Shown here piece after piece: positions 1 to 64,000 of a DNA stretch of 64,000 nucleotides (position 1 is its first letter; every line of letters begins with the position of its first letter). The stretch lies in assembly GCA_002794785.1 (NCBI GenBank), contig NBBA01000008.1:1-64000 (forward strand), written 5' to 3'. This stretch comes from Coniferiporia sulphurascens (lineage: Eukaryota; Basidiomycota; Agaricomycetes; Hymenochaetales; Hymenochaetaceae). A program made the translations under genes and the position numbers. The notes under the pieces were generated by a model. It made no database searches and was not told where the DNA came from. It was given only the letters and a program-made list of their open reading frames with translations.

Positions 1-763
1 CACGAGCGGTGTGGGCGCCGAGCATGCTGCAATTGTACTACTCATGGTCACGAATATGGTCGTCGCCGCTGTGCTCGTCTTCCTCCTGCACACCACCCGT
101 TCCGGATTCAAACGCACGGATACAACTTACCGACGTCTGATCATTTACATCTTCAACACAGGTCTAATCACTGGATTGTGCGGGCTCGCTGCGCTAATCA
201 CCGTCTTTGTGGCTCCCAATACGACCGTTTACGTATTCTTCCTCTTCATCGTCCCTGAGTGTACGTATACCCCTGATATTTGGCACGTTATTCTCCTTTT
301 CTTACACTCTCACCAATACAGTGTACATGAACTGTTTGCTAGCTTCGTGCGTCATGTTTCCCACTCCTACTTTGCTGAACACAGTTAATCCAGATTTTTT
401 TTTAAATCTAGGCTGAACTCACGCGACTATCATCGTTCATCGCCCGAGAGATCGAACGAATACAGTATGAATTCAACAGCGAATAGTCGGCGCGGTTACC
501 CTTCTCAGATATCGTCAGGCATGCACAAGGTTTGAAACTATCCTAATGGGCTAGACATTATACTAACCTTCGCCCTCGTCTGGGCAGCCCTCCCGCCCTC
601 CTCACATTGTGGATATAAGAATTGATACGGATACCGTGGCGGATGACGAGGTGAATTCTACCACCGATGGGACTGTCCAATAGGTTCTAACTCGATTTTA
701 TTTTAGGGCCTCGAAAGAATGCCATCCGCGGCAGGCAGTGTACGGAAAGGGGAGGCAGTTTGA
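1..763 (+). CDS. DUF6534-type integral membrane protein, C-terminal part (5' end outside window)
   Basis: Exons <1..260, 322..346, 412..529, 588..650, 707..763 join in one frame (522 nt, 174 codons with stop TGA 761-763). The visible protein starts inside a hydrophobic helix (VLLMVTNMVVAAVLVFLL), then a FKRTD..YRRLI linker, a helix around FNTGLITGLCGLAALITVFVA and a last helix ending PELYMNCLLASLNSRD. This order (R/K-T-D...N-T-G-L-.T....A.I...P......LY.N.LLA.LN.R) is the signature of the fungal DUF6534 domain, found in expanded families of Agaricomycete 7-TM-like proteins of unknown function. The tail after LNSR is hydrophilic and probably cytosolic. Introns of 61, 65, 58 and 56 nt all have GT..AG ends. 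The start codon and N-terminal helices lie upstream of the window. Family assignment is from motif recall; no function is claimed. Confidence 0.82.
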
Positions 764-3136
764 TTCCGGGTGTGATGTGCGTATCACCACCTGTCCACCC
801 ATCAGTACGGAACTCGAATGGACTCCCTATTCGGCCGCATGGGAGGGCTCATTGTTTGTATATTGAGTAACCAAGTATCGGGCGGTATTTTCTGTTCTCG
901 AGTCACGACTTATTGTCGAAATTTATTTATGACCGGATGTATGTCATGTACTGTGTAATAGTTTCCGTCTTTCGAGACGGCCCTTCGGCTCTTTACGAGA
1001 CGCCAGTTCGGATGTTCCCTGGTCTTCAGGATAAATCAGGTGACCATGGCTTGGGGCCCATCCACTCGAAGTTATGGACCATTCCGTTTCTACATAGGAT
1101 GAGCTCAAATCGAAGGGGATGCCACTTGTTTCTGCATAATGTAGCCGCCGATAGCAATTAATTTGCGGCCTCTCGCAGGCAGGTTTAGCCTCTGAGAGTA
1201 CAACATCGGCTTTGCGTCCTATGCAGTGGTCGGGTTTTACGGAATAAACGTACCTTAATAGGCATTATGTATTTCATCATATCGGAGGGTCGTTAAATAA
1301 GGACGCATACCGACTTCCCTGAGACAGTCCCGGGCTTACGGGTTCTGATATTTAATCACTCTTGAGTAGAAGTGTAAGTCGGATGTGTTGGTTTTCAGAA
1401 ATTTGCGGCGCGTGCAAATGCTTTCCTTACTCCAACTTGAATATCTTGTAACCAGAAGATAATCGCGCGAGGGAAACCGAGCGCGCATACAGCTCTGAAA
1501 TGTTTTAAACTCCGACGTCCGACTTCGGCATCGAGCTCGAACTTCAACAAGATGCTCTAGACCAAAGGTTGTTAATATGAAGCAGAAATTGAGAAGAGAA
1601 AATGCCTGTGTTTTATATGCAAGATCGTGGAAAGCAAAAATAAACGGTTTTTTAAAAGGCTCGGACTTCGAATCGAACTTGAAGAGGGATGTGATTTATA
1701 TCACGTGAGAGTGTTTATAAGCAAACCTTTCTCGGACCTCGGGCCGCTTCAAGCGATCAACTGAGCCATCTGTTAGAGGTATCATTCGTGACTTGTTCTC
1801 TCAGACTCTTCACCAGCTAGATAATCCCGCGACGCTATTTCATACGGTACTATGGCTCTGTTGCTCTTCGTGGGATCGGCTCAGCGCTACAAGAGCTAAG
1901 CAGCTTGCAATTTGAGTCTGCCTATTTCCGTCTTTGCTTTGGCACCCAGCGGTGAAAACGCTTGAAGACGGACATCACAGAATATGAACCTCCGATATCT
2001 TTACTTCTACGGCTTGCTTCAGCAATATAGGGGCAGATACAGCCTGGGGAGTATGGATGGCCTCTGATTGAAACTATTCGACTTGCGCGGATCATTGGCA
2101 ATTCGATAATGCCAGCCCAGTGCGTCCTCAGACATCATTGATCCCTGTTACTTTAGTCAAAATATTAGTCATCATTCTCTATGCATTTCGTGCGGTCTCG
2201 GGGCTATTCGATTTCTTACGTTGCATCGCAGTTTAGTCTGGGACCGATCAACACGGCGGGGACTAACACAGTCCGAAGTTGCTTTCACCCACAAGTACGT
2301 TCTATTCCCATAACGGCGTTTACATGGACGCGGCGTAAGTAACGTAATGCTCCAACATGACTTCACGGAGACTGTCGACGGCGCCATTGTTCCCTGAATG
2401 TCCTTCCGTACGACCGTCCAAATGTGCGCCTGTCCCTTTCTTTCATTGTGAGGGACGGCCATCGGGTCCTTACAGGCCACTGCGGTTACTTATTTCTGGC
2501 CCAGCTGTCTTTTGTCTTACTCCGTGGCTCCTGTCTCAATGAATACTATCTTGGGATTACCGGAGCTATTTCTTGTCTTGAACTAGTTGGGTTGATCGGA
2601 CAGTCAGTTTACCTCATCTGCACGGCGTCCTGACACATAACAGTCTAAGGAGTTAATCTCCGCACACAATGAATTTGAAACGGCCTGGACCTCACCGATG
2701 ATGTCCGTATTTGAATTGCAATGCGACGACATCTGTTCTACTTTGACCGTCATTGCCAAGCACGTATGAGGGCATGAAGCACCGTTATTTCGCCATTCTT
2801 ACCATCGCAAGTGTACATACGCGGCCTCATCTGCACCGGTCGGGAATACAATGGATGACTTACCCCAGTGGATCACAAGATGAGCGGTGCTTGCTGGTCA
2901 AGTGCTCGTTTCACGTCTGTGTTCACATTTCAGATGAGCTTGGTAATATCTACTCCTCCGACATATTTGGGCGGCGGAATGTGGCGCATTTGTCCGATTG
3001 AGCGTCCTTTCTGCACCGCCATAAATCCACAGAACGGTATAAAGGAGCGTCCGAGCTGCCACCTACACCCACTAACAAATCCTCCCTAGCTACTTCTCAA
3101 CCAGTCCCATCAAGCTACTTTCTCCAAACACTGATT
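764..3136. other. Intergenic region, about 2.4 kb
   Basis: No open frame here has basidiomycete-like coding character or supported splice sites. A tRNA-like pair of A-box and B-box motifs on the minus strand (about 1660-1775) does not fold into a tRNA. The 3' end holds the promoter of the gene starting at 3137. Confidence 0.6.
3038..3043 (+). promoter_or_regulatory. Probable TATA box (TATAAA)
   Basis: A TATAAA lies 94 bases before the ATG at 3137. The paralog starting at 40798 on the minus strand has a TATAA at almost the same distance (40894-40890), so the position looks conserved. Inferred from sequence and spacing only. Confidence 0.5.
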
Positions 3137-3765
3137 ATGTCGTCGGCAATCGTCCTCCCACCTCTGAAAACCTGGGCGCAGCAGCGTCTCACCGCCCTCA
3201 TCACGGCGAAGACCCAGACGGATTTCGATCAGGCGTTCAACAACTTTGTGTCAAAGAATGCGCAGGTGGTGTTCAACGGCGTTCCACTGACGCGAGACCA
3301 GTACAAGCAGCAGCTCCAAGGAGAGCGCATCCTCGAGCGTGCCGCGACGATCAACGTCTTGAACGCCATACAGGCGGCGCAACTCAACACACAGGCTACA
3401 CAGGTTCGTTTTCTTATCCTTCATTCTAGCATTTGAATTCCGACTAATCTCAATGCAACGTAGGACTCTGGCCTAGTGGGCATCTTTTACGATGCAACAT
3501 ACGTTGAGAAGATTCTCATTTTGGGTGCCCCTGCTGAGCATTCAGTCCAATCGTCACTTAACATCCAGTTAGTTCTACTCCCTTCCTCTTCATACTCCGT
3601 TCTATCCAATACTTATTTCCAAAACTTTCAAGGGTTGCGCAGGATGAGCTGATCCCCCTCCCTCCTGCGGGAATCCGTGGTGATGTCGATCGTCGACGTG
3701 TGGTCTCGCTGAACCAGGTGTCCATTGATCAGCGCGGCGAGATCAATGACAACGCCAACAATTAA
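3137..3765 (+). CDS. Small NTF2-like protein (167 aa), paralog of 40077-40798
   Basis: Exons 3137..3403, 3464..3567, 3633..3765 give 168 codons including TAA. The protein starts MSSAIVLPPLKTWAQQRLTA and contains NGVPLTRDQYKQQLQ, then GLVGIFYDATY after intron 1 and VDRRRVVSLNQVS near the C-terminus. The cone-shaped pattern (helical N-terminus, an NG..L.RD.Y turn, then alternating strands ending in a DRRR...NQV strand) suggests an NTF2-like fold; this is inferred, not computed. The gene at 40077-40798 shares the NG..LSRD.Y motif, the YDAT strand, the DRRR..TVNQV strand and both intron positions and phases (0 then 2). No catalytic residue or signal peptide is evident. Start: first ATG after a TATA box. 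Function unknown; such small proteins are usually annotated as hypothetical in Agaricomycetes. Confidence 0.75.
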
Positions 3766-4267
3766 TTCAGCCGCTTAATGCCCAGCGTACCGGGATAAGT
3801 TCCCACAGTTTCTGATGTATCTTCGACCAGTAAATATGTATACAAACTAATATAACTGTATGGTTCCATGATCTCTTGTACAAGGAATTAAAGTTTGTAT
3901 AAGGCTGTACACCCACTCTCAGACTAAAAGAGCCAGAAAGAAATGCCCGTCCGTACGTCCACTCAAGTATACTCACATGCACGCCGCGGTATTTAGTAAG
4001 ACGCTCCTCTGCTTTATTCCGGGTTGTGCTTTATCGATAGTAGACCTCGTTCACTTTCGGTGGTGTACATTAAGCCCCGTAACTTTGTATCTAAGTTACT
4101 TCCGTCAACCCGAGAATCAAACAGCAGCGAGCCTCAATAGATTTGGTAAAAGATATTTTGAATACACAAACAAGCTTTGAACATAAGTCAAGACGGTGGC
4201 GCGCGACACGACAAGAGGACTAAGTAATTGACGTACAAGGTTGGTCATCTCCGTGAATGTCATATAC
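3766..4267. other. Convergent 3' intergenic region
   Basis: Lies between the stop codons of the NTF2-like gene (+) and MT1 (-), so it holds both 3' UTRs. No other feature seen. Confidence 0.5.
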
Positions 4268-5256
4268 CTATTCCGCAGGACGCTGCGCATATACTATCCG
4301 AACTTTCTTTTCTGAACCTTTTGTCTCGTCCCACTCCTTCCCTAAAGCGTCGATGAGCCGATCAAATTCTTCCTCAGATTCGACGAAACCGAAACCCCCA
4401 GACTCGAGTATAGGAGTCTTCATAGCACGAAAGGCTAAAACAAGGTTGTCGCGTGCTTCTTCGCCTTGTTGCCCCGCCCACGCTCCAAGCGGAATCGATC
4501 GCGTTTCCACAGTGATATTAACAAATCCTGCTTTCCGAAGCAGCGAAGGGAGCTCATCGCTGACGTCGACCACGAGATCGCGAGATGCAAAAAGTGCTCG
4601 GCGTAGGCGAGCGTGCCTTTCGTTGATTGGTCCGGCATAATTATCCCCATATTCGCCAAGCTGAGCCCAGCCGCTCGGCTTGAGGACACGGAATATCTGA
4701 TTGATTGCTTGAGGCCATTCCGTTCGTTTGAGTGCACTAAACAGAAACCTCTGGTGGACAAAGTCAAATTTATTTGACCATTCTCCGGGAAGCGCTGTGA
4801 TTGAGTTGACCGAGAACGACATGTTCAAAGGGCGCGCCCTTGGGAAAAAAGTACTTTCAATGTCGATCCCATGCAGAATGGCTGACGGTGATAATTGGGA
4901 GGCTATATCTAGAAGCCATGCCGCTGTCAAGATAAGAAGTATTATGAAAAGTTCTTTAAAGACGATGAAAGGTCGCCAACGTACCGGTCCCAACGCCAGA
5001 ATCAAGCACAGCATAACCGGAGCCGCTCTTGAAAGGAGGAAGTAGAAGCCTGCCCTCGAACGCCCCCTTAAACACTTTATGCTGGAGTTCAAGCCTGGTG
5101 CGAGAGCATTTAGGACAATTCCGAACCACAAGTCAGACAGACGGACCTTTCGGCTTCTTGTTCGTCCACAGGAAGAATGTAATTGGAATCTGGGTCCTTG
5201 TGAAACACGCGAGGAATGTGCGGAATGGACCACGCCAAGCGGTCAGGTTCAGTCAT
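4268..5256 (-). CDS. SAM-dependent class I methyltransferase MT1 (291 aa)
   Basis: Complement of exons 5256..5147, 5094..4985, 4923..4268 (876 nt with TAG). The N-terminus carries the family block IPHIPRVF...NYILPVDEQEAERLELQHKVFK. Exon 2 ends in motif I (AVLDSGVGT, split by intron 2), completed by AAWLLDIASQ in exon 3. The acidic motif II is HGIDIE. SITALP and KFDFVHQR follow (post-motif segments), then RVLKPSGWAQLGE, the typical post-III strand. This is a complete Rossmann-fold methyltransferase binding S-adenosylmethionine. The acceptor substrate cannot be told; relatives in fungi are usually soluble small-molecule methyltransferases. Exon 2 is exactly 110 nt, as in the three paralogs (MT2-MT4), and introns sit at the same codons (phase 2 inside an Arg codon, phase 1 inside motif I). 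The ATG at 5256 aligns with the starts of the paralogs. Intact reading frame. Confidence 0.88.
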
Positions 5257-6451
5257 ACCTGAGGACACGGGAGAATCCATGTCTAGACGGAGTGTTATGG
5301 GGGGTGTTATGGGTCAACCCACGGACACGATTTTCGGCAGCTTAATTTATGCGAAGGCACTAGCAGATTGACTTAGAGGACCATGAGAACAGCCCAAAAT
5401 ATCTTGACTAGAAAGTCCTAATAAGTCTTATTCCGATTTCAGAACGACTAGTACCGAGAAGCCACCAGCTCCTTGAATCTTCTGTTCTTAGCAAACCTTA
5501 GTAGATCTATGCATGCTTCACCTTTGCGATGATATATCCTCCTTGAATATCTGGAACGAGCGTTTCTCAAGCATAGAGACCCAGAACCCTTTACTTGACA
5601 TTAGGCGTAAGGCCCTGGCAAGCAGCTTCAGATTCAAAAGTTCGCCAGTGGCGGAGAACTGCGTGATTGCGGGAATTTTGCGTATTTGGGTATGTTTACT
5701 TTCTACGGAAAGTCCCAGAAAGCCGAAAGTCCGAATAGTCAAACTCCGTTTTTGCGCGGATTTTGCATGTGAAGAGCGACTTCAATGGGGTCTTATACCG
5801 ATACTCAGAGTCGTGTAAGGTATTTCAGTCTACCAGCCTCATTTTAGCTCCTACATAGACTACGTGCAAGATCTATAATTTCTCACGAGCCATGGAACTC
5901 TGGAATCGCAGCTTCAAGTTAGAATACTCTCAGGGGAATATAAAGAACGGAAAAGGGATCAAAGCAACTCATAACCCTCATGTCTCATACACCAGATTCA
6001 AGGCCAAATGATCTCATCAGTACGCTTGTCTTCATTCTTGTAAATCAGATTCATTTCCGATCCCTTTTTAGGCAGACGTTCGAGTCAGTCACAACTCGAA
6101 AAGAGAGCCACGGCCCACAACTTTTCAGAATCACCACAGGTCTGCATGAATTCGCAGTCTGGCCAATCGATGTAAGTAATGAATGAAATCTGTGGTAGGA
6201 AAGTCTAATCTGGAAGCTTAAAGCTTGAATATCCGGGCCATCGTCTTATTAGCATTTTAAATTCAAAAGGCATGCCTTGTATCATCCAGTAACATGCATT
6301 AACTTTACGTTCGAAGAAGTTACGGCAGCATTTCTGTGACCTCCTGAAATCGGGAAGCATTTAACAAATTGACTCAGAGAAGCTCCACTAGAGCACTAGG
6401 TAGCCGGGTAAAGATTGTAAATTGTAAATAAAGTATGTGAATCTCGATAGT
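5257..6451. other. Intergenic region between MT1 and MT2
   Basis: About 1.2 kb holding the MT1 promoter side and the MT2 3' side. Both genes are on the minus strand and head-to-tail. No further gene or repeat was recognised. Confidence 0.5.
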
Positions 6452-7399
6452 CTAATCAACGGGACGCCGGGCGTACACTATCCGAACTTTCTTCTCTGCC
6501 CCTTTCGTCTCATCCCACTCCTTCCCTAGGGCGTCGATGAGCTGATCAAAATCTTCCTCGGACTCGACATATCCAAAACCCCCAGACTTTAGAATAGGAG
6601 TCTTCATGGCTCGGAAGACCGAGATGAAATTGTCGCGTGCTTCTACTCCTTGCTGTCCCGCCCACGCTCCAAGCGGAATCGACCGTGTCTCTACAGTGAT
6701 ACTAACAAACCCCGCCTTCCGGAGCAGCGAAGGGAGCTCATCGTAGACGTCGACCACGAGATCGCGGGATGCGAAAAGTGCTCGGCGTAAGCGAGCGTGC
6801 CTTTCGTTGATTGGTCCGGCATAATTGTCTCCAAATTCGCCGAGCTGTATCCAGCCACCCGGTTTAAGAACACGGTACATCTGGCCAAGTGCCTGCGTCC
6901 ACTCTGACTGCTTGAGCGCGGCCAATAATAACCTCTGATGAACAAAATCGAATTTTTCTGTCCATTCCTTGGGAAGTGCTGTGACTGAAGTGACCGAGAA
7001 GGACACGTTTAAAGGGCGAACTTGCGGGAAAAGTCGGCCCTCAATGTCGATCCCGTGCAGAATGGCCGACGGAGATATTTGAGAAGCGATGTCTAGCAGC
7101 CAGGCACCTGCCAAGAAACAATGAACAAACTAAAATATTCCCCTGCAAGAGTCTAGACGAACCTGTTCCAGAACCAGAGTCGAGTACGGCATAACTTGAA
7201 TCCTTCTTAAAAGGAGGAAGCAAAACTCTGTCTTCGAAGACCATTTTAAACAATTTGTGCTGAAGTGTTAGCCTGTGGAAGGGGACAATTCAGACACATA
7301 TCGAATCTCAAACCAGACAATCTGACCTCCTAGCCTCTTGTTCATCAGCAGGGAGAACATAGTTGGAACCAGGGTAATTATTGAATACTCGAGGGGAGT
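6452..7399 (-). pseudogene. Methyltransferase MT2, 3' part (exon 1 remainder, exons 2 and 3), split by LINE insertion
   Basis: Exon 3 is 7107..6452 (656 nt, the same length as in MT1), exon 2 7272..7163 (110 nt) and the retained part of exon 1 7386..7327. The reading frame is open and carries AVLDSGSGTG / AWLLDIASQ (motif I), HGIDIE (motif II), FDFVHQR and RVLKPGGWIQLGE. Exon 1 stops abruptly at an A-rich LINE tail beyond 7399. The missing start codon and first 24 residues are found 14.3 kb away at 21798-21728, still in frame. The 13-bp sequence ACTCGAGGGGAGT (7387-7399) is repeated at 21728-21740 as the target-site duplication. MT2 would have encoded 298 aa before insertion; apart from the insertion no stop or frameshift is visible, so loss is recent. 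The remaining part has no obvious promoter of its own. Confidence 0.9.
7387..7399. repeat. Target-site duplication of LINE-1 element (3' copy)
   Basis: ACTCGAGGGGAGT, identical to 21728-21740. It sits exactly at the break in MT2 exon 1 and directly next to the A-rich LINE 3' tail. Confidence 0.93.
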
Positions 7400-7589
7400 T
7401 TTTTTTATTTATTTTTTATTTATTTTTAATTCAGCATTTGTATACCGCTACATTACAAAGTAAAAGATGCGGATGTGAGACTATCGGAAGTGGAGTGTCA
7501 GAGGAGATTAACAAGATATGAAGTTTCTGGTTTTGATTCTACGAAAAAGGTATGAGGATTTTGTTTCTGAATTTTAAACGTATATGAGA

Positions 7590-8519
7590 TCAAGGTGGGA
7601 AGAAGCGAGAGATGGGTATTGGGTCATGAGCAGTAAAAGATTTAGTAAACGCGTTGGAAGAATTGAAAAAGGAAGCGAGTTTTTGAAGATATGATTCCTT
7701 GGTAAAAAGAATGTGGTCCGGAGGTGGAATGACGTTCCCGAATGCCTGAATGCGAGCGGATTTTAGAAGAGGACATCGACGAATAATGTGATCTCTGGTT
7801 TGTATGGGTGATCCGCATGGGCATGATATGAGTTCGGAGGGTACGAAACGCCGATAGTAGTCGCCAAAGTGGCCGTGTCCAGTAATAGCATGAAAGATGC
7901 GCAAGGATATGTCTCGAGGATAATAGAATTTTTTCCAAAATTGTGGTAGTTTCGAAGATGGTATTCCGGTTATGGTGTTGAATGACGCGGACTCCAATAT
8001 GTTTTTTGTATTTTGGATTTGGTGAGACCATGATGTGATAGCGCGCAAATTTATGTCTTCCTTCTCTCCTGCGTATGTTTTTAAAAGGAATGGACGGCCA
8101 ATTGGGGAAAAGTGCGTGAGATTGTCGGCGATGACGTTTCCGGGTATGTCGAGGTGACCTGGGGACCAATGAAGATGAATATGATGTCTGGTGTTGGAAG
8201 TAAATGTGTCTGTAAACTTGCGGAATATTTTGGAAGAGCATTGAGCCGCGTGAGGGGATAAGTCAAGAATGGCGGGGATACAAGAGGATGAATCGGAGAA
8301 GAAATGAATGTTGTTAATATGAGATGAAGAAAAGATGTGACGTTTACGAAAGAGAGAGATGCGTTCGGTACATTTTGCAAGAGCGTACATTTCTGCGTCG
8401 AACGATGAGCCTGAGGGAGAACAGTAGAAGTGGCCGAGATCAGCTACGAGACCATGATGATAGATAACGAATGAAGAAATGGTGGCGGATTTGTTGTTTT
8501 TGTAAGTTTTGGAACCATC
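7590..8519 (-). CDS. LINE-1 ORF2, 3' part: RNase H domain and C-terminus
   Basis: Begins at the chromovirus boundary with GAT GGT TCC (DGSK, the first catalytic Asp of RNase H) and continues through FDAEMYALAKC (catalytic Glu), FFSDSSS (Asp) and HLHWSPGHLDIPGNVIADN (the last Asp region). The C-terminus has the FHAITGHGHFGDYY...CPCGS....DHIIRRCPL zinc-like segment seen downstream of RNase H in Tad-like LINEs. Joined to 19162..16145 through the duplicated ACACC, the reading frame is continuous, 1316 codons with stop. Confidence 0.88.
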   Translation of the reverse strand, partial: DGSKTYKNNKSATISSFVIYHHGLVADLGHFYCSPSGSSFDAEMYALAKCTERISLFRKRHIFSSSHINNIHFFSDSSSCIPAILDLSPHAAQCSSKIFRKFTDTFTSNTRHHIHLHWSPGHLDIPGNVIADNLTHFSPIGRPFLLKTYAGEKEDINLRAITSWSHQIQNTKNILESASFNTITGIPSSKLPQFWKKFYYPRDISLRIFHAITGHGHFGDYYRRFVPSELISCPCGSPIQTRDHIIRRCPLLKSARIQAFGNVIPPPDHILFTKESYLQKLASFFNSSNAFTKSFTAHDPIPISRFFPP

Positions 8520-8524
8520 GGTGT
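8520..8524. repeat. 5-bp target-site duplication of the nested LTR element (left copy)
   Basis: GGTGT on the plus strand (ACACC in LINE sense), identical to 16145-16149, immediately outside the LTR ends. Confidence 0.93.
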
Positions 8525-9084
8525 TGTTAAGCTCAATGGTTACACGGTGATCGACGTTGGGGCTTCCTGATCATTGAGACTGATGGTACGGCAACGGGGC
8601 TTCCTAGATGTCGTAAGGCGGAGATGATCGGCGATGGGGCTTCCTAATCGGCGATGTGGATGAGGTAGGCTTCTTATAGCGAGTCGGGTTACGACGAAGC
8701 GACTTATAGCTAAGTGGCGCACAGTAGGCTGGTGGTAACAGATAATGGGCTTGTATGAACAAAGAGCACAAGCTTAGGGCTTGTGCTACTGAAGTTACAT
8801 GCTTATATGTTACTTTAGGTGTTTGTTACTGTAGCGACTTGGTTAGGTGTGTTTACCAGCCTTATAGAAGGTCCTGGAAACTCAAGGAATGCCTTGGTAA
8901 TACAAGTACGGTGATCAGTAAGCAAAGCACGTCATGATGGTGCAATAGGGCGTCATCATGGCGTCGTATGGTGTAAGGCGAATAAGGATGAGTAAGAGAG
9001 AGAAATGGGGGAGTTGCGCTGACTAATGACGATGAAGGGGAAGTGAGTCAGCGCAGGAAGGGTAAGTAAAGGAAAATTGTAACA
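8525..9084 (-). repeat. 3' LTR of the chromovirus (560 bp)
   Basis: Identical to 15585-16144 except at 8575, 8596, 8686 and 8790. It begins TGTTACAA and ends CTTAACA in element sense. A 60-codon open frame inside (8755-8937) is duplicated with the LTR and is not considered coding. Confidence 0.96.
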
Positions 9085-9097
9085 TTGCCTCCCATTT
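9085..9097 (-). promoter_or_regulatory. Polypurine tract before the 3' LTR
   Basis: In element sense AAATGGGAGGCAA abuts the TG of the 3' LTR. A purine-rich tract at this place is the usual primer for plus-strand DNA synthesis in LTR retroelements. Confidence 0.7.
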
Positions 9098-9554
9098 AGG
9101 ATCGACAAGTCACCGAATTGTCAATAAAAAAATAAAGTATAAGAGAAGAGAAAAAAAATCCAGGTGTATCAAGATGCCGACCAGACAGGTCTTTAAGTGT
9201 AATGTCTGGCTCACCGCAGAGTTTGTTGCCGCACTCTTTGGTACCTAATCCTGGTCTTTCACCAATATTAATGGTATAATGTCTTTACGACGGTGAAAAA
9301 GCGGAAAACTGATGCAAAAAGAATCCCTAACCCGGATTGCGAGTCATAGTAGCCTATAGGGCCAAGTGAAGGCCAATAAACGATAAGGAAAAGGCAAGCT
9401 GCCAATAAGGGCGATAACAAGCAGAGAAATGGGCGTAAGAAAAATGAAGAAAGGAAAACGCACTATCGGGCCTTTTAAGGTCGTACCCAGGAGTAGTAGT
9501 TTAGGGTCGTTGCGGACGCACGCTAGTTTACTGTCATTGCGGACTAGGAAACCC
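9098..9554. other. Non-coding part of the chromovirus before the 3' LTR
   Basis: Between the stop of the last 3' ORF (9555) and the polypurine tract. No conserved feature recognised. Confidence 0.5.
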
Positions 9555-10433
9555 TTAGTTCGAATGCTCGTCGTTGTTTGACCCCATGTCTATGTCATCG
9601 GGGTTGATCCCAGCCTCGACGTCGTCCATGTAGGCTTGCAGTAGTGCACGCGCTCCTAAATCGGATAGGTGTACCGTGCGTCTTCTGTTCGGGTCGTTGC
9701 GCTGTGGCGGCGGTCGGTTTTCGTCGTTGTCGGTCACTTGCTCCTGTCCGTGTTGTGGACATTCCCCGGGAGGATGACGAGGTGCTGCCTTTTTGCACCA
9801 AGGACACGTATATTGTACGCAATACGTGGTGAGGTGTGCGGGTGAGAGGCATGCTGAGCAGTGAGTGCGGGATGATGACGGTGATGACTCTTGAGAGTGC
9901 GACGTAATGATTACTGGGAGTGGTTCCGTCTGAGTGGCCGAATTTTGTCGAGTGACCGCGGGGGACGAGGGAACCGTTTGGACGAGAGGTGGAACAGGTG
10001 TGGGGCGGTAAAGATGTGCCTGAGGGTGAAGGGGGATGAGTACTTGGTGTATACCTTCCTCCTCTAGTGCCTCGTAGTCCGTGTTTCGTAGCAATCTGAG
10101 ATCGTCGACAAGATTACTGAGGCGGGAGTCTAGCATCTCCGTTATCTCCTGTGCGTGCCATGCCAAGCGTTGCATGTCCTCCACTGTCCGTAGGCGTTGT
10201 CGCATCCGGTTGACTTGGTGGGCTCGGGGGTGAGATGCGAGGAGACGACTGACGTCGGCGTCCAGGTCTGGGGCTGCCAGTACGTGCTGGAGGATGGTAC
10301 GTGGGAGGAGGGGTGCGGTGTGGCGGCTCGAGTTCTGTGTCGGGTACCGGCGTCGTGTTGCCATGTGGTGTCGGCGACGGTACTCTGCGCTGGTGCCGCT
10401 GTTCCTGGAGTTGGGCTGCGAGTGCGAGTTCAT
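9555..10433 (-). CDS. Chromovirus extra 3' ORF, distal part: helical segment plus two zinc knuckles
   Basis: Lies between the end of pol and the 3' LTR, the position env takes in other elements. The frame contains a helical stretch (RTILQHVLAAPDLDADVSRL followed by HQVNRMRQRLRTVEDMQRL and EITEMLDSRLSNLVDDLRLL) and two CCHC-type motifs: CSACLSPAHLTTYC (C-x2-C-x4-H-x4-C) and CPWCKKAAPRHPPGEC (C-x2-C-x5-H-x4-C). The first 30 or so residues from the ATG at 10433 are probably a shadow of the upstream frame. The true protein probably continues from the 10869-10114 frame through a frameshift (or an undetected intron) near 10310-10400. No envelope, protease or polymerase motifs are present. Function unknown; a nucleic-acid-binding role is inferred from the knuckles. 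Confidence 0.55.
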   Translation of the reverse strand: MNSHSQPNSRNSGTSAEYRRRHHMATRRRYPTQNSSRHTAPLLPRTILQHVLAAPDLDADVSRLLASHPRAHQVNRMRQRLRTVEDMQRLAWHAQEITEMLDSRLSNLVDDLRLLRNTDYEALEEEGIHQVLIPLHPQAHLYRPTPVPPLVQTVPSSPAVTRQNSATQTEPLPVIITSHSQESSPSSSRTHCSACLSPAHLTTYCVQYTCPWCKKAAPRHPPGECPQHGQEQVTDNDENRPPPQRNDPNRRRTVHLSDLGARALLQAYMDDVEAGINPDDIDMGSNNDEHSN

Positions 10434-10869
10434 GGTAGATTACCGCTTGATCGTGTAAATTGGCGAGGTGAAGGAGTAGATCAACCGATGGTGGATCGGA
10501 TTGACTTAGCTGGTTTTCGAGACCTTCGATCTCAAATTCGATCTCGGTGAGATCCGCGGGTTGAATGAAGTCCGCAGGAAAGGTGCGCCGGAGCTGTTCT
10601 ATTACGTCTCGGCGAGTAGGTTGGGATCTACGGGGTTGGTATTCTTGGTGTTGGACTTCGATCGGGGGATTTTGGATTGGCAGGGTTGGAGAGAGTGGTC
10701 GATGGTTTGCGACGGTGGGATATCGGATGTGAGACGTTGAGGAAGGATTTCTGTGGCGGCGGTGACTAATGGTTGAGGTGATTGCACAGACAAATACGAA
10801 TAAGCCTGTAGGGATTGCTATGGCAAGGTACCACAGGTGTTCGTTGTTGGTGATATAGGCAGTGGGCAT
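10114..10869 (-). CDS. Chromovirus extra 3' ORF, proximal part: N-terminal membrane segment
   Basis: Starts 33 bases after the pol stop. The N-terminus has one strong hydrophobic stretch (HLWYLAIAIPTGLFVFVCAI) followed by a basic stop-transfer RRHR, as in a single-pass membrane anchor. Then comes a helical region (DVIEQLRRTFPADFIQPADL, TEIEFEIEGLENQL, LLLHLANLHDQAVIYHELAL). After about residue 160 the frame becomes Pro/Thr-rich and looks non-native, while the +1 frame (9555-10433) becomes structured, so the two are probably one gene with a frameshift. The membrane segment plus zinc knuckles is unusual. I do not recognise the family. Confidence 0.5.
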   Translation of the reverse strand: MPTAYITNNEHLWYLAIAIPTGLFVFVCAITSTISHRRHRNPSSTSHIRYPTVANHRPLSPTLPIQNPPIEVQHQEYQPRRSQPTRRDVIEQLRRTFPADFIQPADLTEIEFEIEGLENQLSQSDPPSVDLLLHLANLHDQAVIYHELALAAQLQEQRHQRRVPSPTPHGNTTPVPDTELEPPHRTPPPTYHPPARTGSPRPGRRRQSSPRISPPSPPSQPDATTPTDSGGHATLGMARTGDNGDARLPPQ

Positions 10870-10902
10870 GTGGTTGACAAGGTGAGTGGGGTAAAGAATT
10901 TG

Positions 10903-13790
10903 TTATGTGATTTTTTTGAGGTTTTTATACTTTTCTAGGATGTTAGAAGCATGTGAGAGATCTTTCTCGGTAAGCCATTGGTTTTCGGAAGACGGGTATC
11001 CGTTCCACTTGACTAGGAAACGCCGTCGGTTTCCGGCGCCCTTGTGTGAAATGATTGCCTCGATTTCGTATTCCTGCTGACCTTCGATCAGATCGGGCGG
11101 TGGTTGACTGAATGGCGGTCCGTGTGTGTCGGTCTCCGAATACGCCGAAAGAAGCGAGGCGTGGAAAACGGGGTGAATGCGCCATGCCTCGGGTAATTTG
11201 AGGCGATAGTTCAGAGGTGATAGTACCTGAGCTATGGGAAATGGTCCTTCTCGTTTGGGCGATAATTTGCGGGATCGGTTGGGAAAACGTAGGTTAGTGG
11301 CTTCTAACCAAACTTTATCCCCAAGTTTGAATGGTCGGAAGCCTCGTGTTCCAAAACGTGCCATGTGAACCCGGGCTAGGTCATGAGCCGCTAGCGCTTC
11401 TTTTCTGATTGATGAAAGAAGGCGTAGTCGTTGTGAGAGAGAGGGAAGATCTGTTTCCTCTATTACCGCGGGGATGGGTATAGGGTTGTATCCAAGCATG
11501 ATGGTGAATGGTGAAGTTTTGGTGACTGAATGGGTCTGAATATTGTGTGAGAATTCTAGGTCCGTGATTGAGTCAGTCCATGAATGAGGCGATGTGCCGC
11601 AATAGATGCACAGATAGGCCTCTACTTCCTGGTTGGTACGTTCGGTTTGTCCATCAGTTTGAGGGTGATACGCCGTTGACAGTTTGGATTTAATACCGAG
11701 GCGTTTGCATAGGGTTTGGAATACCTGTGATGCGAACTGTGGTCCCCTGTCCGATATGATTCGCTTAGGAAGTCCGAAACGTCGGTAGACGTTATCGTGA
11801 TAACATTTTGCCGTTCCCAGTGCGTCAATTGTCTTGTGGCATGGGATGAGAACTATCCCTTTCGAGGAGTCGTGATCCACGACTACCATGATTGAGTTGT
11901 ATCCCTTGGACTCGGGCAAGTCTGTGATGAAATCCATGGATACTGACTGGAATGGAAGCATTGATGCGTCTGCCGGTATCGGAAGGATGGGAGGTTTGGT
12001 TGGGTGTGTGTTAATTTTCATCTGTTGACATGCCGCGCAGCCTTTGACGTAATTTCCTACGAACACAGTTAATCCTGGCCACCAATAGTGCTGTCGCACT
12101 AGTTGTGTCGTTTTGAAAGTTCCCGGGTGTCCGAATGATGGTAGATCATGAAACATTTGTAGAATTTCCCGTTTGATTTCCATGTTGTCAGGTATATAGA
12201 CCCTTTTTTTGTAACGTAGAAGGCCAGAATCGACTGTCCAGTCGTTAAGTGAGGATCGGAATGGAGACGGGATTTTTAGTGCTCGTGCATCTTGTATTGT
12301 TTTTGTAAACGAATCCCCTTCTTGGGCGTCTCGAATGCGATTTTGGAGGTCCGAGTTAATGGTTCCGATAAACAAGGTTTTGGGGAGCATAATCCGTTCC
12401 TCCAGTGGTTCTTCGCCGTGGTCGGGTCGTCGGGATAGTGCGTCAGCGCCCGGAATGGACTTTCCTGGTTGGTGTGTGATTACGCAGTTGAACTGGGATA
12501 AGAAGAGATTCCATCGTGACTGTCTTGGTGTTAAGCGCCGTTCCGACCTAAAGTAAGATAGGTTTTTATGATCACACCAGATTGTGGTAGTGTGCAGGTT
12601 TCCGAGTAAGTAATGGCGCCATGTTTCGAGGCCTCGTATAATTCCTAGCAGTTCTCTGTCATATACTTCATAGCGCTGTTGGGCTGGGCCGAACGTTTCT
12701 GAAATGTAGCCACATGGTTGTAGATCACCATTAGAATTTGCCTGATATAGTACCGCTCCAGAAGCTACTTTAGATGCGTCCGTTTCGAGGATAAACGGTT
12801 TGGTAGGGTCAGGTACCAGTAGTGCCGGTTTGTTTAGGAAAAGTGTTTTGAGTTTTCTAAATGCTTGATCTCGTTCAGGTGTCCATTTCCATTGTTCGGT
12901 GGTACGTGTAAGTTCATTGAGAGGGTAGACGACGTCCGAGAAGCTGGGGATAAACCGTCTATAGTAGTTACAGAAACCCATGAAGCTTCGAAGTTGTTTG
13001 ACTGATTGCGGAATAGGCCAATCGGCGATTCCCGCTAATTTGACTGGATCCATGTGGATGTTGTCTGGGGTAATGATCATTCCCAAAAATTCAACGTGTT
13101 GTACTCCAAATAAGCATTTCTCCGGTTTGCAATAAAGATCATTGGCTGCACATATGTCAAGTACGCGACAAGTGCGTTGATGAAGTTCTTCCATGGAGTT
13201 GGCTGGGATGAGGACGTCGTCCATGTAAATCAATGTTCCGTCCTCGAGGATTGCGAAGCGGAAAGTGTCGTCCATGAATGCTTGGAACGTGGCTGGTGAG
13301 TTGCATAGTCCGAAAAACATGACCGTTGGTTCAAATAGTCCTCGTGGGGTTTTAAACGCGGCTTTCCACTGGTCACCGTTTTTGATTCGAATGTTGTTGT
13401 ACCCAGACCGGAGGTCGAGTTTCGTGAAGTATTTGGCCCCTTTGAGTTTATCCATTAGGTCGCTGATTAGTGGTAGTGGGTACGCGTTTTTGATGGTTCC
13501 CTCGTTAAGTGCACGGTAATCTTGGCATCCTCGTAAGCTGGTATCCTTCTTTCCGACAAAGAAGAAAGGCGATGCCATGGGTGATTTGGACGGACGAATG
13601 TATCCTTTTCGTAGGTTTTCGTCTAAAAATTCATCCAGTGCTGCCAGTTCTTTGGGTGCTAATGGGTAAACTTTGCAGTCTCGTGGTATAAAATCCGGCT
13701 TGAGATCAATTGCGTGGTCATATGCTCTCGAGATTGGAAATCGTTCTGCCGTTTTTTTGCGAAAAATGTCGAGGTATCGATGATATTCGG
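10903..13790 (-). CDS. pol: Chromovirus pol: reverse transcriptase, RNase H, integrase, chromodomain
   Basis: The open frame begins just after the 5-C run (13793-13789) with EYHRYLDIFRKK and YDHAIDLKPDFIPRDC. Reverse transcriptase has FTKLDLRSGYNNI, FGLCNSPATFQ and catalytic YMDD. RNase H has LETDASKVASGA, YDRELLGI and WCDHKNL. Integrase has the HHCC region (FGHPGTFKTTQLVRQHY...CAACQ) and the DD35E core (SMDFITDLPES, ISDRGPQFAS, DGQTERTNQEVEAY). The C-terminus carries a chromodomain (YEIEAIISHKGAGNRRRFLV then KWNGYPSSENQWLTEKDL), which targets chromoviruses to chromatin marks. An internal ATG at 13578 is not the real start. Expressed as a Gag-Pol fusion by the -1 shift at 14291-14297. Only the upstream frameshift separates it from protease. 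Confidence 0.93.
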
Positions 13791-14291
13791 GGGTATCATC
13801 TGTTCCACAGGTTTTGTTTCTTTAACCTGTTCTTGGGCGAGCGAAGTAGCCGTGGTGATTTTTGCCATGGTGAGGGTGCCTTTCTGCCAGTTGATGATCG
13901 GGTTGTGGTTTTTTAGCCAAGGTAGACCCAGGATGACGTCTTCCTTTCCTAACGACGTTACTAGAAGTTTTAGGGGAAGGGATTTTCCTTCGATGCGGGT
14001 TAATCTCCAAGTGTACTGGGTGATAGTTCCGTGTTCGTTGGTGGATCCATCCGCATTAAGGATTGTAATGGGACGGGCTAATTCTCGCGTGGGTATGCGA
14101 TGTTTGATTACGAACTTGGCATCGATGAATTGGCCTTCTGCGCCAGAATCGATGAGCGCCGTTGTAGGGACGGTTTTGTCAAAAACAATTATAGAAATTG
14201 GGATCTTCATTGCAGGGAGTGAGGGATCTGAATTTACAATTGGAGACATTGTAATAGGAAGACTTAGCGTCCGTCTAAGCTTCCTCTTTAA
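13659..14291 (-). CDS. Chromovirus pol, protease part (frameshifted before reverse transcriptase)
   Basis: This frame is entered by a -1 shift at the gag stop and runs through the aspartic protease active site TALIDSGAEGQFID and the second conserved segment VILGLPWLKNHNP. After MIPP the native frame moves to the other register (EYHRYLDIF), because the C-run at 13793-13789 has five instead of six cytosines. The residual frame ends at 13659. The loss of one base is either a real mutation or a homopolymer error, since the element is otherwise young. Confidence 0.85.
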   Translation of the reverse strand, partial: LKRKLRRTLSLPITMSPIVNSDPSLPAMKIPISIIVFDKTVPTTALIDSGAEGQFIDAKFVIKHRIPTRELARPITILNADGSTNEHGTITQYTWRLTRIEGKSLPLKLLVTSLGKEDVILGLPWLKNHNPIINWQKGTLTMAKITTATSLAQEQVKETKPVEQMIPPNIIDTSTFFAKKRQNDFQSREHMTTQLISSRILYHETAKFTH

Positions 14292-15526
14292 AAACCCTGT
14301 TTGTCCAGAATGTCAAAGATTTCGTCTTTCTTTGTTTCGTCGAATTGGTTCAGTAGGTTTCGTATGCTGGCTGCGACTGCCCCAGGAGCTTGGTCTGTAG
14401 ATGCTGGTTCCGGCGTTTCGATGATTGGAAATGCGTTGTCAATCGTGCAGACCGTTCGCTGTTGGTACTTGGTGCAATCGCGTGCGTTGTGACCTTTCTC
14501 TCTACACGCCAGGCATCGTCCTTCACGCATGCACTTTGCTCGTTCTTCTTCTGATAAGCGCGGGGGACGACCGGTGGTTGTTCCTTGTGTCGTGCGTTGG
14601 TTCGGCTGATAGGGTCGGCGCTGTTGATTATTTCCTAGATTACGGAAACGGTTTTCTTGTTTAATGGGGGCTGGCCCCGGGCCACGAAGGGCCTTGAGTC
14701 GTTGGTAGACGGCGTCTTGTTTGGATGCTTCTCGGTACCACTCCTCGATGGTGGAGGGCGTTTTGGTGCTTGCTAGTACTCGTGATAGTAGGCCGTGTTT
14801 TAAACCTTTCTCGTAGATGGGAATGAGGTTATTGTCTCCAGACATTCCTGCTCGTGTGACAAGAGATTGGAAGCGACTATTATAGTCGTCAGCAGATCCC
14901 GTTTGCTGAAGAGTCATGATTTCTTGGGATGCTTCGGCAACGTCATCTGTGGTGATGAATGTGTTGCGGAAGTCGCATTTAAAATCGCTCCATGTGCCAT
15001 ATCCCACCATAGTGTTGAGGATCTTGCCCGTTGTATCTTTGACCAAGGCTGATGCAAGGGTTTCCCGGTTGATGGCCCAATCTCCAGCAGTCCCTGTCTG
15101 CATGTATGAGAGTACGAAGTTGATTTTTAGTTCTTCCGTGGTGTAGATGTGTCGGTTGATATGGAGATATGCTTCGCAGCTGGATAAAAAGCGGCGGGCG
15201 TATTTTCGATTGCCATCAAACGTGTTGGGGCGAGCAAGGTTTATTTCTTTTGGTGTTGGTGTTGATGACATTGGTGGTGGAGTTTGGGTTTTTGGGAAGA
15301 TTGTGCGGTAGTTAGGTACGTTTTGGAGGAAGGTAGTGCTGGCGTCTTCGGCGTCGTTGGCTTTGAACCACTGGAAATCTCCGTTGGTGTTTTCTAACCA
15401 CGAGTAATAGTCGTAGTCGTTTGAGTTGGGTTGCTTTTTCTTATAGCACTTGAGGTCGTGGTCCCAAGTTCCTCCGATGAGGGGGTAAACGGGCTGTGGA
15501 ATGGCTAGTTTCGACAGGTTGGGCAA
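14288..15526 (-). CDS. gag: Chromovirus Gag polyprotein (412 aa)
   Basis: The retrotransposon Gag capsid region contains TFDGNRKYARRFLSSCEAYL, WAINRETLA and DDYNSRFQSLVTRAGM, followed by a basic nucleocapsid tail with one CCHC zinc knuckle CLACREKGHNARDC. The ORF ends KQGF-TAA. The last sense codons form the slippery heptamer G-GGT-TTT, which moves ribosomes into the protease frame. It starts 59 bases after the 5' LTR. Packages the element RNA into virus-like particles in the cytoplasm. Confidence 0.92.
   Translation of the reverse strand: MPNLSKLAIPQPVYPLIGGTWDHDLKCYKKKQPNSNDYDYYSWLENTNGDFQWFKANDAEDASTTFLQNVPNYRTIFPKTQTPPPMSSTPTPKEINLARPNTFDGNRKYARRFLSSCEAYLHINRHIYTTEELKINFVLSYMQTGTAGDWAINRETLASALVKDTTGKILNTMVGYGTWSDFKCDFRNTFITTDDVAEASQEIMTLQQTGSADDYNSRFQSLVTRAGMSGDNNLIPIYEKGLKHGLLSRVLASTKTPSTIEEWYREASKQDAVYQRLKALRGPGPAPIKQENRFRNLGNNQQRRPYQPNQRTTQGTTTGRPPRLSEEERAKCMREGRCLACREKGHNARDCTKYQQRTVCTIDNAFPIIETPEPASTDQAPGAVAASIRNLLNQFDETKKDEIFDILDKQGF
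14291..14297 (-). promoter_or_regulatory. -1 ribosomal frameshift site GGGTTTT at the gag stop
   Basis: In gag frame the codons are CAG GGT TTT TAA. G GGT TTT matches the X-XXY-YYZ rule. Slipping back one base gives TTA AAG AGG, exactly the open frame leading into protease without a stop. Downstream stimulatory structure was not assessed. Confidence 0.8.
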
Positions 15527-15571
15527 AGGGGTGGTGCTTGGACGTTGGATACGTCAGCAAAAAATTTGGGA

Positions 15572-15582
15572 AAGCTTGTGCT
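15572..15582 (-). promoter_or_regulatory. Primer-binding site for self-priming (AGCACAAGCTT in element sense)
   Basis: Two bases after the 5' LTR. It does not match the 3' end of a tRNA (no TGG). Instead it is an 11-base perfect complement to AAGCTTGTGCT at 15835-15825, the predicted 5' end of the element's own transcript. This is the arrangement known from Tf1. Confidence 0.78.
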
Positions 15583-15584
15583 AG

Positions 15585-16144
15585 TGTTAAGCTCAATGGT
15601 TACACGGTGATCGACGTTGGGGCTTCCTGATCATCGAGACTGATGGTACGGCAACAGGGCTTCCTAGATGTCGTAAGGCGGAGATGATCGGCGATGGGGC
15701 TTCCTAATCGGCGATGTGGATGAGGTAGGCTTCTTATAGCGAGTCAGGTTACGACGAAGCGACTTATAGCTAAGTGGCGCACAGTAGGCTGGTGGTAACA
15801 GATAATGGGCTTGTATGAACAAAGAGCACAAGCTTAGGGCTTGTGCTACCGAAGTTACATGCTTATATGTTACTTTAGGTGTTTGTTACTGTAGCGACTT
15901 GGTTAGGTGTGTTTACCAGCCTTATAGAAGGTCCTGGAAACTCAAGGAATGCCTTGGTAATACAAGTACGGTGATCAGTAAGCAAAGCACGTCATGATGG
16001 TGCAATAGGGCGTCATCATGGCGTCGTATGGTGTAAGGCGAATAAGGATGAGTAAGAGAGAGAAATGGGGGAGTTGCGCTGACTAATGACGATGAAGGGG
16101 AAGTGAGTCAGCGCAGGAAGGGTAAGTAAAGGAAAATTGTAACA
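15585..16144 (-). repeat. 5' LTR of the chromovirus (560 bp)
   Basis: Pairs with 8525-9084. In element sense a TATAAG (about 15867-15862) lies 32 bases before the predicted transcript start at about 15835, so U3 is about 309 bp. The first 11 bases of the predicted R region are the self-primer. All four mismatches with the 3' LTR lie in CpG contexts. Confidence 0.96.
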
Positions 16145-16149
16145 GGTGT
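16145..16149. repeat. 5-bp target-site duplication of the nested LTR element (right copy)
   Basis: GGTGT, identical to 8520-8524. Confidence 0.93.
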
Positions 16150-19100
16150 AAACTATTAAATTGTGAATATTTTTTGATAAAGAATCGTGTAAAAGGATAA
16201 TTTTGTTTTTTTGGAAATTTTTTCGATCCGAGGAAGATGTGCCAGAATCAAGGAAATAGGAAAGGGGTTGATAGTGGTATTGAGATGAATTAGACGGGAG
16301 ATGTTGAGACGGATGAGCGAGATATGGTTGAATATGTTCGATACGTGGGTCTGAAAGAAAAGCGAGGCGATGTAGTTGAGTTTTTGGTTTGGCGGAAGTG
16401 GAATGATGTCGGGAGCTAATAGGTGGTTTAGAAGATGGAAGACGAGGCCATGATGACGGAAGGCGATTAAGAAGTTGCGAATTGAGAGGTAGGCGGTTGA
16501 GACGAAGGGCGGTAGATTGATTATGTTTTTGAAGAAGTATTGGAATAGGGAGAATATGTGCGATGCGGTGAAGCGCGTGAGACGGTGTTGTGCGAAAAGT
16601 TCCTGTAAGAAGGCGTAGGCTTTGATTTTGAGCGACGCTCATTTTATTGATTTTGGAATGTTGTCGAATTCCGGTAAACCAGAGTTGGAAGCCGTATGTG
16701 AGGACAGGGAGAATGTTGGCGAAATGTAGCGTACGAAAGTTGGCGAATGAGAGACCACGAATGGTGTTTCCGAGTATGCGTAAGGCCATGGTGGTTGAGC
16801 GTGCTCTCATGCACATGCGATGGATGTGATCGTTAAAGTTGAGTCGTTGATCAAGATAGAAACCGAGCCATCTAATAACTGGAGAAGGCGTAATGGTGAT
16901 TGAGGGACCATGGATGTTAGGGAGAACGATGGAAGGAAAAGAGGGTGGAGAGAAACCGTGTCTGATGAAATGAATAAGATCGGATTTTAAATGGTCTACG
17001 GAGAGTTGAATGTCGTTAAGTTTGTTAGAAATGATAATAAAAGCTTTTTTAAGGATGCAAATGTTTTCTTGATACGAATCGGAATAAACTAGGATAAGTT
17101 GATCATCGACGTAGGCTTTGAGGCAGGTGTTTGAAGAAAAATTGAAGGAATCAAGTATGAATGCGGTATAAATGGTAGATAGTATTGGGGAAATGGGAGA
17201 GCCTTGTGGAATGCCGACGTTATGAATTGGTTTTTGGTCTGAAATGAAATTGTCAATTTTAAAGGATATATGACGATCAGATAGAAAAGCTTGTGTCCAA
17301 AGAATAATTTTTTCGTCGAAGCCTAGAAGATGAAGAGAATGTAAAAGACGAGCGTGGTTAACATTATCAAAATATCCTTTTATATCGATAGCCAATGCTG
17401 ATACGAATAGTTTCTTCTTGTGGGCGATCTGAATGTCGTGAATAAGAGATAGGCCTGCGTCGATGGTGCAAGAATTTGAACGGCCCCCGAATTGAATGGT
17501 AGAAACAAGATTATAACGTCCGATATCCCACGTAAGGCGTTTGGCGATGACTTTTTCCATGATTTTTCCTATGCATTCAAGGAGAGCGATGGGGCGGTAA
17601 GATCTAGGATTACTAGAGTCGGTTTTGTTAGGTTTAGGAATTAGTACAATGTTAGCATTTTTCCATGGGTGAATATGACGAGAAAAACATTCGTTGAATA
17701 AATCGAGTAAAATAGAAGGATATACTGAATTGACCCATTTAACGTAAGCGTAGGAAATATTCGAAATGCCTGGTGCCGAGTTATTGTGAGTGAGGTTAAG
17801 GCAAGAATCGATTTCATTTTGCGTGATACGTGGTGATGATCGAGTTGGTTTCTTAGGCGGGTCATCAGGAAGAGCGGTGACGTTTGGTTTTGGATTATTT
17901 GAGAAAAAGGATTGATGAAAGACGTCCGCTTGTTCTTTTGGTGAATGTACAAACTGATCTTGGTATAGAATAGGTGGGGTGCGTGTTTTTCGTTTTCTGG
18001 ATGACCATTTGGCATAGCGATAAATGTCGTAAGATGACGCTCCTTCGAGAACGGATGTCGCCCAGGATTGTTTGGCTTTTTTGAAAATGAGGCGAGCTTC
18101 TTTGTGTAAATGTTCTTTTTCGAAATTTTCGGAGCAGTCCCGGAATGCACGGATAGCTTGAGCGCATTCGTCATTCCACCAGTATGAATATGAAAAGGTT
18201 ACTGACGACGTTTGAGGCATGATTTCGGAAGTTGTTAGTAATATTTTTTCGGAAAGTTTGTTAGTATAATCGTAAACGGATTCGTTAGACGTAATAATGG
18301 GAAGCGGTTGGTTATCGAGGTGAAAACTGAATTTTTCGATCCATTCTTTCTTGCGATCTGGGTCATATTTGTATGAGATGGTTGGTTCGTCAGGCTGGAA
18401 GTCAGTGTTAATAGGAAGAAATGCGAGAGTAATTGGAATATGGTCAGATGAATATGCTGCCATATCGACGCAGGTCCAATCAAAAAAGAAATCGGTGAGG
18501 ATGGCTGAGAAATTGAGAAGCGTAAGATCGATGATTGAATCAGCTTGTTTGTGTTGTCCTTTTCTAGTCGGGAAATCGGTGTCGTTAAGGATAAATAGTG
18601 ATTGATCTTGAGTCCACGTTAGGAAATTTTCGGCGTCTGCAGATATACGACGATTGGCTGTATTCGGGAGGCCCCATTCTGAGTGGTGTAAATTGAAGTC
18701 GCCCATAACGCATGTCGGAATGTCGTATTCAAGATCAATGTCAGTAAGGAAACGAACGTTGTCGCCTAAAATCCCTGGTCCGTAATTGTAGCCGTTAATA
18801 AGGCGGAAAGTTTTATTTAAATAGGTGACGTCGATAGTCATGAAGTCTTTGTGGTTCGTTATGTCTTGACGAGAAATGGCTGATAAATGTGGGAAGGATT
18901 TCCTGACGTAAGTAATAACGTGAGGTTTAATTGGAGAGTTAGTGTCGTAAGACGGAATGAAATAATCCCAGGACGGGTGTTTAATAGGAAGAAAGATAGG
19001 AGTTCCCTCCGGATTAGAATCAGAGCGATTAAGACCAGAAAAACCGATAAAGGGTTCTTGAAGAACGAGAATGTGTAGGTTGGGATTGTTGAGAAGTCGT

Positions 19101-19162
19101 GTAGTACGGGGTCCGCTTTTTGCTACGTTGAGCTGAAGAATGCGTAGGGCCATATGATTCAT
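16145..19162 (-). CDS. LINE-1 ORF2, 5' part: AP endonuclease and reverse transcriptase
   Basis: Starts MNHMALRILQLNVAKSG, with endonuclease motifs LQLNVAKS, VLQEPFIG, CVMGDFNLHHSEWG and SSDHIPITL of the exonuclease-endonuclease-phosphatase fold. Reverse transcriptase follows: IVLIPKPNK, NPRSYRPIALLECIGKIMEK, GIPQGSPISPILS and the catalytic AYVDDQLILV. It breaks at TAC ACC, where the chromovirus begins; the next residues DGSK lie at 8519. The start ATG overlaps the ORF1 stop by four bases (ATGA), which suggests coupled termination and reinitiation. No stop within the 1006 codons. Confidence 0.93.
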
Positions 19163-21531
19163 AAGGTGTCATCGTGAACTGAAGTGTGCGGGTCGACGTG
19201 CATGGAAGACAAAGAAGGTTGAGCAGAAGACGGGTTAGTAAATAAGTTATGTCGTGACGGGTGGACGTTAATAAGGTTCGGGTTAGTAATAGAAGGTGAC
19301 GGTGGTGACGAGAGCGTCATTCGAACTGGTGCAGGAAAGCGATTATAATATAGCGCCCTTTGAGGACAGTCTATGGAGTCGGCTGGGTGAGCACCTGAAC
19401 AGTTGACACAGTAAAAGTGATCGCAAGGCTGGTTATCTTGGTATCAAGCACTAGAGCATCCCGAACACATTTCCTGATGTTGAGAAGTAAGGTGACGTTT
19501 GGAGGCGCAGTATCGGCATCCGAGAGGTTGATTGCACTGAATAGTAAGATGACCGAATTTCCAACATTTGGTACATTGGGAGAAACGCAGTTTGGGTTTC
19601 CATTCGACGGGAACCGTGGATTGGCCGAAAATGAAAAATACTGAGGAGGTAACTTTGCGTAGGAGGTCACCGTTGGGGTCTTCGAAAGCGAAAGAAATTG
19701 ATGATCGAGATTTAGTGATAAATTCCGGGTTACGTGCCCAACGAGGAGGTTGAGTAATTTTGAGAGTGCGGAATAAATCGTTAAGAAGAAGAGATCGGAG
19801 TATTTCGAGTTCAGTAAAGATTGGCATATTGGGCCCGTTTGACATAATGATATTGCTGATAATGACTTTGGACCATTTGGTGTCACGGGTGATTGTAAGA
19901 GGATGGTTTGGGCGTAATTCGAATGCTTCCTTGAGGATCGGAATAATAGTGTTAATGGAGTTAATGGAAATGTTACTAGGGAACGAAAAAATGCAGTTTC
20001 CAGCCATGTTCCAATCCGCGCCAATGATCCGAATGTGTCTAGCCGTAGGGATGCGATCCAGTTTCAGTTGTATACGATCAATGAGGGTCTTGGAATTTGG
20101 TCTGATAGATAAGGGGATATTCTGGCCTTGGAATCGCGCCACGTAACGTGTGAGAGTCGAAATGGACGCAGGAGCCAACGGTAGGAGTTTAGGTTGGTTC
20201 GCTGGCATATTGAGCCCGAGGTGATCTTTGTATGAGAGTGAGCTGATGGGCTGGTTGACGATAGGGTTTCGTAGAAGAACTGGTGACGGGGTGCGTTGAC
20301 GAGGGCCAAGAGGACGAGGTCGAGATATGTTTTCGTGTTGAATGATAGGTTGAACGAATCCATGGCTGACGTTATCTGGTTCTATATCGTTATCAGAAAA
20401 AGAAACATGTCGAGTGTCGTGAGCTACTGCGGGAGTCGTGTTACGATTAGAGTGGGTTTCCATGATGGCCACTGTTTCTTCTAATTGAATAATTCTAGTA
20501 GCTAGACGAGCTTCAAGATCTTGTGCGAGTTTTTTGTTTTGTTCCTGAAGCGTAGACTGAAAATTGTTGAACATGTCCGAAAGGGATGAAGTGTTGATTT
20601 CTGGTGATTTTTCGGAATGAATCGGTAGGTCGTCGTCGTCATCATAAGCGTTATCGTGCATAGAGTCCGGAAAAAGGATTGGATTTTTAACTTTAAAGTC
20701 AAACTGACCCGATTCGTCGATGGTGATTTTTTGATAAATGATGGGAGTCTTGGGGTCAGCGGGATGAATAACAGAGACCTTGGTATTGGAAGGAACGAAA
20801 TGAAGATGAAAAAGTTGAATGGCGTTGGCAAGTGAGTTCATGGAGTGATCCGTAAGATGTTGATTATATTTAGAAGGCCAGGTTTTCGCTATGAGATTGA
20901 GAATCTGTTTGATAGAGAGAGTCCATTCTTCGAAAGAGCCAGGGGCAAGTATATTTTCGATCGCATTCCGAGTTTCGGAAATGATAATTTGATCCTCGAT
21001 GTTAGACTCGTCTGGTGATGGAGTGAATCGAAGACGACGTTGTGTGTGTGTGAGAGTTTCGGGAGAAGATGATGAATGTGACTGAATGGAAGACTGATGT
21101 GACATGATAGGGGCTTGTGTGTGTGAGAGGGCCGTTTGACTCGTGTTGGAAGGGGAGGCTGCTTGAAGGAGAGACTGAGAGTCGAGGGGAAAGACGACGT
21201 CCATAGGAGTGGCCACCGGGGCTGCAAGAGTGATATCTGAGTAATTGGCATAGGTGGTTGAGAAATCTTGGAAGTGAGCATTGAAAGAGGGATCTTGAGA
21301 GGTTGGCATAGATAGAACGGAAGGTGTTTGAGACGACGGTAAGATTTGCTGATATCCTATTATATCGATTTTTTCGTTGTTTTCTGGGTTTTCTTTTGGT
21401 GGAGACGGAAGAGGGCGAGGTGGAGAGTGCGATGCTGGAATGTTAGGCGATTGAGAGTTGTAAAGGTGCATTTCGTCTGGGGTGTTTGCGAAGGTCTGGC
21501 TACTGAAAGAAGGGTTAGGAGAATTCGCCAT
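19159..21531 (-). CDS. LINE-1 ORF1: Gag-like RNA-binding protein with zinc knuckles and one internal stop
   Basis: Element start MANSPNPSFSSQ at 21531. The protein is Ser/Pro/Thr-rich, then has an EEWTLSIKQILNLIAKTWPS helical segment, a basic region and zinc knuckles CTKCWKFGHLTIQC and CRYCASKRHLTSQHQEMC. An in-frame TGA at 19446-19444 follows CSGCSSA. Beyond it the same frame stays open for 94 codons and holds a third knuckle (CDHFYCVNCSGAHPADSIDC), ending TTA TGA at 19159. The TGA is most simply a CGA arginine codon changed at a CpG. The chimeric upstream frame running back to 21837 comes from the interrupted host exon, not from the element. Confidence 0.85.
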
Positions 21532-21727
21532 GGGGGAAAGAAAAATAAAGGGGTTAGGGGGAGTGGGGGATGGGAAGTGAGGATGGTAAAAGTTGAGTGA
21601 AAAACAGCTCGACGAGTGTCTACTGTGAGGGAGACAGGTGTGGGTGGTTAACCCAGAGACTTTAGGGGCGGCGAAAGTGGCTGTGCTGAGGGTTAGATGG
21701 TGGTGGTCAGAGGTCAAGGGGTTGTTG

Positions 21728-21740
21728 ACTCGAGGGGAGT
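21728..21740. repeat. Target-site duplication of LINE-1 element (5' copy)
   Basis: ACTCGAGGGGAGT, same as 7387-7399. It lies between the LINE 5' end and the displaced MT2 start exon. Confidence 0.93.
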
Positions 21741-21798
21741 GCGGTATGGGTGGCAGGGCGGAAGCCGACTCGCCCACTCTTGAGGGTATTTTCGACAT
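21728..21798 (-). pseudogene. Methyltransferase MT2, displaced 5' end of exon 1 (start codon)
   Basis: ATG at 21798 opens MSKIPSRVGESASALPPIPH, then SPRV, which aligns with the MT4 start (MSNPVNAQTAAP...IPHTSRAF) and the MT1 block IPHIPRVF. It continues exactly at 7386 once the LINE and one duplication copy are removed. In its present place the same frame runs without a stop straight into the LINE 5' UTR and ORF1. Confidence 0.9.
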
Positions 21799-23145
21799 GT
21801 GGGGCTGGGAACTGTGAGACACAGTTGCCGGTATCATCCCTTATGAGTGAAACCGGCGTGAGATTTCATCAAAGACGCGATCCGGACATGCTGCCGACCC
21901 CCTGGGTATTAATATGTATCAATTTCACTTCGGCGTAAAAAGCATAAATTAGGGAAAATAAAATGATAACGCAACCTACGCTCAGGCCAATAGGCCAACG
22001 AGCGCTCCATCTAATAAGTTGTTAGTGCCACAAATATCTAGAGTGTGCGTCGGATCGGACATTGAACGATTTACCAAACTTAGCTGGTCTGTATCAGCCA
22101 TCGGGTCATGATTTTAATGTAACCTAAGCCGGGCGTCGCTTGGTGTTTGCTAACCGGATAAACGTTCTTTCGTCCCAGCTGCAATTTTATTTCCCTTTGG
22201 TTCCCCGCCAAAGTCCCTCCGCCGTTACACGGTCGGATTATATGTTTCAAGCCCTGTAGGCGAGAGGGAGAAATAATACACCTGGTTATTACGTGTCAAA
22301 TACCCGACTAAATACTCGTGATTGTGGGAAATGCCATCAAAGCGCTGGCGCTTGCATAATGCATTCAAGCTCAAACACCGCAAATTTTGCTTCGACTCCT
22401 TCCATAGCAAAAGCCTAAGTTACGCTATTGAACGCCGTCACTGGTCCCAACCTCCGTGTCTTCAATTTCAAACCGCAAGCAATACCACAACCGCTGATTG
22501 TGATCTCATTATCAACACATGACAGATAACTTTTCGAGGGAACCACTACACCCGATTTTTCTCACACGCCTACCAACGCTTGCCCAATGCACCGATTCAA
22601 TGAAGAAAAAAAACTGACTGCCGACTTCGACTTCTCAGTCGACAACAAAAGCCTTTCTCACAGACAAGACCTTCCATGCATTCGCAAAGACGGTATCCCC
22701 GGTTTCACATCTAAGAGTCTCGAAGATGATCAGATCCAGTGAACTTCTCCAGAATCGATTGCCCCTTTTCGTAGCGATACTAATGCAACTTTTCAGCTTA
22801 ATCGATTTTTCAAGTGTCACTCTCCAGTGTCAACACTGGATTTGGGTCCGATAGCTACTATAAGTCACACTCGGAAAGTCCCGATTGGAATCGTCCGGCC
22901 ACGAAAAGGCCGAAGTCGTATGAACGAGGCACCCTGTCCGTCAAATACTCGGAGGTCATCGACAAAGATAAAACAAATATGCACTTGTAACCCGCTTGGA
23001 AATAGTGTCATGAAAAATACAAAGAGTCCGTTTAACCGACGGACATAATCACTGTTCATTGTCTGCTCCTTTACTGTGCTCGTCATCGGCCGGAGGAAAT
23101 AAAATATTGGCACTGGCATACGAGGGTGGTTAGAGTTCACGTCCT
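21799..23145. other. Intergenic region between displaced MT2 start and MT3
   Basis: About 1.3 kb. It should include the former MT2 promoter (directly beyond 21798) and the MT3 3' side. No other gene or repeat recognised. Confidence 0.5.
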
Positions 23146-24171
23146 TCATGTGAGCGATGGCATGGGTCGCTGAGCATATACGATGTGGGCCTCAATCTCA
23201 GCACCCTCTGTCTCGTCCCACTCCTTTTCCAAGGAATCGAGAAGCCGGTCAAAATCCTCCTCTGTGCCGACAAAACCAAGCCCACCAGATTGGAGGACGG
23301 GTGTCTTCATGGCGCGAAAGACGGAGATAAGGTTGTCCCGAGCATCAATACCCTGTTGACCCCCCCATACGCCTAATGGAATAGCGCGTTTCTCGACCTT
23401 GACATTGATGAACCCCGCCTCATCTAACAGTCTAGGCAAATCCGCATAGATGTCAAGGTGAAGGTTGCGGGAATCAAAAAGCGCACGGTGCATGACTGCG
23501 TGCTTTCTGTTTACGGGCCCTGCATGCCAGCTGCCGAACTCGCCCAGTTGGACCCAGCCCCCGGGGCTGAGGACCCGGAACATCTGCTTGAGCGCTACCG
23601 GCCACTCGTCCCGTTTGAGTGCGGCCATAAGCAATCGCTGGTGAACGAAGTCGAATTTGTTTGACCATTCTTCTGGCAGTGCCGTCACGGAAGCTATCGA
23701 GAACGAGATATTCGAGGGATACGAGGGCGGGAAAAGCCTACTCTCGATATCAATGCCATGGAGTATAGCCGTCGGGGACAGCCGCGAACAGACATCCAAG
23801 AGCCAGGCGGCTTTTTGTCCGCGTCCTTAATATCAGCAGGAGCTTATGGCACGATTTCATGTATTTTTTTAGCTCACCGGCTCCTGCACCGGAATCGAGA
23901 ACGAAGTAGCTTGACTGGTCCTTGAATGGGGGCAACAGCACTCGACCTTCGAAGGCAGCTTTCAGCACCTTATGCTGCAGCCTCAGCCTGAAAATTATAT
24001 TCAGTATGACGTCCATATATCGTCCGTAAGAATAAGGTGTAACCTTTTTGCCTCTTCTTCATCCGAAGGCAATATGTACGTTGCTCCTGGATAATTGGTG
24101 AAAGGTCTGGAGACATGAGGTATGGACAATGGCGCGAGCCCTGTTTCTGAGACAACCGTACCCGACATCAT
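23146..24171 (-). CDS. SAM-dependent class I methyltransferase MT3 (300 aa)
   Basis: Complement of exons 24171..24044 (128 nt), 23987..23878 (110 nt), 23810..23146 (665 nt), 301 codons with stop. N-terminal block LSIPHVSRPFTNYPGATYIL, then KVLKAAFEGRVLLPPFK, motif I VLDSGAGA plus AWLLDVCS, motif II HGIDIES, FDFVHQRLL, and RVLSPGGWVQLGEFG. Two ATGs in tandem (24171 and 24168) could both start; paralogs favour a single Met before Ser. It is closer to MT4 than to MT1/MT2 in the visible motifs (DVCS, EEWSNKFDFVHQRLL, GGLGFVGTEEDFD). Substrate unknown. The reading frame is intact. Confidence 0.88.
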
Positions 24172-25203
24172 GATGTTAACGTTGAGCCCCAGATGAGCTT
24201 GGCTTTATTATAGCTGCCCCTGAAAAGTCAAGGTCCGACCACGGGAGAAGTTGCCGGCCCTGAGCTGCTAAATGATCTTGGAGAAATCCTCAGGACTTCC
24301 CATGGAAGGCAGCGTGAGCAAGATAGGACGTAATGAAAAGTTATCATGATTCTTCTTCAGGAGTCCGCGGCTCCTATGCCAGAAGCGACAAATCTGAAAC
24401 GAAACCCTTGAGGGAAATTTGCAAAGGAGGACTGCTGTGCCATTCGGGTACGATCTCCGTTCCTTCAGACATTATGAATGATACCAAAGTTGGCCTCAAA
24501 TATTCCCTTGGCATTAGTTACTCGTAGTATGTGAGACTTAGGTCCTTATCCAGGTTACTCCCATTCATCTGTACGACCATCTTTTGTGGAATAGGTCTTC
24601 TAGATTTCGTCGCTCCGAGCCGGAAACACGGACCTTATTTTCGCAAATTCGCATGTAAAAGAGAACTTGAAGGGGCTCAGGCTAGTGGCACTCACGGCTC
24701 GAGTCGGTGCAGACCGTCACGGTAGAAACTCCATCACATGACGGAAAATCGGCACACGGGCCCGGGTAACTCCTCCCCACCCCTGGTCTATCATATGACA
24801 ACGGATGGCGTCTATGAAAGAAAAAATACAGAGAACGAGCCTCGTTAAATACGTACTGTACCCCTCTGTAAATCTACAAAAGAAAAGAAAAGAAATTACT
24901 GTAAGCTCTATACACCAAATACAGACAAATAACAAGCCACAGAGTTCATCTTGTCACTTCCTCGGCCGAAGTAAGAGATGTTTTCCCTCCCCCGTATTGG
25001 AGCGACCAGACAGCTATCAGTAAATTAGAGGTTCGAGCCGTTTGATGACAATAACGGACGTAGTCTTAGAATATAGTTGTCGCACCCAAATTTCGGACTA
25101 AATGCGACTCATCATCAAGTTTTACAAGTGAATTACATAAAAGTACAGCAGTTGATTTATCGTTGGCGTCATCATTACCGGCTGTTTATCATTTCAATAT
25201 CCA
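24172..25203. other. Intergenic region upstream of MT3
   Basis: About 1 kb between the MT3 start and the aldolase stop. No gene, tRNA or repeat recognised. Confidence 0.5.
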
Positions 25204-26280
25204 TCACTCAGGACGATACTCGAATTTCACACCCTCGTTGGCCTCCAGGAGTTGGAATGCAGGTCGACCGCTGAACCAGCCACCAAACGAGGTGCCGACG
25301 GTCTTGTATGTGTCTGCGGCCTCCTCGTCTCCAATTTTCACGGTCTTACCAGCAGCATCGGCCATGAGCTGTACATGGCAGCTTTTCTCGAGTGCGACAA
25401 AGTAGAACAGAGTAGCCTCGATGGAGGGCGTCGCCACCAACAGACCGTGATTCTGTTTCAATCAAAATTCAAATCAGACACTCTGTGAAATGACATCAAC
25501 TTGATGCGGCAGACCTGGAGAATGATCGCCTGTATGATTGCCGTCAGCTCAACGCTAACCCAGGCACATTGGTGAGTGGGGAATAGCATACCTTCTTCTT
25601 GCCTAACGTCTCCGCGATTTTACGCCCCTCCTCTTCTGCGAGGACGACTCCATTGAATTGTTTATAAACCGTGTGGTCGCGGTAGAACGCGCACGAGTCC
25701 TGTGTGATTATATCCAATTCTCGACCGAGCGTAGAGAAAGCACGTCCGTAGGGAGAGTGCGAGTGCGCAGCGCACAGCACATCTGGGCGCGCGGCGTGAA
25801 TCGCAGAGTGGATTGCGAAGGCAGCGGTGTTGAGTAGACGCGTGGGTCCAGACTCGTCGAGAATATTGCCGGCATGGTCAACGAGCAGAAGATCCCCCGG
25901 TTGGATGAGCGAGAAGTGCAATCCAAATGGGTTTACCCAGAAGCAATCCGACTTAATTGGATCCTGACCATAGGCGGACAATAAGTGTTATACAAAACAC
26001 GATCTAGGGAAGCACCGTTTTATATACACACCCTCACGGTAATGTGTCCCGCGACGCCTTCATCGTATCCGAGCTTTCCAAAGATACGGAATGCCTGGGC
26101 AAGACGGAACTTTAGATACGCACGCTCCTCATGCTTGTCTGAGAATGAAGGCGGCCTCGGAAGCGATGTGCTCGAGGGGCTCACTGCCGCCTCATCAAAG
26201 TCAATATTGTTACTTTTAGCGCCGACCTTGAGGCTGCTAATGTCTGGGACGATGGGGCTGGTGGTTGCGACGGGCGCCAT
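25204..26280 (-). CDS. Class II aldolase/adducin family protein (294 aa) with a 15-nt micro-exon
   Basis: Complement of exons 26280..26032, 25963..25592, 25529..25515, 25452..25204 (885 nt). The protein has LAQAFRIFGKLGYDEGVAGH at the domain start, ITVR|DPIKSDCFWVNPFGLHF, then the metal-binding AAHSHSPYGR (His-x-His), EGRKIAETLGKKK|AIILQ|NHGLLV with the third metal His, and AADTYKTVGTSFGGW at the end. This is the zinc-dependent fuculose-phosphate aldolase fold. Fungal relatives are soluble proteins of unproven substrate. Without the 15-nt exon encoding AIILQ, the core KKK-AIILQ-NHG block would be broken; both flanking introns have GT..AG ends. An upstream in-frame ATG at 26316 would add 12 residues; 26280 is preferred because MAPVATT resembles the usual starts of relatives. 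Confidence 0.88.
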
Positions 26281-26740
26281 ATTCCAGTGGTGGGAGTAAG
26301 ATAGAGCGGGGCCCATTCCCGGCCGGCATCTAATACATCACATCACGAGACTTGCTCCGTGTCCTCCCACACCAGCAGACTGAAGTGTTCGTCAGTGTGG
26401 TCATAGCTTTACAGAAATAAAGAAAGGTGTATAGAGCACAGCGAGTAACAAGAGACAGTCAAGGCAATACATGATACATGCGTCATTAGAAAAAAGAGAG
26501 AAACGGCTATGGAAGATAAAGAACATAATTCATGAAAAGCGAAAATGCACATAGGGCCCCAAAAGGTACAGGGAAACGTAATAAAGAGCGTATTGGAGAG
26601 CGATCGAACAAATACAGCGGCCATGGATGCTGTTGAAGTGTAAAGTAGGTCGATCGGAATAGTGAAGAATGGATCCAAAAAAGACGAGATGTAGAGGTCA
26701 AAATGGTGGGATCGAGAGCTAGAAGTCCTAAACAAAGCCA
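26281..26740. other. Aldolase promoter / Set3-like 3' UTR region
   Basis: Head-to-tail spacer between two minus-strand genes. Nothing else seen. Confidence 0.45.
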
Positions 26741-29700
26741 CTATCTTCGTCCGCGTCCCCAGCTTCGCGCCCATCCGGGCGGACGGCCTCGTGGTGGAGA
26801 ATGGCGATCTCGATCCCGATCACGCTCTCTGTCGCGGTCACGACTGCGTTCACGGTCGGCCAGCGGACCACGTGGAGGTTGTGTATGACCCCTCCCCGGT
26901 GCCTGCGTGGTTGGGGATGCCCGGACCTGAGCATCTCTATCTCTTAGCGCACGAGGACCACTGGGCGGTGGTGGTCGGCTTCCGGCGGAGCTGGGGCCTC
27001 CGGAACTCAATCCAATCCCGGATGCCGCGCGCTCCCGCTGCGCCCAGCCAGGAAGCTTAGGCTGTGCAGATGGCGCGGGGGGTGGCGGTGTACGTGCACG
27101 ACTCGTGCGTGGTGGAGATGAGCTATGTACACGCACATCTCTGAGCGAACGTGGCTGCGTGGGTGGAATAGGCGCGCTAGGCCGGGATGCACGCGTTGGA
27201 ACGTGCACAGGTTGGGGTTTCGACACTGATGCAAGAGGCACCGATGTCGACACTGGCAAGCCTTTACCGGACGGAATAGGAACAAACGGCAAGCGAGGAA
27301 CGGATGGCGACGACGGTCGACTAGAAGTATTCGTGATCTCACCATCCTCTTCAGGCTGTGGAGTAGCCGCTCGCCCTTGGGTCACCGATTGTGCTTGAGG
27401 CGGAGGAGAAAAGACGTGCGGCGGCGCCCGACTTACTTCCAGCGATCTACGTCGGGGTAGTTGTTGTACAGAAATGTCACGATCGTCAATACGCTCGTGG
27501 CCAACTTCCGTCGTTGCAGATGCCTTGCTATCCGGTCCGTGTGCACTGGGCGTCGGTGAGAAAGCAATGCGTTCCTCAGATATCTCGCGCTTCGCCATGA
27601 ACTGGACGATAGGAGAAAGCAAGGTTTGTGTCTGATTTCGTACTTCAGACTCTGCCATCAGGTTAGGCTCAATTGATGGAGTTCTCGGCTCCGCAGATGA
27701 CACCGAAGACTGCAAAGGCTCAGGGGCATGTTCCTCTTTCTTCTGAGCCTCGGTCACCACTTTTCCCTCGTCCGGTCCCCCTTGGTTCTCCGTCACAGGT
27801 TTCTCAGGCTCAACTGTCTGGGCTTCTTCCGTCGAAGCGGTATCTTTCTCCACTGCTGTCATGGGCAGTTCACTGTGCAACGGTGTGATCGGCGTCACAG
27901 GCGATGCTACCACGCGTGCTGCTTGTTCTTCGCGTTCTCGTCTTTTGCGCTGTTTATAATCAGCCATGGACCTCCGGATCTTTGGCGGCTCAGGCGGTGC
28001 AAGAGCAGTCGTAGGAGAGTTGTGGGCCGCGTTCAAGGAATTACTGTCGGCTGCCAAAGAGGACGGTGACGTATCGTCGGCCCCAGTGGAAGGAGGCGGT
28101 GTCGGTCGTACGTCTGTGGAGGACACAATGGATACGGCAGGTGAAAGTTGACGGGATATATGCGAGTTGGGACGAACATCCCTATCCGCCACCGTGACAT
28201 TGACATCGGAATCGGCAGGAACATATGCATTAGCGAGAATTTCGTGCTTCTTCTCCAAAGAGTCAGGTTCGAGATCAGCCTCAAGGTGAGGTGCTAGAGG
28301 TTCCAATATTATAGTAAGCGGACGACCGGGGGCTTTGTCCTCAGGCCCAGATAATGATACCGTCGGTAAAGAAGGACTATGGAGTAAAGGCGAGCCAGAT
28401 GCGGGAGGCTGGGAAATTATCGACGCGTCAGGACCAGGACTAGAAGGAACTAAACCGGATATTGTGGCTTCAATTGGGACTTTTGAGGCGGCTTCAAGCT
28501 CTATCTCGGACTCGACCTCGGGTTCGGGCTCAGGTTCAGGCTCAGACTTAGTCACTAGAATCGGTACATCAGTTGATCCAATATCGAGGTCCATAGCGTT
28601 ATCACTAGCGTCTGGAATGACTGTGTCCATGATAACGGGACTGAGCTCCGGCGATGGCTGTTCCGTAAGATGAAGTGAGTTACCGGCTTCCACCGCAACA
28701 CCTGCACTACTTGCTACAGCTTGTCCGACGGGTTCCTCCAAACCAATCACATCAACATCATCAGCGTCCGCCATCACCTCATCTTCAGAAGGCTTTTGCG
28801 AATTTTTACTGACTTCCGATGCATCTACCGCTACCTCCACTGGCGAATTCGCATCCCCATCGCTATCAAACCGCGCTAAGATTAGGGTCATTTGTGGTGA
28901 TTGTGACTGCGAAGGAGATGAGGATGGTTGGTGGTGATTTCCTTCATCTCCATTTGCCATTGGAGCCAGAATTGGGACCGAAGACTCTGGCTGAAGAGAG
29001 GGTGGAGGTTCTGATTCCGGCTCCAGTTCTGACTGTGGCTGCGACTGACGCTCTAGCTGCTCTACAGTTCCTGGATCTGCCAACGGCGTTTCTTGTACGC
29101 TTTTGGGGGGCTGTAGTTCCTCCGGAAACTTTATTTGTATTGGACTCTGCGAAAGCGAACTTAGACGCATCGACGAGTGCAACGGTGACACAGAGTGTTC
29201 GTTCAGTAGACTCAGAACAGATGAAGATCGTCTCTGTTGTGTCGAAGCCGCTATCGTTGTCTGGACAGTTGGAGGCGTATTAGAAAATGTGGATGATGAC
29301 GTAGTAGTAGTTGCAGTTGACGGTGATATTATAGACTTCGGAGGCGGCTCGGGTTGAACATGAGACGTCGCGATTGAGGGTGGAAGTGGCGGTGGAGGCA
29401 TCTGTAACGAGTCTTCTCGATATTTAACGGTATCAGTCACACAGACTAATTTTGGGACAGACGGAGACATACCGAAATTAACATTTGTATGCTTGTCTTG
29501 TGTTGGCGGGTGTAGGGATACAGAAGTTCGAACCGACGTCGTCGATGACCGTGCTGACGGTATCCGCTCATGTTCGTATCCGTCAATGTCCATGCCATCC
29601 GCTAGTGTATGTTCCACTTGGGCTGCTTCACGTAGCTTTTCGCTCGCACGCCGCATCCAGTGTTTACGCATCTTTGGTGGCATCCTCTCCTCCTTCACAT

Positions 29701-32063
29701 CGCCCGTCTTGGGGAGAGGAGGTGATAGTGACGTAGAGCGTGATCCAGAAAGGACGGGACCGCTTCGATTCGAAAGACGATCATGTCCCAAGCGCTCCTT
29801 CCCCTTCCCTTTACGATCGTTTTTCTGCGGCGTCGGTCGCATAATATGCACTGCAGGCACACGTAGCCCCTCCCTGTCCCCATTGTCGCCCTTCAACCGA
29901 TCTAATCTTTCCAATTCTTCTAGCTCCCCAGCCTCAAGTTCACCATGTTGATTCCAGGATCCCCCATCTATGAGTTCAACACCTCGTAAACCGCCCGACT
30001 CTGAGCCGCCAACAACGCGGGTACGCACACCACGCGTCGAGCCGACTAGAGGACCTAAATCCACTTTCTGATTGACGCGCGAGTCTGGGGGTAATTTTAC
30101 CCTCTCCTTGTTCCTCCACTTCGAGTGCCGGACTAGATCCTGCAGAGCGTACAATGACGCAGGATGCCGGTTTAGCGGTGACTGCACCTGCGACGGAGGC
30201 GTAGTGGATGGTGACCGTCGCTGAGGATCCGACACAACTGGGATCTGTCCTAGAGATCCTGTGTCAATATTGATACGGGGGCGCTCCTTATGCACTCGCT
30301 GTCGGTGTCTTGGTTCTGTCTCCTTTCCATTCACCGACAATGGTAGTGGGTATTCGCCATCGGCGACAGCTTCCATGAGGCGTAGCGCACAATCGTGAGC
30401 GGCACCACCGCACGCGCAAGTGACAAAGCTCGAGCGAAGCGAATGCACCATACTCTGCATTTGTAGACGCAAGCGGGCGATGTGGTGTGGCCTGTGGTTA
30501 CAGAAAAAAAGCAAGAATGTCAGGAGTCATGCCGATGGCGACTTGGGGAACAGACGAACTCGACTTCGAAAAGGATGAAAGTCGGCAAAAGATAGAAACA
30601 CGCACGTCAATTTACTCGGACCTGCTCGCGACCCCTCCTCAATCAAAGCAGGCAGTTGGTGCACAGCTGCACCATCGTCCCACTCCCAACTTAGCACCAC
30701 TTCTTCACATGCCTTGAGGTCTCGCAATGCAAAGATCGCGAACTTTAATACGCCTGGACCAGCGCCATCACCTTCGCCGTCACCTCTCCAACCTGCAGCC
30801 ATCCCTTTGTCGTCGCCCAACCCTTCCTCCGCGCCTTCATCAGTTTCTGAAGAGTCACTCGCCATTCGGCCATTTAGCTCAGCGCTACTTGAAGTGGCAG
30901 TCCTCCTTGATTTCTTCGGCCTTTTGCGACAAAGCACGGGACGCAATACAGCGTTCGGACGACAGCCGGAGCGCACGAAACGTGCCTCATTGCCTGCCAT
31001 CCGCGCATCAAGTGCAACGGATAATGGTGGGGGAACGAGATGGACATGAGGCTTCGGCATCCCTGCAGTATACTTAGCATATCTAATGACCGAGAGGAAG
31101 CTACTTACCCATGTGCGCGTATGCATTAAGCGGGTCCGCGAGGTAGGTCGCGCTTGGGACGATGGTCGACGTGAACGGTGCGATAAGCGTTTCGCCTGCG
31201 ATCGGTGCAGTTGTCTGTAAGGTAAAACTGGGAGGACGCACGTCATCCCGTGCGCCGGGCAGTGGCACAACCTTCGTCCTCTTCGGCTCTTCTGTTACGA
31301 GTGCAGTTACGCCGCGCCAATTCTGCGCAGCGAGTCGCAATTTCGCGCGGGTCGCTGTGTGCGGAACGGCGTCCTCCGTAAGAGGGACATACGCACTACG
31401 CCAGTCGTCCTCAATATCAACATGCTCGTCCTCCTGAGCATTATCCGCCGAGTGCGAGAGCGCCGCGGTGGACATAGGCGGGGCGACCACACTCACGCCT
31501 GTGCGCTCTTTGTCCTTCTCTTTTTCCCTGCGTCTGCGCGTCTGTCCAGTCCCGCCACTACCCGCGTACGAAGGCGGCACTCCCGGCTTCTGCGCCGCAA
31601 TTGCCAGTCTCTCCTCCTGGCGTTTCGCCGCACGACGCCGGTCGATAGGACGGGGTGAACACTCCCAACAGCGCCACTCATCGGGGTCGTGTCCAGGGCG
31701 GATTTCAAAGCAGACCATGTGCGACCAGCGCCCACAATCGTCGCACGCAATGGATAAGCCGTCGTCGTGCGTGAACCCACAGATGCAGTGAATATCATCT
31801 GAAGACCCCGAGCCCACGCCCGTTGTTGTCGCGTTGGTACTGGCTTGGGCATCAGGAAGCCGCGTATCCGGTGGGGGTATAGGCGAGGCCACATAATGCG
31901 CGCCGTACTCGCTATGATGGCGGGCGGCGGGAGCGGGCGCAGACGCCGCGGTGTTGGCGCGCTTCCGCTTTGCGGGGATTACAGCTGAGGTCGGCGCAGA
32001 AACGGTGTTGGCGACGGGGGCGGGGGCGGCGGGGATGTGAAAGGGCGACGGCGAGTAGTTCAT
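26741..32063 (-). CDS. Set3-like PHD finger and SET domain protein (about 1720 aa)
   Basis: Complement of exons 32063..31109, 31062..30606, 30491..26741 (5163 nt). A basic AKRKR lies at about residue 31. The PHD finger runs from C93 to C135 (CICGFTHDDGLSIACDDCGR...HMVCF...CWEC), a Cys4-His-Cys3 zinc fold that reads histone H3 tails in this family. The SET domain is at about 280-440: GETLIAPFTSTIVPSATYL, ARFVRSGCRPNAVLRPVL and ALRDLKACEEVVLSWEWDDG. The usual NHS of the catalytic loop is replaced by RSG, as in Set3/UpSET/MLL5 proteins that do not methylate. Then PHHIARLRLQMQSMVHSL...CACGG and about 1200 residues of Ser/Pro/Glu-rich low complexity ending in an RD/RE-rich tail. Inferred role: scaffold of a Set3-type histone deacetylase complex in the nucleus. 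The second intron donor was chosen as GTGCGT at 30605 because it alone keeps frame. Confidence 0.82.
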
Positions 32064-32765
32064 CTAGCATTCATCTTGCACACAAAAGATGCAGAAAATA
32101 CATTTACGAGCGGTTTCGAGCGGAGTTGAATTTCTTTCCCACGAGCCACAATGAAACCATTCTCAAATGTCGCGTACCTCGCCTTCAACAATCTTGCGCA
32201 GACTGAGTCCAGGGGTATTGTCCACTGCAAATGAATCCTCGTATATGTCGTCAAAAATATGTAAATGTGGGCACAGCGAACCGAAAAATACGCTTTGTGA
32301 GGCAAGTCATTTCACTTAAAATACACTGTCTCCTATCGGTTGGCCCGGAACGCCTTCACCATGATCGTAGCGAACGAACGAGTCCGCCAATGGATAAACT
32401 ACGACTTCAGTATAATGTTTTTTCCCCAATACCTCGCAGATCACCTACCTTCCGCGAGCTCTAGCCCGTCCCAGGCCCACCCCGAAGATCTACTATAGGC
32501 GCCTGACGGGGTAGGTACACACAGCAAAATCTCGGGGATCACAACGTTCCTGGGAAGCTGATGCTCTGGATCCTTGGCATGAACAAAGTCCGAGGACCTG
32601 TCTTAGGTCTGTTGACAACATCAGACCCCAATTGTAAAGGTTATTAATTTGCGAGTCAAAATTGTTTTGACTCATGATAGAAAGCTACACAAATACATAG
32701 AGCCAGTATATAGTACAAAGCGAACTGAAAAAATGCGCTTCGGGAATTGCCGTTCGCTGAGCTGA
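32064..32765. promoter_or_regulatory. Divergent promoter region between the Set3-like gene and the pseudouridine synthase
   Basis: About 700 bases between two divergent start codons. No clear TATA box. Both genes are housekeeping-like, so a shared bidirectional promoter is possible but only inferred from geometry. Confidence 0.4.
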
Positions 32766-34148
32766 ATGTGCCGAACCGAAGTCGCGACTCTCGTCACTTT
32801 CGCGTTCATGAACTCTTCGACCACGCAGCCAGTTAGAAGGTTGGCCGGTTTCGTGAGACGGCGAGCTAGTGCACCACGTTCCCTACCCCTGCTGTACGCC
32901 GACAGGGGCTTAATTGTCTTAAACAAGCCGTCCGGGCTCATTTGCCAGTCCGACAAAACTTGGCTCGAGGTGTGTCCTCAAACACTATTTGCGGTTCACG
33001 TGTCCCCGTGGCTCATGTCTCCTCAAGGAAAAGGGCAGAAAGTGTCCATTTGACACATTGTTGGAAGGTAATTTGACAGCGTACATCTGTGTAGAGGAAG
33101 GTAACAAGAATTATTAGACTTAAAGTGGAAGCTCAAGCTCGACGCGGAGCCTGTTCAAGTCCACCGACTCGACAAAGTTCGCAACGCTTTTTCTTAGGTT
33201 TCTCTTTAATAAGCTAAGATATTTCACTAGAACACAACGGGCGTTCTTCTCCTTGCCAAGTCATCGACGCATGCGCGAACTCTCTTCCAGCAATTTCAGA
33301 CGCACAGCATCAAGAAAACTTACCTCGCCATCGTTCGCGGCGGACGCAAGTCATTTCCCGAACACGCGCGCGGCACGATCAACGCTGCACTGAGAGTTGG
33401 GCCTGACAAAGTACATACGGATGAGGATGCTGGGGGTACTGCACTGACAGACTGGGAATTGCTGGGTTCGTCGGTGCGTATCTTGTCTTTTTTCGCTGCC
33501 TTCAAGTGAGCATGCCGTGACATCATACACATTCATAGGATAAGGTACCACTATCCTTACTACGTCTCTCACTACACTCTGGTATAAAACATCAACTACG
33601 TGTACACTTAGCGAGCGCTCTGCGTGGTGAGTCGCCCCGACTTCTTTCCAGGTTCCATGCTGATTGCTTCGAGTATAGTCCCTGTCCTTGGCGATACACT
33701 ATATTCCAACAAGCCTCCTCCTCAGAATATCTTAGACCTCATTCCGCAGGGAGTGTCTGTCGTTATCAACAAGCATCCTTTTCGCGGACCCGACGCTGAG
33801 GGCGCATCCGCACCTCCGCGCACTGAGCGTGATGGTCGACAAAGGGTCTTCCTACATGCAGCACATGTAGATGTGACGGTGCATTTTTATCCGCACTTCC
33901 TGCTTGCCTTCTTTTTCACTAACCACACGCCCCACATTCAATAGAGATATCGTAATGCCGGACCTTCAAAGCGCCTTGCACTCGGTGTCACTGCCCCTCT
34001 CCCACGCGACTTCCTATCCGTTTGTGATGCGGCTGAGCTCACCCAGTTCCTGACCCCGGAGTACATCAATGGCGGACTTCGGGTAGACGGCGACCCCGTA
34101 CCGTTAGGTGAGGAGATTGCAGGTGTGGACGGAAGATGGCTCGCATGA
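32766..34148 (+). CDS. RluA-family RNA pseudouridine synthase, probably mitochondrial (345 aa)
   Basis: Seven exons: 32766..32969, 33028..33067, 33118..33176, 33231..33473, 33539..33626, 33679..33878, 33945..34148 (1038 nt, TGA). The N-terminus is Arg/Ser-rich with few acids (RRLAGFVRRRASAPRS), consistent with a mitochondrial targeting peptide. The catalytic block LPLLYADRGLIVLNKPSGL, then VQVHRLDK|NTTGVLLLAKS contains the catalytic Asp (D100) in HRLDxxTTG. It continues TYLAIVRG, LLRLSLHSGIKHQLRVHLA, VPVLGDTLYSN and FLHAAHV, the full set of RluA-family motifs. It isomerises uridine to pseudouridine in rRNA or tRNA. No S4 domain is visible, so it resembles the RPUSD4/Pus5 type, but the target RNA is not decided by sequence. 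An in-frame ATG at 32808 is an alternative start. Introns are 50-66 nt. Confidence 0.88.
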
Positions 34149-36335
34149 CCGTGACGCACGTGTCGCCACACGCGACTACCTGCACCCACGCCCATGAACT
34201 ACGCCAGGAAATCCAACCTATCATTTCAAGAAGACTCGGACTCTATTTTGTTTCAGTACGTTTTCCGAAATATCTTCGTAATACACAACCGCTAATAATA
34301 TCAAGTTCTATATTTGTAGGCCTTATAATACTGTTAGATATTGATGTATCGACTTGGGGTTTCCGACTACTTCCCGTAATCCTGAGACTAATAAAAGGAT
34401 GGTATTGATACTCCAGCTGCTCTATTGCGAATCTGCTTGGTTCCTTGCTCGGTGATATCGAATTCTACTGACAACCTGGCCAACTGTCCACTGTATCGAG
34501 TTCTATTTTTCAAACGGAAGTTCTTCCAAGCGTAGGCATTAGCTGCTCTCCTCTCTTGATAAGGACCGAATCCAAGGCAGTGGTTTCTAAGGTCTTCGCC
34601 AGACACTATCCCTCTCACCGCTGAATTTTCGGTTATTGGCAACTTGCATGCTCCGCGACCTCACTCAGACGAACGCCTATCCACGGCGGCAACTTCATCT
34701 CGGCCTTTTTGATGCTCCTTCTGTAAAGCGTAGAAAGCCACCCCGCGGATCTGCGTCGTAATCTAATTTGCGGTATGCATGCCGAGGACATAAATCGTTT
34801 CAGGCCTTGCGTCTGTGCACAAATGCAACGGGGTTGTCTGCATGCTCCACATGCGCTTTCAAAGGACGCGAGCTCTACCTAGTAATGACTTGGGAACTCC
34901 GAGGGCCACATGATTAATGTTGCTTACTGTCAGCCTGAGCGATATTGTCGACTGTGGTACCTTGGGAGAACACACTTTCCAAACTCTACGCCATATATTT
35001 GACCTTTTCGCAGCAACGCACCGGCTATTGTCTAGATTTTATATATCCTTCGGACTCGTTTCTTAATTTAAGTATACTTATCTTATACCCGCCTTGCTAA
35101 AGTTATTCACCCCGACCGGGCCCTAGGGCAACACCTCGGGAAAGCAGACAAGCACTACGTCCGCTGACCATTGTCGCCATCTTTCTGATTCGGCTTCAGC
35201 ACTTACGACTGTCACCGCCTATGTCCCTTGAGCTACAGTTGGCGAACTGACATGTATTTCCCCTCGCTGCTTTGTCGGCCGTGTGGGGATGTACGACTAA
35301 TAATATTTCCCCGGAATTTTTAACGTCGCCTTCGCGAAGCTCTGAAGGCGTGCTCTAGAACTACTCCGCGGGCGGACTTGGAATTCGTGTACCCGTTTCA
35401 CTAAATGTTTCTCATGCATGTGAGTTACATCCACTTTCTCCTAGACTTTTTCGTGAATATGAATAAGCAGAACCGTGGGACCGCTCAAGGCGAGCGTGCG
35501 AGGTGCTCAATTCGACGTAGCATGAAGTTCGAACATAGGCCCCGATCCTTGGAACGACGATAAGAACAGGCATATCGTAACAAAACGGTATGGTCGTGGC
35601 CCGTACGGGTCATGACTTCCGCCCTCGCTTGACTCGGACTGAGCTGGCAGTTGGACGACCGAAGCCTAAAGGCAGTTCCCGTACCGAGATTTTGCCTCCG
35701 GAGTTCGGACAAAAGTGTCTGCGCACGTGATTGGTGTACCTCACTACGGCCCCACAGGGGTGACTGGCACTTGCAATCAGATAATTTTCCTTTAAGCTCT
35801 GTTTCGGCTTCGGGCGCTGCGCCACGCCAAGCCGAGGCTTCCGTTCGAGATAGTCTAATTTCTTGCTTAAAAAGCGTGTAGTGATTAGCATGAGTAAGTG
35901 TTTTCTTCCCCCTGTTTTTGACCAAACGCGGCCCTGATATACGAACTGATTGGACCCGACCCTTTACTTCGTTTGTCTAGTAACACGGATCCCGTCTAAC
36001 CGCCGGCATAACTGGGCGAGCCGGTTGTGTTCGGATTGTCAGTGCGGAGATTAGAGTTTGGGATTTTCCCCGTATTGCGCAGACGTATTTCCGACAACTG
36101 TGCAACGTCGACAAGAAAGCCTTTCACTTCTCGGTGAAATCATGGCTATGATACATGTGCGAGGGTTTTCCGTTTTCCTCCCGTGAAACGAGCGCGAGAC
36201 TCTGTTCACTATCGCATCGGCCCACGCGGGTGGGCGCGCAGGTCCCTCAGTGAATAACCGGCATCCGGTCTTGACGGCGATGCCTTATATACAGGTCTTT
36301 TGTGTCGGAGGACAACAGGCCTCCAGTTGCGCGCA
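34149..36335. other. Intergenic region, about 2.2 kb
   Basis: No supported gene. A 146-codon open frame at 35485-35925 (-) lacks domain-like character and splice context. The last 50 bases contain the cellobiose dehydrogenase TATA box. Confidence 0.55.
36286..36291 (+). promoter_or_regulatory. TATA box of cellobiose dehydrogenase (TATATA)
   Basis: TATATA 45-50 bases before the ATG at 36336. Position fits a core promoter with a very short 5' UTR. Confidence 0.55.
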
Positions 36336-39304
<2,969 letters not shown>

Positions 39305-40076
39305 ACGGAGTATTAAAAAACGGCCAGCCCTCTTTTTTCTTTCTTTATGTACTTTATGGATTTCTTGGTCATTTTGGTAATCCACGGCTTTGTGGAAGGT
39401 TCTAATTGTGTGTTACTGTTTGTGCGCGCGTCCGTATAGTGTTGCATTGTGCGGATCGGCCTCTGGCTGTTCACTCAATTATTCCAGATCAAGAACATTC
39501 CGAAGGTCCAGTTGTGAATGCAAAGTGCAACAAGAGTTACCTGGATGCTCGCGCGCCGTGTTACTGTAAGATTCATCTCCCGAATCTCTACGATTTTATA
39601 AGAATACACGGAACCGGACGGGTATACTTCCATTCTTCAAAGCGAGTCGACTTGTCTTTCAACTTAGATGTGCACCGCACATGTATATATTTGACAGCAT
39701 ACCTGCTCCGTTCAGGCGGCTGTAGTCATCCATACTTATTCGACCGCCCCATCAACTCAATAGCTTATACGTACACGACTGGAACTATGTGCTCTTCATC
39801 GGTCCGAGGTGCCCCAACAGCCAAGAATAAATCACTGCGCAGGTTCCACCGGCTTTAATGGCCGGAGAATCTCTTTGATCACAAAACAGCTCGTGTATAA
39901 CCCCCGCCCCAAGGCGAGGCTACTAGGTTGGAAGTTCACGAACGGAGGGAGCTTAGGTTTATAATATGCGCATAACAGTATTCTAATTTTACGTATTATA
40001 ACACCATGTATGATACGCCCAGGGCAGTAACAGAAAAAACAACACGAAAGACACACTGGTTTACAGTCAAGGGGAA
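39305..40076. other. Convergent 3' intergenic region
   Basis: Between the stop codons of cdh (+) and the NTF2-like gene (-). Nothing coding recognised. Confidence 0.5.
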
Positions 40077-40798
40077 TCACGCATTGCGCAAGGGGAAAAT
40101 CAAATCACCGTCCTTGTCGGAAATGACCTGATTAACGGTGAATATCCTCCTGCGGTCGCGAACGGAAGGCGGGAGAGACTTGTCCTCCGCGATGCTAGTA
40201 GAAAGATCGAGTCTAGCCTCAGTCACTTCTTCCATTTTCCCGGCTACAAAGCAACTTACATAAAGTTTGCCGAAGAAGTCACAGAGATGTTGAACAGAGT
40301 AACAGGCTCAGCGCCCCGGCGAACATCGGAGTTTGCGAATGTAGCATCGTACAGGAGGCCGACCAGCGCAGCGTTCTAAAAGCAGCGAAAATGAAGAGTC
40401 AAAATGAGTCTCGGAAATATAAGACGTAAACCCGCGAGGGTCGGCTAGGCAAGCGAAGGGCGTACCTGGAGCGCAGGCATGGGGACTTTCGGCGTCTCGA
40501 CCGTCCCTGCAAACGCGACGGACCCGGGGGCGGCGTATGCAGCGCCCCACTGAAGTGCGTACAGATCGCGCGACAGATGGAGGCCATTCACCGTGATATT
40601 CGCTTGTCGCGCGAACGCCGCAGCCTCGCGCGCCTTGTACTCGCGCGTCGAGGCGGCTGTGGCAAAGCGCGTGAGGTGGTACTGCGCCCATTCCACGTTC
40701 GTCAGGGCCGCCGTGTCGGCGACCGTTTCCACGGGCTCCTGCGCAGGCGCCGAGCGCACCGTAGTCTGCCTGGGCGGGGGGAGAGTGCTGCGACCCAT
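40077..40798 (-). CDS. Small NTF2-like protein (188 aa), paralog of 3137-3765
   Basis: Complement of exons 40798..40466, 40375..40260, 40194..40077 (567 nt with TGA). The N-terminus MGRSTLPPPRQTTVRSAPAQ is longer and more flexible than in the paralog. Then VEWAQYHLTRF, ITVNGLHLSRDLYALQWGAA, ALVGLLYDATFAN, VTLFNISVTSS and SVRDRRRIFTVNQVISDKDG. It shares the NG..LSRD.Y turn, the YDAT strand and the DRRR..NQV strand with 3137-3765, and both introns fall at equivalent codons with the same phases (0 and 2). A TATAA on the minus strand at 40894-40890 lies about 92 bases before the ATG. The 5' extension of the frame to 40924 is not favoured because it would cross the TATA box. Function unknown; an NTF2-like fold is inferred. 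Confidence 0.75.
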
Positions 40799-41277
40799 AT
40801 TAGTGAGGAGAGTGAGGAGTAGGGGTGTTGTGGAACGAAATGGAGAGGGGGGACTACGACGGAATCGGAGGTGCCACCGACGCATCCTCTTATACCACCG
40901 CCCACCCTCAGCAGCCCGATCCATACCATTGCAGCATCTACACAGGCTACGGCCTCATGCATTCAACATGCCAGTGACCAAGCGGAGACTCGAGGCAGCG
41001 CGCTCTTTTCTTAACAAACTGGGCTGATGTTAGGTCCCCGCGATCTGCTGCAGTTCGTTTCAGGTATTCCCAAAGACCTATTTTGTCACTCCGACTTGAC
41101 TAAAGCAGGAAACTAGAGTAATAAGCTCCCCGTAGAATGCGGACGTGCGGAGCAAGCGCGCTCAATACAAGGTTGATCGCAAATAGGCTGTCTGCTAAAA
41201 GCAAAGCGCTGCAATGACTCTGGCGGTATCAATAAGTCCGATAACTCTCATCACGTGGTGCTTACCAATGGGAATGC
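40799..41277. other. Intergenic region before LINE-2
   Basis: Contains the promoter of the 40798 gene; otherwise nothing recognised up to the LINE target duplication. Confidence 0.45.
40890..40894 (-). promoter_or_regulatory. Probable TATA box of the 40798 gene
   Basis: TATAA on the minus strand about 92 bases before the start codon, mirroring the paralog at 3038-3043. Confidence 0.45.
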
Positions 41278-41291
41278 TCAAATGCGTACAT
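41278..41291. repeat. Target-site duplication of LINE-2 (3' side)
   Basis: TCAAATGCGTACAT, identical to 47737-47750. Confidence 0.93.
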
Positions 41292-41353
41292 TTAAAAAAA
41301 AAAAAAAATGCATTTCTATAGTGCATCATAACTATCTAGTACAAAATATGCTC

Positions 41354-41373
41354 CAGGGGCCTTTAGGCCCCTG
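41354..41373 (-). other. Perfect stem-loop in the LINE-2 3' UTR
   Basis: CAGGGGCC and GGCCCCTG form an 8-bp stem around a 4-base loop, about 60 bases from the element 3' end. 3' stem-loops are bound by the reverse transcriptase in several LINEs; this role is inferred here. Confidence 0.6.
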
Positions 41374-41480
41374 TATTGAGTGAGATGGTAGTTGTTATAA
41401 AGGGTACAATAGTCGTGGGATGCCATAAGCAGAGAAGGGGGCTACCGAAAGGGTAGCGACATAAGAAGGGGGTGTCCCGC

Positions 41481-44400
41481 CTAGTTGCCGATAGCAAAGC
41501 CTAGGTCGGAAACATGTACCACAGTAGGCCCACCCAGGTCGAAGATGAGGATGGGTTCCACTTCAAAAGCGGGGTGAGAGTCCAGGAAGGAGGAGAGGAG
41601 CGGCAGCCCGTCTTTAGAGAACCATTTGGCTTCCATAGCGGGTAAGGGTGTCTTCCACACTGCGCGTTGGGCAGCAAGGGTGTGAGGGCATGAGAGGAGC
41701 AAATGAGCCTGTGTCTCAGGAATGTGGCAAAATGAACAAAGCGGGTCATGTCCCGGAATGCATCCAAAGTACGCGCCAAAACCGGCGTGGCCAAGGAGTG
41801 TCCGGAAAACCTTGCACTTAGTGCGGCAGCCCAGTTTGAGGTTCTGCATAAGGGCAGATGGCTTAGTAGAGGGAGTTAGATTTGAGCCCATAGAGTGGGC
41901 ATCCGAGGTCCCTCGAAATTTGCGACAGGCCGAGGCCCAATCGCTTTTCCATTTGGTAAGTGCTGTAAAGGAGGCGACTTCACAAAGGAAGTGAACGGTA
42001 GGCGGAAACGAGGAGATGTCCGGTGGGGGGTGGTCCGCGATGCCGGAGGCGAGGACGTCAGCAAATTCATTGCCTTCCATGTCAGAGTGTCCAGGAACCC
42101 AGTGAAGATGAAAAAACACATGGGGAAACCGCTTAGTGGCGGCTTTAAGGCACTTCTGGATGAGGAGGGCGACATTAATGCCAGGGGCTGGACGAGGGTC
42201 AGCGAGAAGTGTGAGGGCCACCTCGCAATCAGTGTAGATCTCTACCTGCGTAACTGCAGGATGGAGGTCGTAGGAATAAGCCAGAAGCCAAGCGGCGTCG
42301 GCAAGAGCGGCGAGTTCACAATCCGTAGCATGGACTGATGGACCAAGGGAGGTTTCGCGGGTGAGGACGGCCTCCCCATGGTAGAACCAGATGCTGGTGG
42401 CACTGCCGGAGAACGAGGAGGGGGACGTGCCCTTGCGGGATCCATCGGTATAGATGAGAAGACGGGAGGGGGTGTCTTTCAGCCGGTCGATGAGACCGTG
42501 GTGGGACTGAATGAGTGCCTCTTGTGCTTCTGTAGAGTGGTCAATCGCATGGTCGATGCTCACATGCCGAAGGGCAGGTAAAGCGATCCATGGCGGGTGA
42601 GTGCAGCGGGGAACTTGTTCGCACCCCGGGGGAACCCAGGACACGAAGGAAGTGGTAATGGTGCCCTTGCGCATAGTGCACAGAGGGAGAAGGTGGTGCG
42701 TAGTGGTAAGATATCGGATGGCCACACAAGACTTAGTACGTTCTAAACAAAGAGGGATAGGCAAAAGAGACGCCAGGACTTCAGAAGGGCCGTGTGGTGA
42801 CATGCGCCATGATCCAAGGATACGGCGACACGCTGCAGACTGGACTAGAGTCATTTTGTCACATTTACTTTTTTGGTGTACACCAGTGAACCACAGGGGG
42901 GAGCCCCATAGTAGAACCGGTAGTATGCACCCAATATAGAGACGTTGAAGGTGGAGCGGATCGAGGCCACGAAGGGTATTGCCTAGGAGTTCCAGGGCAC
43001 GAAGGGAAGACATGGCTTTGAAGCACATGCGTTGAATGTGTACTGTAAACAGTAGTTGCGTGTCGAAGAAAATCCCCAGCCAGCGCAGGGGCTGGGAGGG
43101 GACGATTCAAAGGGGGTTGAGACCCCATCGCAGCAGGTGAATAGGGTGGATGAGGGAGTCTTCGCGCAGAGCATGGCGTCGGGTCCAGTGGATGAGCTCT
43201 GATTTGTCGTCATCCAAGGAGAGTCCGAGAGCGTGGCATGCTGCGGAGAACGAGACATAAGCCTGTTCGAGTCGCGCTACGTTAGTAGCAATAGAGGATG
43301 AAGAGGTGGAGAGGAGGTGGTCGTCCACATATGCACGGATGAACACGAGAGGATCGGAGACCTGAAGAGAGGAAAGAAGGCTGGTCGCGAAAAGGGCAGA
43401 CAGGATAGGTGAAATGGGTGATCCTTGTGGAACCCCCATGTTAGGGATGGGGGTAAGGTTGTCAGTGAACCTGTCGAAAGACAGGGCTACCCGGCGGTCT
43501 GAAACAAAGGAAAGGACCCAAGAAACAAGGAGAGGGGGGAACCCTAATTCAGAAAGGACGGCCATCAAACGAGGATGCTGGACTGAGGGGAAGAAACCAG
43601 CCACGTCGACAGCCAGAGCCGACGTGACATGATGTTTGGCCCATGCAGATTCGATTTTGTTGACAAGGTCTGAGGTGGCATCCAGTACGCCCGACTTTTG
43701 GCGGGTGCTGTATTGGGAAGGGGGGAGCGCTCCTAGTTCATTGGCAATGAACTGGATGCGATTAGCGATAATCTTCTCGAGGAGTTTGCCCATTGTTTCC
43801 TCAAGGGTGATGGGGCGGTAGGCATTAAGCATGGTAGGGTCCTTCTTATTGAGCTTACGGAGCATCACCACCTTTGTGTCCTTCCAGGGATGGGGGTGGT
43901 GTCCAGCATCCAGGCACTCATTATAAAGTGTGAGGAGTGGAACACTATGGGCGGCATGCAGGTTTTTTAAAGCCTGGTAGCCAATGCCCGTAATGCCCGG
44001 GGCACTCGAGTTTGAAGTGAGATTGAGGGCGTGATCTAGTTCCTCCATTAGGATAGGTTGGTCACGCATAGGGAGGGCGCTGACAAAAGAGTAGGTCGGG
44101 GGGGGGGGCGGCGGAGGGTTGGGTACTGAAGTACTTGGCCCGGAAGGCGGCGGCCTTCTCCGCAGGGGAGTTCACGGTGGTGTGACCTGTAACCAGGGCA
44201 GGGATGGGTGCACGTCTTGTGCCCATCGCCCACTTCGCCATTGGCCAGATTTTGTCCGGTTTGACGGAGGCGGTAAACAAGTCAGCCCACACGCGTTTTG
44301 CGCGGCGAAAGATACCGGCCGACTCATGTCGGAGCACGATACGAGTCGCTGGGGTGGCCCTGCGCAAAGCAACCATGTGTGCACGACAAGAAGCATCCCA

Positions 44401-45402
44401 CCACTTGACCTTGTGGCCCCCCATCTTCTGAGAAGATGGAGGGTGTGAGGAATCAGTGGCGAAGACCAGAGCATTGTGGATAGCGGCGACTTTGATGTCA
44501 AGGAGGCTAGAAGTGGCGCCTGAGAGGGCGAAGGTGGCAGTAAGGGGCCCATCAAGAGCTTCCAACCATTCAGTAGAGAGCGAGTTGTCATACTTAGGGC
44601 GGAGGAAGGGGTCGGTGAACGGATTAGAAGAGATGGGGATGGACCATGTGATGACAGCGTGGTCCAATCCTGAGGGGGTATCCCATGACCGTGTCCAGGA
44701 ATTGCCCAAAGCGAGGTCTTCCAAAGATGGGGAAGCCCAGGTGAGGTCAATGACTGATTCGGTGAACTGGGTGGAAGGGCGGCGCCGGGTATCGAAGCCC
44801 GGCTGATTAAGGAGGTGCATGGCGTGAGAGGCAGCCCAGTGTTCCAGCGGACGAGCTTTGTGGGCGTTGCTAGCAGAGTGGGTGCCATGGTCCCAATGGA
44901 TGGAATGGAGGTTAAAATCGCCTGCAACCAGCCAGTGTGCACTCGGGGGGAGCTCAAGGAGAGCAAGGGAGGAGATGGTGGCAGTTTTATTCGCATCATG
45001 ATTGTATACATTAGTGACAAAAAGAGGCCCAAGGCCGGTGTCAAAAATTAGCGTGAGTATGTCGCAGGTGGGGGAGCGCAAAGCATCCAACACCACCCGG
45101 GACAGAGGGATGGACTGGTGAACCAGTGTAACCACACATGGGCATGTTAGTTCGGTGCCGCCCGAAGAGGGGGGCACAAAGATGTGGTAGTTGGGCATGG
45201 TGGGGAAACCAAAAACGGGCGTACCTGATGCCGCAAACATAGAGGGGGAAGCACCGATAGGGTACCAAGGGGGTTCCTGGAAAAGAATAACTGCAGGGGG
45301 AGGGGGGGCACTGGTGGAAGACGAGAAGGAGTGGACAAGTGCTTCGACGTGCACTTGGGACGTTGCAACATTGTGTTGCATGAACATCCAAGGACTACTC
45401 AT
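41481..45402 (-). CDS. LINE-2 ORF2: endonuclease, reverse transcriptase, RNase H (two lesions)
   Basis: Starts MSSPWMFMQHNVATSQVHVE. The endonuclease motifs are FQEPPWYPIG, LVAGDFNLHSIHWDHG and LDHAVITWS. The frame is lost at an 11-C run (44108-44098) and resumes in the next register with PTYSFVSALP. Reverse transcriptase has VVMLRKLNKKDP, NAYRPITLEETMGKLLEK, GVPQGSPISPILS and AYVDDHLLS. An in-frame TGA at 43109-43107 (after LNPL) is followed in the same frame by PSQPLRWLGIFFDTQ, most simply a former CGA. RNase H has LLIYTDGSRKG, TDCELAAL, EIYTDCEVAL and HLHWVPGHSDMEGNEFAD. The C-terminus has LLGHAGFGAY and a Cys/His segment (CSFCHIPETQAHLLLSC). Not translatable as one protein as it stands. 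Confidence 0.9.
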
Positions 45403-47676
45403 CTACCGGGGGCGGGGCGAAAGAGGAATGGGCATGGCCATGCTGTTTGGGGCAGCTGGAAGAGTCGGCGCGGTGTTCACCAGAACAGTTCGAGCATTTG
45501 GGGGGATGGGTGCAGGGGGAGGAGGCTGGGAGAGCATTGCGTACACAGCCAGGGCAGCGCATGCGGTGGTCATCAGTACGGTGATGACCCGCACATATGA
45601 GGCAAGCCCACGGGCGGTTCCTGCAGTTCTGTACGAGGTGGCCCAAGGCGGCACATTTGGTGCACTGCATCAGGCGAGGGAGATCACGTTGCGCCACCAG
45701 TTTGAGCCGGTGGCCGAACATGTAGACGATGCGGTTCCTCGGGGTGGAGAGGATACTCACGGAACGTGCGCCCGTAGGGTCTTCAAAGGAGAAGGCGATG
45801 GGGGCAGACATGACATCCTCGCCAAGGAGCTCATAGGCCCGGGTCCAGTCGGGCTCTAGAGTCATTGGTAGTGAGAGGAGGTGAGGGTTGGCAGCACAGA
45901 ACTCCGCTTGGAGATCGGATGCAGTGAAGGCAGGGAGGCCCGGCACAGGATGTGTGGGGACTTCGGCGATTTGGAGACAGGCCCATGAAACGAGTTGGGA
46001 GACTGTGGCAGGGTAGACGCTTTGCACGGCTGCCATCACAACTTCCTTCACGCTGTTCATAGTAGGAACGTGAGTGTTGTGAGCGAATGTAACGAAGCAA
46101 TTGCCTCGATCGTTCCAATGGGCAGCATGTACGACCAGTTTGGCCGCAGTGGGAAAGCGTGAGAGGGCAGTCCGGATGTTAATTGTCATCTGGGAATCTG
46201 TAGGGCGTGCTTCAGCAGGAGGTGGGGCCCCATGGAAGCGGATGGCGAGGGTCGGGTCCGTAATGGTACAGATAACCGGGAGGACTGCATGCTTCGGCTC
46301 TTGTTTCACAGCGCTAGCAGGAATGGGGGCTCCCGTCGACACTGGGGCTGCAGTAGCAGATGCAGTGGCAGGAGTAGCCCCACCCACGGCAAGACCTGGA
46401 GGGACAGGTGTCGGCAAGGTGGACCCAGCAGTGAGGTTAGAAGGGCCTGAAGGTCCTTGTGGTGGAGGAGGGGCAGTACTAGGGTTGGCTTTACCCTTCC
46501 CTTTCCTGTCTCCGGAGGGGGCGGACCCGACCCCCGAGGAGCGTGGGGGGGGGCATTCAAGGGCATCCATCCGCTGCATCATAAAAGACATTTGGCATGT
46601 GAGGTCAGACATGACCTGAACCATCTGCTGGGGCAGGGAGGGGGGGGAGGGGAGACCGGCCACAGTCTGGGGGGGCTGAGGGGGGGCAAGGGGGGAGCTG
46701 GCATGGTAGCCAGGCTGAGACGTGGGCCCGCTGCTGCCCTGAAGGCCTGCGTCGTGGCAGAGTGTGCTAGAGGATCCTCCTGGACCAGAGCATTGTTGAG
46801 AGCATTAACCGCGAAGGCAATCTCCCCAAGGAGGGTGGCAGTTGCAGCAGCCGATGCAGACGTTGTCTTTCCGAGTGTGAGAAGTTCATGGGAGGCACGC
46901 ATTGCTGTAGTAGCAGCCAGCCGGAGGTAGGGAACCTTCAGCACTTCCACCTGAGGGGACAGAGGGTCTGGGGTGTTGGCGGACTTGCACTTTTTCCGAG
47001 CAGAGGCTGTAGAGAGCTGGGTGTCCACATCTGCAGCCTCCAACATTTCGGAGTCGGAGTCAAGGGATGATAGGGCCACAGAGGTCGGGCGGGATGGACC
47101 CCGGGGGGTCTCGTCTACATGGGGGGCCGCACCACCACCACCAGGGGGCGTGGTAGGGGGGGCAAGGGCAATGGTTGGGGAGGTTGTAGCGGGGGGCATA
47201 TACGCGGCCCACATAGAACCAGAGGTGGATTGGGGGGCCTGTGGAGCAGGGGCCAAGAAAGAGGAAAGGCCTGGTTGACCCTCAAAAAAGAGGGGTTCAC
47301 CAGTCAAGGGACCTGTAAGGGGCAAGCCCGGGGTGGCCGGGCGAGAGATGTGAGCCATGACCTGGCCAGTTCCTTGGTCGCTCGCTACTGAAACAGAGTG
47401 GGACGGGGGGTGGAAGGGTTGGCAGGACATGATCTCTGCCACCAGTGGGGAAACTGTGGGGAGGACTTTAGGAGGTACTGGAGGCGCACGGGAAAAGCTC
47501 GCACTCGACCCCGAGAACGAGGAGGAGCGAGCCGCGACCGTTCCTGGAGGAGGCAGTGGGTCAGACCCGCATCCACGATGAGACTGAAATCCGCCCCGTG
47601 TAGAGACAGCGGGGGCAGAAAAGGTCTCGTCAATGGGGCAAGGGGATTGTTGTTCTTGTTGTTGTTGATCAGACAT
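45395..47676 (-). CDS. LINE-2 ORF1: Gag-like protein with three zinc knuckles (frameshifted)
   Basis: The N-terminal frame (47676-46579) starts MSDQQQQEQQSPCPIDETFS and is Pro/Ser/Gly-rich with a helical stretch VEVLKVPYLRLAATTAMRAS. The C-terminal frame (about 46670-45395) has MVQVMSDLTCQMSFMMQRMD, a folded basic middle, and the knuckles CTKCAALGHLVQNC, CLICAGHHRTDDHRMRC and CSNCSGEHRADSSSC. The two frames meet within C-rich homopolymers at about 46625-46700, so one base has been gained or lost there. The stop TAG overlaps the ORF2 start in ATGAGTAG. Confidence 0.82.
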
Positions 47677-47736
47677 AGAGGGCAGAGTGCTCGTAAAGAC
47701 TACCTAGATGGTGGTGGTTAGAGGACAAGGAGGATG

Positions 47737-47750
47737 TCAAATGCGTACAT
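47737..47750. repeat. Target-site duplication of LINE-2 (5' side)
   Basis: TCAAATGCGTACAT, identical to 41278-41291. Confidence 0.93.
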
Positions 47751-48221
47751 GTAGTTGATAAAAAACATCAGAAAGCAAATAAACAGACCACCATGCTGAA
47801 ATACAGTTAAACCATATCCACTCGCCTAGAATTGTGTACTCGAAATTGCTGTGAAGTTTACACAAATGCCCGCACTTCTTTCAATCTCCGCAACCCACGC
47901 ATCACGATCACGACTTCCTCCCCCCCCGTCGGTGCAACTGCTAGTGCCGACATGAGTAGTTCCCACTTTCGGAGAAAACCAGACCTCTCACGTTCAGAAA
48001 GATTTAACAGGCAGACATGAGGCTTTTTCACTACGTGACCTCATTGTATACAGTACATTATACTCGGACAACACGTCCTTTCTCTCGTCCCGTAGAACAT
48101 ACACAGGACCTAAAAACTACACCAGCGAGCGAAGCAATAAGCATACCCACAAAACCCACCAAGAGAAAAAAAAAAGGTTCACGATCGACACAACCCTGCC
48201 CAAAACTTCACATTTCCAGTC
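47751..48221. other. 3' flank of the Rif1-like gene
   Basis: About 470 bases between LINE-2 and the stop of the Rif1-like gene. No coding signal. Confidence 0.45.
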
Positions 48222-51200
48222 TTAATTCCGCTTCTCGCCCAACTTCTCCGTGATCTTCACATTTACAATACCGGCGATCTCATGAATCATCTGCGCCGCC
48301 TGCGCAAGGTCCTGGGTCTGCAGAAATCGCGTGTCCGACGAGACTGCTGCGCGCAGCTGCTCGAGTGTGTCGAGCGGGACAGAAGACGTCGTGAGTGCAC
48401 GGCGTAAATCACGTAATGCAGCGGGCTTCTGTCCGCTGTGTGTAATACCAGCGGAAGAAGTTTGGGATCTAGTCGCTTGCTGTTGAGGACTCGCTAAACC
48501 AGTTTGAAACAAGTTAGCAATACGTTACGCAATCTAACAGCGGAGCTCAAACCTTGGGGTCGCCCTCTTCCCCTAATAGCCTGGCCCTGGTTTGATGTGT
48601 CGGGGCCTATATTCCACGAAACTGGGGAAGAGCGCAATTCACGCACATCTTGCGAAGTGACGTTGAGTTCCCAAGAGTCATAATCATCCGAACTCGAGCT
48701 ACTTCCGCTATCTGTATGGTGGAAGCGTTGAGCTAGACAGGTCATGTCTCACAGTGTCATGCACTTACCGATCCCCGGAGAGACGAGCCGTATATACTTC
48801 CGCTTCTCCTCAAGCTCAAGGGGAGTTAGAAGGACCCCATCGAACGCCCTCCGATTCCTGGCGCAAGGGGTGGCAGAACGAGAGGTCGACTCTCTCACAG
48901 GACTTTGACGGTCAAGTTCGATATTTCCTCCAGCCGGAGGAGTAGAATTATACACCCTCCGCCTTTTCTTAGCTCTGTCGACTAAGGACAGCATAGGATT
49001 AGTAAGATTCACACACATATAAAAACAAGTTCTTACTATCGAGAGAAATTAAGGGCTCCTTAGATCCTGCGGAAGAAGGAAATTGTGCAATTTGACCCGA
49101 AAGCTCCCCGAGGCTAGGAGACATAGCACGCAAGCCTCCCGCTGTACTACCCTCGGCGCTTTTGGAGAGACGATAACGAACAAATTTCTCGGAAGGCTCC
49201 CCTAAGCTCGGAGAGAGAGCGGGTATATCCAAGTCGTCTACCAGACCTATGTTCCTCGGGCGAGCCTTCGGCGTTTCTAGGACATCCTCAGGAAAGTCGT
49301 CGGGATTTTCCAAACCAAATGAGAGGTCCGACGATTGCAAATCCTCAACCGAATTTGGGATGACCTCGTCTGAGTGTGGAACCTAATCGAAACGGCTTGA
49401 ATAATCACCCTTTTAAATAGAGTACGAGTGACCTACCATAAGACCTTCCTGACCCTGACTCTGACTGTGGATCTGACTATGCATCCACTCAGGGACCTCA
49501 CCACCATACGCATTCGACAGTGCGACTACACAGTCCACGATCTGCGGCGGACACTCCCGCGTGCCAAAATCAAGAAGTGGCGCGATACTGTCCCAGTACG
49601 CTTTAAAAGCCAGCGGTCCCTTAGCAGGCTCAGGTATGTGTTCACGAGCGAACGGCGCGACAAGCAAGCCAGAAAGAGTGAGGATGAGGTCTGCCGCAGA
49701 TGGTAGGTCGCGCAAGGTCCGGACAATGTCGCAGTAAAGAGGAAGTATCTAAGGAGTAGGAGTAAGGTCAGCCAGCAAGAACCTAGATATAGAAAGCGGG
49801 TAATTACATCGTCGTTATAGTAGACATCCTTGATATTGCACCTTTTGTCCTCGAACCACGGCACGAGCCCTTCTCCCAGGGTCTTAATTACCTCTATGGA
49901 AGGCTTCGCCTGCACAATGAGCCGAAGAGAGGGCACGACGTCCATAAACCCATTATCGTCGAGGTCTTGTGGGGGGTAAGAGCGGCGGAGGAAACAGCTC
50001 ATCGCCGAAAGCAGGGTCAGGTTTGGCGATTGCTTGTCGTGCTGACATACTCGTGATAGCGAGAAGGAGAAAAACCTGCGGAGGCTGGTCGTAGGATATG
50101 ACGCAGAAGAGCTCAATAGCCTTTCAGAAACAGAGGCGAAGATAGGCCCTGGGTCGGAAGTCTGGAATAAAATTATGTTGAACAAGCTCTGCCAGAGGTC
50201 ATAGTCGTCGCTTTCATTTAAAATCGGCGTTTTCGCACTGTCGAAAACCAATCAGTGTTAACGTCAATTGATCATGAAAATGGGAAGAGATTTTCACCTC
50301 AAAGGGAAGAGGAGAATAGACGCCAATGAGTCCGATGACGTCATGGTATCACGACAATTAACAGCATAGCGGACGAGATCAATCCATACTTCTCTCTGTG
50401 CACACACACTCAGCACGTCTTCGAGCGCTTCCAACGCGCCCTGAGGCTGCGCAAGGACGAGCGCCCGCGAAAGCTGTACCCACGCATCGGTCATTGCGCC
50501 ATGCATAAGCTCGTGGTGGTGCAATTCAGCAAGGCGCCTAAATACTGGCGCCGCGAGTGAGGAATGCCACTGCTTGCCGAGTTCGGAGCATGCGATCGTC
50601 CACAGCTGACGGGCTGAGCGTAGTGCTGGGGACGCCGAGATGGGATGTGAACCGTGCGGGGCAGTAATAATAGCTACGAGCGCTGCGGAAAGATGCGAAA
50701 TAATGTGTTTTGCCGTAGCCGGGTTATCAAAATTGCTAGTGAGCAGCAATTGCACACGCAATATCGCCTGCCATAGCAATATCGTGTCCTCCTAAAAAAA
50801 TACATGTGAGACAGAACATTCCATAGCAGAGTAAGCTTTACTCACTTCAAGAGCCTTCTTCGCTGGGGTATCAAGTAGCTGCCCGACTGCGATAGCCGTG
50901 AAGGCCTCTAACAGAGCTTCCCAAGTCGCCTTGAGTTCGTCTTCCTCAAGTATTCTTACTGTATGAATATCGAGCGTTGACACGCCGACAAGGAATTTCC
51001 TTAGCTTCTTCGGGGTCATCTGAAGTGTCGACCCGTTGGACAGCCAATCGGGAACGACGCATGCGTCAGTCCACGTATACGCGTCGGAGCCCTCATCGTT
51101 GAGTACCCCAGCAAGCAAGCGGCGGAGTAATGTCGCCGCTACCGCGCGCACCTCCCGCTTTCCAGCAAGGTAAAAGACAAGGTCAACAGCCTCTTTTGCT

Positions 51201-52751
51201 GAGTCCACGGACCGTCCGTCTACGGGTTGTGGCGAGAGTAAACACGCGGCAAGTGCAACCCCGATGTCCTCCCTGTACTCTTGTCGAACAACACGGAATG
51301 CACTGTGCATTATCTCGTCGTCCGAGTCCGAACTGGAAACTCCCCAAGCAGCCATCTGTGCGTGAGCCCAGACAAGACACTTCCACGTAGCTGCACGCAA
51401 AACGTTGATTGCGCGCGTACGGAGCCTCTGCGTCTTCTCAACGGCCTTAACTAAAAGCCGTAACGTGCGTGGACGCGTGAAAATCCGCGGACCAGAAAGT
51501 ACGAATAGCGAAGCCGTAATGTTGAGCAAAAGCGCAGTCTTTTGTTCAATAGCGGGGTCACTGTCACTGAGCTGCATGAAGTCCCGGAAGACGAATGTAT
51601 CGGGAGTGCGTTGCTTGGTGCGTTGCGTTTCCTGGTCAATAAAAGCACTTATCTTCGACGAATATTTGAGACGAATATCAATGGGGATGTCATGATGCAG
51701 TGAGGCATGTGCAAATGCTGCCAAGGACTGTGCCGCTAATTCACGATAAACAGGGACAACGCATACCAGGTTTTGGAGGGTACGCGTGAATACTTTTTGG
51801 AAGTAGGGGAAGAAAACGTCGCCATGCTGCAGGAGCAATGAGCGAGTAGTTTTTAAACTCTCTATATGCGGTCCGTTTTGAAGGTTTCCGCCCATGGAAC
51901 CTAGCGCAGCCCTTTCGAGTACAGTCGCTACCTTAGGGACGAACATCCTGAACGCGCGGACCGGCAGGCGCTGATTGTTAATGAGTACAAGAACATGGCT
52001 GTAAGTCTTCCTGGCACTAAGCGATGGCAGGTCCTGACATAATCCTATATCGGTAAGTTCCTTGAAGAGTAAGGCAAGCTCATGTACTATGAATAGGATT
52101 AGCCCACGCTCTTGTTCATCTGAGCTACATATTAAGCTTACGTTTGAAAACCGACTGCAGAGCAGGCAGCCTAGAAAAGCAGGCGAGGAGCCGGAGGGAG
52201 GCATGGCATAAACTTGACTGATCACGGATAGCGGTTTTTTCCTCATTGGAAATGTTCGTGGGTTCCGACACGGGCGGCGAACTCTCCGACACATGTGGCG
52301 CGGTAAAGGCGAGGGCCATGTCACGCCGCAGTACTGTGCATAGTGCATTCAGCGGGAGCGTGCGAATGACATCGACAGCGGCGTAAGTCCCCGGCTGCGA
52401 CTCAGTCAGCAGCCTGTCGGCCTGAGCCTCAATGCGAGAGCAGAGCACGCTGTACGCCTCCGTTATGTCGTGGGGCGTAATGCATCCGTCATTCTCCGTA
52501 TCCAAGGAGGCGACGAGTGTTCGTAGGGGCCTGAGAAAGTACGAGTCGCTCTGGAGCGGATCGAGTGTGTGTTCGACCTGGCAGTCGTGGTCGTGGTCGT
52601 CATTGCGACGCTTGAGAATCGACTTTGATGCTTGCTTGAGAGGTTGAGAGTGGCAGGGAAGCGAGTTGGGTTGTACGCTCCCCGCACAATTATGAGAGAA
52701 TTCGCCACGGGGGGTAGTTAGGACAGTGGTGTCTGTGAGGAGTGTCGCCAT
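48222..52751 (-). CDS. Rif1-like telomere/replication-timing protein (1358 aa)
   Basis: Nine exons on the complement: 52751..52142, 52086..50846, 50791..50298, 50237..49808, 49748..49437, 49382..49037, 48981..48769, 48711..48553, 48493..48222 (4077 nt, open throughout). The N-terminal 900 residues are a helical HEAT-like array (FLRPLRTLVASLDTENDGCI; YSHVLVLINNQRLPVRAFRM; AIEQKTALLLNITASLFVL; MLWQAILRVQLLLTSNFD), the pattern of the Rif1 N-terminal domain. Near the N-terminus lies KSILKRR (S44-K47), a SILK-type protein phosphatase 1 docking motif as Rif1 proteins use to recruit PP1. The C-terminal third is disordered, with two SPSLGE(P/L) repeats, a basic DRAKKRRRVY (likely nuclear signal), a Ser/Asp cluster and a final helical segment DLAQAAQMIHEIAGIVNVKI. 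In the nucleus Rif1 counters DDK at late origins and acts in repair and at telomeres. Naming rests on fold pattern plus the SILK motif, not on a database search. Confidence 0.7.
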
Positions 52752-53624
52752 CGTGTCTGAGTCTGCAGCGGCTGAGATCTCTGGGCATCAAGGACTGGAT
52801 GGTGAAAGTAACTGGCTGGTTTTGCGTAACCCCGTGCAAAACACTCTGTGACGAGCGTGCTAGGAGGACGGATGGAGGTGAGAGAGAATTACAAAGGAAG
52901 TAGGTTGGCGGCTGAAGCCCTTACCCTCCGTGGCTCGAAAGGCGGGGTTTAGTTAGACAGTCACGTGATGTACTGTCGCGTCATAGACGAACCCCGACTG
53001 GCCCCCCGGTCCTTGCCGAGAATCCCCCGCCGGTCGGACCGTGCGGTGTTTACCGGATGTCGATTACTTCCTCGGTGATCAGCCAACTGATTAGAACACA
53101 AATCGACAAAATCTATTCAGCTTCGGCGACGATGCGGCCGTCCGCTCGCGATAACCCTCTCCTTCCCTCCCAAACTGACGTCGCTGGAGGGCATGTGAGC
53201 GGTTATATGGACCCGGACTCGGCCCCTCGTCACTACCTCTCTTTCTCTGCCGGGAGATCTCACGCGTTTATTCACTACGCCAGTATGACCGAGTTATTGG
53301 ACTTTGGGCACCGTGCGCGACCATGAACCCCCTACTTTCCGTCTGCACACTTCATTCATGTCCATGTCCTTCCATCTTTCCTCGCGCGCTTCGCACCCTC
53401 ATTCTCTCTCGGCACCTCGCTGCGCAAACTCATCGATGTTATTCTCCCATCGTGGCACGGGCGTCAACGGACCGAGAAACAGAATAGGGTTCTCCCACAT
53501 GGATCATATCGAGTCATTTTCGACATGCTTCTAAGTTCTCTAAGTAAAGTTCATCTTCTCACGAATTCGCGCTGTGGTTCCATAATCATTTTGCCGTAAT
53601 ACTCAAACTTTGTTACCAAAAGTA
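52752..53624. other. Region upstream of the Rif1-like gene
   Basis: About 870 bases. Contains a palindromic CACGTG (52962-52967) and an ACGCGT (53262-53267); both are short and could be chance. No supported ORF. Confidence 0.45.
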
Positions 53625-54346
53625 CAGTCAATCACCGGCTAATGGGATACCTGAGCTTGTCAAGCTATTTCTCGTAGTACATTACCCAACATCTGAAATT
53701 AAAAAATATATTCACGTTCAGTGAGAAAGTAGCTATCTAAATACAAAATTTGAGAGGAATCTGAGCAGAATTGACTGAGCTATAGCAGAATGGAGAAATC
53801 TGGCAAAATTGGGCCTTCACCAATCTTTGGCACAGGTCTTTCCCACGATAAGTCAAACTCGTTACAGTATAATTAATTATTTCGGCTATAGGAAAAGGCT
53901 AAAAAAGGAAGGAGTAGCACTGTGACGACCAAAGGGAAACTTCCATAAGAGGTAAACAGATCTACATTAGTAACCGGGAGGTTGTGGTAACTTTTGTTTT
54001 TCTTCTTTCTCCACCATTTCTTTATCAATTGCAATGATTGTTTGTCCGAGATGAGGCCCACACTCACTGGATTTATATATAGCAAAAATTTAACACTTAT
54101 ATGCAGCATTATATGTACTATTTTCTGTGACTCTTTATTGACAAGTTTTAATTTCGAAATTTTTATGAGTAATTTCTAGTTTTCTTGCCGAATTCTGGCT
54201 CAAAAAGTTTGAAATATTTTATTCTGAATCAGTGGTGTATTTCCAGCTGCAAAATGCAAAAACAATGAAGAAATTTGAGTGGATACAGCATGTTCTAGCC
54301 AAGTGTTTCAGTGACCGGCATTGTCCCATTAGCCGGTGATTGACTG
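53625..54346. mobile_element. MITE of Tc1/mariner type (722 bp), no transposase
   Basis: Perfect 23-bp terminal inverted repeats beginning CAGTCAATCACCGGCTAATG at both ends (53625-53647 and 54324-54346), flanked by TA dinucleotides (53623-53624 and 54347-54348). CAGT ends with a TA duplication are the mark of Tc1/mariner elements. The interior is AT-rich and has no frame longer than about 80 codons, so it is non-autonomous. Confidence 0.88.
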
Positions 54347-54494
54347 TATATGAAAGCCCACAGGCTTATAATGCATTTACTGTGCATGATTAATACTTGC
54401 TGTTGTACAGTTTCGATCAGAAACGGTTGGAATAAGTTACATTCATTTGAGCCTTGTGGGCCAATGCATCTATCCTCATGGTTGCCTCCACTTC

Positions 54495-55017
54495 TTACTT
54501 CTCTCTTTCTGCTTCCTCACCACCAAACTGATCTATCCCCTCAGGTCTATCTTTATATCTTGCCATTCCCGCCGGTTCAGCGCGCCGAACCTCGTTGTCT
54601 TCAACCTGCACACGGTTGCGCTCGCTCTCCTCTCCTCCAAACTGATCGAGACCCTCGGGGCGGTCCGCGTACCGCCGTCCGTTTAACGGTGTCTCACTCG
54701 TTACGAGTATACCATCGGGCCGAGTCACCGTTGCCCTCGGGTTCAAGTCGCCACTGCTTAGCCCCATCTTCTGCGACAGCCAAGACGCAGGACCATTGAC
54801 GCCTTCGCGCAACTCGCCGCCCGTGTTCTCTGCGGCGGATTTCAAATTCTTGTCCACGTCATGGTTGGCATGCGCGCCGACGAAACGTTCACTGTTACTC
54901 TGCTGTTTATCTGAGACAGCTACCGTTAGTTTCATCCTCCAATATACTAATGCCCTACTCACCATCAAGCGCGCGCGTTTTGGTGTTGCTGACACCGGTG
55001 TCGACGTTAAAAGACAT
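54495..55017 (-). CDS. Small hydrophilic protein with a duplicated RPEG-DQFGGEE motif (156 aa)
   Basis: Complement of exons 55017..54963 and 54910..54495 (471 nt). MSFNVDTGVSNTKTRALDD joins to KQQSNSERFVGAHANHDVDK. The protein is highly charged, without a signal peptide or membrane segment. The C-terminus has two copies of a 21-residue unit: RYADRPEGLDQFGGEESERN and RYKDRPEGIDQFGGEEAERE. It looks intrinsically disordered, as stress-induced hydrophilins do, but I do not recognise the family. A longer frame reaching 55133 includes the intron sequence and a spurious hydrophobic stretch, so the spliced form is preferred (clean GTGAGT donor, CTCAG acceptor). Divergent from the nuclease gene at 55467. 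Confidence 0.72.
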
Positions 55018-55466
55018 GTTGTTGTGATAAAGATGAGGATAATATTTTGGACATTTAACGAGTTCTCTGCCTTATATACGCCGTTATGTCGCACAGACAC
55101 CACACCGGAGGGATTACGCTCTTGAGATGTCATCGTCCCGTAGCCACTGGATAATGTGGATTAGGTAAACACTCCAATTGAAAAATGCGTTGCTGCGTTA
55201 CCGTGACGTACGCGACAACTGTCTTTCTGTTCATTATTTGTGTTATTTATTTATCTTCGTCTCAGCTCTCTATAACAAGGCACGACGACAAAAACTCTGT
55301 GTTATATTCGACGAGGAACGGGTTTCTGAACATAAGAGGTTTAAAAATGGAGTTTTGCGGTGGTCAGCCGCCACACCTATAACAGCACGTGACAAACGCG
55401 TGACTTTCGTTGGCTTTTCTCAATCTTTATCGCGTCGTGTCGATAACAACGAGCAAGCAGCAAACG
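55018..55466. promoter_or_regulatory. Divergent promoter region (hydrophilic protein / XPG nuclease)
   Basis: About 450 bases between two start codons on opposite strands. No recognised box. Confidence 0.4.
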
Positions 55467-58400
55467 ATGGGCGTGCCAGGGCTATGGGACGTGAGTTCAA
55501 AAAGTTTCCTTTCTGAAATAATATAAGCTTAGAATTGCATAGATTCTGCGTCCGGCGGGGCAGCAGCGCTCCCTCACACACCTTGCCGTCGTCGACGGCT
55601 TCGAGCACAATCCCGCCGGGCGGCGTGGGTTGCGCGTCGGCATCGACGCGAGCATCTGGTTCTATCACGCGACGTACGGGCGCGAGGGCGAGAACCCCGA
55701 GCTGCGTACGCTCTTCTTCCGCTGTGCGCGCCTCATGAGCCGGCCGTTCCTCCCTTTATTCGTCTTCGACGGCCCCTCCCGCCCCAAGCTCAAGCGCAAG
55801 AAAAAGGTCAGCGGGAAGGATCATTGGATGGTCTCTGGAATGCAGGAGATCATTGAGGCGTTTGGATTCGAGTACCGTACGGCCCCTGGCGAGGCAGAGG
55901 CGGAACTCGCGTATCTCAATAGAATTGGTGTCATCGACGCGATCATCACCGATGATGTCGACACGTTTCTTTTCGGTGCGACGATGCTCATCCGCAAGTG
56001 AGTGTATCTTCATTCACATAAAACTTGACTGACGTTTACTACGCAATAACAGCCCAGGCAAACTTCTCACAGGTAACAGCGCGCATCCCGTCCGGAACAC
56101 CGCAGGTAAAGACGACGGCGAGCATACATACACATATACCTCTGCCGACATTGCCTCGAACCCGGATATCGCACTCACGCAGGGCGGGCTTATCCTTATC
56201 GGGCTGCTGCGGGGTGGTGACTACGACCCGGAGGGGCTCGTGAACTGCGGGCCCACCGTCGCACACGCGCTGGCGCGTAGCGGATTCGGCGACACGCTCC
56301 TCGACGCCGCACGCACGCTCTCGCGGAAGCAACTCCCTGCCTTCCTCGCGAGCTGGCGCGCAGAGATCCGCACGGAGCTGCGTACGAACGCACGCGGGTT
56401 TCTCAGCACGAAGAAAGTCGCCCTCGCGAATGCGTTGCCCGATTCGTTCCCGGACATCGACGTGCTTCTCCTGTACACGCGCCCACTCACAAGCGAGCTC
56501 TCCTCTGAGCCGCCTACCCCTGCGCTCTACAAATGGGCACGCGAGCCGGACCTCGGTAAGCTTGCTGCGTTGTGTGAGCGCAAGTTCGAGTGGGGCGCGC
56601 GAGAGATTATTGTCAAGCGCTTCCGGACTGTCATCTGGGCACCCGCCGTACTCCGTATCCTTCGACACGCTGTACTTGACCTGGACGAGGCTGGGCCATC
56701 TACGCCACGCAAGAAGAGACCTACCGACGACGTTGACACTGACAATGACACACGGATACCTCCGGGCACGCCGTCGAGTATGATCGCTAGACACTTCTCG
56801 TCGCGCGTAGGCCAAGAAGACGACGAAACTGGCGACGATCACCGACTGATCGTCAAGATTCATTCAAAGCGCGCCCACGCATCCACGGACGGTGTCCCAG
56901 AGTATCGCCTCGAGATTGCCCCCACGCAACTCGTGCGCCTCACTGAAGCCGGAGTGCAGGGCACTCGTCCAGCGCCCAGTAAGCCTGCGGACTGCGGCGA
57001 AGGTGGTTCCGACTTCGACGACTACGACGATGATGACGACGATGACGACGAGGGCGGGAAGGCGGCGAAGAAGAAGAATGGCCCGAAGAAGCCGCCAGCG
57101 CCACCTGAGAGCCATATGCGCGTGTGGATGCCCGTAAGCATGGTCGAGCGTGTCGAGCCAGCTCTGGTCGCCGCATTCGAAAGCCGCGTTGCGCGGAGAG
57201 GGCGCGCGAAGGAGGAGCTTGCGGAGCGGAGGGCTGCACGGGCTGCGAAGGCGAGTGGAAGTGCGGGGTCGAAGACCAAGACCAAAGTAAAATCAGCTGC
57301 GAGGAAGGGCGGTGTACAGAGGAAGGCTGCAGATGAAGAGGAGGAAGAAGAGGAAGAGCTGAGCGCCGAAGAGGACTTTAGCGACGTGTTCGGCCTGACC
57401 GGGGCTGCTATGAGAAAGGGTAAGGGTAAAGCCGCTTCGAGGGGTGCCAAGGCCAAGCGGATGTCTATTCTCGCTGAGGCGGAGGAAGAAGAGGAGGAGG
57501 AAGAAGATGAAATCGCAACTCCGAAGGCCAGCAAACCAAAACCCAAAGCCCGGCCACCGCTTAAATCAGCTAGCGGCAGCTTCAGCTCATTGTTACCCTC
57601 AGGGAGCCAATCCCAATCTGAGACCGGCGCAAGTGGTAAATCCAATCTTAAATCCAAGCCCAAACCTCCTGCGAAAAGGTTGGAAGACACGCCGGCTTCG
57701 TCGGCACCCACGCTTTCTAAGTCGCCGAAACGCAGCGTGCTTCTCGAGTTGCTGAACTCGCAGAATCAGCTCTCACGTGCATCACAAAAGAGCGCAAGTA
57801 CTTCAGGGATAACGTCGGCGGCTGCGTCAAGAGTGGGTTCTGCACGTGTACCCGCGCCGTTCCCAATGTGCCGGATCAGCGACGAAGAGGAAGAGGAGGA
57901 GGACTTCCCTACCAAGCTGGCGACGGGTCTGCCAATCGCCCCGTCCAGTCCCCCGCGCTCTTCCTGGGCAGGACCGGAACTGAAGGCACGAGCGGTTCGC
58001 ACCAAGCGTACGGCACGTCCATCAAGCTCTGACTCGGAGCGGGATTCTGCCTTCGGTAGGGAGTCCGCGAGGGTGCCTCCGAGCCCGAAGAAGTCGCCGC
58101 GCCGGAGCAAGACGCAGTTGTCCCCGACAGCGCCAACAGATGCGGAGAGGCCAAAGAAAATGGTTTCGAAAGCGAAGACAAGCACACAGGGCAGTGTGAA
58201 GCCGCTACTCGCAGCGAAGGCATGGCGGCGCGGTGCGTCGGCGTCAGCGTCGACATCGGTCAAGCAGCGCAGGGAGGCGTCCTCGTCTTCTTCGGATCTC
58301 TCAGACTCAGACGCTTTAAGGAGACCAGGATCTCCCTCCCCAGTGCGCCCGCGTGTGCTCATTGGACTAACCCGGCCGAACCCCGCGAAGCCGACGTTAT

Positions 58401-58687
58401 CGAGCGTCGCAGAGCCGAGTGCCCCTCGACGTGAATACCGGGCGTCTGAGATCATCGAGCTTTCAAGTAGCTCCGATTCGGAGGGTGCTTCGACCCTGAC
58501 ATCGGTTCCGGTACCACCGCCGACTAAGCCCGCCAAAACGACGCGAATTGACTCCGTGTTCCCAATGGTCAAACCCAGAGGTGTCCTTGGCACTGGCAAG
58601 GTGGCGGAGAAGAACAGAACGCGCAAAGTCAATCCGGCTCTGCGACCTGTTCTGATGGATTCGGATGATGTGATTGATCTCACTTGA
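55467..58687 (+). CDS. Yen1/GEN1-like XPG-family structure-specific nuclease (1037 aa)
   Basis: Exons 55467..55490, 55543..55997, 56053..58687 (3114 nt). N-terminus MGVPGLWD|ILRPAGQQRS, GLRVGIDASIWFYH (D43) and PLFVFDGPSRPK (D84) form the XPG-N block. XPG-I is RTAPGEAEAELAYLNRIGVI (E125, E127) and AIITDDVDTFLFGA (D145, D146). A helix-hairpin-like segment LILIGLLRGGDYDPEGL (D216, D218) follows. MGVPGLW and the IRNPGKLLTGN strand resemble GEN1/Yen1 rather than FEN1 or Exo1. The middle has acidic clusters and the C-terminal half is disordered and Ser/Lys-rich. ASEIIELSSSSDSEG and the extreme C-terminus DDVIDLT look like SUMO-interacting motifs, which Yen1 uses. Inferred role: resolves Holliday junctions and 5' flaps in the nucleus. 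The first exon of only 8 codons uses a clean GTGAGT donor. Confidence 0.87.
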
Positions 58688-59141
58688 GCACTGCGTGCTT
58701 TGCTACTGCGTCTGTGGTCTCCGTCTTTCACTGCTTTCTTTTTGGTTATTACAGGAGACTCAAGTTAATGGTATTACGGTATGTAAGGAAATAAATGAAT
58801 TTGTACTTGGATATTAAACACCGCCGCACGCTTGAACTTGTCTCGTTTTTGAGTGTTTCACGACGATTATTTGACCTGTTTAATTCCTGCGAGTTTCTAC
58901 GATACTTTACAGCGCGAAAGGATTTGCGGCTCTTTGCGAGGTCGCGTCAATCACGTGCTAAGAATGCGCATAAGGGCACTTCCCGGATCTTATCTCAAAC
59001 GGACAGGTTCATATTTTATGCAAATACGTTTATCATACCGTCCGATCCCAGGCTCTTCGCATTCATAAGTTTAAATTGAATAACACATTACTCCCATTTA
59101 GCATCCATGCCCAGAGCTGCGAGGTGCACTCGACGACGACA
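58688..59141. other. Spacer between nuclease and hydrolase genes
   Basis: 3' UTR of the nuclease and promoter of the hydrolase; nothing else recognised. Confidence 0.4.
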
Positions 59142-60459
59142 ATGCAGACTGCCCAGCTCGATGGCGACGACGCCGGGACGCACCTCGAGTTCGCATACAT
59201 AGACTCGGGGGCACCGCCCGGCTCGGACACGTACACGACGCTCGTGTGCGTTCACGGCCACACCTACCACGCTCGTGAGCACCTCTACTTTCTATCGCCT
59301 TCATCCCCCGCTCACCAGACACCTAATGTCCGCCAGAAAACTTCTCCCGCCTGCTAACCCATGCTCACGCGCACATAATCTACGCGTCATCGCGTTCAAC
59401 CGACGTGACTACATCGGCTCGACGCCCTTCTCCCCCGCTGAGCTCGCCGCCTTATCCGGCAAGGACGACGCCGAGCATGTCGGTTTCCTGCGTGCTCGGG
59501 GCTCGAAGTCGCGCGCTTCCTGCTCTATGTGATCTCTGAGAAGAATATCCCCAAGGCTAGCGCCGACGGTACGCAGGGCGGGCTCGCACTGCTGGGTTGG
59601 TCTCTCGGAAACATCACGACGATGGCATTCCTGCGCCACCTGCGCTCGTTCCCTCGTGACCTCGTCGATGCGCTCGCGCCCTACCTACGGACTTTCTTCA
59701 TCTACGGTTAGCGCCTCTGTTTAGTGCCCTCATGGATTAGTGTGACTGACTCTGTGTTTCCCTGCTCGCAGAGGCCGGGTACAGTAGCCTCGGCTACCCT
59801 AACCCCGAAGGCGCATACCACCCACTCAAGGACACATCAATCCCGCCTCGCCTGCGCGGCATCACCTTCGGGACATGGGTCTCCTCGTACTTCACCCACC
59901 CCATATACGCCACCTCCACGCAGAAGGATACCCAGCCCGATCGAACAATGTCCGCGCTCCAAATCCTCACGCCCGAAAGGGCGACAGCGCGACGCGCATG
60001 CACGCTCGAAACGCTCGCACCATCCGAGCTCACAGCATGCGTCGACCCCACGCCCGCCACACGCTCCGAACCTGCGTTCCTGTATGTGCGCGAAGAGACG
60101 ATGCGCGACCAGATGTGCGGGTCGCTCCTGCTAGACCATCCTTCTTCCACTGACACGGACGAACCGCCGGCGCCGCTCCCACAGATAAAGGTCCGTGTGG
60201 TGTACGGCTACGCGACGACCTGGAGTATCATCTGGTGCGCCTGGGAGCTCGAGAAGGACCTCAAGCGGTGGCGGTCCGAGGGCCGGCGCGTCCGGCCTCT
60301 AACTTTGATTACCGTCGAGGAGTCGAATCATTTCGTGAGTCTTTACCCTCTTTTCCGAAGCAACAAATGATTGATGCTAATTCTGACCGTGTCGCCAAGT
60401 TCCATTGGGACGACCCGGAGTCGTTCCTGAAGGTCGCCGCGGAGGGTATAAGGTCCTGA
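59142..60459 (+). pseudogene. Alpha/beta hydrolase gene with two apparent frameshifts
   Basis: Splicing of 59142..59274, 59337..59706, 59772..60334, 60400..60459 gives the four exons of an alpha/beta hydrolase. Exon 1 ends VCVHGHTYHA (oxyanion region). Exon 2 has NFSRLL, NLRVIAFNRRDYIGSTPFS and the nucleophile elbow LALLGWSLGN (Ser). Exons 3 and 4 give TLITVEESNHF|FHWDDPESFLK (catalytic His). Exon 2 is in three registers: after THAHAH two bases (AT or TA near 59376) are extra, and in RARG|LEVARF (near 59503) one base is missing. The net change of +1 is exactly what the exon-2 length predicts. So the gene is either a recent pseudogene or carries assembly errors; outside these sites all exons are open and splice sites intact. 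Substrate unknown. Confidence 0.72.
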
Positions 60460-61418
60460 TCCGATCTTGTTTTTTTATACCATCCTAATCATCATTGGGT
60501 TTACATCCTACTAAGAGGTTGCTAAATATACTCATTCAATATAAATCATCAGTGAGCGAGCTTCGAGGTCATGGATACTAGCCGTCTAATGCCAGATAAA
60601 GGAATAAAGCACGGTCGCAAATGGCATGTAAAGTCTAACCCCCCATCTCGCATTCGATTTGAAGAAAGGCCCACCCGTGTACTTGAGGGTTATGCGAATT
60701 AAGAAGTGTAAATTTATTATGTAATAAATTATGTAATGTTTTTTTTTGATTGTACATCCTACAGAAAACGAGTGACAAATTTTCACTAGCAGAATTGAGT
60801 GCGGAGCTGCCCGGAGAGGCTTAGGCTGTATTTTTTTTACAAGATGCATATGGAGGGAGAAAGAGGCTGACAGCGGCGTTTTATGAGCGTATAAATTTCG
60901 ATGTAGTAGAAGCTCGAATATCAATCAGTGACTGTCGAAACATGATTGCATCACCCGGAATTTGGATTCTACTGATATACATGTACGTTATCCCATGTTT
61001 CCCGCACAGTCCGGAGAAGAAAAGACACCAAGGGCCCAACTTCCGTTAACAGGAAAATCGGAGTTCGGAGGTCAAGAAGTCGCCTTGACGTGCCGAGATC
61101 CCCGAGCAAGAGTAAGAAATCTTTCCGTGTACTTTTTTCCCAGAGAAATAATTTCAAGGACATCGCATTTGGTACAAACCTCTTCTGGAGATTACCCAAA
61201 GGAACTCCTTTCATTACATCCCAGCTTGTCTATCCATCTCCGTTGTGACTATGATGAAGAACCGATCCCCGCAAGTCGTGATCTGGCTTCCATAAGAGTT
61301 CCCGAAGACTATTAGTTCGCTTTACCAGCAGATCCTCCAGTGGTCACGCCTTTGACCCTTTAGGGACGGTTATATAGGGCCGAGGAAAGACGGACCCCAC
61401 CAGATCGAGGCTATCATC
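60460..61418. other. Intergenic region before MT4
   Basis: About 960 bases; the first half is AT-rich. No gene supported. TATATA at 61371-61376 lies 43-48 bases before the MT4 ATG. Confidence 0.5.
61371..61376 (+). promoter_or_regulatory. TATA box of MT4 (TATATA)
   Basis: Within the run TTATATAGGG, 43-48 bases before the ATG at 61419. Confidence 0.5.
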
Positions 61419-62434
61419 ATGTCGAATCCTGTCAACGCTCAAACAGCCGCGCCCGCTCCATTACCCATACCCCATACCTCCCGCGCTTTCACCAGCTACC
61501 CGGGAGCCGCGTACGTATTGCCCTCAGATGACCAAGAGGCTAGAAGGTAAAAAATTTGGTCCTCACAAATGACCATCGTCAAATTTGACGGAATTCGCAG
61601 GCTGGGACTGCAGCACAAAGTCCTGAAAGTCGCCTACGAGAGTAGGCTTCTTCTACCTCCCTTCAAGAATCAGTCCAGCTACTTTGTACTCGATAGTGGT
61701 ACTGGAGCCGGTAAGCCAAGGCCATATGAAATTCTGCGCATGAACTCTTGTTGATATTGATATCCCGAATAACCCGAACAGCCGTTTGGCTGTTAGATGT
61801 CTGCTCACAGCTGTCTTCGACGGCTGTACTTCATGGCATTGATATCGAGAGTCGAGTGTTCCCGCCCTCATACCCCGCGAACATCTCGTTCTCGATAGCT
61901 TCCATAACGGCATTACCAGAAGAATGGACGAATAAGTTCGACTTCGTCCACCAGCGGCTCCTTATAGCCGCACTCAAACGGGACGAGTGGCCAGTAGCGG
62001 TCAAGCAGATGTTCCGCGTCCTCAGCCCCGGAGGTTGGGTCCAGCTCGGGGAGTTCGGCCGGTGTCGTGCAGGACCCATAAACGAAAAGCACCTAGTCAT
62101 GCACCGCGCGCTCTTCGATTCCCGTAATCTTTGTCTTGACATCCATGCGGACTTGCCTAGACTACTGGAAGAAGCGGGGTTCACCAGTATTACCGTTGAG
62201 AAACGAGCTGTTCCGCTGGGCGCATGGGCAGGTCAACAGGGCATAGATTCTAGAGACAATCTCATATCCGTCTTTCGCGGCATGAAAACACCTGTCCTCC
62301 GGTCTGGAGGGCTAGGGTTTGTAGGCACGGAAGAGGACTTTGACCAGTTACTTGATTCCTTGGAAAAAGAGTGGGATGAGACAGAGGGCGCCGGGATCGA
62401 TGCATACATAGTATACGCTCAGCGACCCGTGTAA
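61419..62434 (+). CDS. SAM-dependent class I methyltransferase MT4 (296 aa)
   Basis: Exons 61419..61546 (128 nt), 61601..61710 (110 nt), 61782..62434 (653 nt). N-terminus MSNPVNAQTAAPAPLPIPHT, then YVLPSDDQEARR|LGLQHKVLKVAYESRLLLPP, motif I VLDSGTGAGA|VWLLDVCS, motif II HGIDIESR, FDFVHQRLLIAAL and RVLSPGGWVQLGEFG. Same exon layout and intron phases as MT1-MT3. Closest to MT3 in the visible motifs (KRDEWPVA.KQMFRVLSPGG, GGLGFVGTEEDFD). It is on the opposite strand and 37 kb from MT3, so dispersed rather than tandem. Substrate unknown. Confidence 0.9.
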
Positions 62435-63670
62435 TTCCTCGGAAGTAAGCGTAATCTCTCACCACCAGCGTCTACCACTGACAGGGCTCTGTAACTTGTG
62501 ACAGATTTCGTACGCAATAGAGCAAGGATCAAGTACGTAACCGATGGACGGAAAGCATGGCTGCCGAATTTGCGAGGCTCGAGGTTCTTGTACGGATCGG
62601 TATTAAAACCCCAGGCGAGTTCGGATTGTATCCTTAGAGATACCTCGACAGGAATAGTTAGAAGACCGTACCGATAGCAATTTCTAATAGATAAGACGTC
62701 GAGTTGTTCCACATGAAACCCCAGATTTCCATAGCCAAAGAATTCATTCAGAGCCCTTGGAGCACGCATGATCATCTGTTGATGACCGGACCCAAGTCTT
62801 GTGTTGGTTGTCTATAAACGCTGAAACCCCGCATGGGAGTCCTATCAGTAAGGACCGATCAGGCCAAAAGACAACGAGGGTGCTCTTACGAAAGAGCACA
62901 ATCAATCCTGTGGATTGCCGTCAGTTACCGGTATATTTGAGGATTTTCAAATACGAGCACAAGGATACACTTCTTTGCAATCGCATGAAAGAGAATGATT
63001 GTGAGAAAGTTAGCATTCATTGTCGATTAAGAATTTCGGCACGCTAGCAAACATCGCTTTATCTTTACGCCAAGTGCAAGTTTTGGCCAGTGAAAGGATG
63101 GTTAAGATGCAGTAACTCCAACCCGGTAACTCGAACGGTAACTTGTGGCACAAACCGCACAACCGGCCCTAGACATTTGGAGGACGAGGAACGGCTTAGG
63201 CACCCTTGGCTACTCCACAAGACATCTATCACAATGAATTTGTTATAACCATCAGTGGTCGTGAAACAGTTTACCTAGACATAGAGAGTGGGTCCGGCGG
63301 TGGCAACTGCATAGTAAAAACTTAAACTTGCTTTAAGTGCGGAACTTGAAGAACGTATTTAGACACTTCAGATATGTTTCTCACAGTCACGTGCTTCGGT
63401 TAGTAGGACCCCAATGCTCAGCCACTGGGTAGCTCCGAGTCAGCCACTCTTTAGTCCCCGAGTCTGAGTACAAAGAATTGAGACCAGACTCCCCAATTCA
63501 ACTCGCAATATATAAAATCCGAATAAGAACATATATTTTCATAATGATTCTACATCCAATGTGTCACTCAAAAATAAAGCGGCGCCCCCATTGAAGTCCT
63601 TTCAGACCTTGAAAAATAAGACCATGCCAAGATGCACGGAAACTATAAAATGCATGGCAAAAACCGAGAA
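62435..63670. other. Intergenic region after MT4
   Basis: About 1.2 kb, no coding signal or repeat recognised. Confidence 0.5.
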
Positions 63671-63958
63671 TTAAACAGAGACGTCTCCGCTTTCGATTTC
63701 GATCACATTGACTTTGGAATCATGATGCACAGTGTTGGAAGCTGTGGAGACAACAGGTGATAGTCTGATTGGCTCCCCGTAGTCGTTGCGCGCAATTTGC
63801 GTACGCGTTATCTGCACGGGTATGGCCTGGCCTGTCCGTTTTTGTGAAAAATTAACTCCGCGGCTGTTGTCATGTGTTGCAAGTGTTGTATTGCGCATTG
63901 TCTCGTTCGGAGAGACACCAAGGCCGATACGGACGATAATGAGCGAGAAAACTACGCC
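63671..63958 (-). CDS. Integral membrane protein of unknown function, last exon (gene continues beyond window)
   Basis: The complement of 63958..63671 is an open last exon after a TTAG acceptor (63960-63959). It starts in phase with GVVFSLIIVRIGLGVSPNE, the end of a transmembrane helix with the IIVRIGLG pattern common at the last helix of Agaricomycete multi-pass membrane proteins. A hydrophilic cytosolic tail then ends in SGDVSV-TAA. An internal ATG at 63898 is not the start. No further exon fits in the remaining 42 bases. Confidence 0.6.
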   Translation of the reverse strand, partial: GVVFSLIIVRIGLGVSPNETMRNTTLATHDNSRGVNFSQKRTGQAIPVQITRTQIARNDYGEPIRLSPVVSTASNTVHHDSKVNVIEIESGDVSV

Positions 63959-64000
63959 CTAAGAAATATTTCTCTTTTAAGTATCGAATATACTTTCCCA

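Follow-up and report, generated by a model that had tools for sequence, protein, structure and literature searches.

The methyltransferase gene MT2 of Coniferiporia sulphurascens is interrupted in exon 1 by an insert of 14,328 bp (7400-21727), a 6.7-kb LINE with an A-rich tail that is itself split by a chromodomain LTR retrotransposon (chromovirus) of 7,620 bp (8525-16144). We consider it almost certain that an ancestral gene cluster received the LINE and then the chromovirus, and that MT2 was disrupted in this way; loss of MT2 function presumably followed. The outcome is a lineage-specific gene disruption, resolved to the base, in a small cluster whose uninterrupted gene is kept in the sister species C. 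weirii. As an ordinary gene disruption by transposons, it adds a new and well-documented case to a known class of events and overturns nothing. Coniferiporia belongs to the Hymenochaetaceae, and an excerpt of one paper names it among important tree pathogens (PMC10410303). Among titles and abstracts on Coniferiporia/Phellinidium, fungal LINEs, LTR dating and LaeA-like methyltransferases, we found none that deals with the MT2 locus.

The window, that is, the whole stretch of 64,000 bases analysed here, comprises bases 1-64000 of contig 8. The genome searched consists of 39,347,566 bases in 31 contigs, and this one assembly underlies the junctions described below (Table 1).

Table 1. Features of the methyltransferase cluster and of the nested insertions (window positions)
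Feature	Position	Strand	Description	Basis
MT1	4268..5280	-	intact class I SAM methyltransferase; exons 5280-5147, 5094-4985, 4923-4268	splice search against C. weirii orthologue P0002
MT2 3' part	6452..7386	-	rest of exon 1 7386-7327, exon 2 7272-7163, exon 3 7107-6452	alignment to paralogues and C. weirii P0001
Target-site duplication, downstream copy, 13 bp	7387..7399	-	exact match with 21728-21740	
LINE 3' part	7400..8519	-	ORF2 C-terminal part from the YTDGSK site, 3' UTR, A-rich tail	sequence and relatives
GGTGT duplication, one copy	8520..8524	-		
3' LTR of chromovirus, 560 bp	8525..9084	-		
Chromovirus internal region	9085..15584	-	gag-like 14288-15553, protease 13659-14312, RT/RNase H/integrase/chromodomain 10903-13821	Pfam
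5' LTR of chromovirus, 560 bp	15585..16144	-	4 differences from 3' LTR, all CpG transitions	
GGTGT duplication, other copy	16145..16149	-		
LINE ORF2, endonuclease and RT part	16150..19168	-	stop-to-stop frame 16016-19168 continues into the LTR	PF14529 53.1 bits (cut-off 27.4), PF00078 99.4 bits (cut-off 29.6)
LINE ORF1 (gag-like)	19444..21531	-	695 codons, early end in cysteine-knuckle region	
LINE 5' UTR	21532..21727	-	ORF1 frame open back into MT2	
Target-site duplication, upstream copy, 13 bp	21728..21740	-	exact match with 7387-7399	
MT2 5' part	21741..21798	-	start codon at 21798 and first 58 nt of exon 1	same alignments as MT2 3' part
MT3	23146..24168	-	intact paralogue; exons 24168-24044, 23987-23878, 23810-23146	splice search
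MT4	61419..62434	+	intact paralogue; exons 61419-61546, 61601-61710, 61782-62434	alignment

MT2, its paralogues and its orthologue

The window contains four related methyltransferase genes, of which MT4 is on the plus strand and the other three, MT1 to MT3, are on the minus strand. All four share intron phases 2 and 1, and exon 2 measures 110 nt throughout; in MT1, MT2, MT3 and MT4, respectively, exon 1 measures 134, 131 (58, 13 and 60 added), 125 and 128 nt, and exon 3 measures 656, 656, 665 and 653 nt. MT2 reads in the order 58 nt of exon 1, the 13-bp repeat, the insert, 60 nt of exon 1, exon 2 and exon 3, and its two parts, kept apart, align collinearly with MT1, MT3 and MT4. An earlier, sequence-only reading of this DNA held that excising 7400-21727 and one copy of the 13-bp repeat yields a three-exon gene with the exon lengths and phases of its paralogues. 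The phases do match, but the lengths differ (125-134 nt for exon 1, 653-665 nt for exon 3).

The frame of MT2 exon 3 matches the Pfam methyltransferase domain PF13649 with 35.1 bits (cut-off 27), and the C. weirii orthologue of MT2 does so with 47.9 bits. MT1-MT4 are predicted class I SAM-dependent methyltransferases; the nearest solved structure to an MT protein is 3mgg, a weak match (E 3.2e-05). Elsewhere in the assembly, related methyltransferase genes form two more clusters, one of three genes at C21:566774-598321 and one of two at C9:1746902-1750123. A truncated copy of the MT1 5' region, 634 bp long and 96.4% identical, lies on a different contig (C7:1276019-1276652, positions 4520-5153 of locus L068) and corresponds to window 4778-5410, from the upstream flank into the beginning of exon 3.

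Searching with the protein of MT2 exon 3 returned three C. weirii proteins, M0805_009487 (P0001), M0805_009486 (P0002) and M0805_009488 (P0003), at 90, 82 and 66% identity. M0805_009487 has 295 residues and is continuous across the MT2 break point; the MT2 3' part is identical to it at 245 of 274 residues and has no stop before its end. The neighbouring genes behave alike, MT1 being identical to P0002 at 278 of 299 residues and MT3 to P0003 at 255 of 295. The tree joins the MT2 3' part to P0001 (support 97/96) and MT1 to P0002 (100/99), and it places MT3, MT4 and M0805_009488 together in a supported group, with no firm order inside it. The three C. weirii genes have consecutive locus numbers, and the longest contig given for each is 26,236 bases; from these equal values and the numbering we infer that they lie on one contig. 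M0805_009487 is protein evidence for the empty site, which in C. weirii is known from proteins and not from DNA.

An independent, complete MT2 elsewhere in the genome had been named as one observation that would overturn the sequence-only reading. We looked for one in the assembly and found none, either by DNA (seven matches, the best after MT2 being MT1 at 76%) or by protein (ten matches, the best other one again MT1, at 82%). The upstream flank (21741-23100) matched only itself in the assembly, and no second allele was found.

The nested insertions

Two copies of the 13-mer ACTCGAGGGGAGT are present in the window, at 7387 and 21728, with none on its other strand; by arithmetic, a 13-base match at two prescribed places has a chance of about 1.5e-8 (4^-13). 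The insert is oriented like MT2 and runs from the LINE 5' end to the A-rich tail. That MT2 is split in exon 1 at single-base precision, as had been proposed, is borne out by this exact repeat and by the alignment of both parts to the paralogues and to the uninterrupted C. weirii protein.

Across the genome, a first look gave 126 candidates for LINE 3' ends and 104 for LINE 5' ends. Forty matches were scored for each end and 30 loci fetched, which for the 5' end include the window's own and for the 3' end comprise 29 besides the window. All 30 of the 5' ends fetched carry CCCCTTG within a few bases of their start. Among 28 pairings of 5' and 3' ends, one cross-pairing of two neighbouring copies (which shows a 15-base match) was dropped; 24 of the remaining 27 have an exact duplication of 11-16 bases, the window's 13 included, and the other three show 10, 7 and 9. 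Since the pairings mostly show duplications of 11-16 bases, the outer insertion is typical of its LINE family. Such variable-length target-site duplications and the A-rich 3' end, together with an endonuclease and a reverse transcriptase (RT) in one ORF, are the features of an APE-type LINE. In this best-scoring sample, a 5' end lies at the expected distance from at least 27 of the 30 fetched 3' ends, so that full-length copies dominate, hinting that many copies of the family are full length. Many full-length copies are unusual for LINEs. At C8:605066-618445 (L024, L053, L034, L063) two LINE copies stand head to tail, with the related target sequence GACCGGCCA at their borders.

For the inner insertion, the LINE pieces flanking the chromovirus were mapped on the relatives separately, without joining them, and they overlap by exactly 5 bases in 29 of the 29 other LINE 3' loci fetched (40 matches scored). 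This upholds the proposal that removing 8525-16144 and one GGTGT restores LINE ORF2 through YTDGSK. The LTRs have TG...CA ends and are 99.29% identical, and Pfam recognises gag, protease, RT, RNase H, integrase, a Tf2-1-like SH3 domain and a chromodomain (PF00385, 43.4 bits against a cut-off of 25.1, residues 918-967 of the pol frame), which identifies the element as a chromovirus. LTR matches of the same family also occur in other LINE loci: three in one LINE-like stretch of L069 (C1:2183000-2190000), and one each in L033 and L020. The L069 LTR nearest the window's (96%) lies between two copies of AGTTC, as expected of a solo LTR. A preference of the chromovirus for LINE targets was considered and dropped, the evidence from these three loci being anecdotal.

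In the history that we propose, the MT1-MT2-MT3 cluster would predate the split of C. sulphurascens and C. weirii. A full-length LINE would then have entered MT2 exon 1 in the C. sulphurascens lineage by target-primed reverse transcription, landing 58-71 nt from the start codon in the orientation of MT2, making the 13-bp duplication and leaving an A-rich tail. Later, the integrase of the chromovirus would have put that element into the LINE's RNase H-like region at the YT/DGSK codons, with a 5-bp duplication. After these events MT2 would be unable to make its normal protein. The enzymatic steps in this account follow the known mechanisms of the two families.

Order, age and fate of the locus

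The sequence-only reading had also proposed a dated order of gene, LINE and chromovirus. The relative order stands, as the nested duplications require it and the C. weirii orthologue is uninterrupted; the dating does not, no calibrated rate having been found. The further claim, that MT2, LINE ORF2 and the LTRs are otherwise nearly intact, holds for LINE ORF2, apart from its split, and for the MT2 remains; ORF1 is broken: at least 780 codons long in 19 of 29 relatives (one runs off its locus), it stops after 695 in the window copy, as it does at the same codon in the copy L048.

Recency of the insertions, also claimed, is plausible, but with unequal support: it agrees with the 4 differences in 560 LTR positions and with the absence of an amino-acid excess in MT2, while the support for a young LINE is only moderate. 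The four LTR differences are without exception CpG transitions, and no non-CpG site differs; CpG makes up 10.4% of LTR positions, and four of four would fall there by chance with a probability of 1.2e-4. In repeats of another agaricomycete, Marasmius oreades, the methylated fraction of reads per CpG site is about 0.75, according to a passage of PMC9674265. The LTR differences likely stem from deamination of methylated CpG. Because all four are CpG transitions, an LTR clock that is not corrected for CpG would probably overstate the age of the chromovirus, a warning that LTR dating may mislead in C. sulphurascens. A second, different LINE at window 41305-47703, with endonuclease, RT and RNase H frames, has a CpG observed/expected ratio of 0.66, against 1.04 for the whole window, as if it were older or more methylated.

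For MT2 itself, amino-acid changes polarised by the two MT1 proteins number 8, against 12 for the orthologue in C. weirii; when the outgroup consists of all five other proteins, the count is 2 against 2. The comparison lineages give 3 against 2 for MT1 and 3 against 10 for MT3, and the tree branch lengths are 0.068 for MT2 and 0.049 for its orthologue. In nt 271-390 of MT2 exon 3 (window about 6837-6718), the identity of MT1 and MT2 is 92-95% when taken in 60-bp steps, against 79.7% for exon 3 overall, one identical run measures 36 bp, and several MT2 residues there agree with MT1 and not with C. weirii MT2. This pattern suggests that the stretch may have been converted from MT1. Some of the 12 changes on the C. 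weirii side fall in it.

How old the LINE is deserves separate weighing. Among the copies scored, the highest identity to it is 85% for the 3' part and 83% for the 5' part, a distance of about 15% or more from anything related in the genome, and with so remote a nearest relative 'recent' does not follow from family similarity. Together with the premature stop in ORF1 and with private changes that are not among the fewest, this distance favours a LINE insertion that is comparatively old, although younger than the split from C. weirii, and would leave only the chromovirus recent. We regard such an old insertion as unlikely. Nearest-neighbour distances are similarly large across the family (5.5-17.3% in the C-terminal piece, 7.5-18.4% in the middle, 10.1-21.5% in ORF1), yet over the 805 ORF2 codons of the two stretches examined 13 of 29 relatives have no stop and 16 only 1-3, so that the distance would come largely from lineages under selection; the window copy has none. 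Its private changes at sites conserved in at least 80% of copies amount to about 1% (9/688, 8/1,032 and 13/1,327 in three pieces, 30/3,047 in all), a rough upper bound on change since insertion, for it also counts what arose in the source lineage; variable sites are disregarded. The share in other copies is 0 to 2.0%, a range that takes in the window's. Of the 30 changes, 20 are nonsynonymous and 10 synonymous, and the simulated neutral ratio is about 2.6. Frame-breaking gaps in ORF2 are uninformative, as every row, the window's included, has at least one. Dating by family divergence was dropped, since all copies sampled differ by 5-22% from their nearest relative and have few stops; CpG decay was dropped as a LINE clock as well, the window's 12.0, 15.1 and 20.8% of decayed majority CpGs (three pieces) lying within the range of other copies.

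The structure could in principle be an assembly artefact in which unrelated repeat copies were placed inside a single-copy gene, each element being a member of a repeat family (40 LINE 3' matches, 40 of 126 candidates having been scored, and 44 LTR matches, 40 of 945 scored). A false join would not, however, produce exact duplications of 13 bp in the host and 5 bp in the LINE at the right bases, and long reads should separate copies whose closest counterparts, among those scored, are 85% identical (LINE 3' part) and 96% (LTR outside the element); we find this explanation hardly credible. It is also improbable, if somewhat less so, that MT2 still yields a shortened methyltransferase, starting from a methionine in exon 2 and driven either by a cryptic promoter or from the 3' end of the LINE. 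The 3' part is free of premature stops, and its amino-acid changes are not in excess (the 8 against 12 above); an exon 2 position that is alanine in C. weirii MT2 is methionine here; and the Pfam methyltransferase matches of the C. weirii orthologue all lie downstream of the break, none starting before residue 45. Such a protein would nevertheless lack the conserved YVLPADEQEARRL stretch; the LINE tail has stops in the frame of the exon 1 remainder, with no in-frame start between the last of them and the end of that remainder; and a recent insertion explains the intactness of the 3' part without selection.

At the other border, the stop-to-stop frame 19444-21840 runs without a stop through the MT2 start codon, the duplication, the LINE 5' UTR and ORF1; from the ATG at 21798 it counts, by arithmetic, 784 codons (23 MT2 codons, the LINE 5' UTR and ORF1). 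The 5' UTR is open to its 5' end in 5 of 30 copies, the window's among them, and with one third of insertions meeting in frame such a junction is expected by chance in about 5%, or about 1 in 20. Chance is probably the cause. That the LINE captured the host promoter and start codon, giving a predicted fusion of a methyltransferase leader with the LINE gag, seems to us very improbable.

Relation to known genes and elements

The MT genes resemble Agaricomycetes class I SAM methyltransferases (Methyltransf_25/23) in having a Pfam match above the cut-off, and their named relatives come from Hymenochaetales, Mycena and other Agaricomycetes.

The LINE may be akin to the fungal Tad1-like group, with its APE-type endonuclease and two ORFs. 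Both share ORF1 and an ORF2 with endonuclease and RT, an A-rich tail, duplications mostly of 11-16 bp and an RNase H-like motif after the RT. The RNase H domain itself stays below the Pfam cut-off here: the uninterrupted relative L009 scores 17.3 bits against 25.8, and the window piece has no Pfam RNase H match, its YTDGSK motif having been seen by eye.

The chromovirus presumably belongs near the Tf1/sushi-like, self-priming subgroup of chromodomain Ty3/Gypsy elements. It is like them in its TG...CA LTRs, 5-bp duplication, set of domains and LTR-complementary site. The last consists of 11 bases (window 15572-15582) that start two bases inside the 5' LTR border and are complementary to LTR position 310, found in a search of offsets 0-4 of the 25 bases adjoining the LTR; as a candidate self-priming primer site, it fits what is expected of a Tf1/sushi-like element. 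Unlike in that subgroup, gag, protease and RT-integrase here occupy three separate frames, and an extra frame of 262 aa (10114-10902), without a Pfam match, follows in the same frame after the pol stop.
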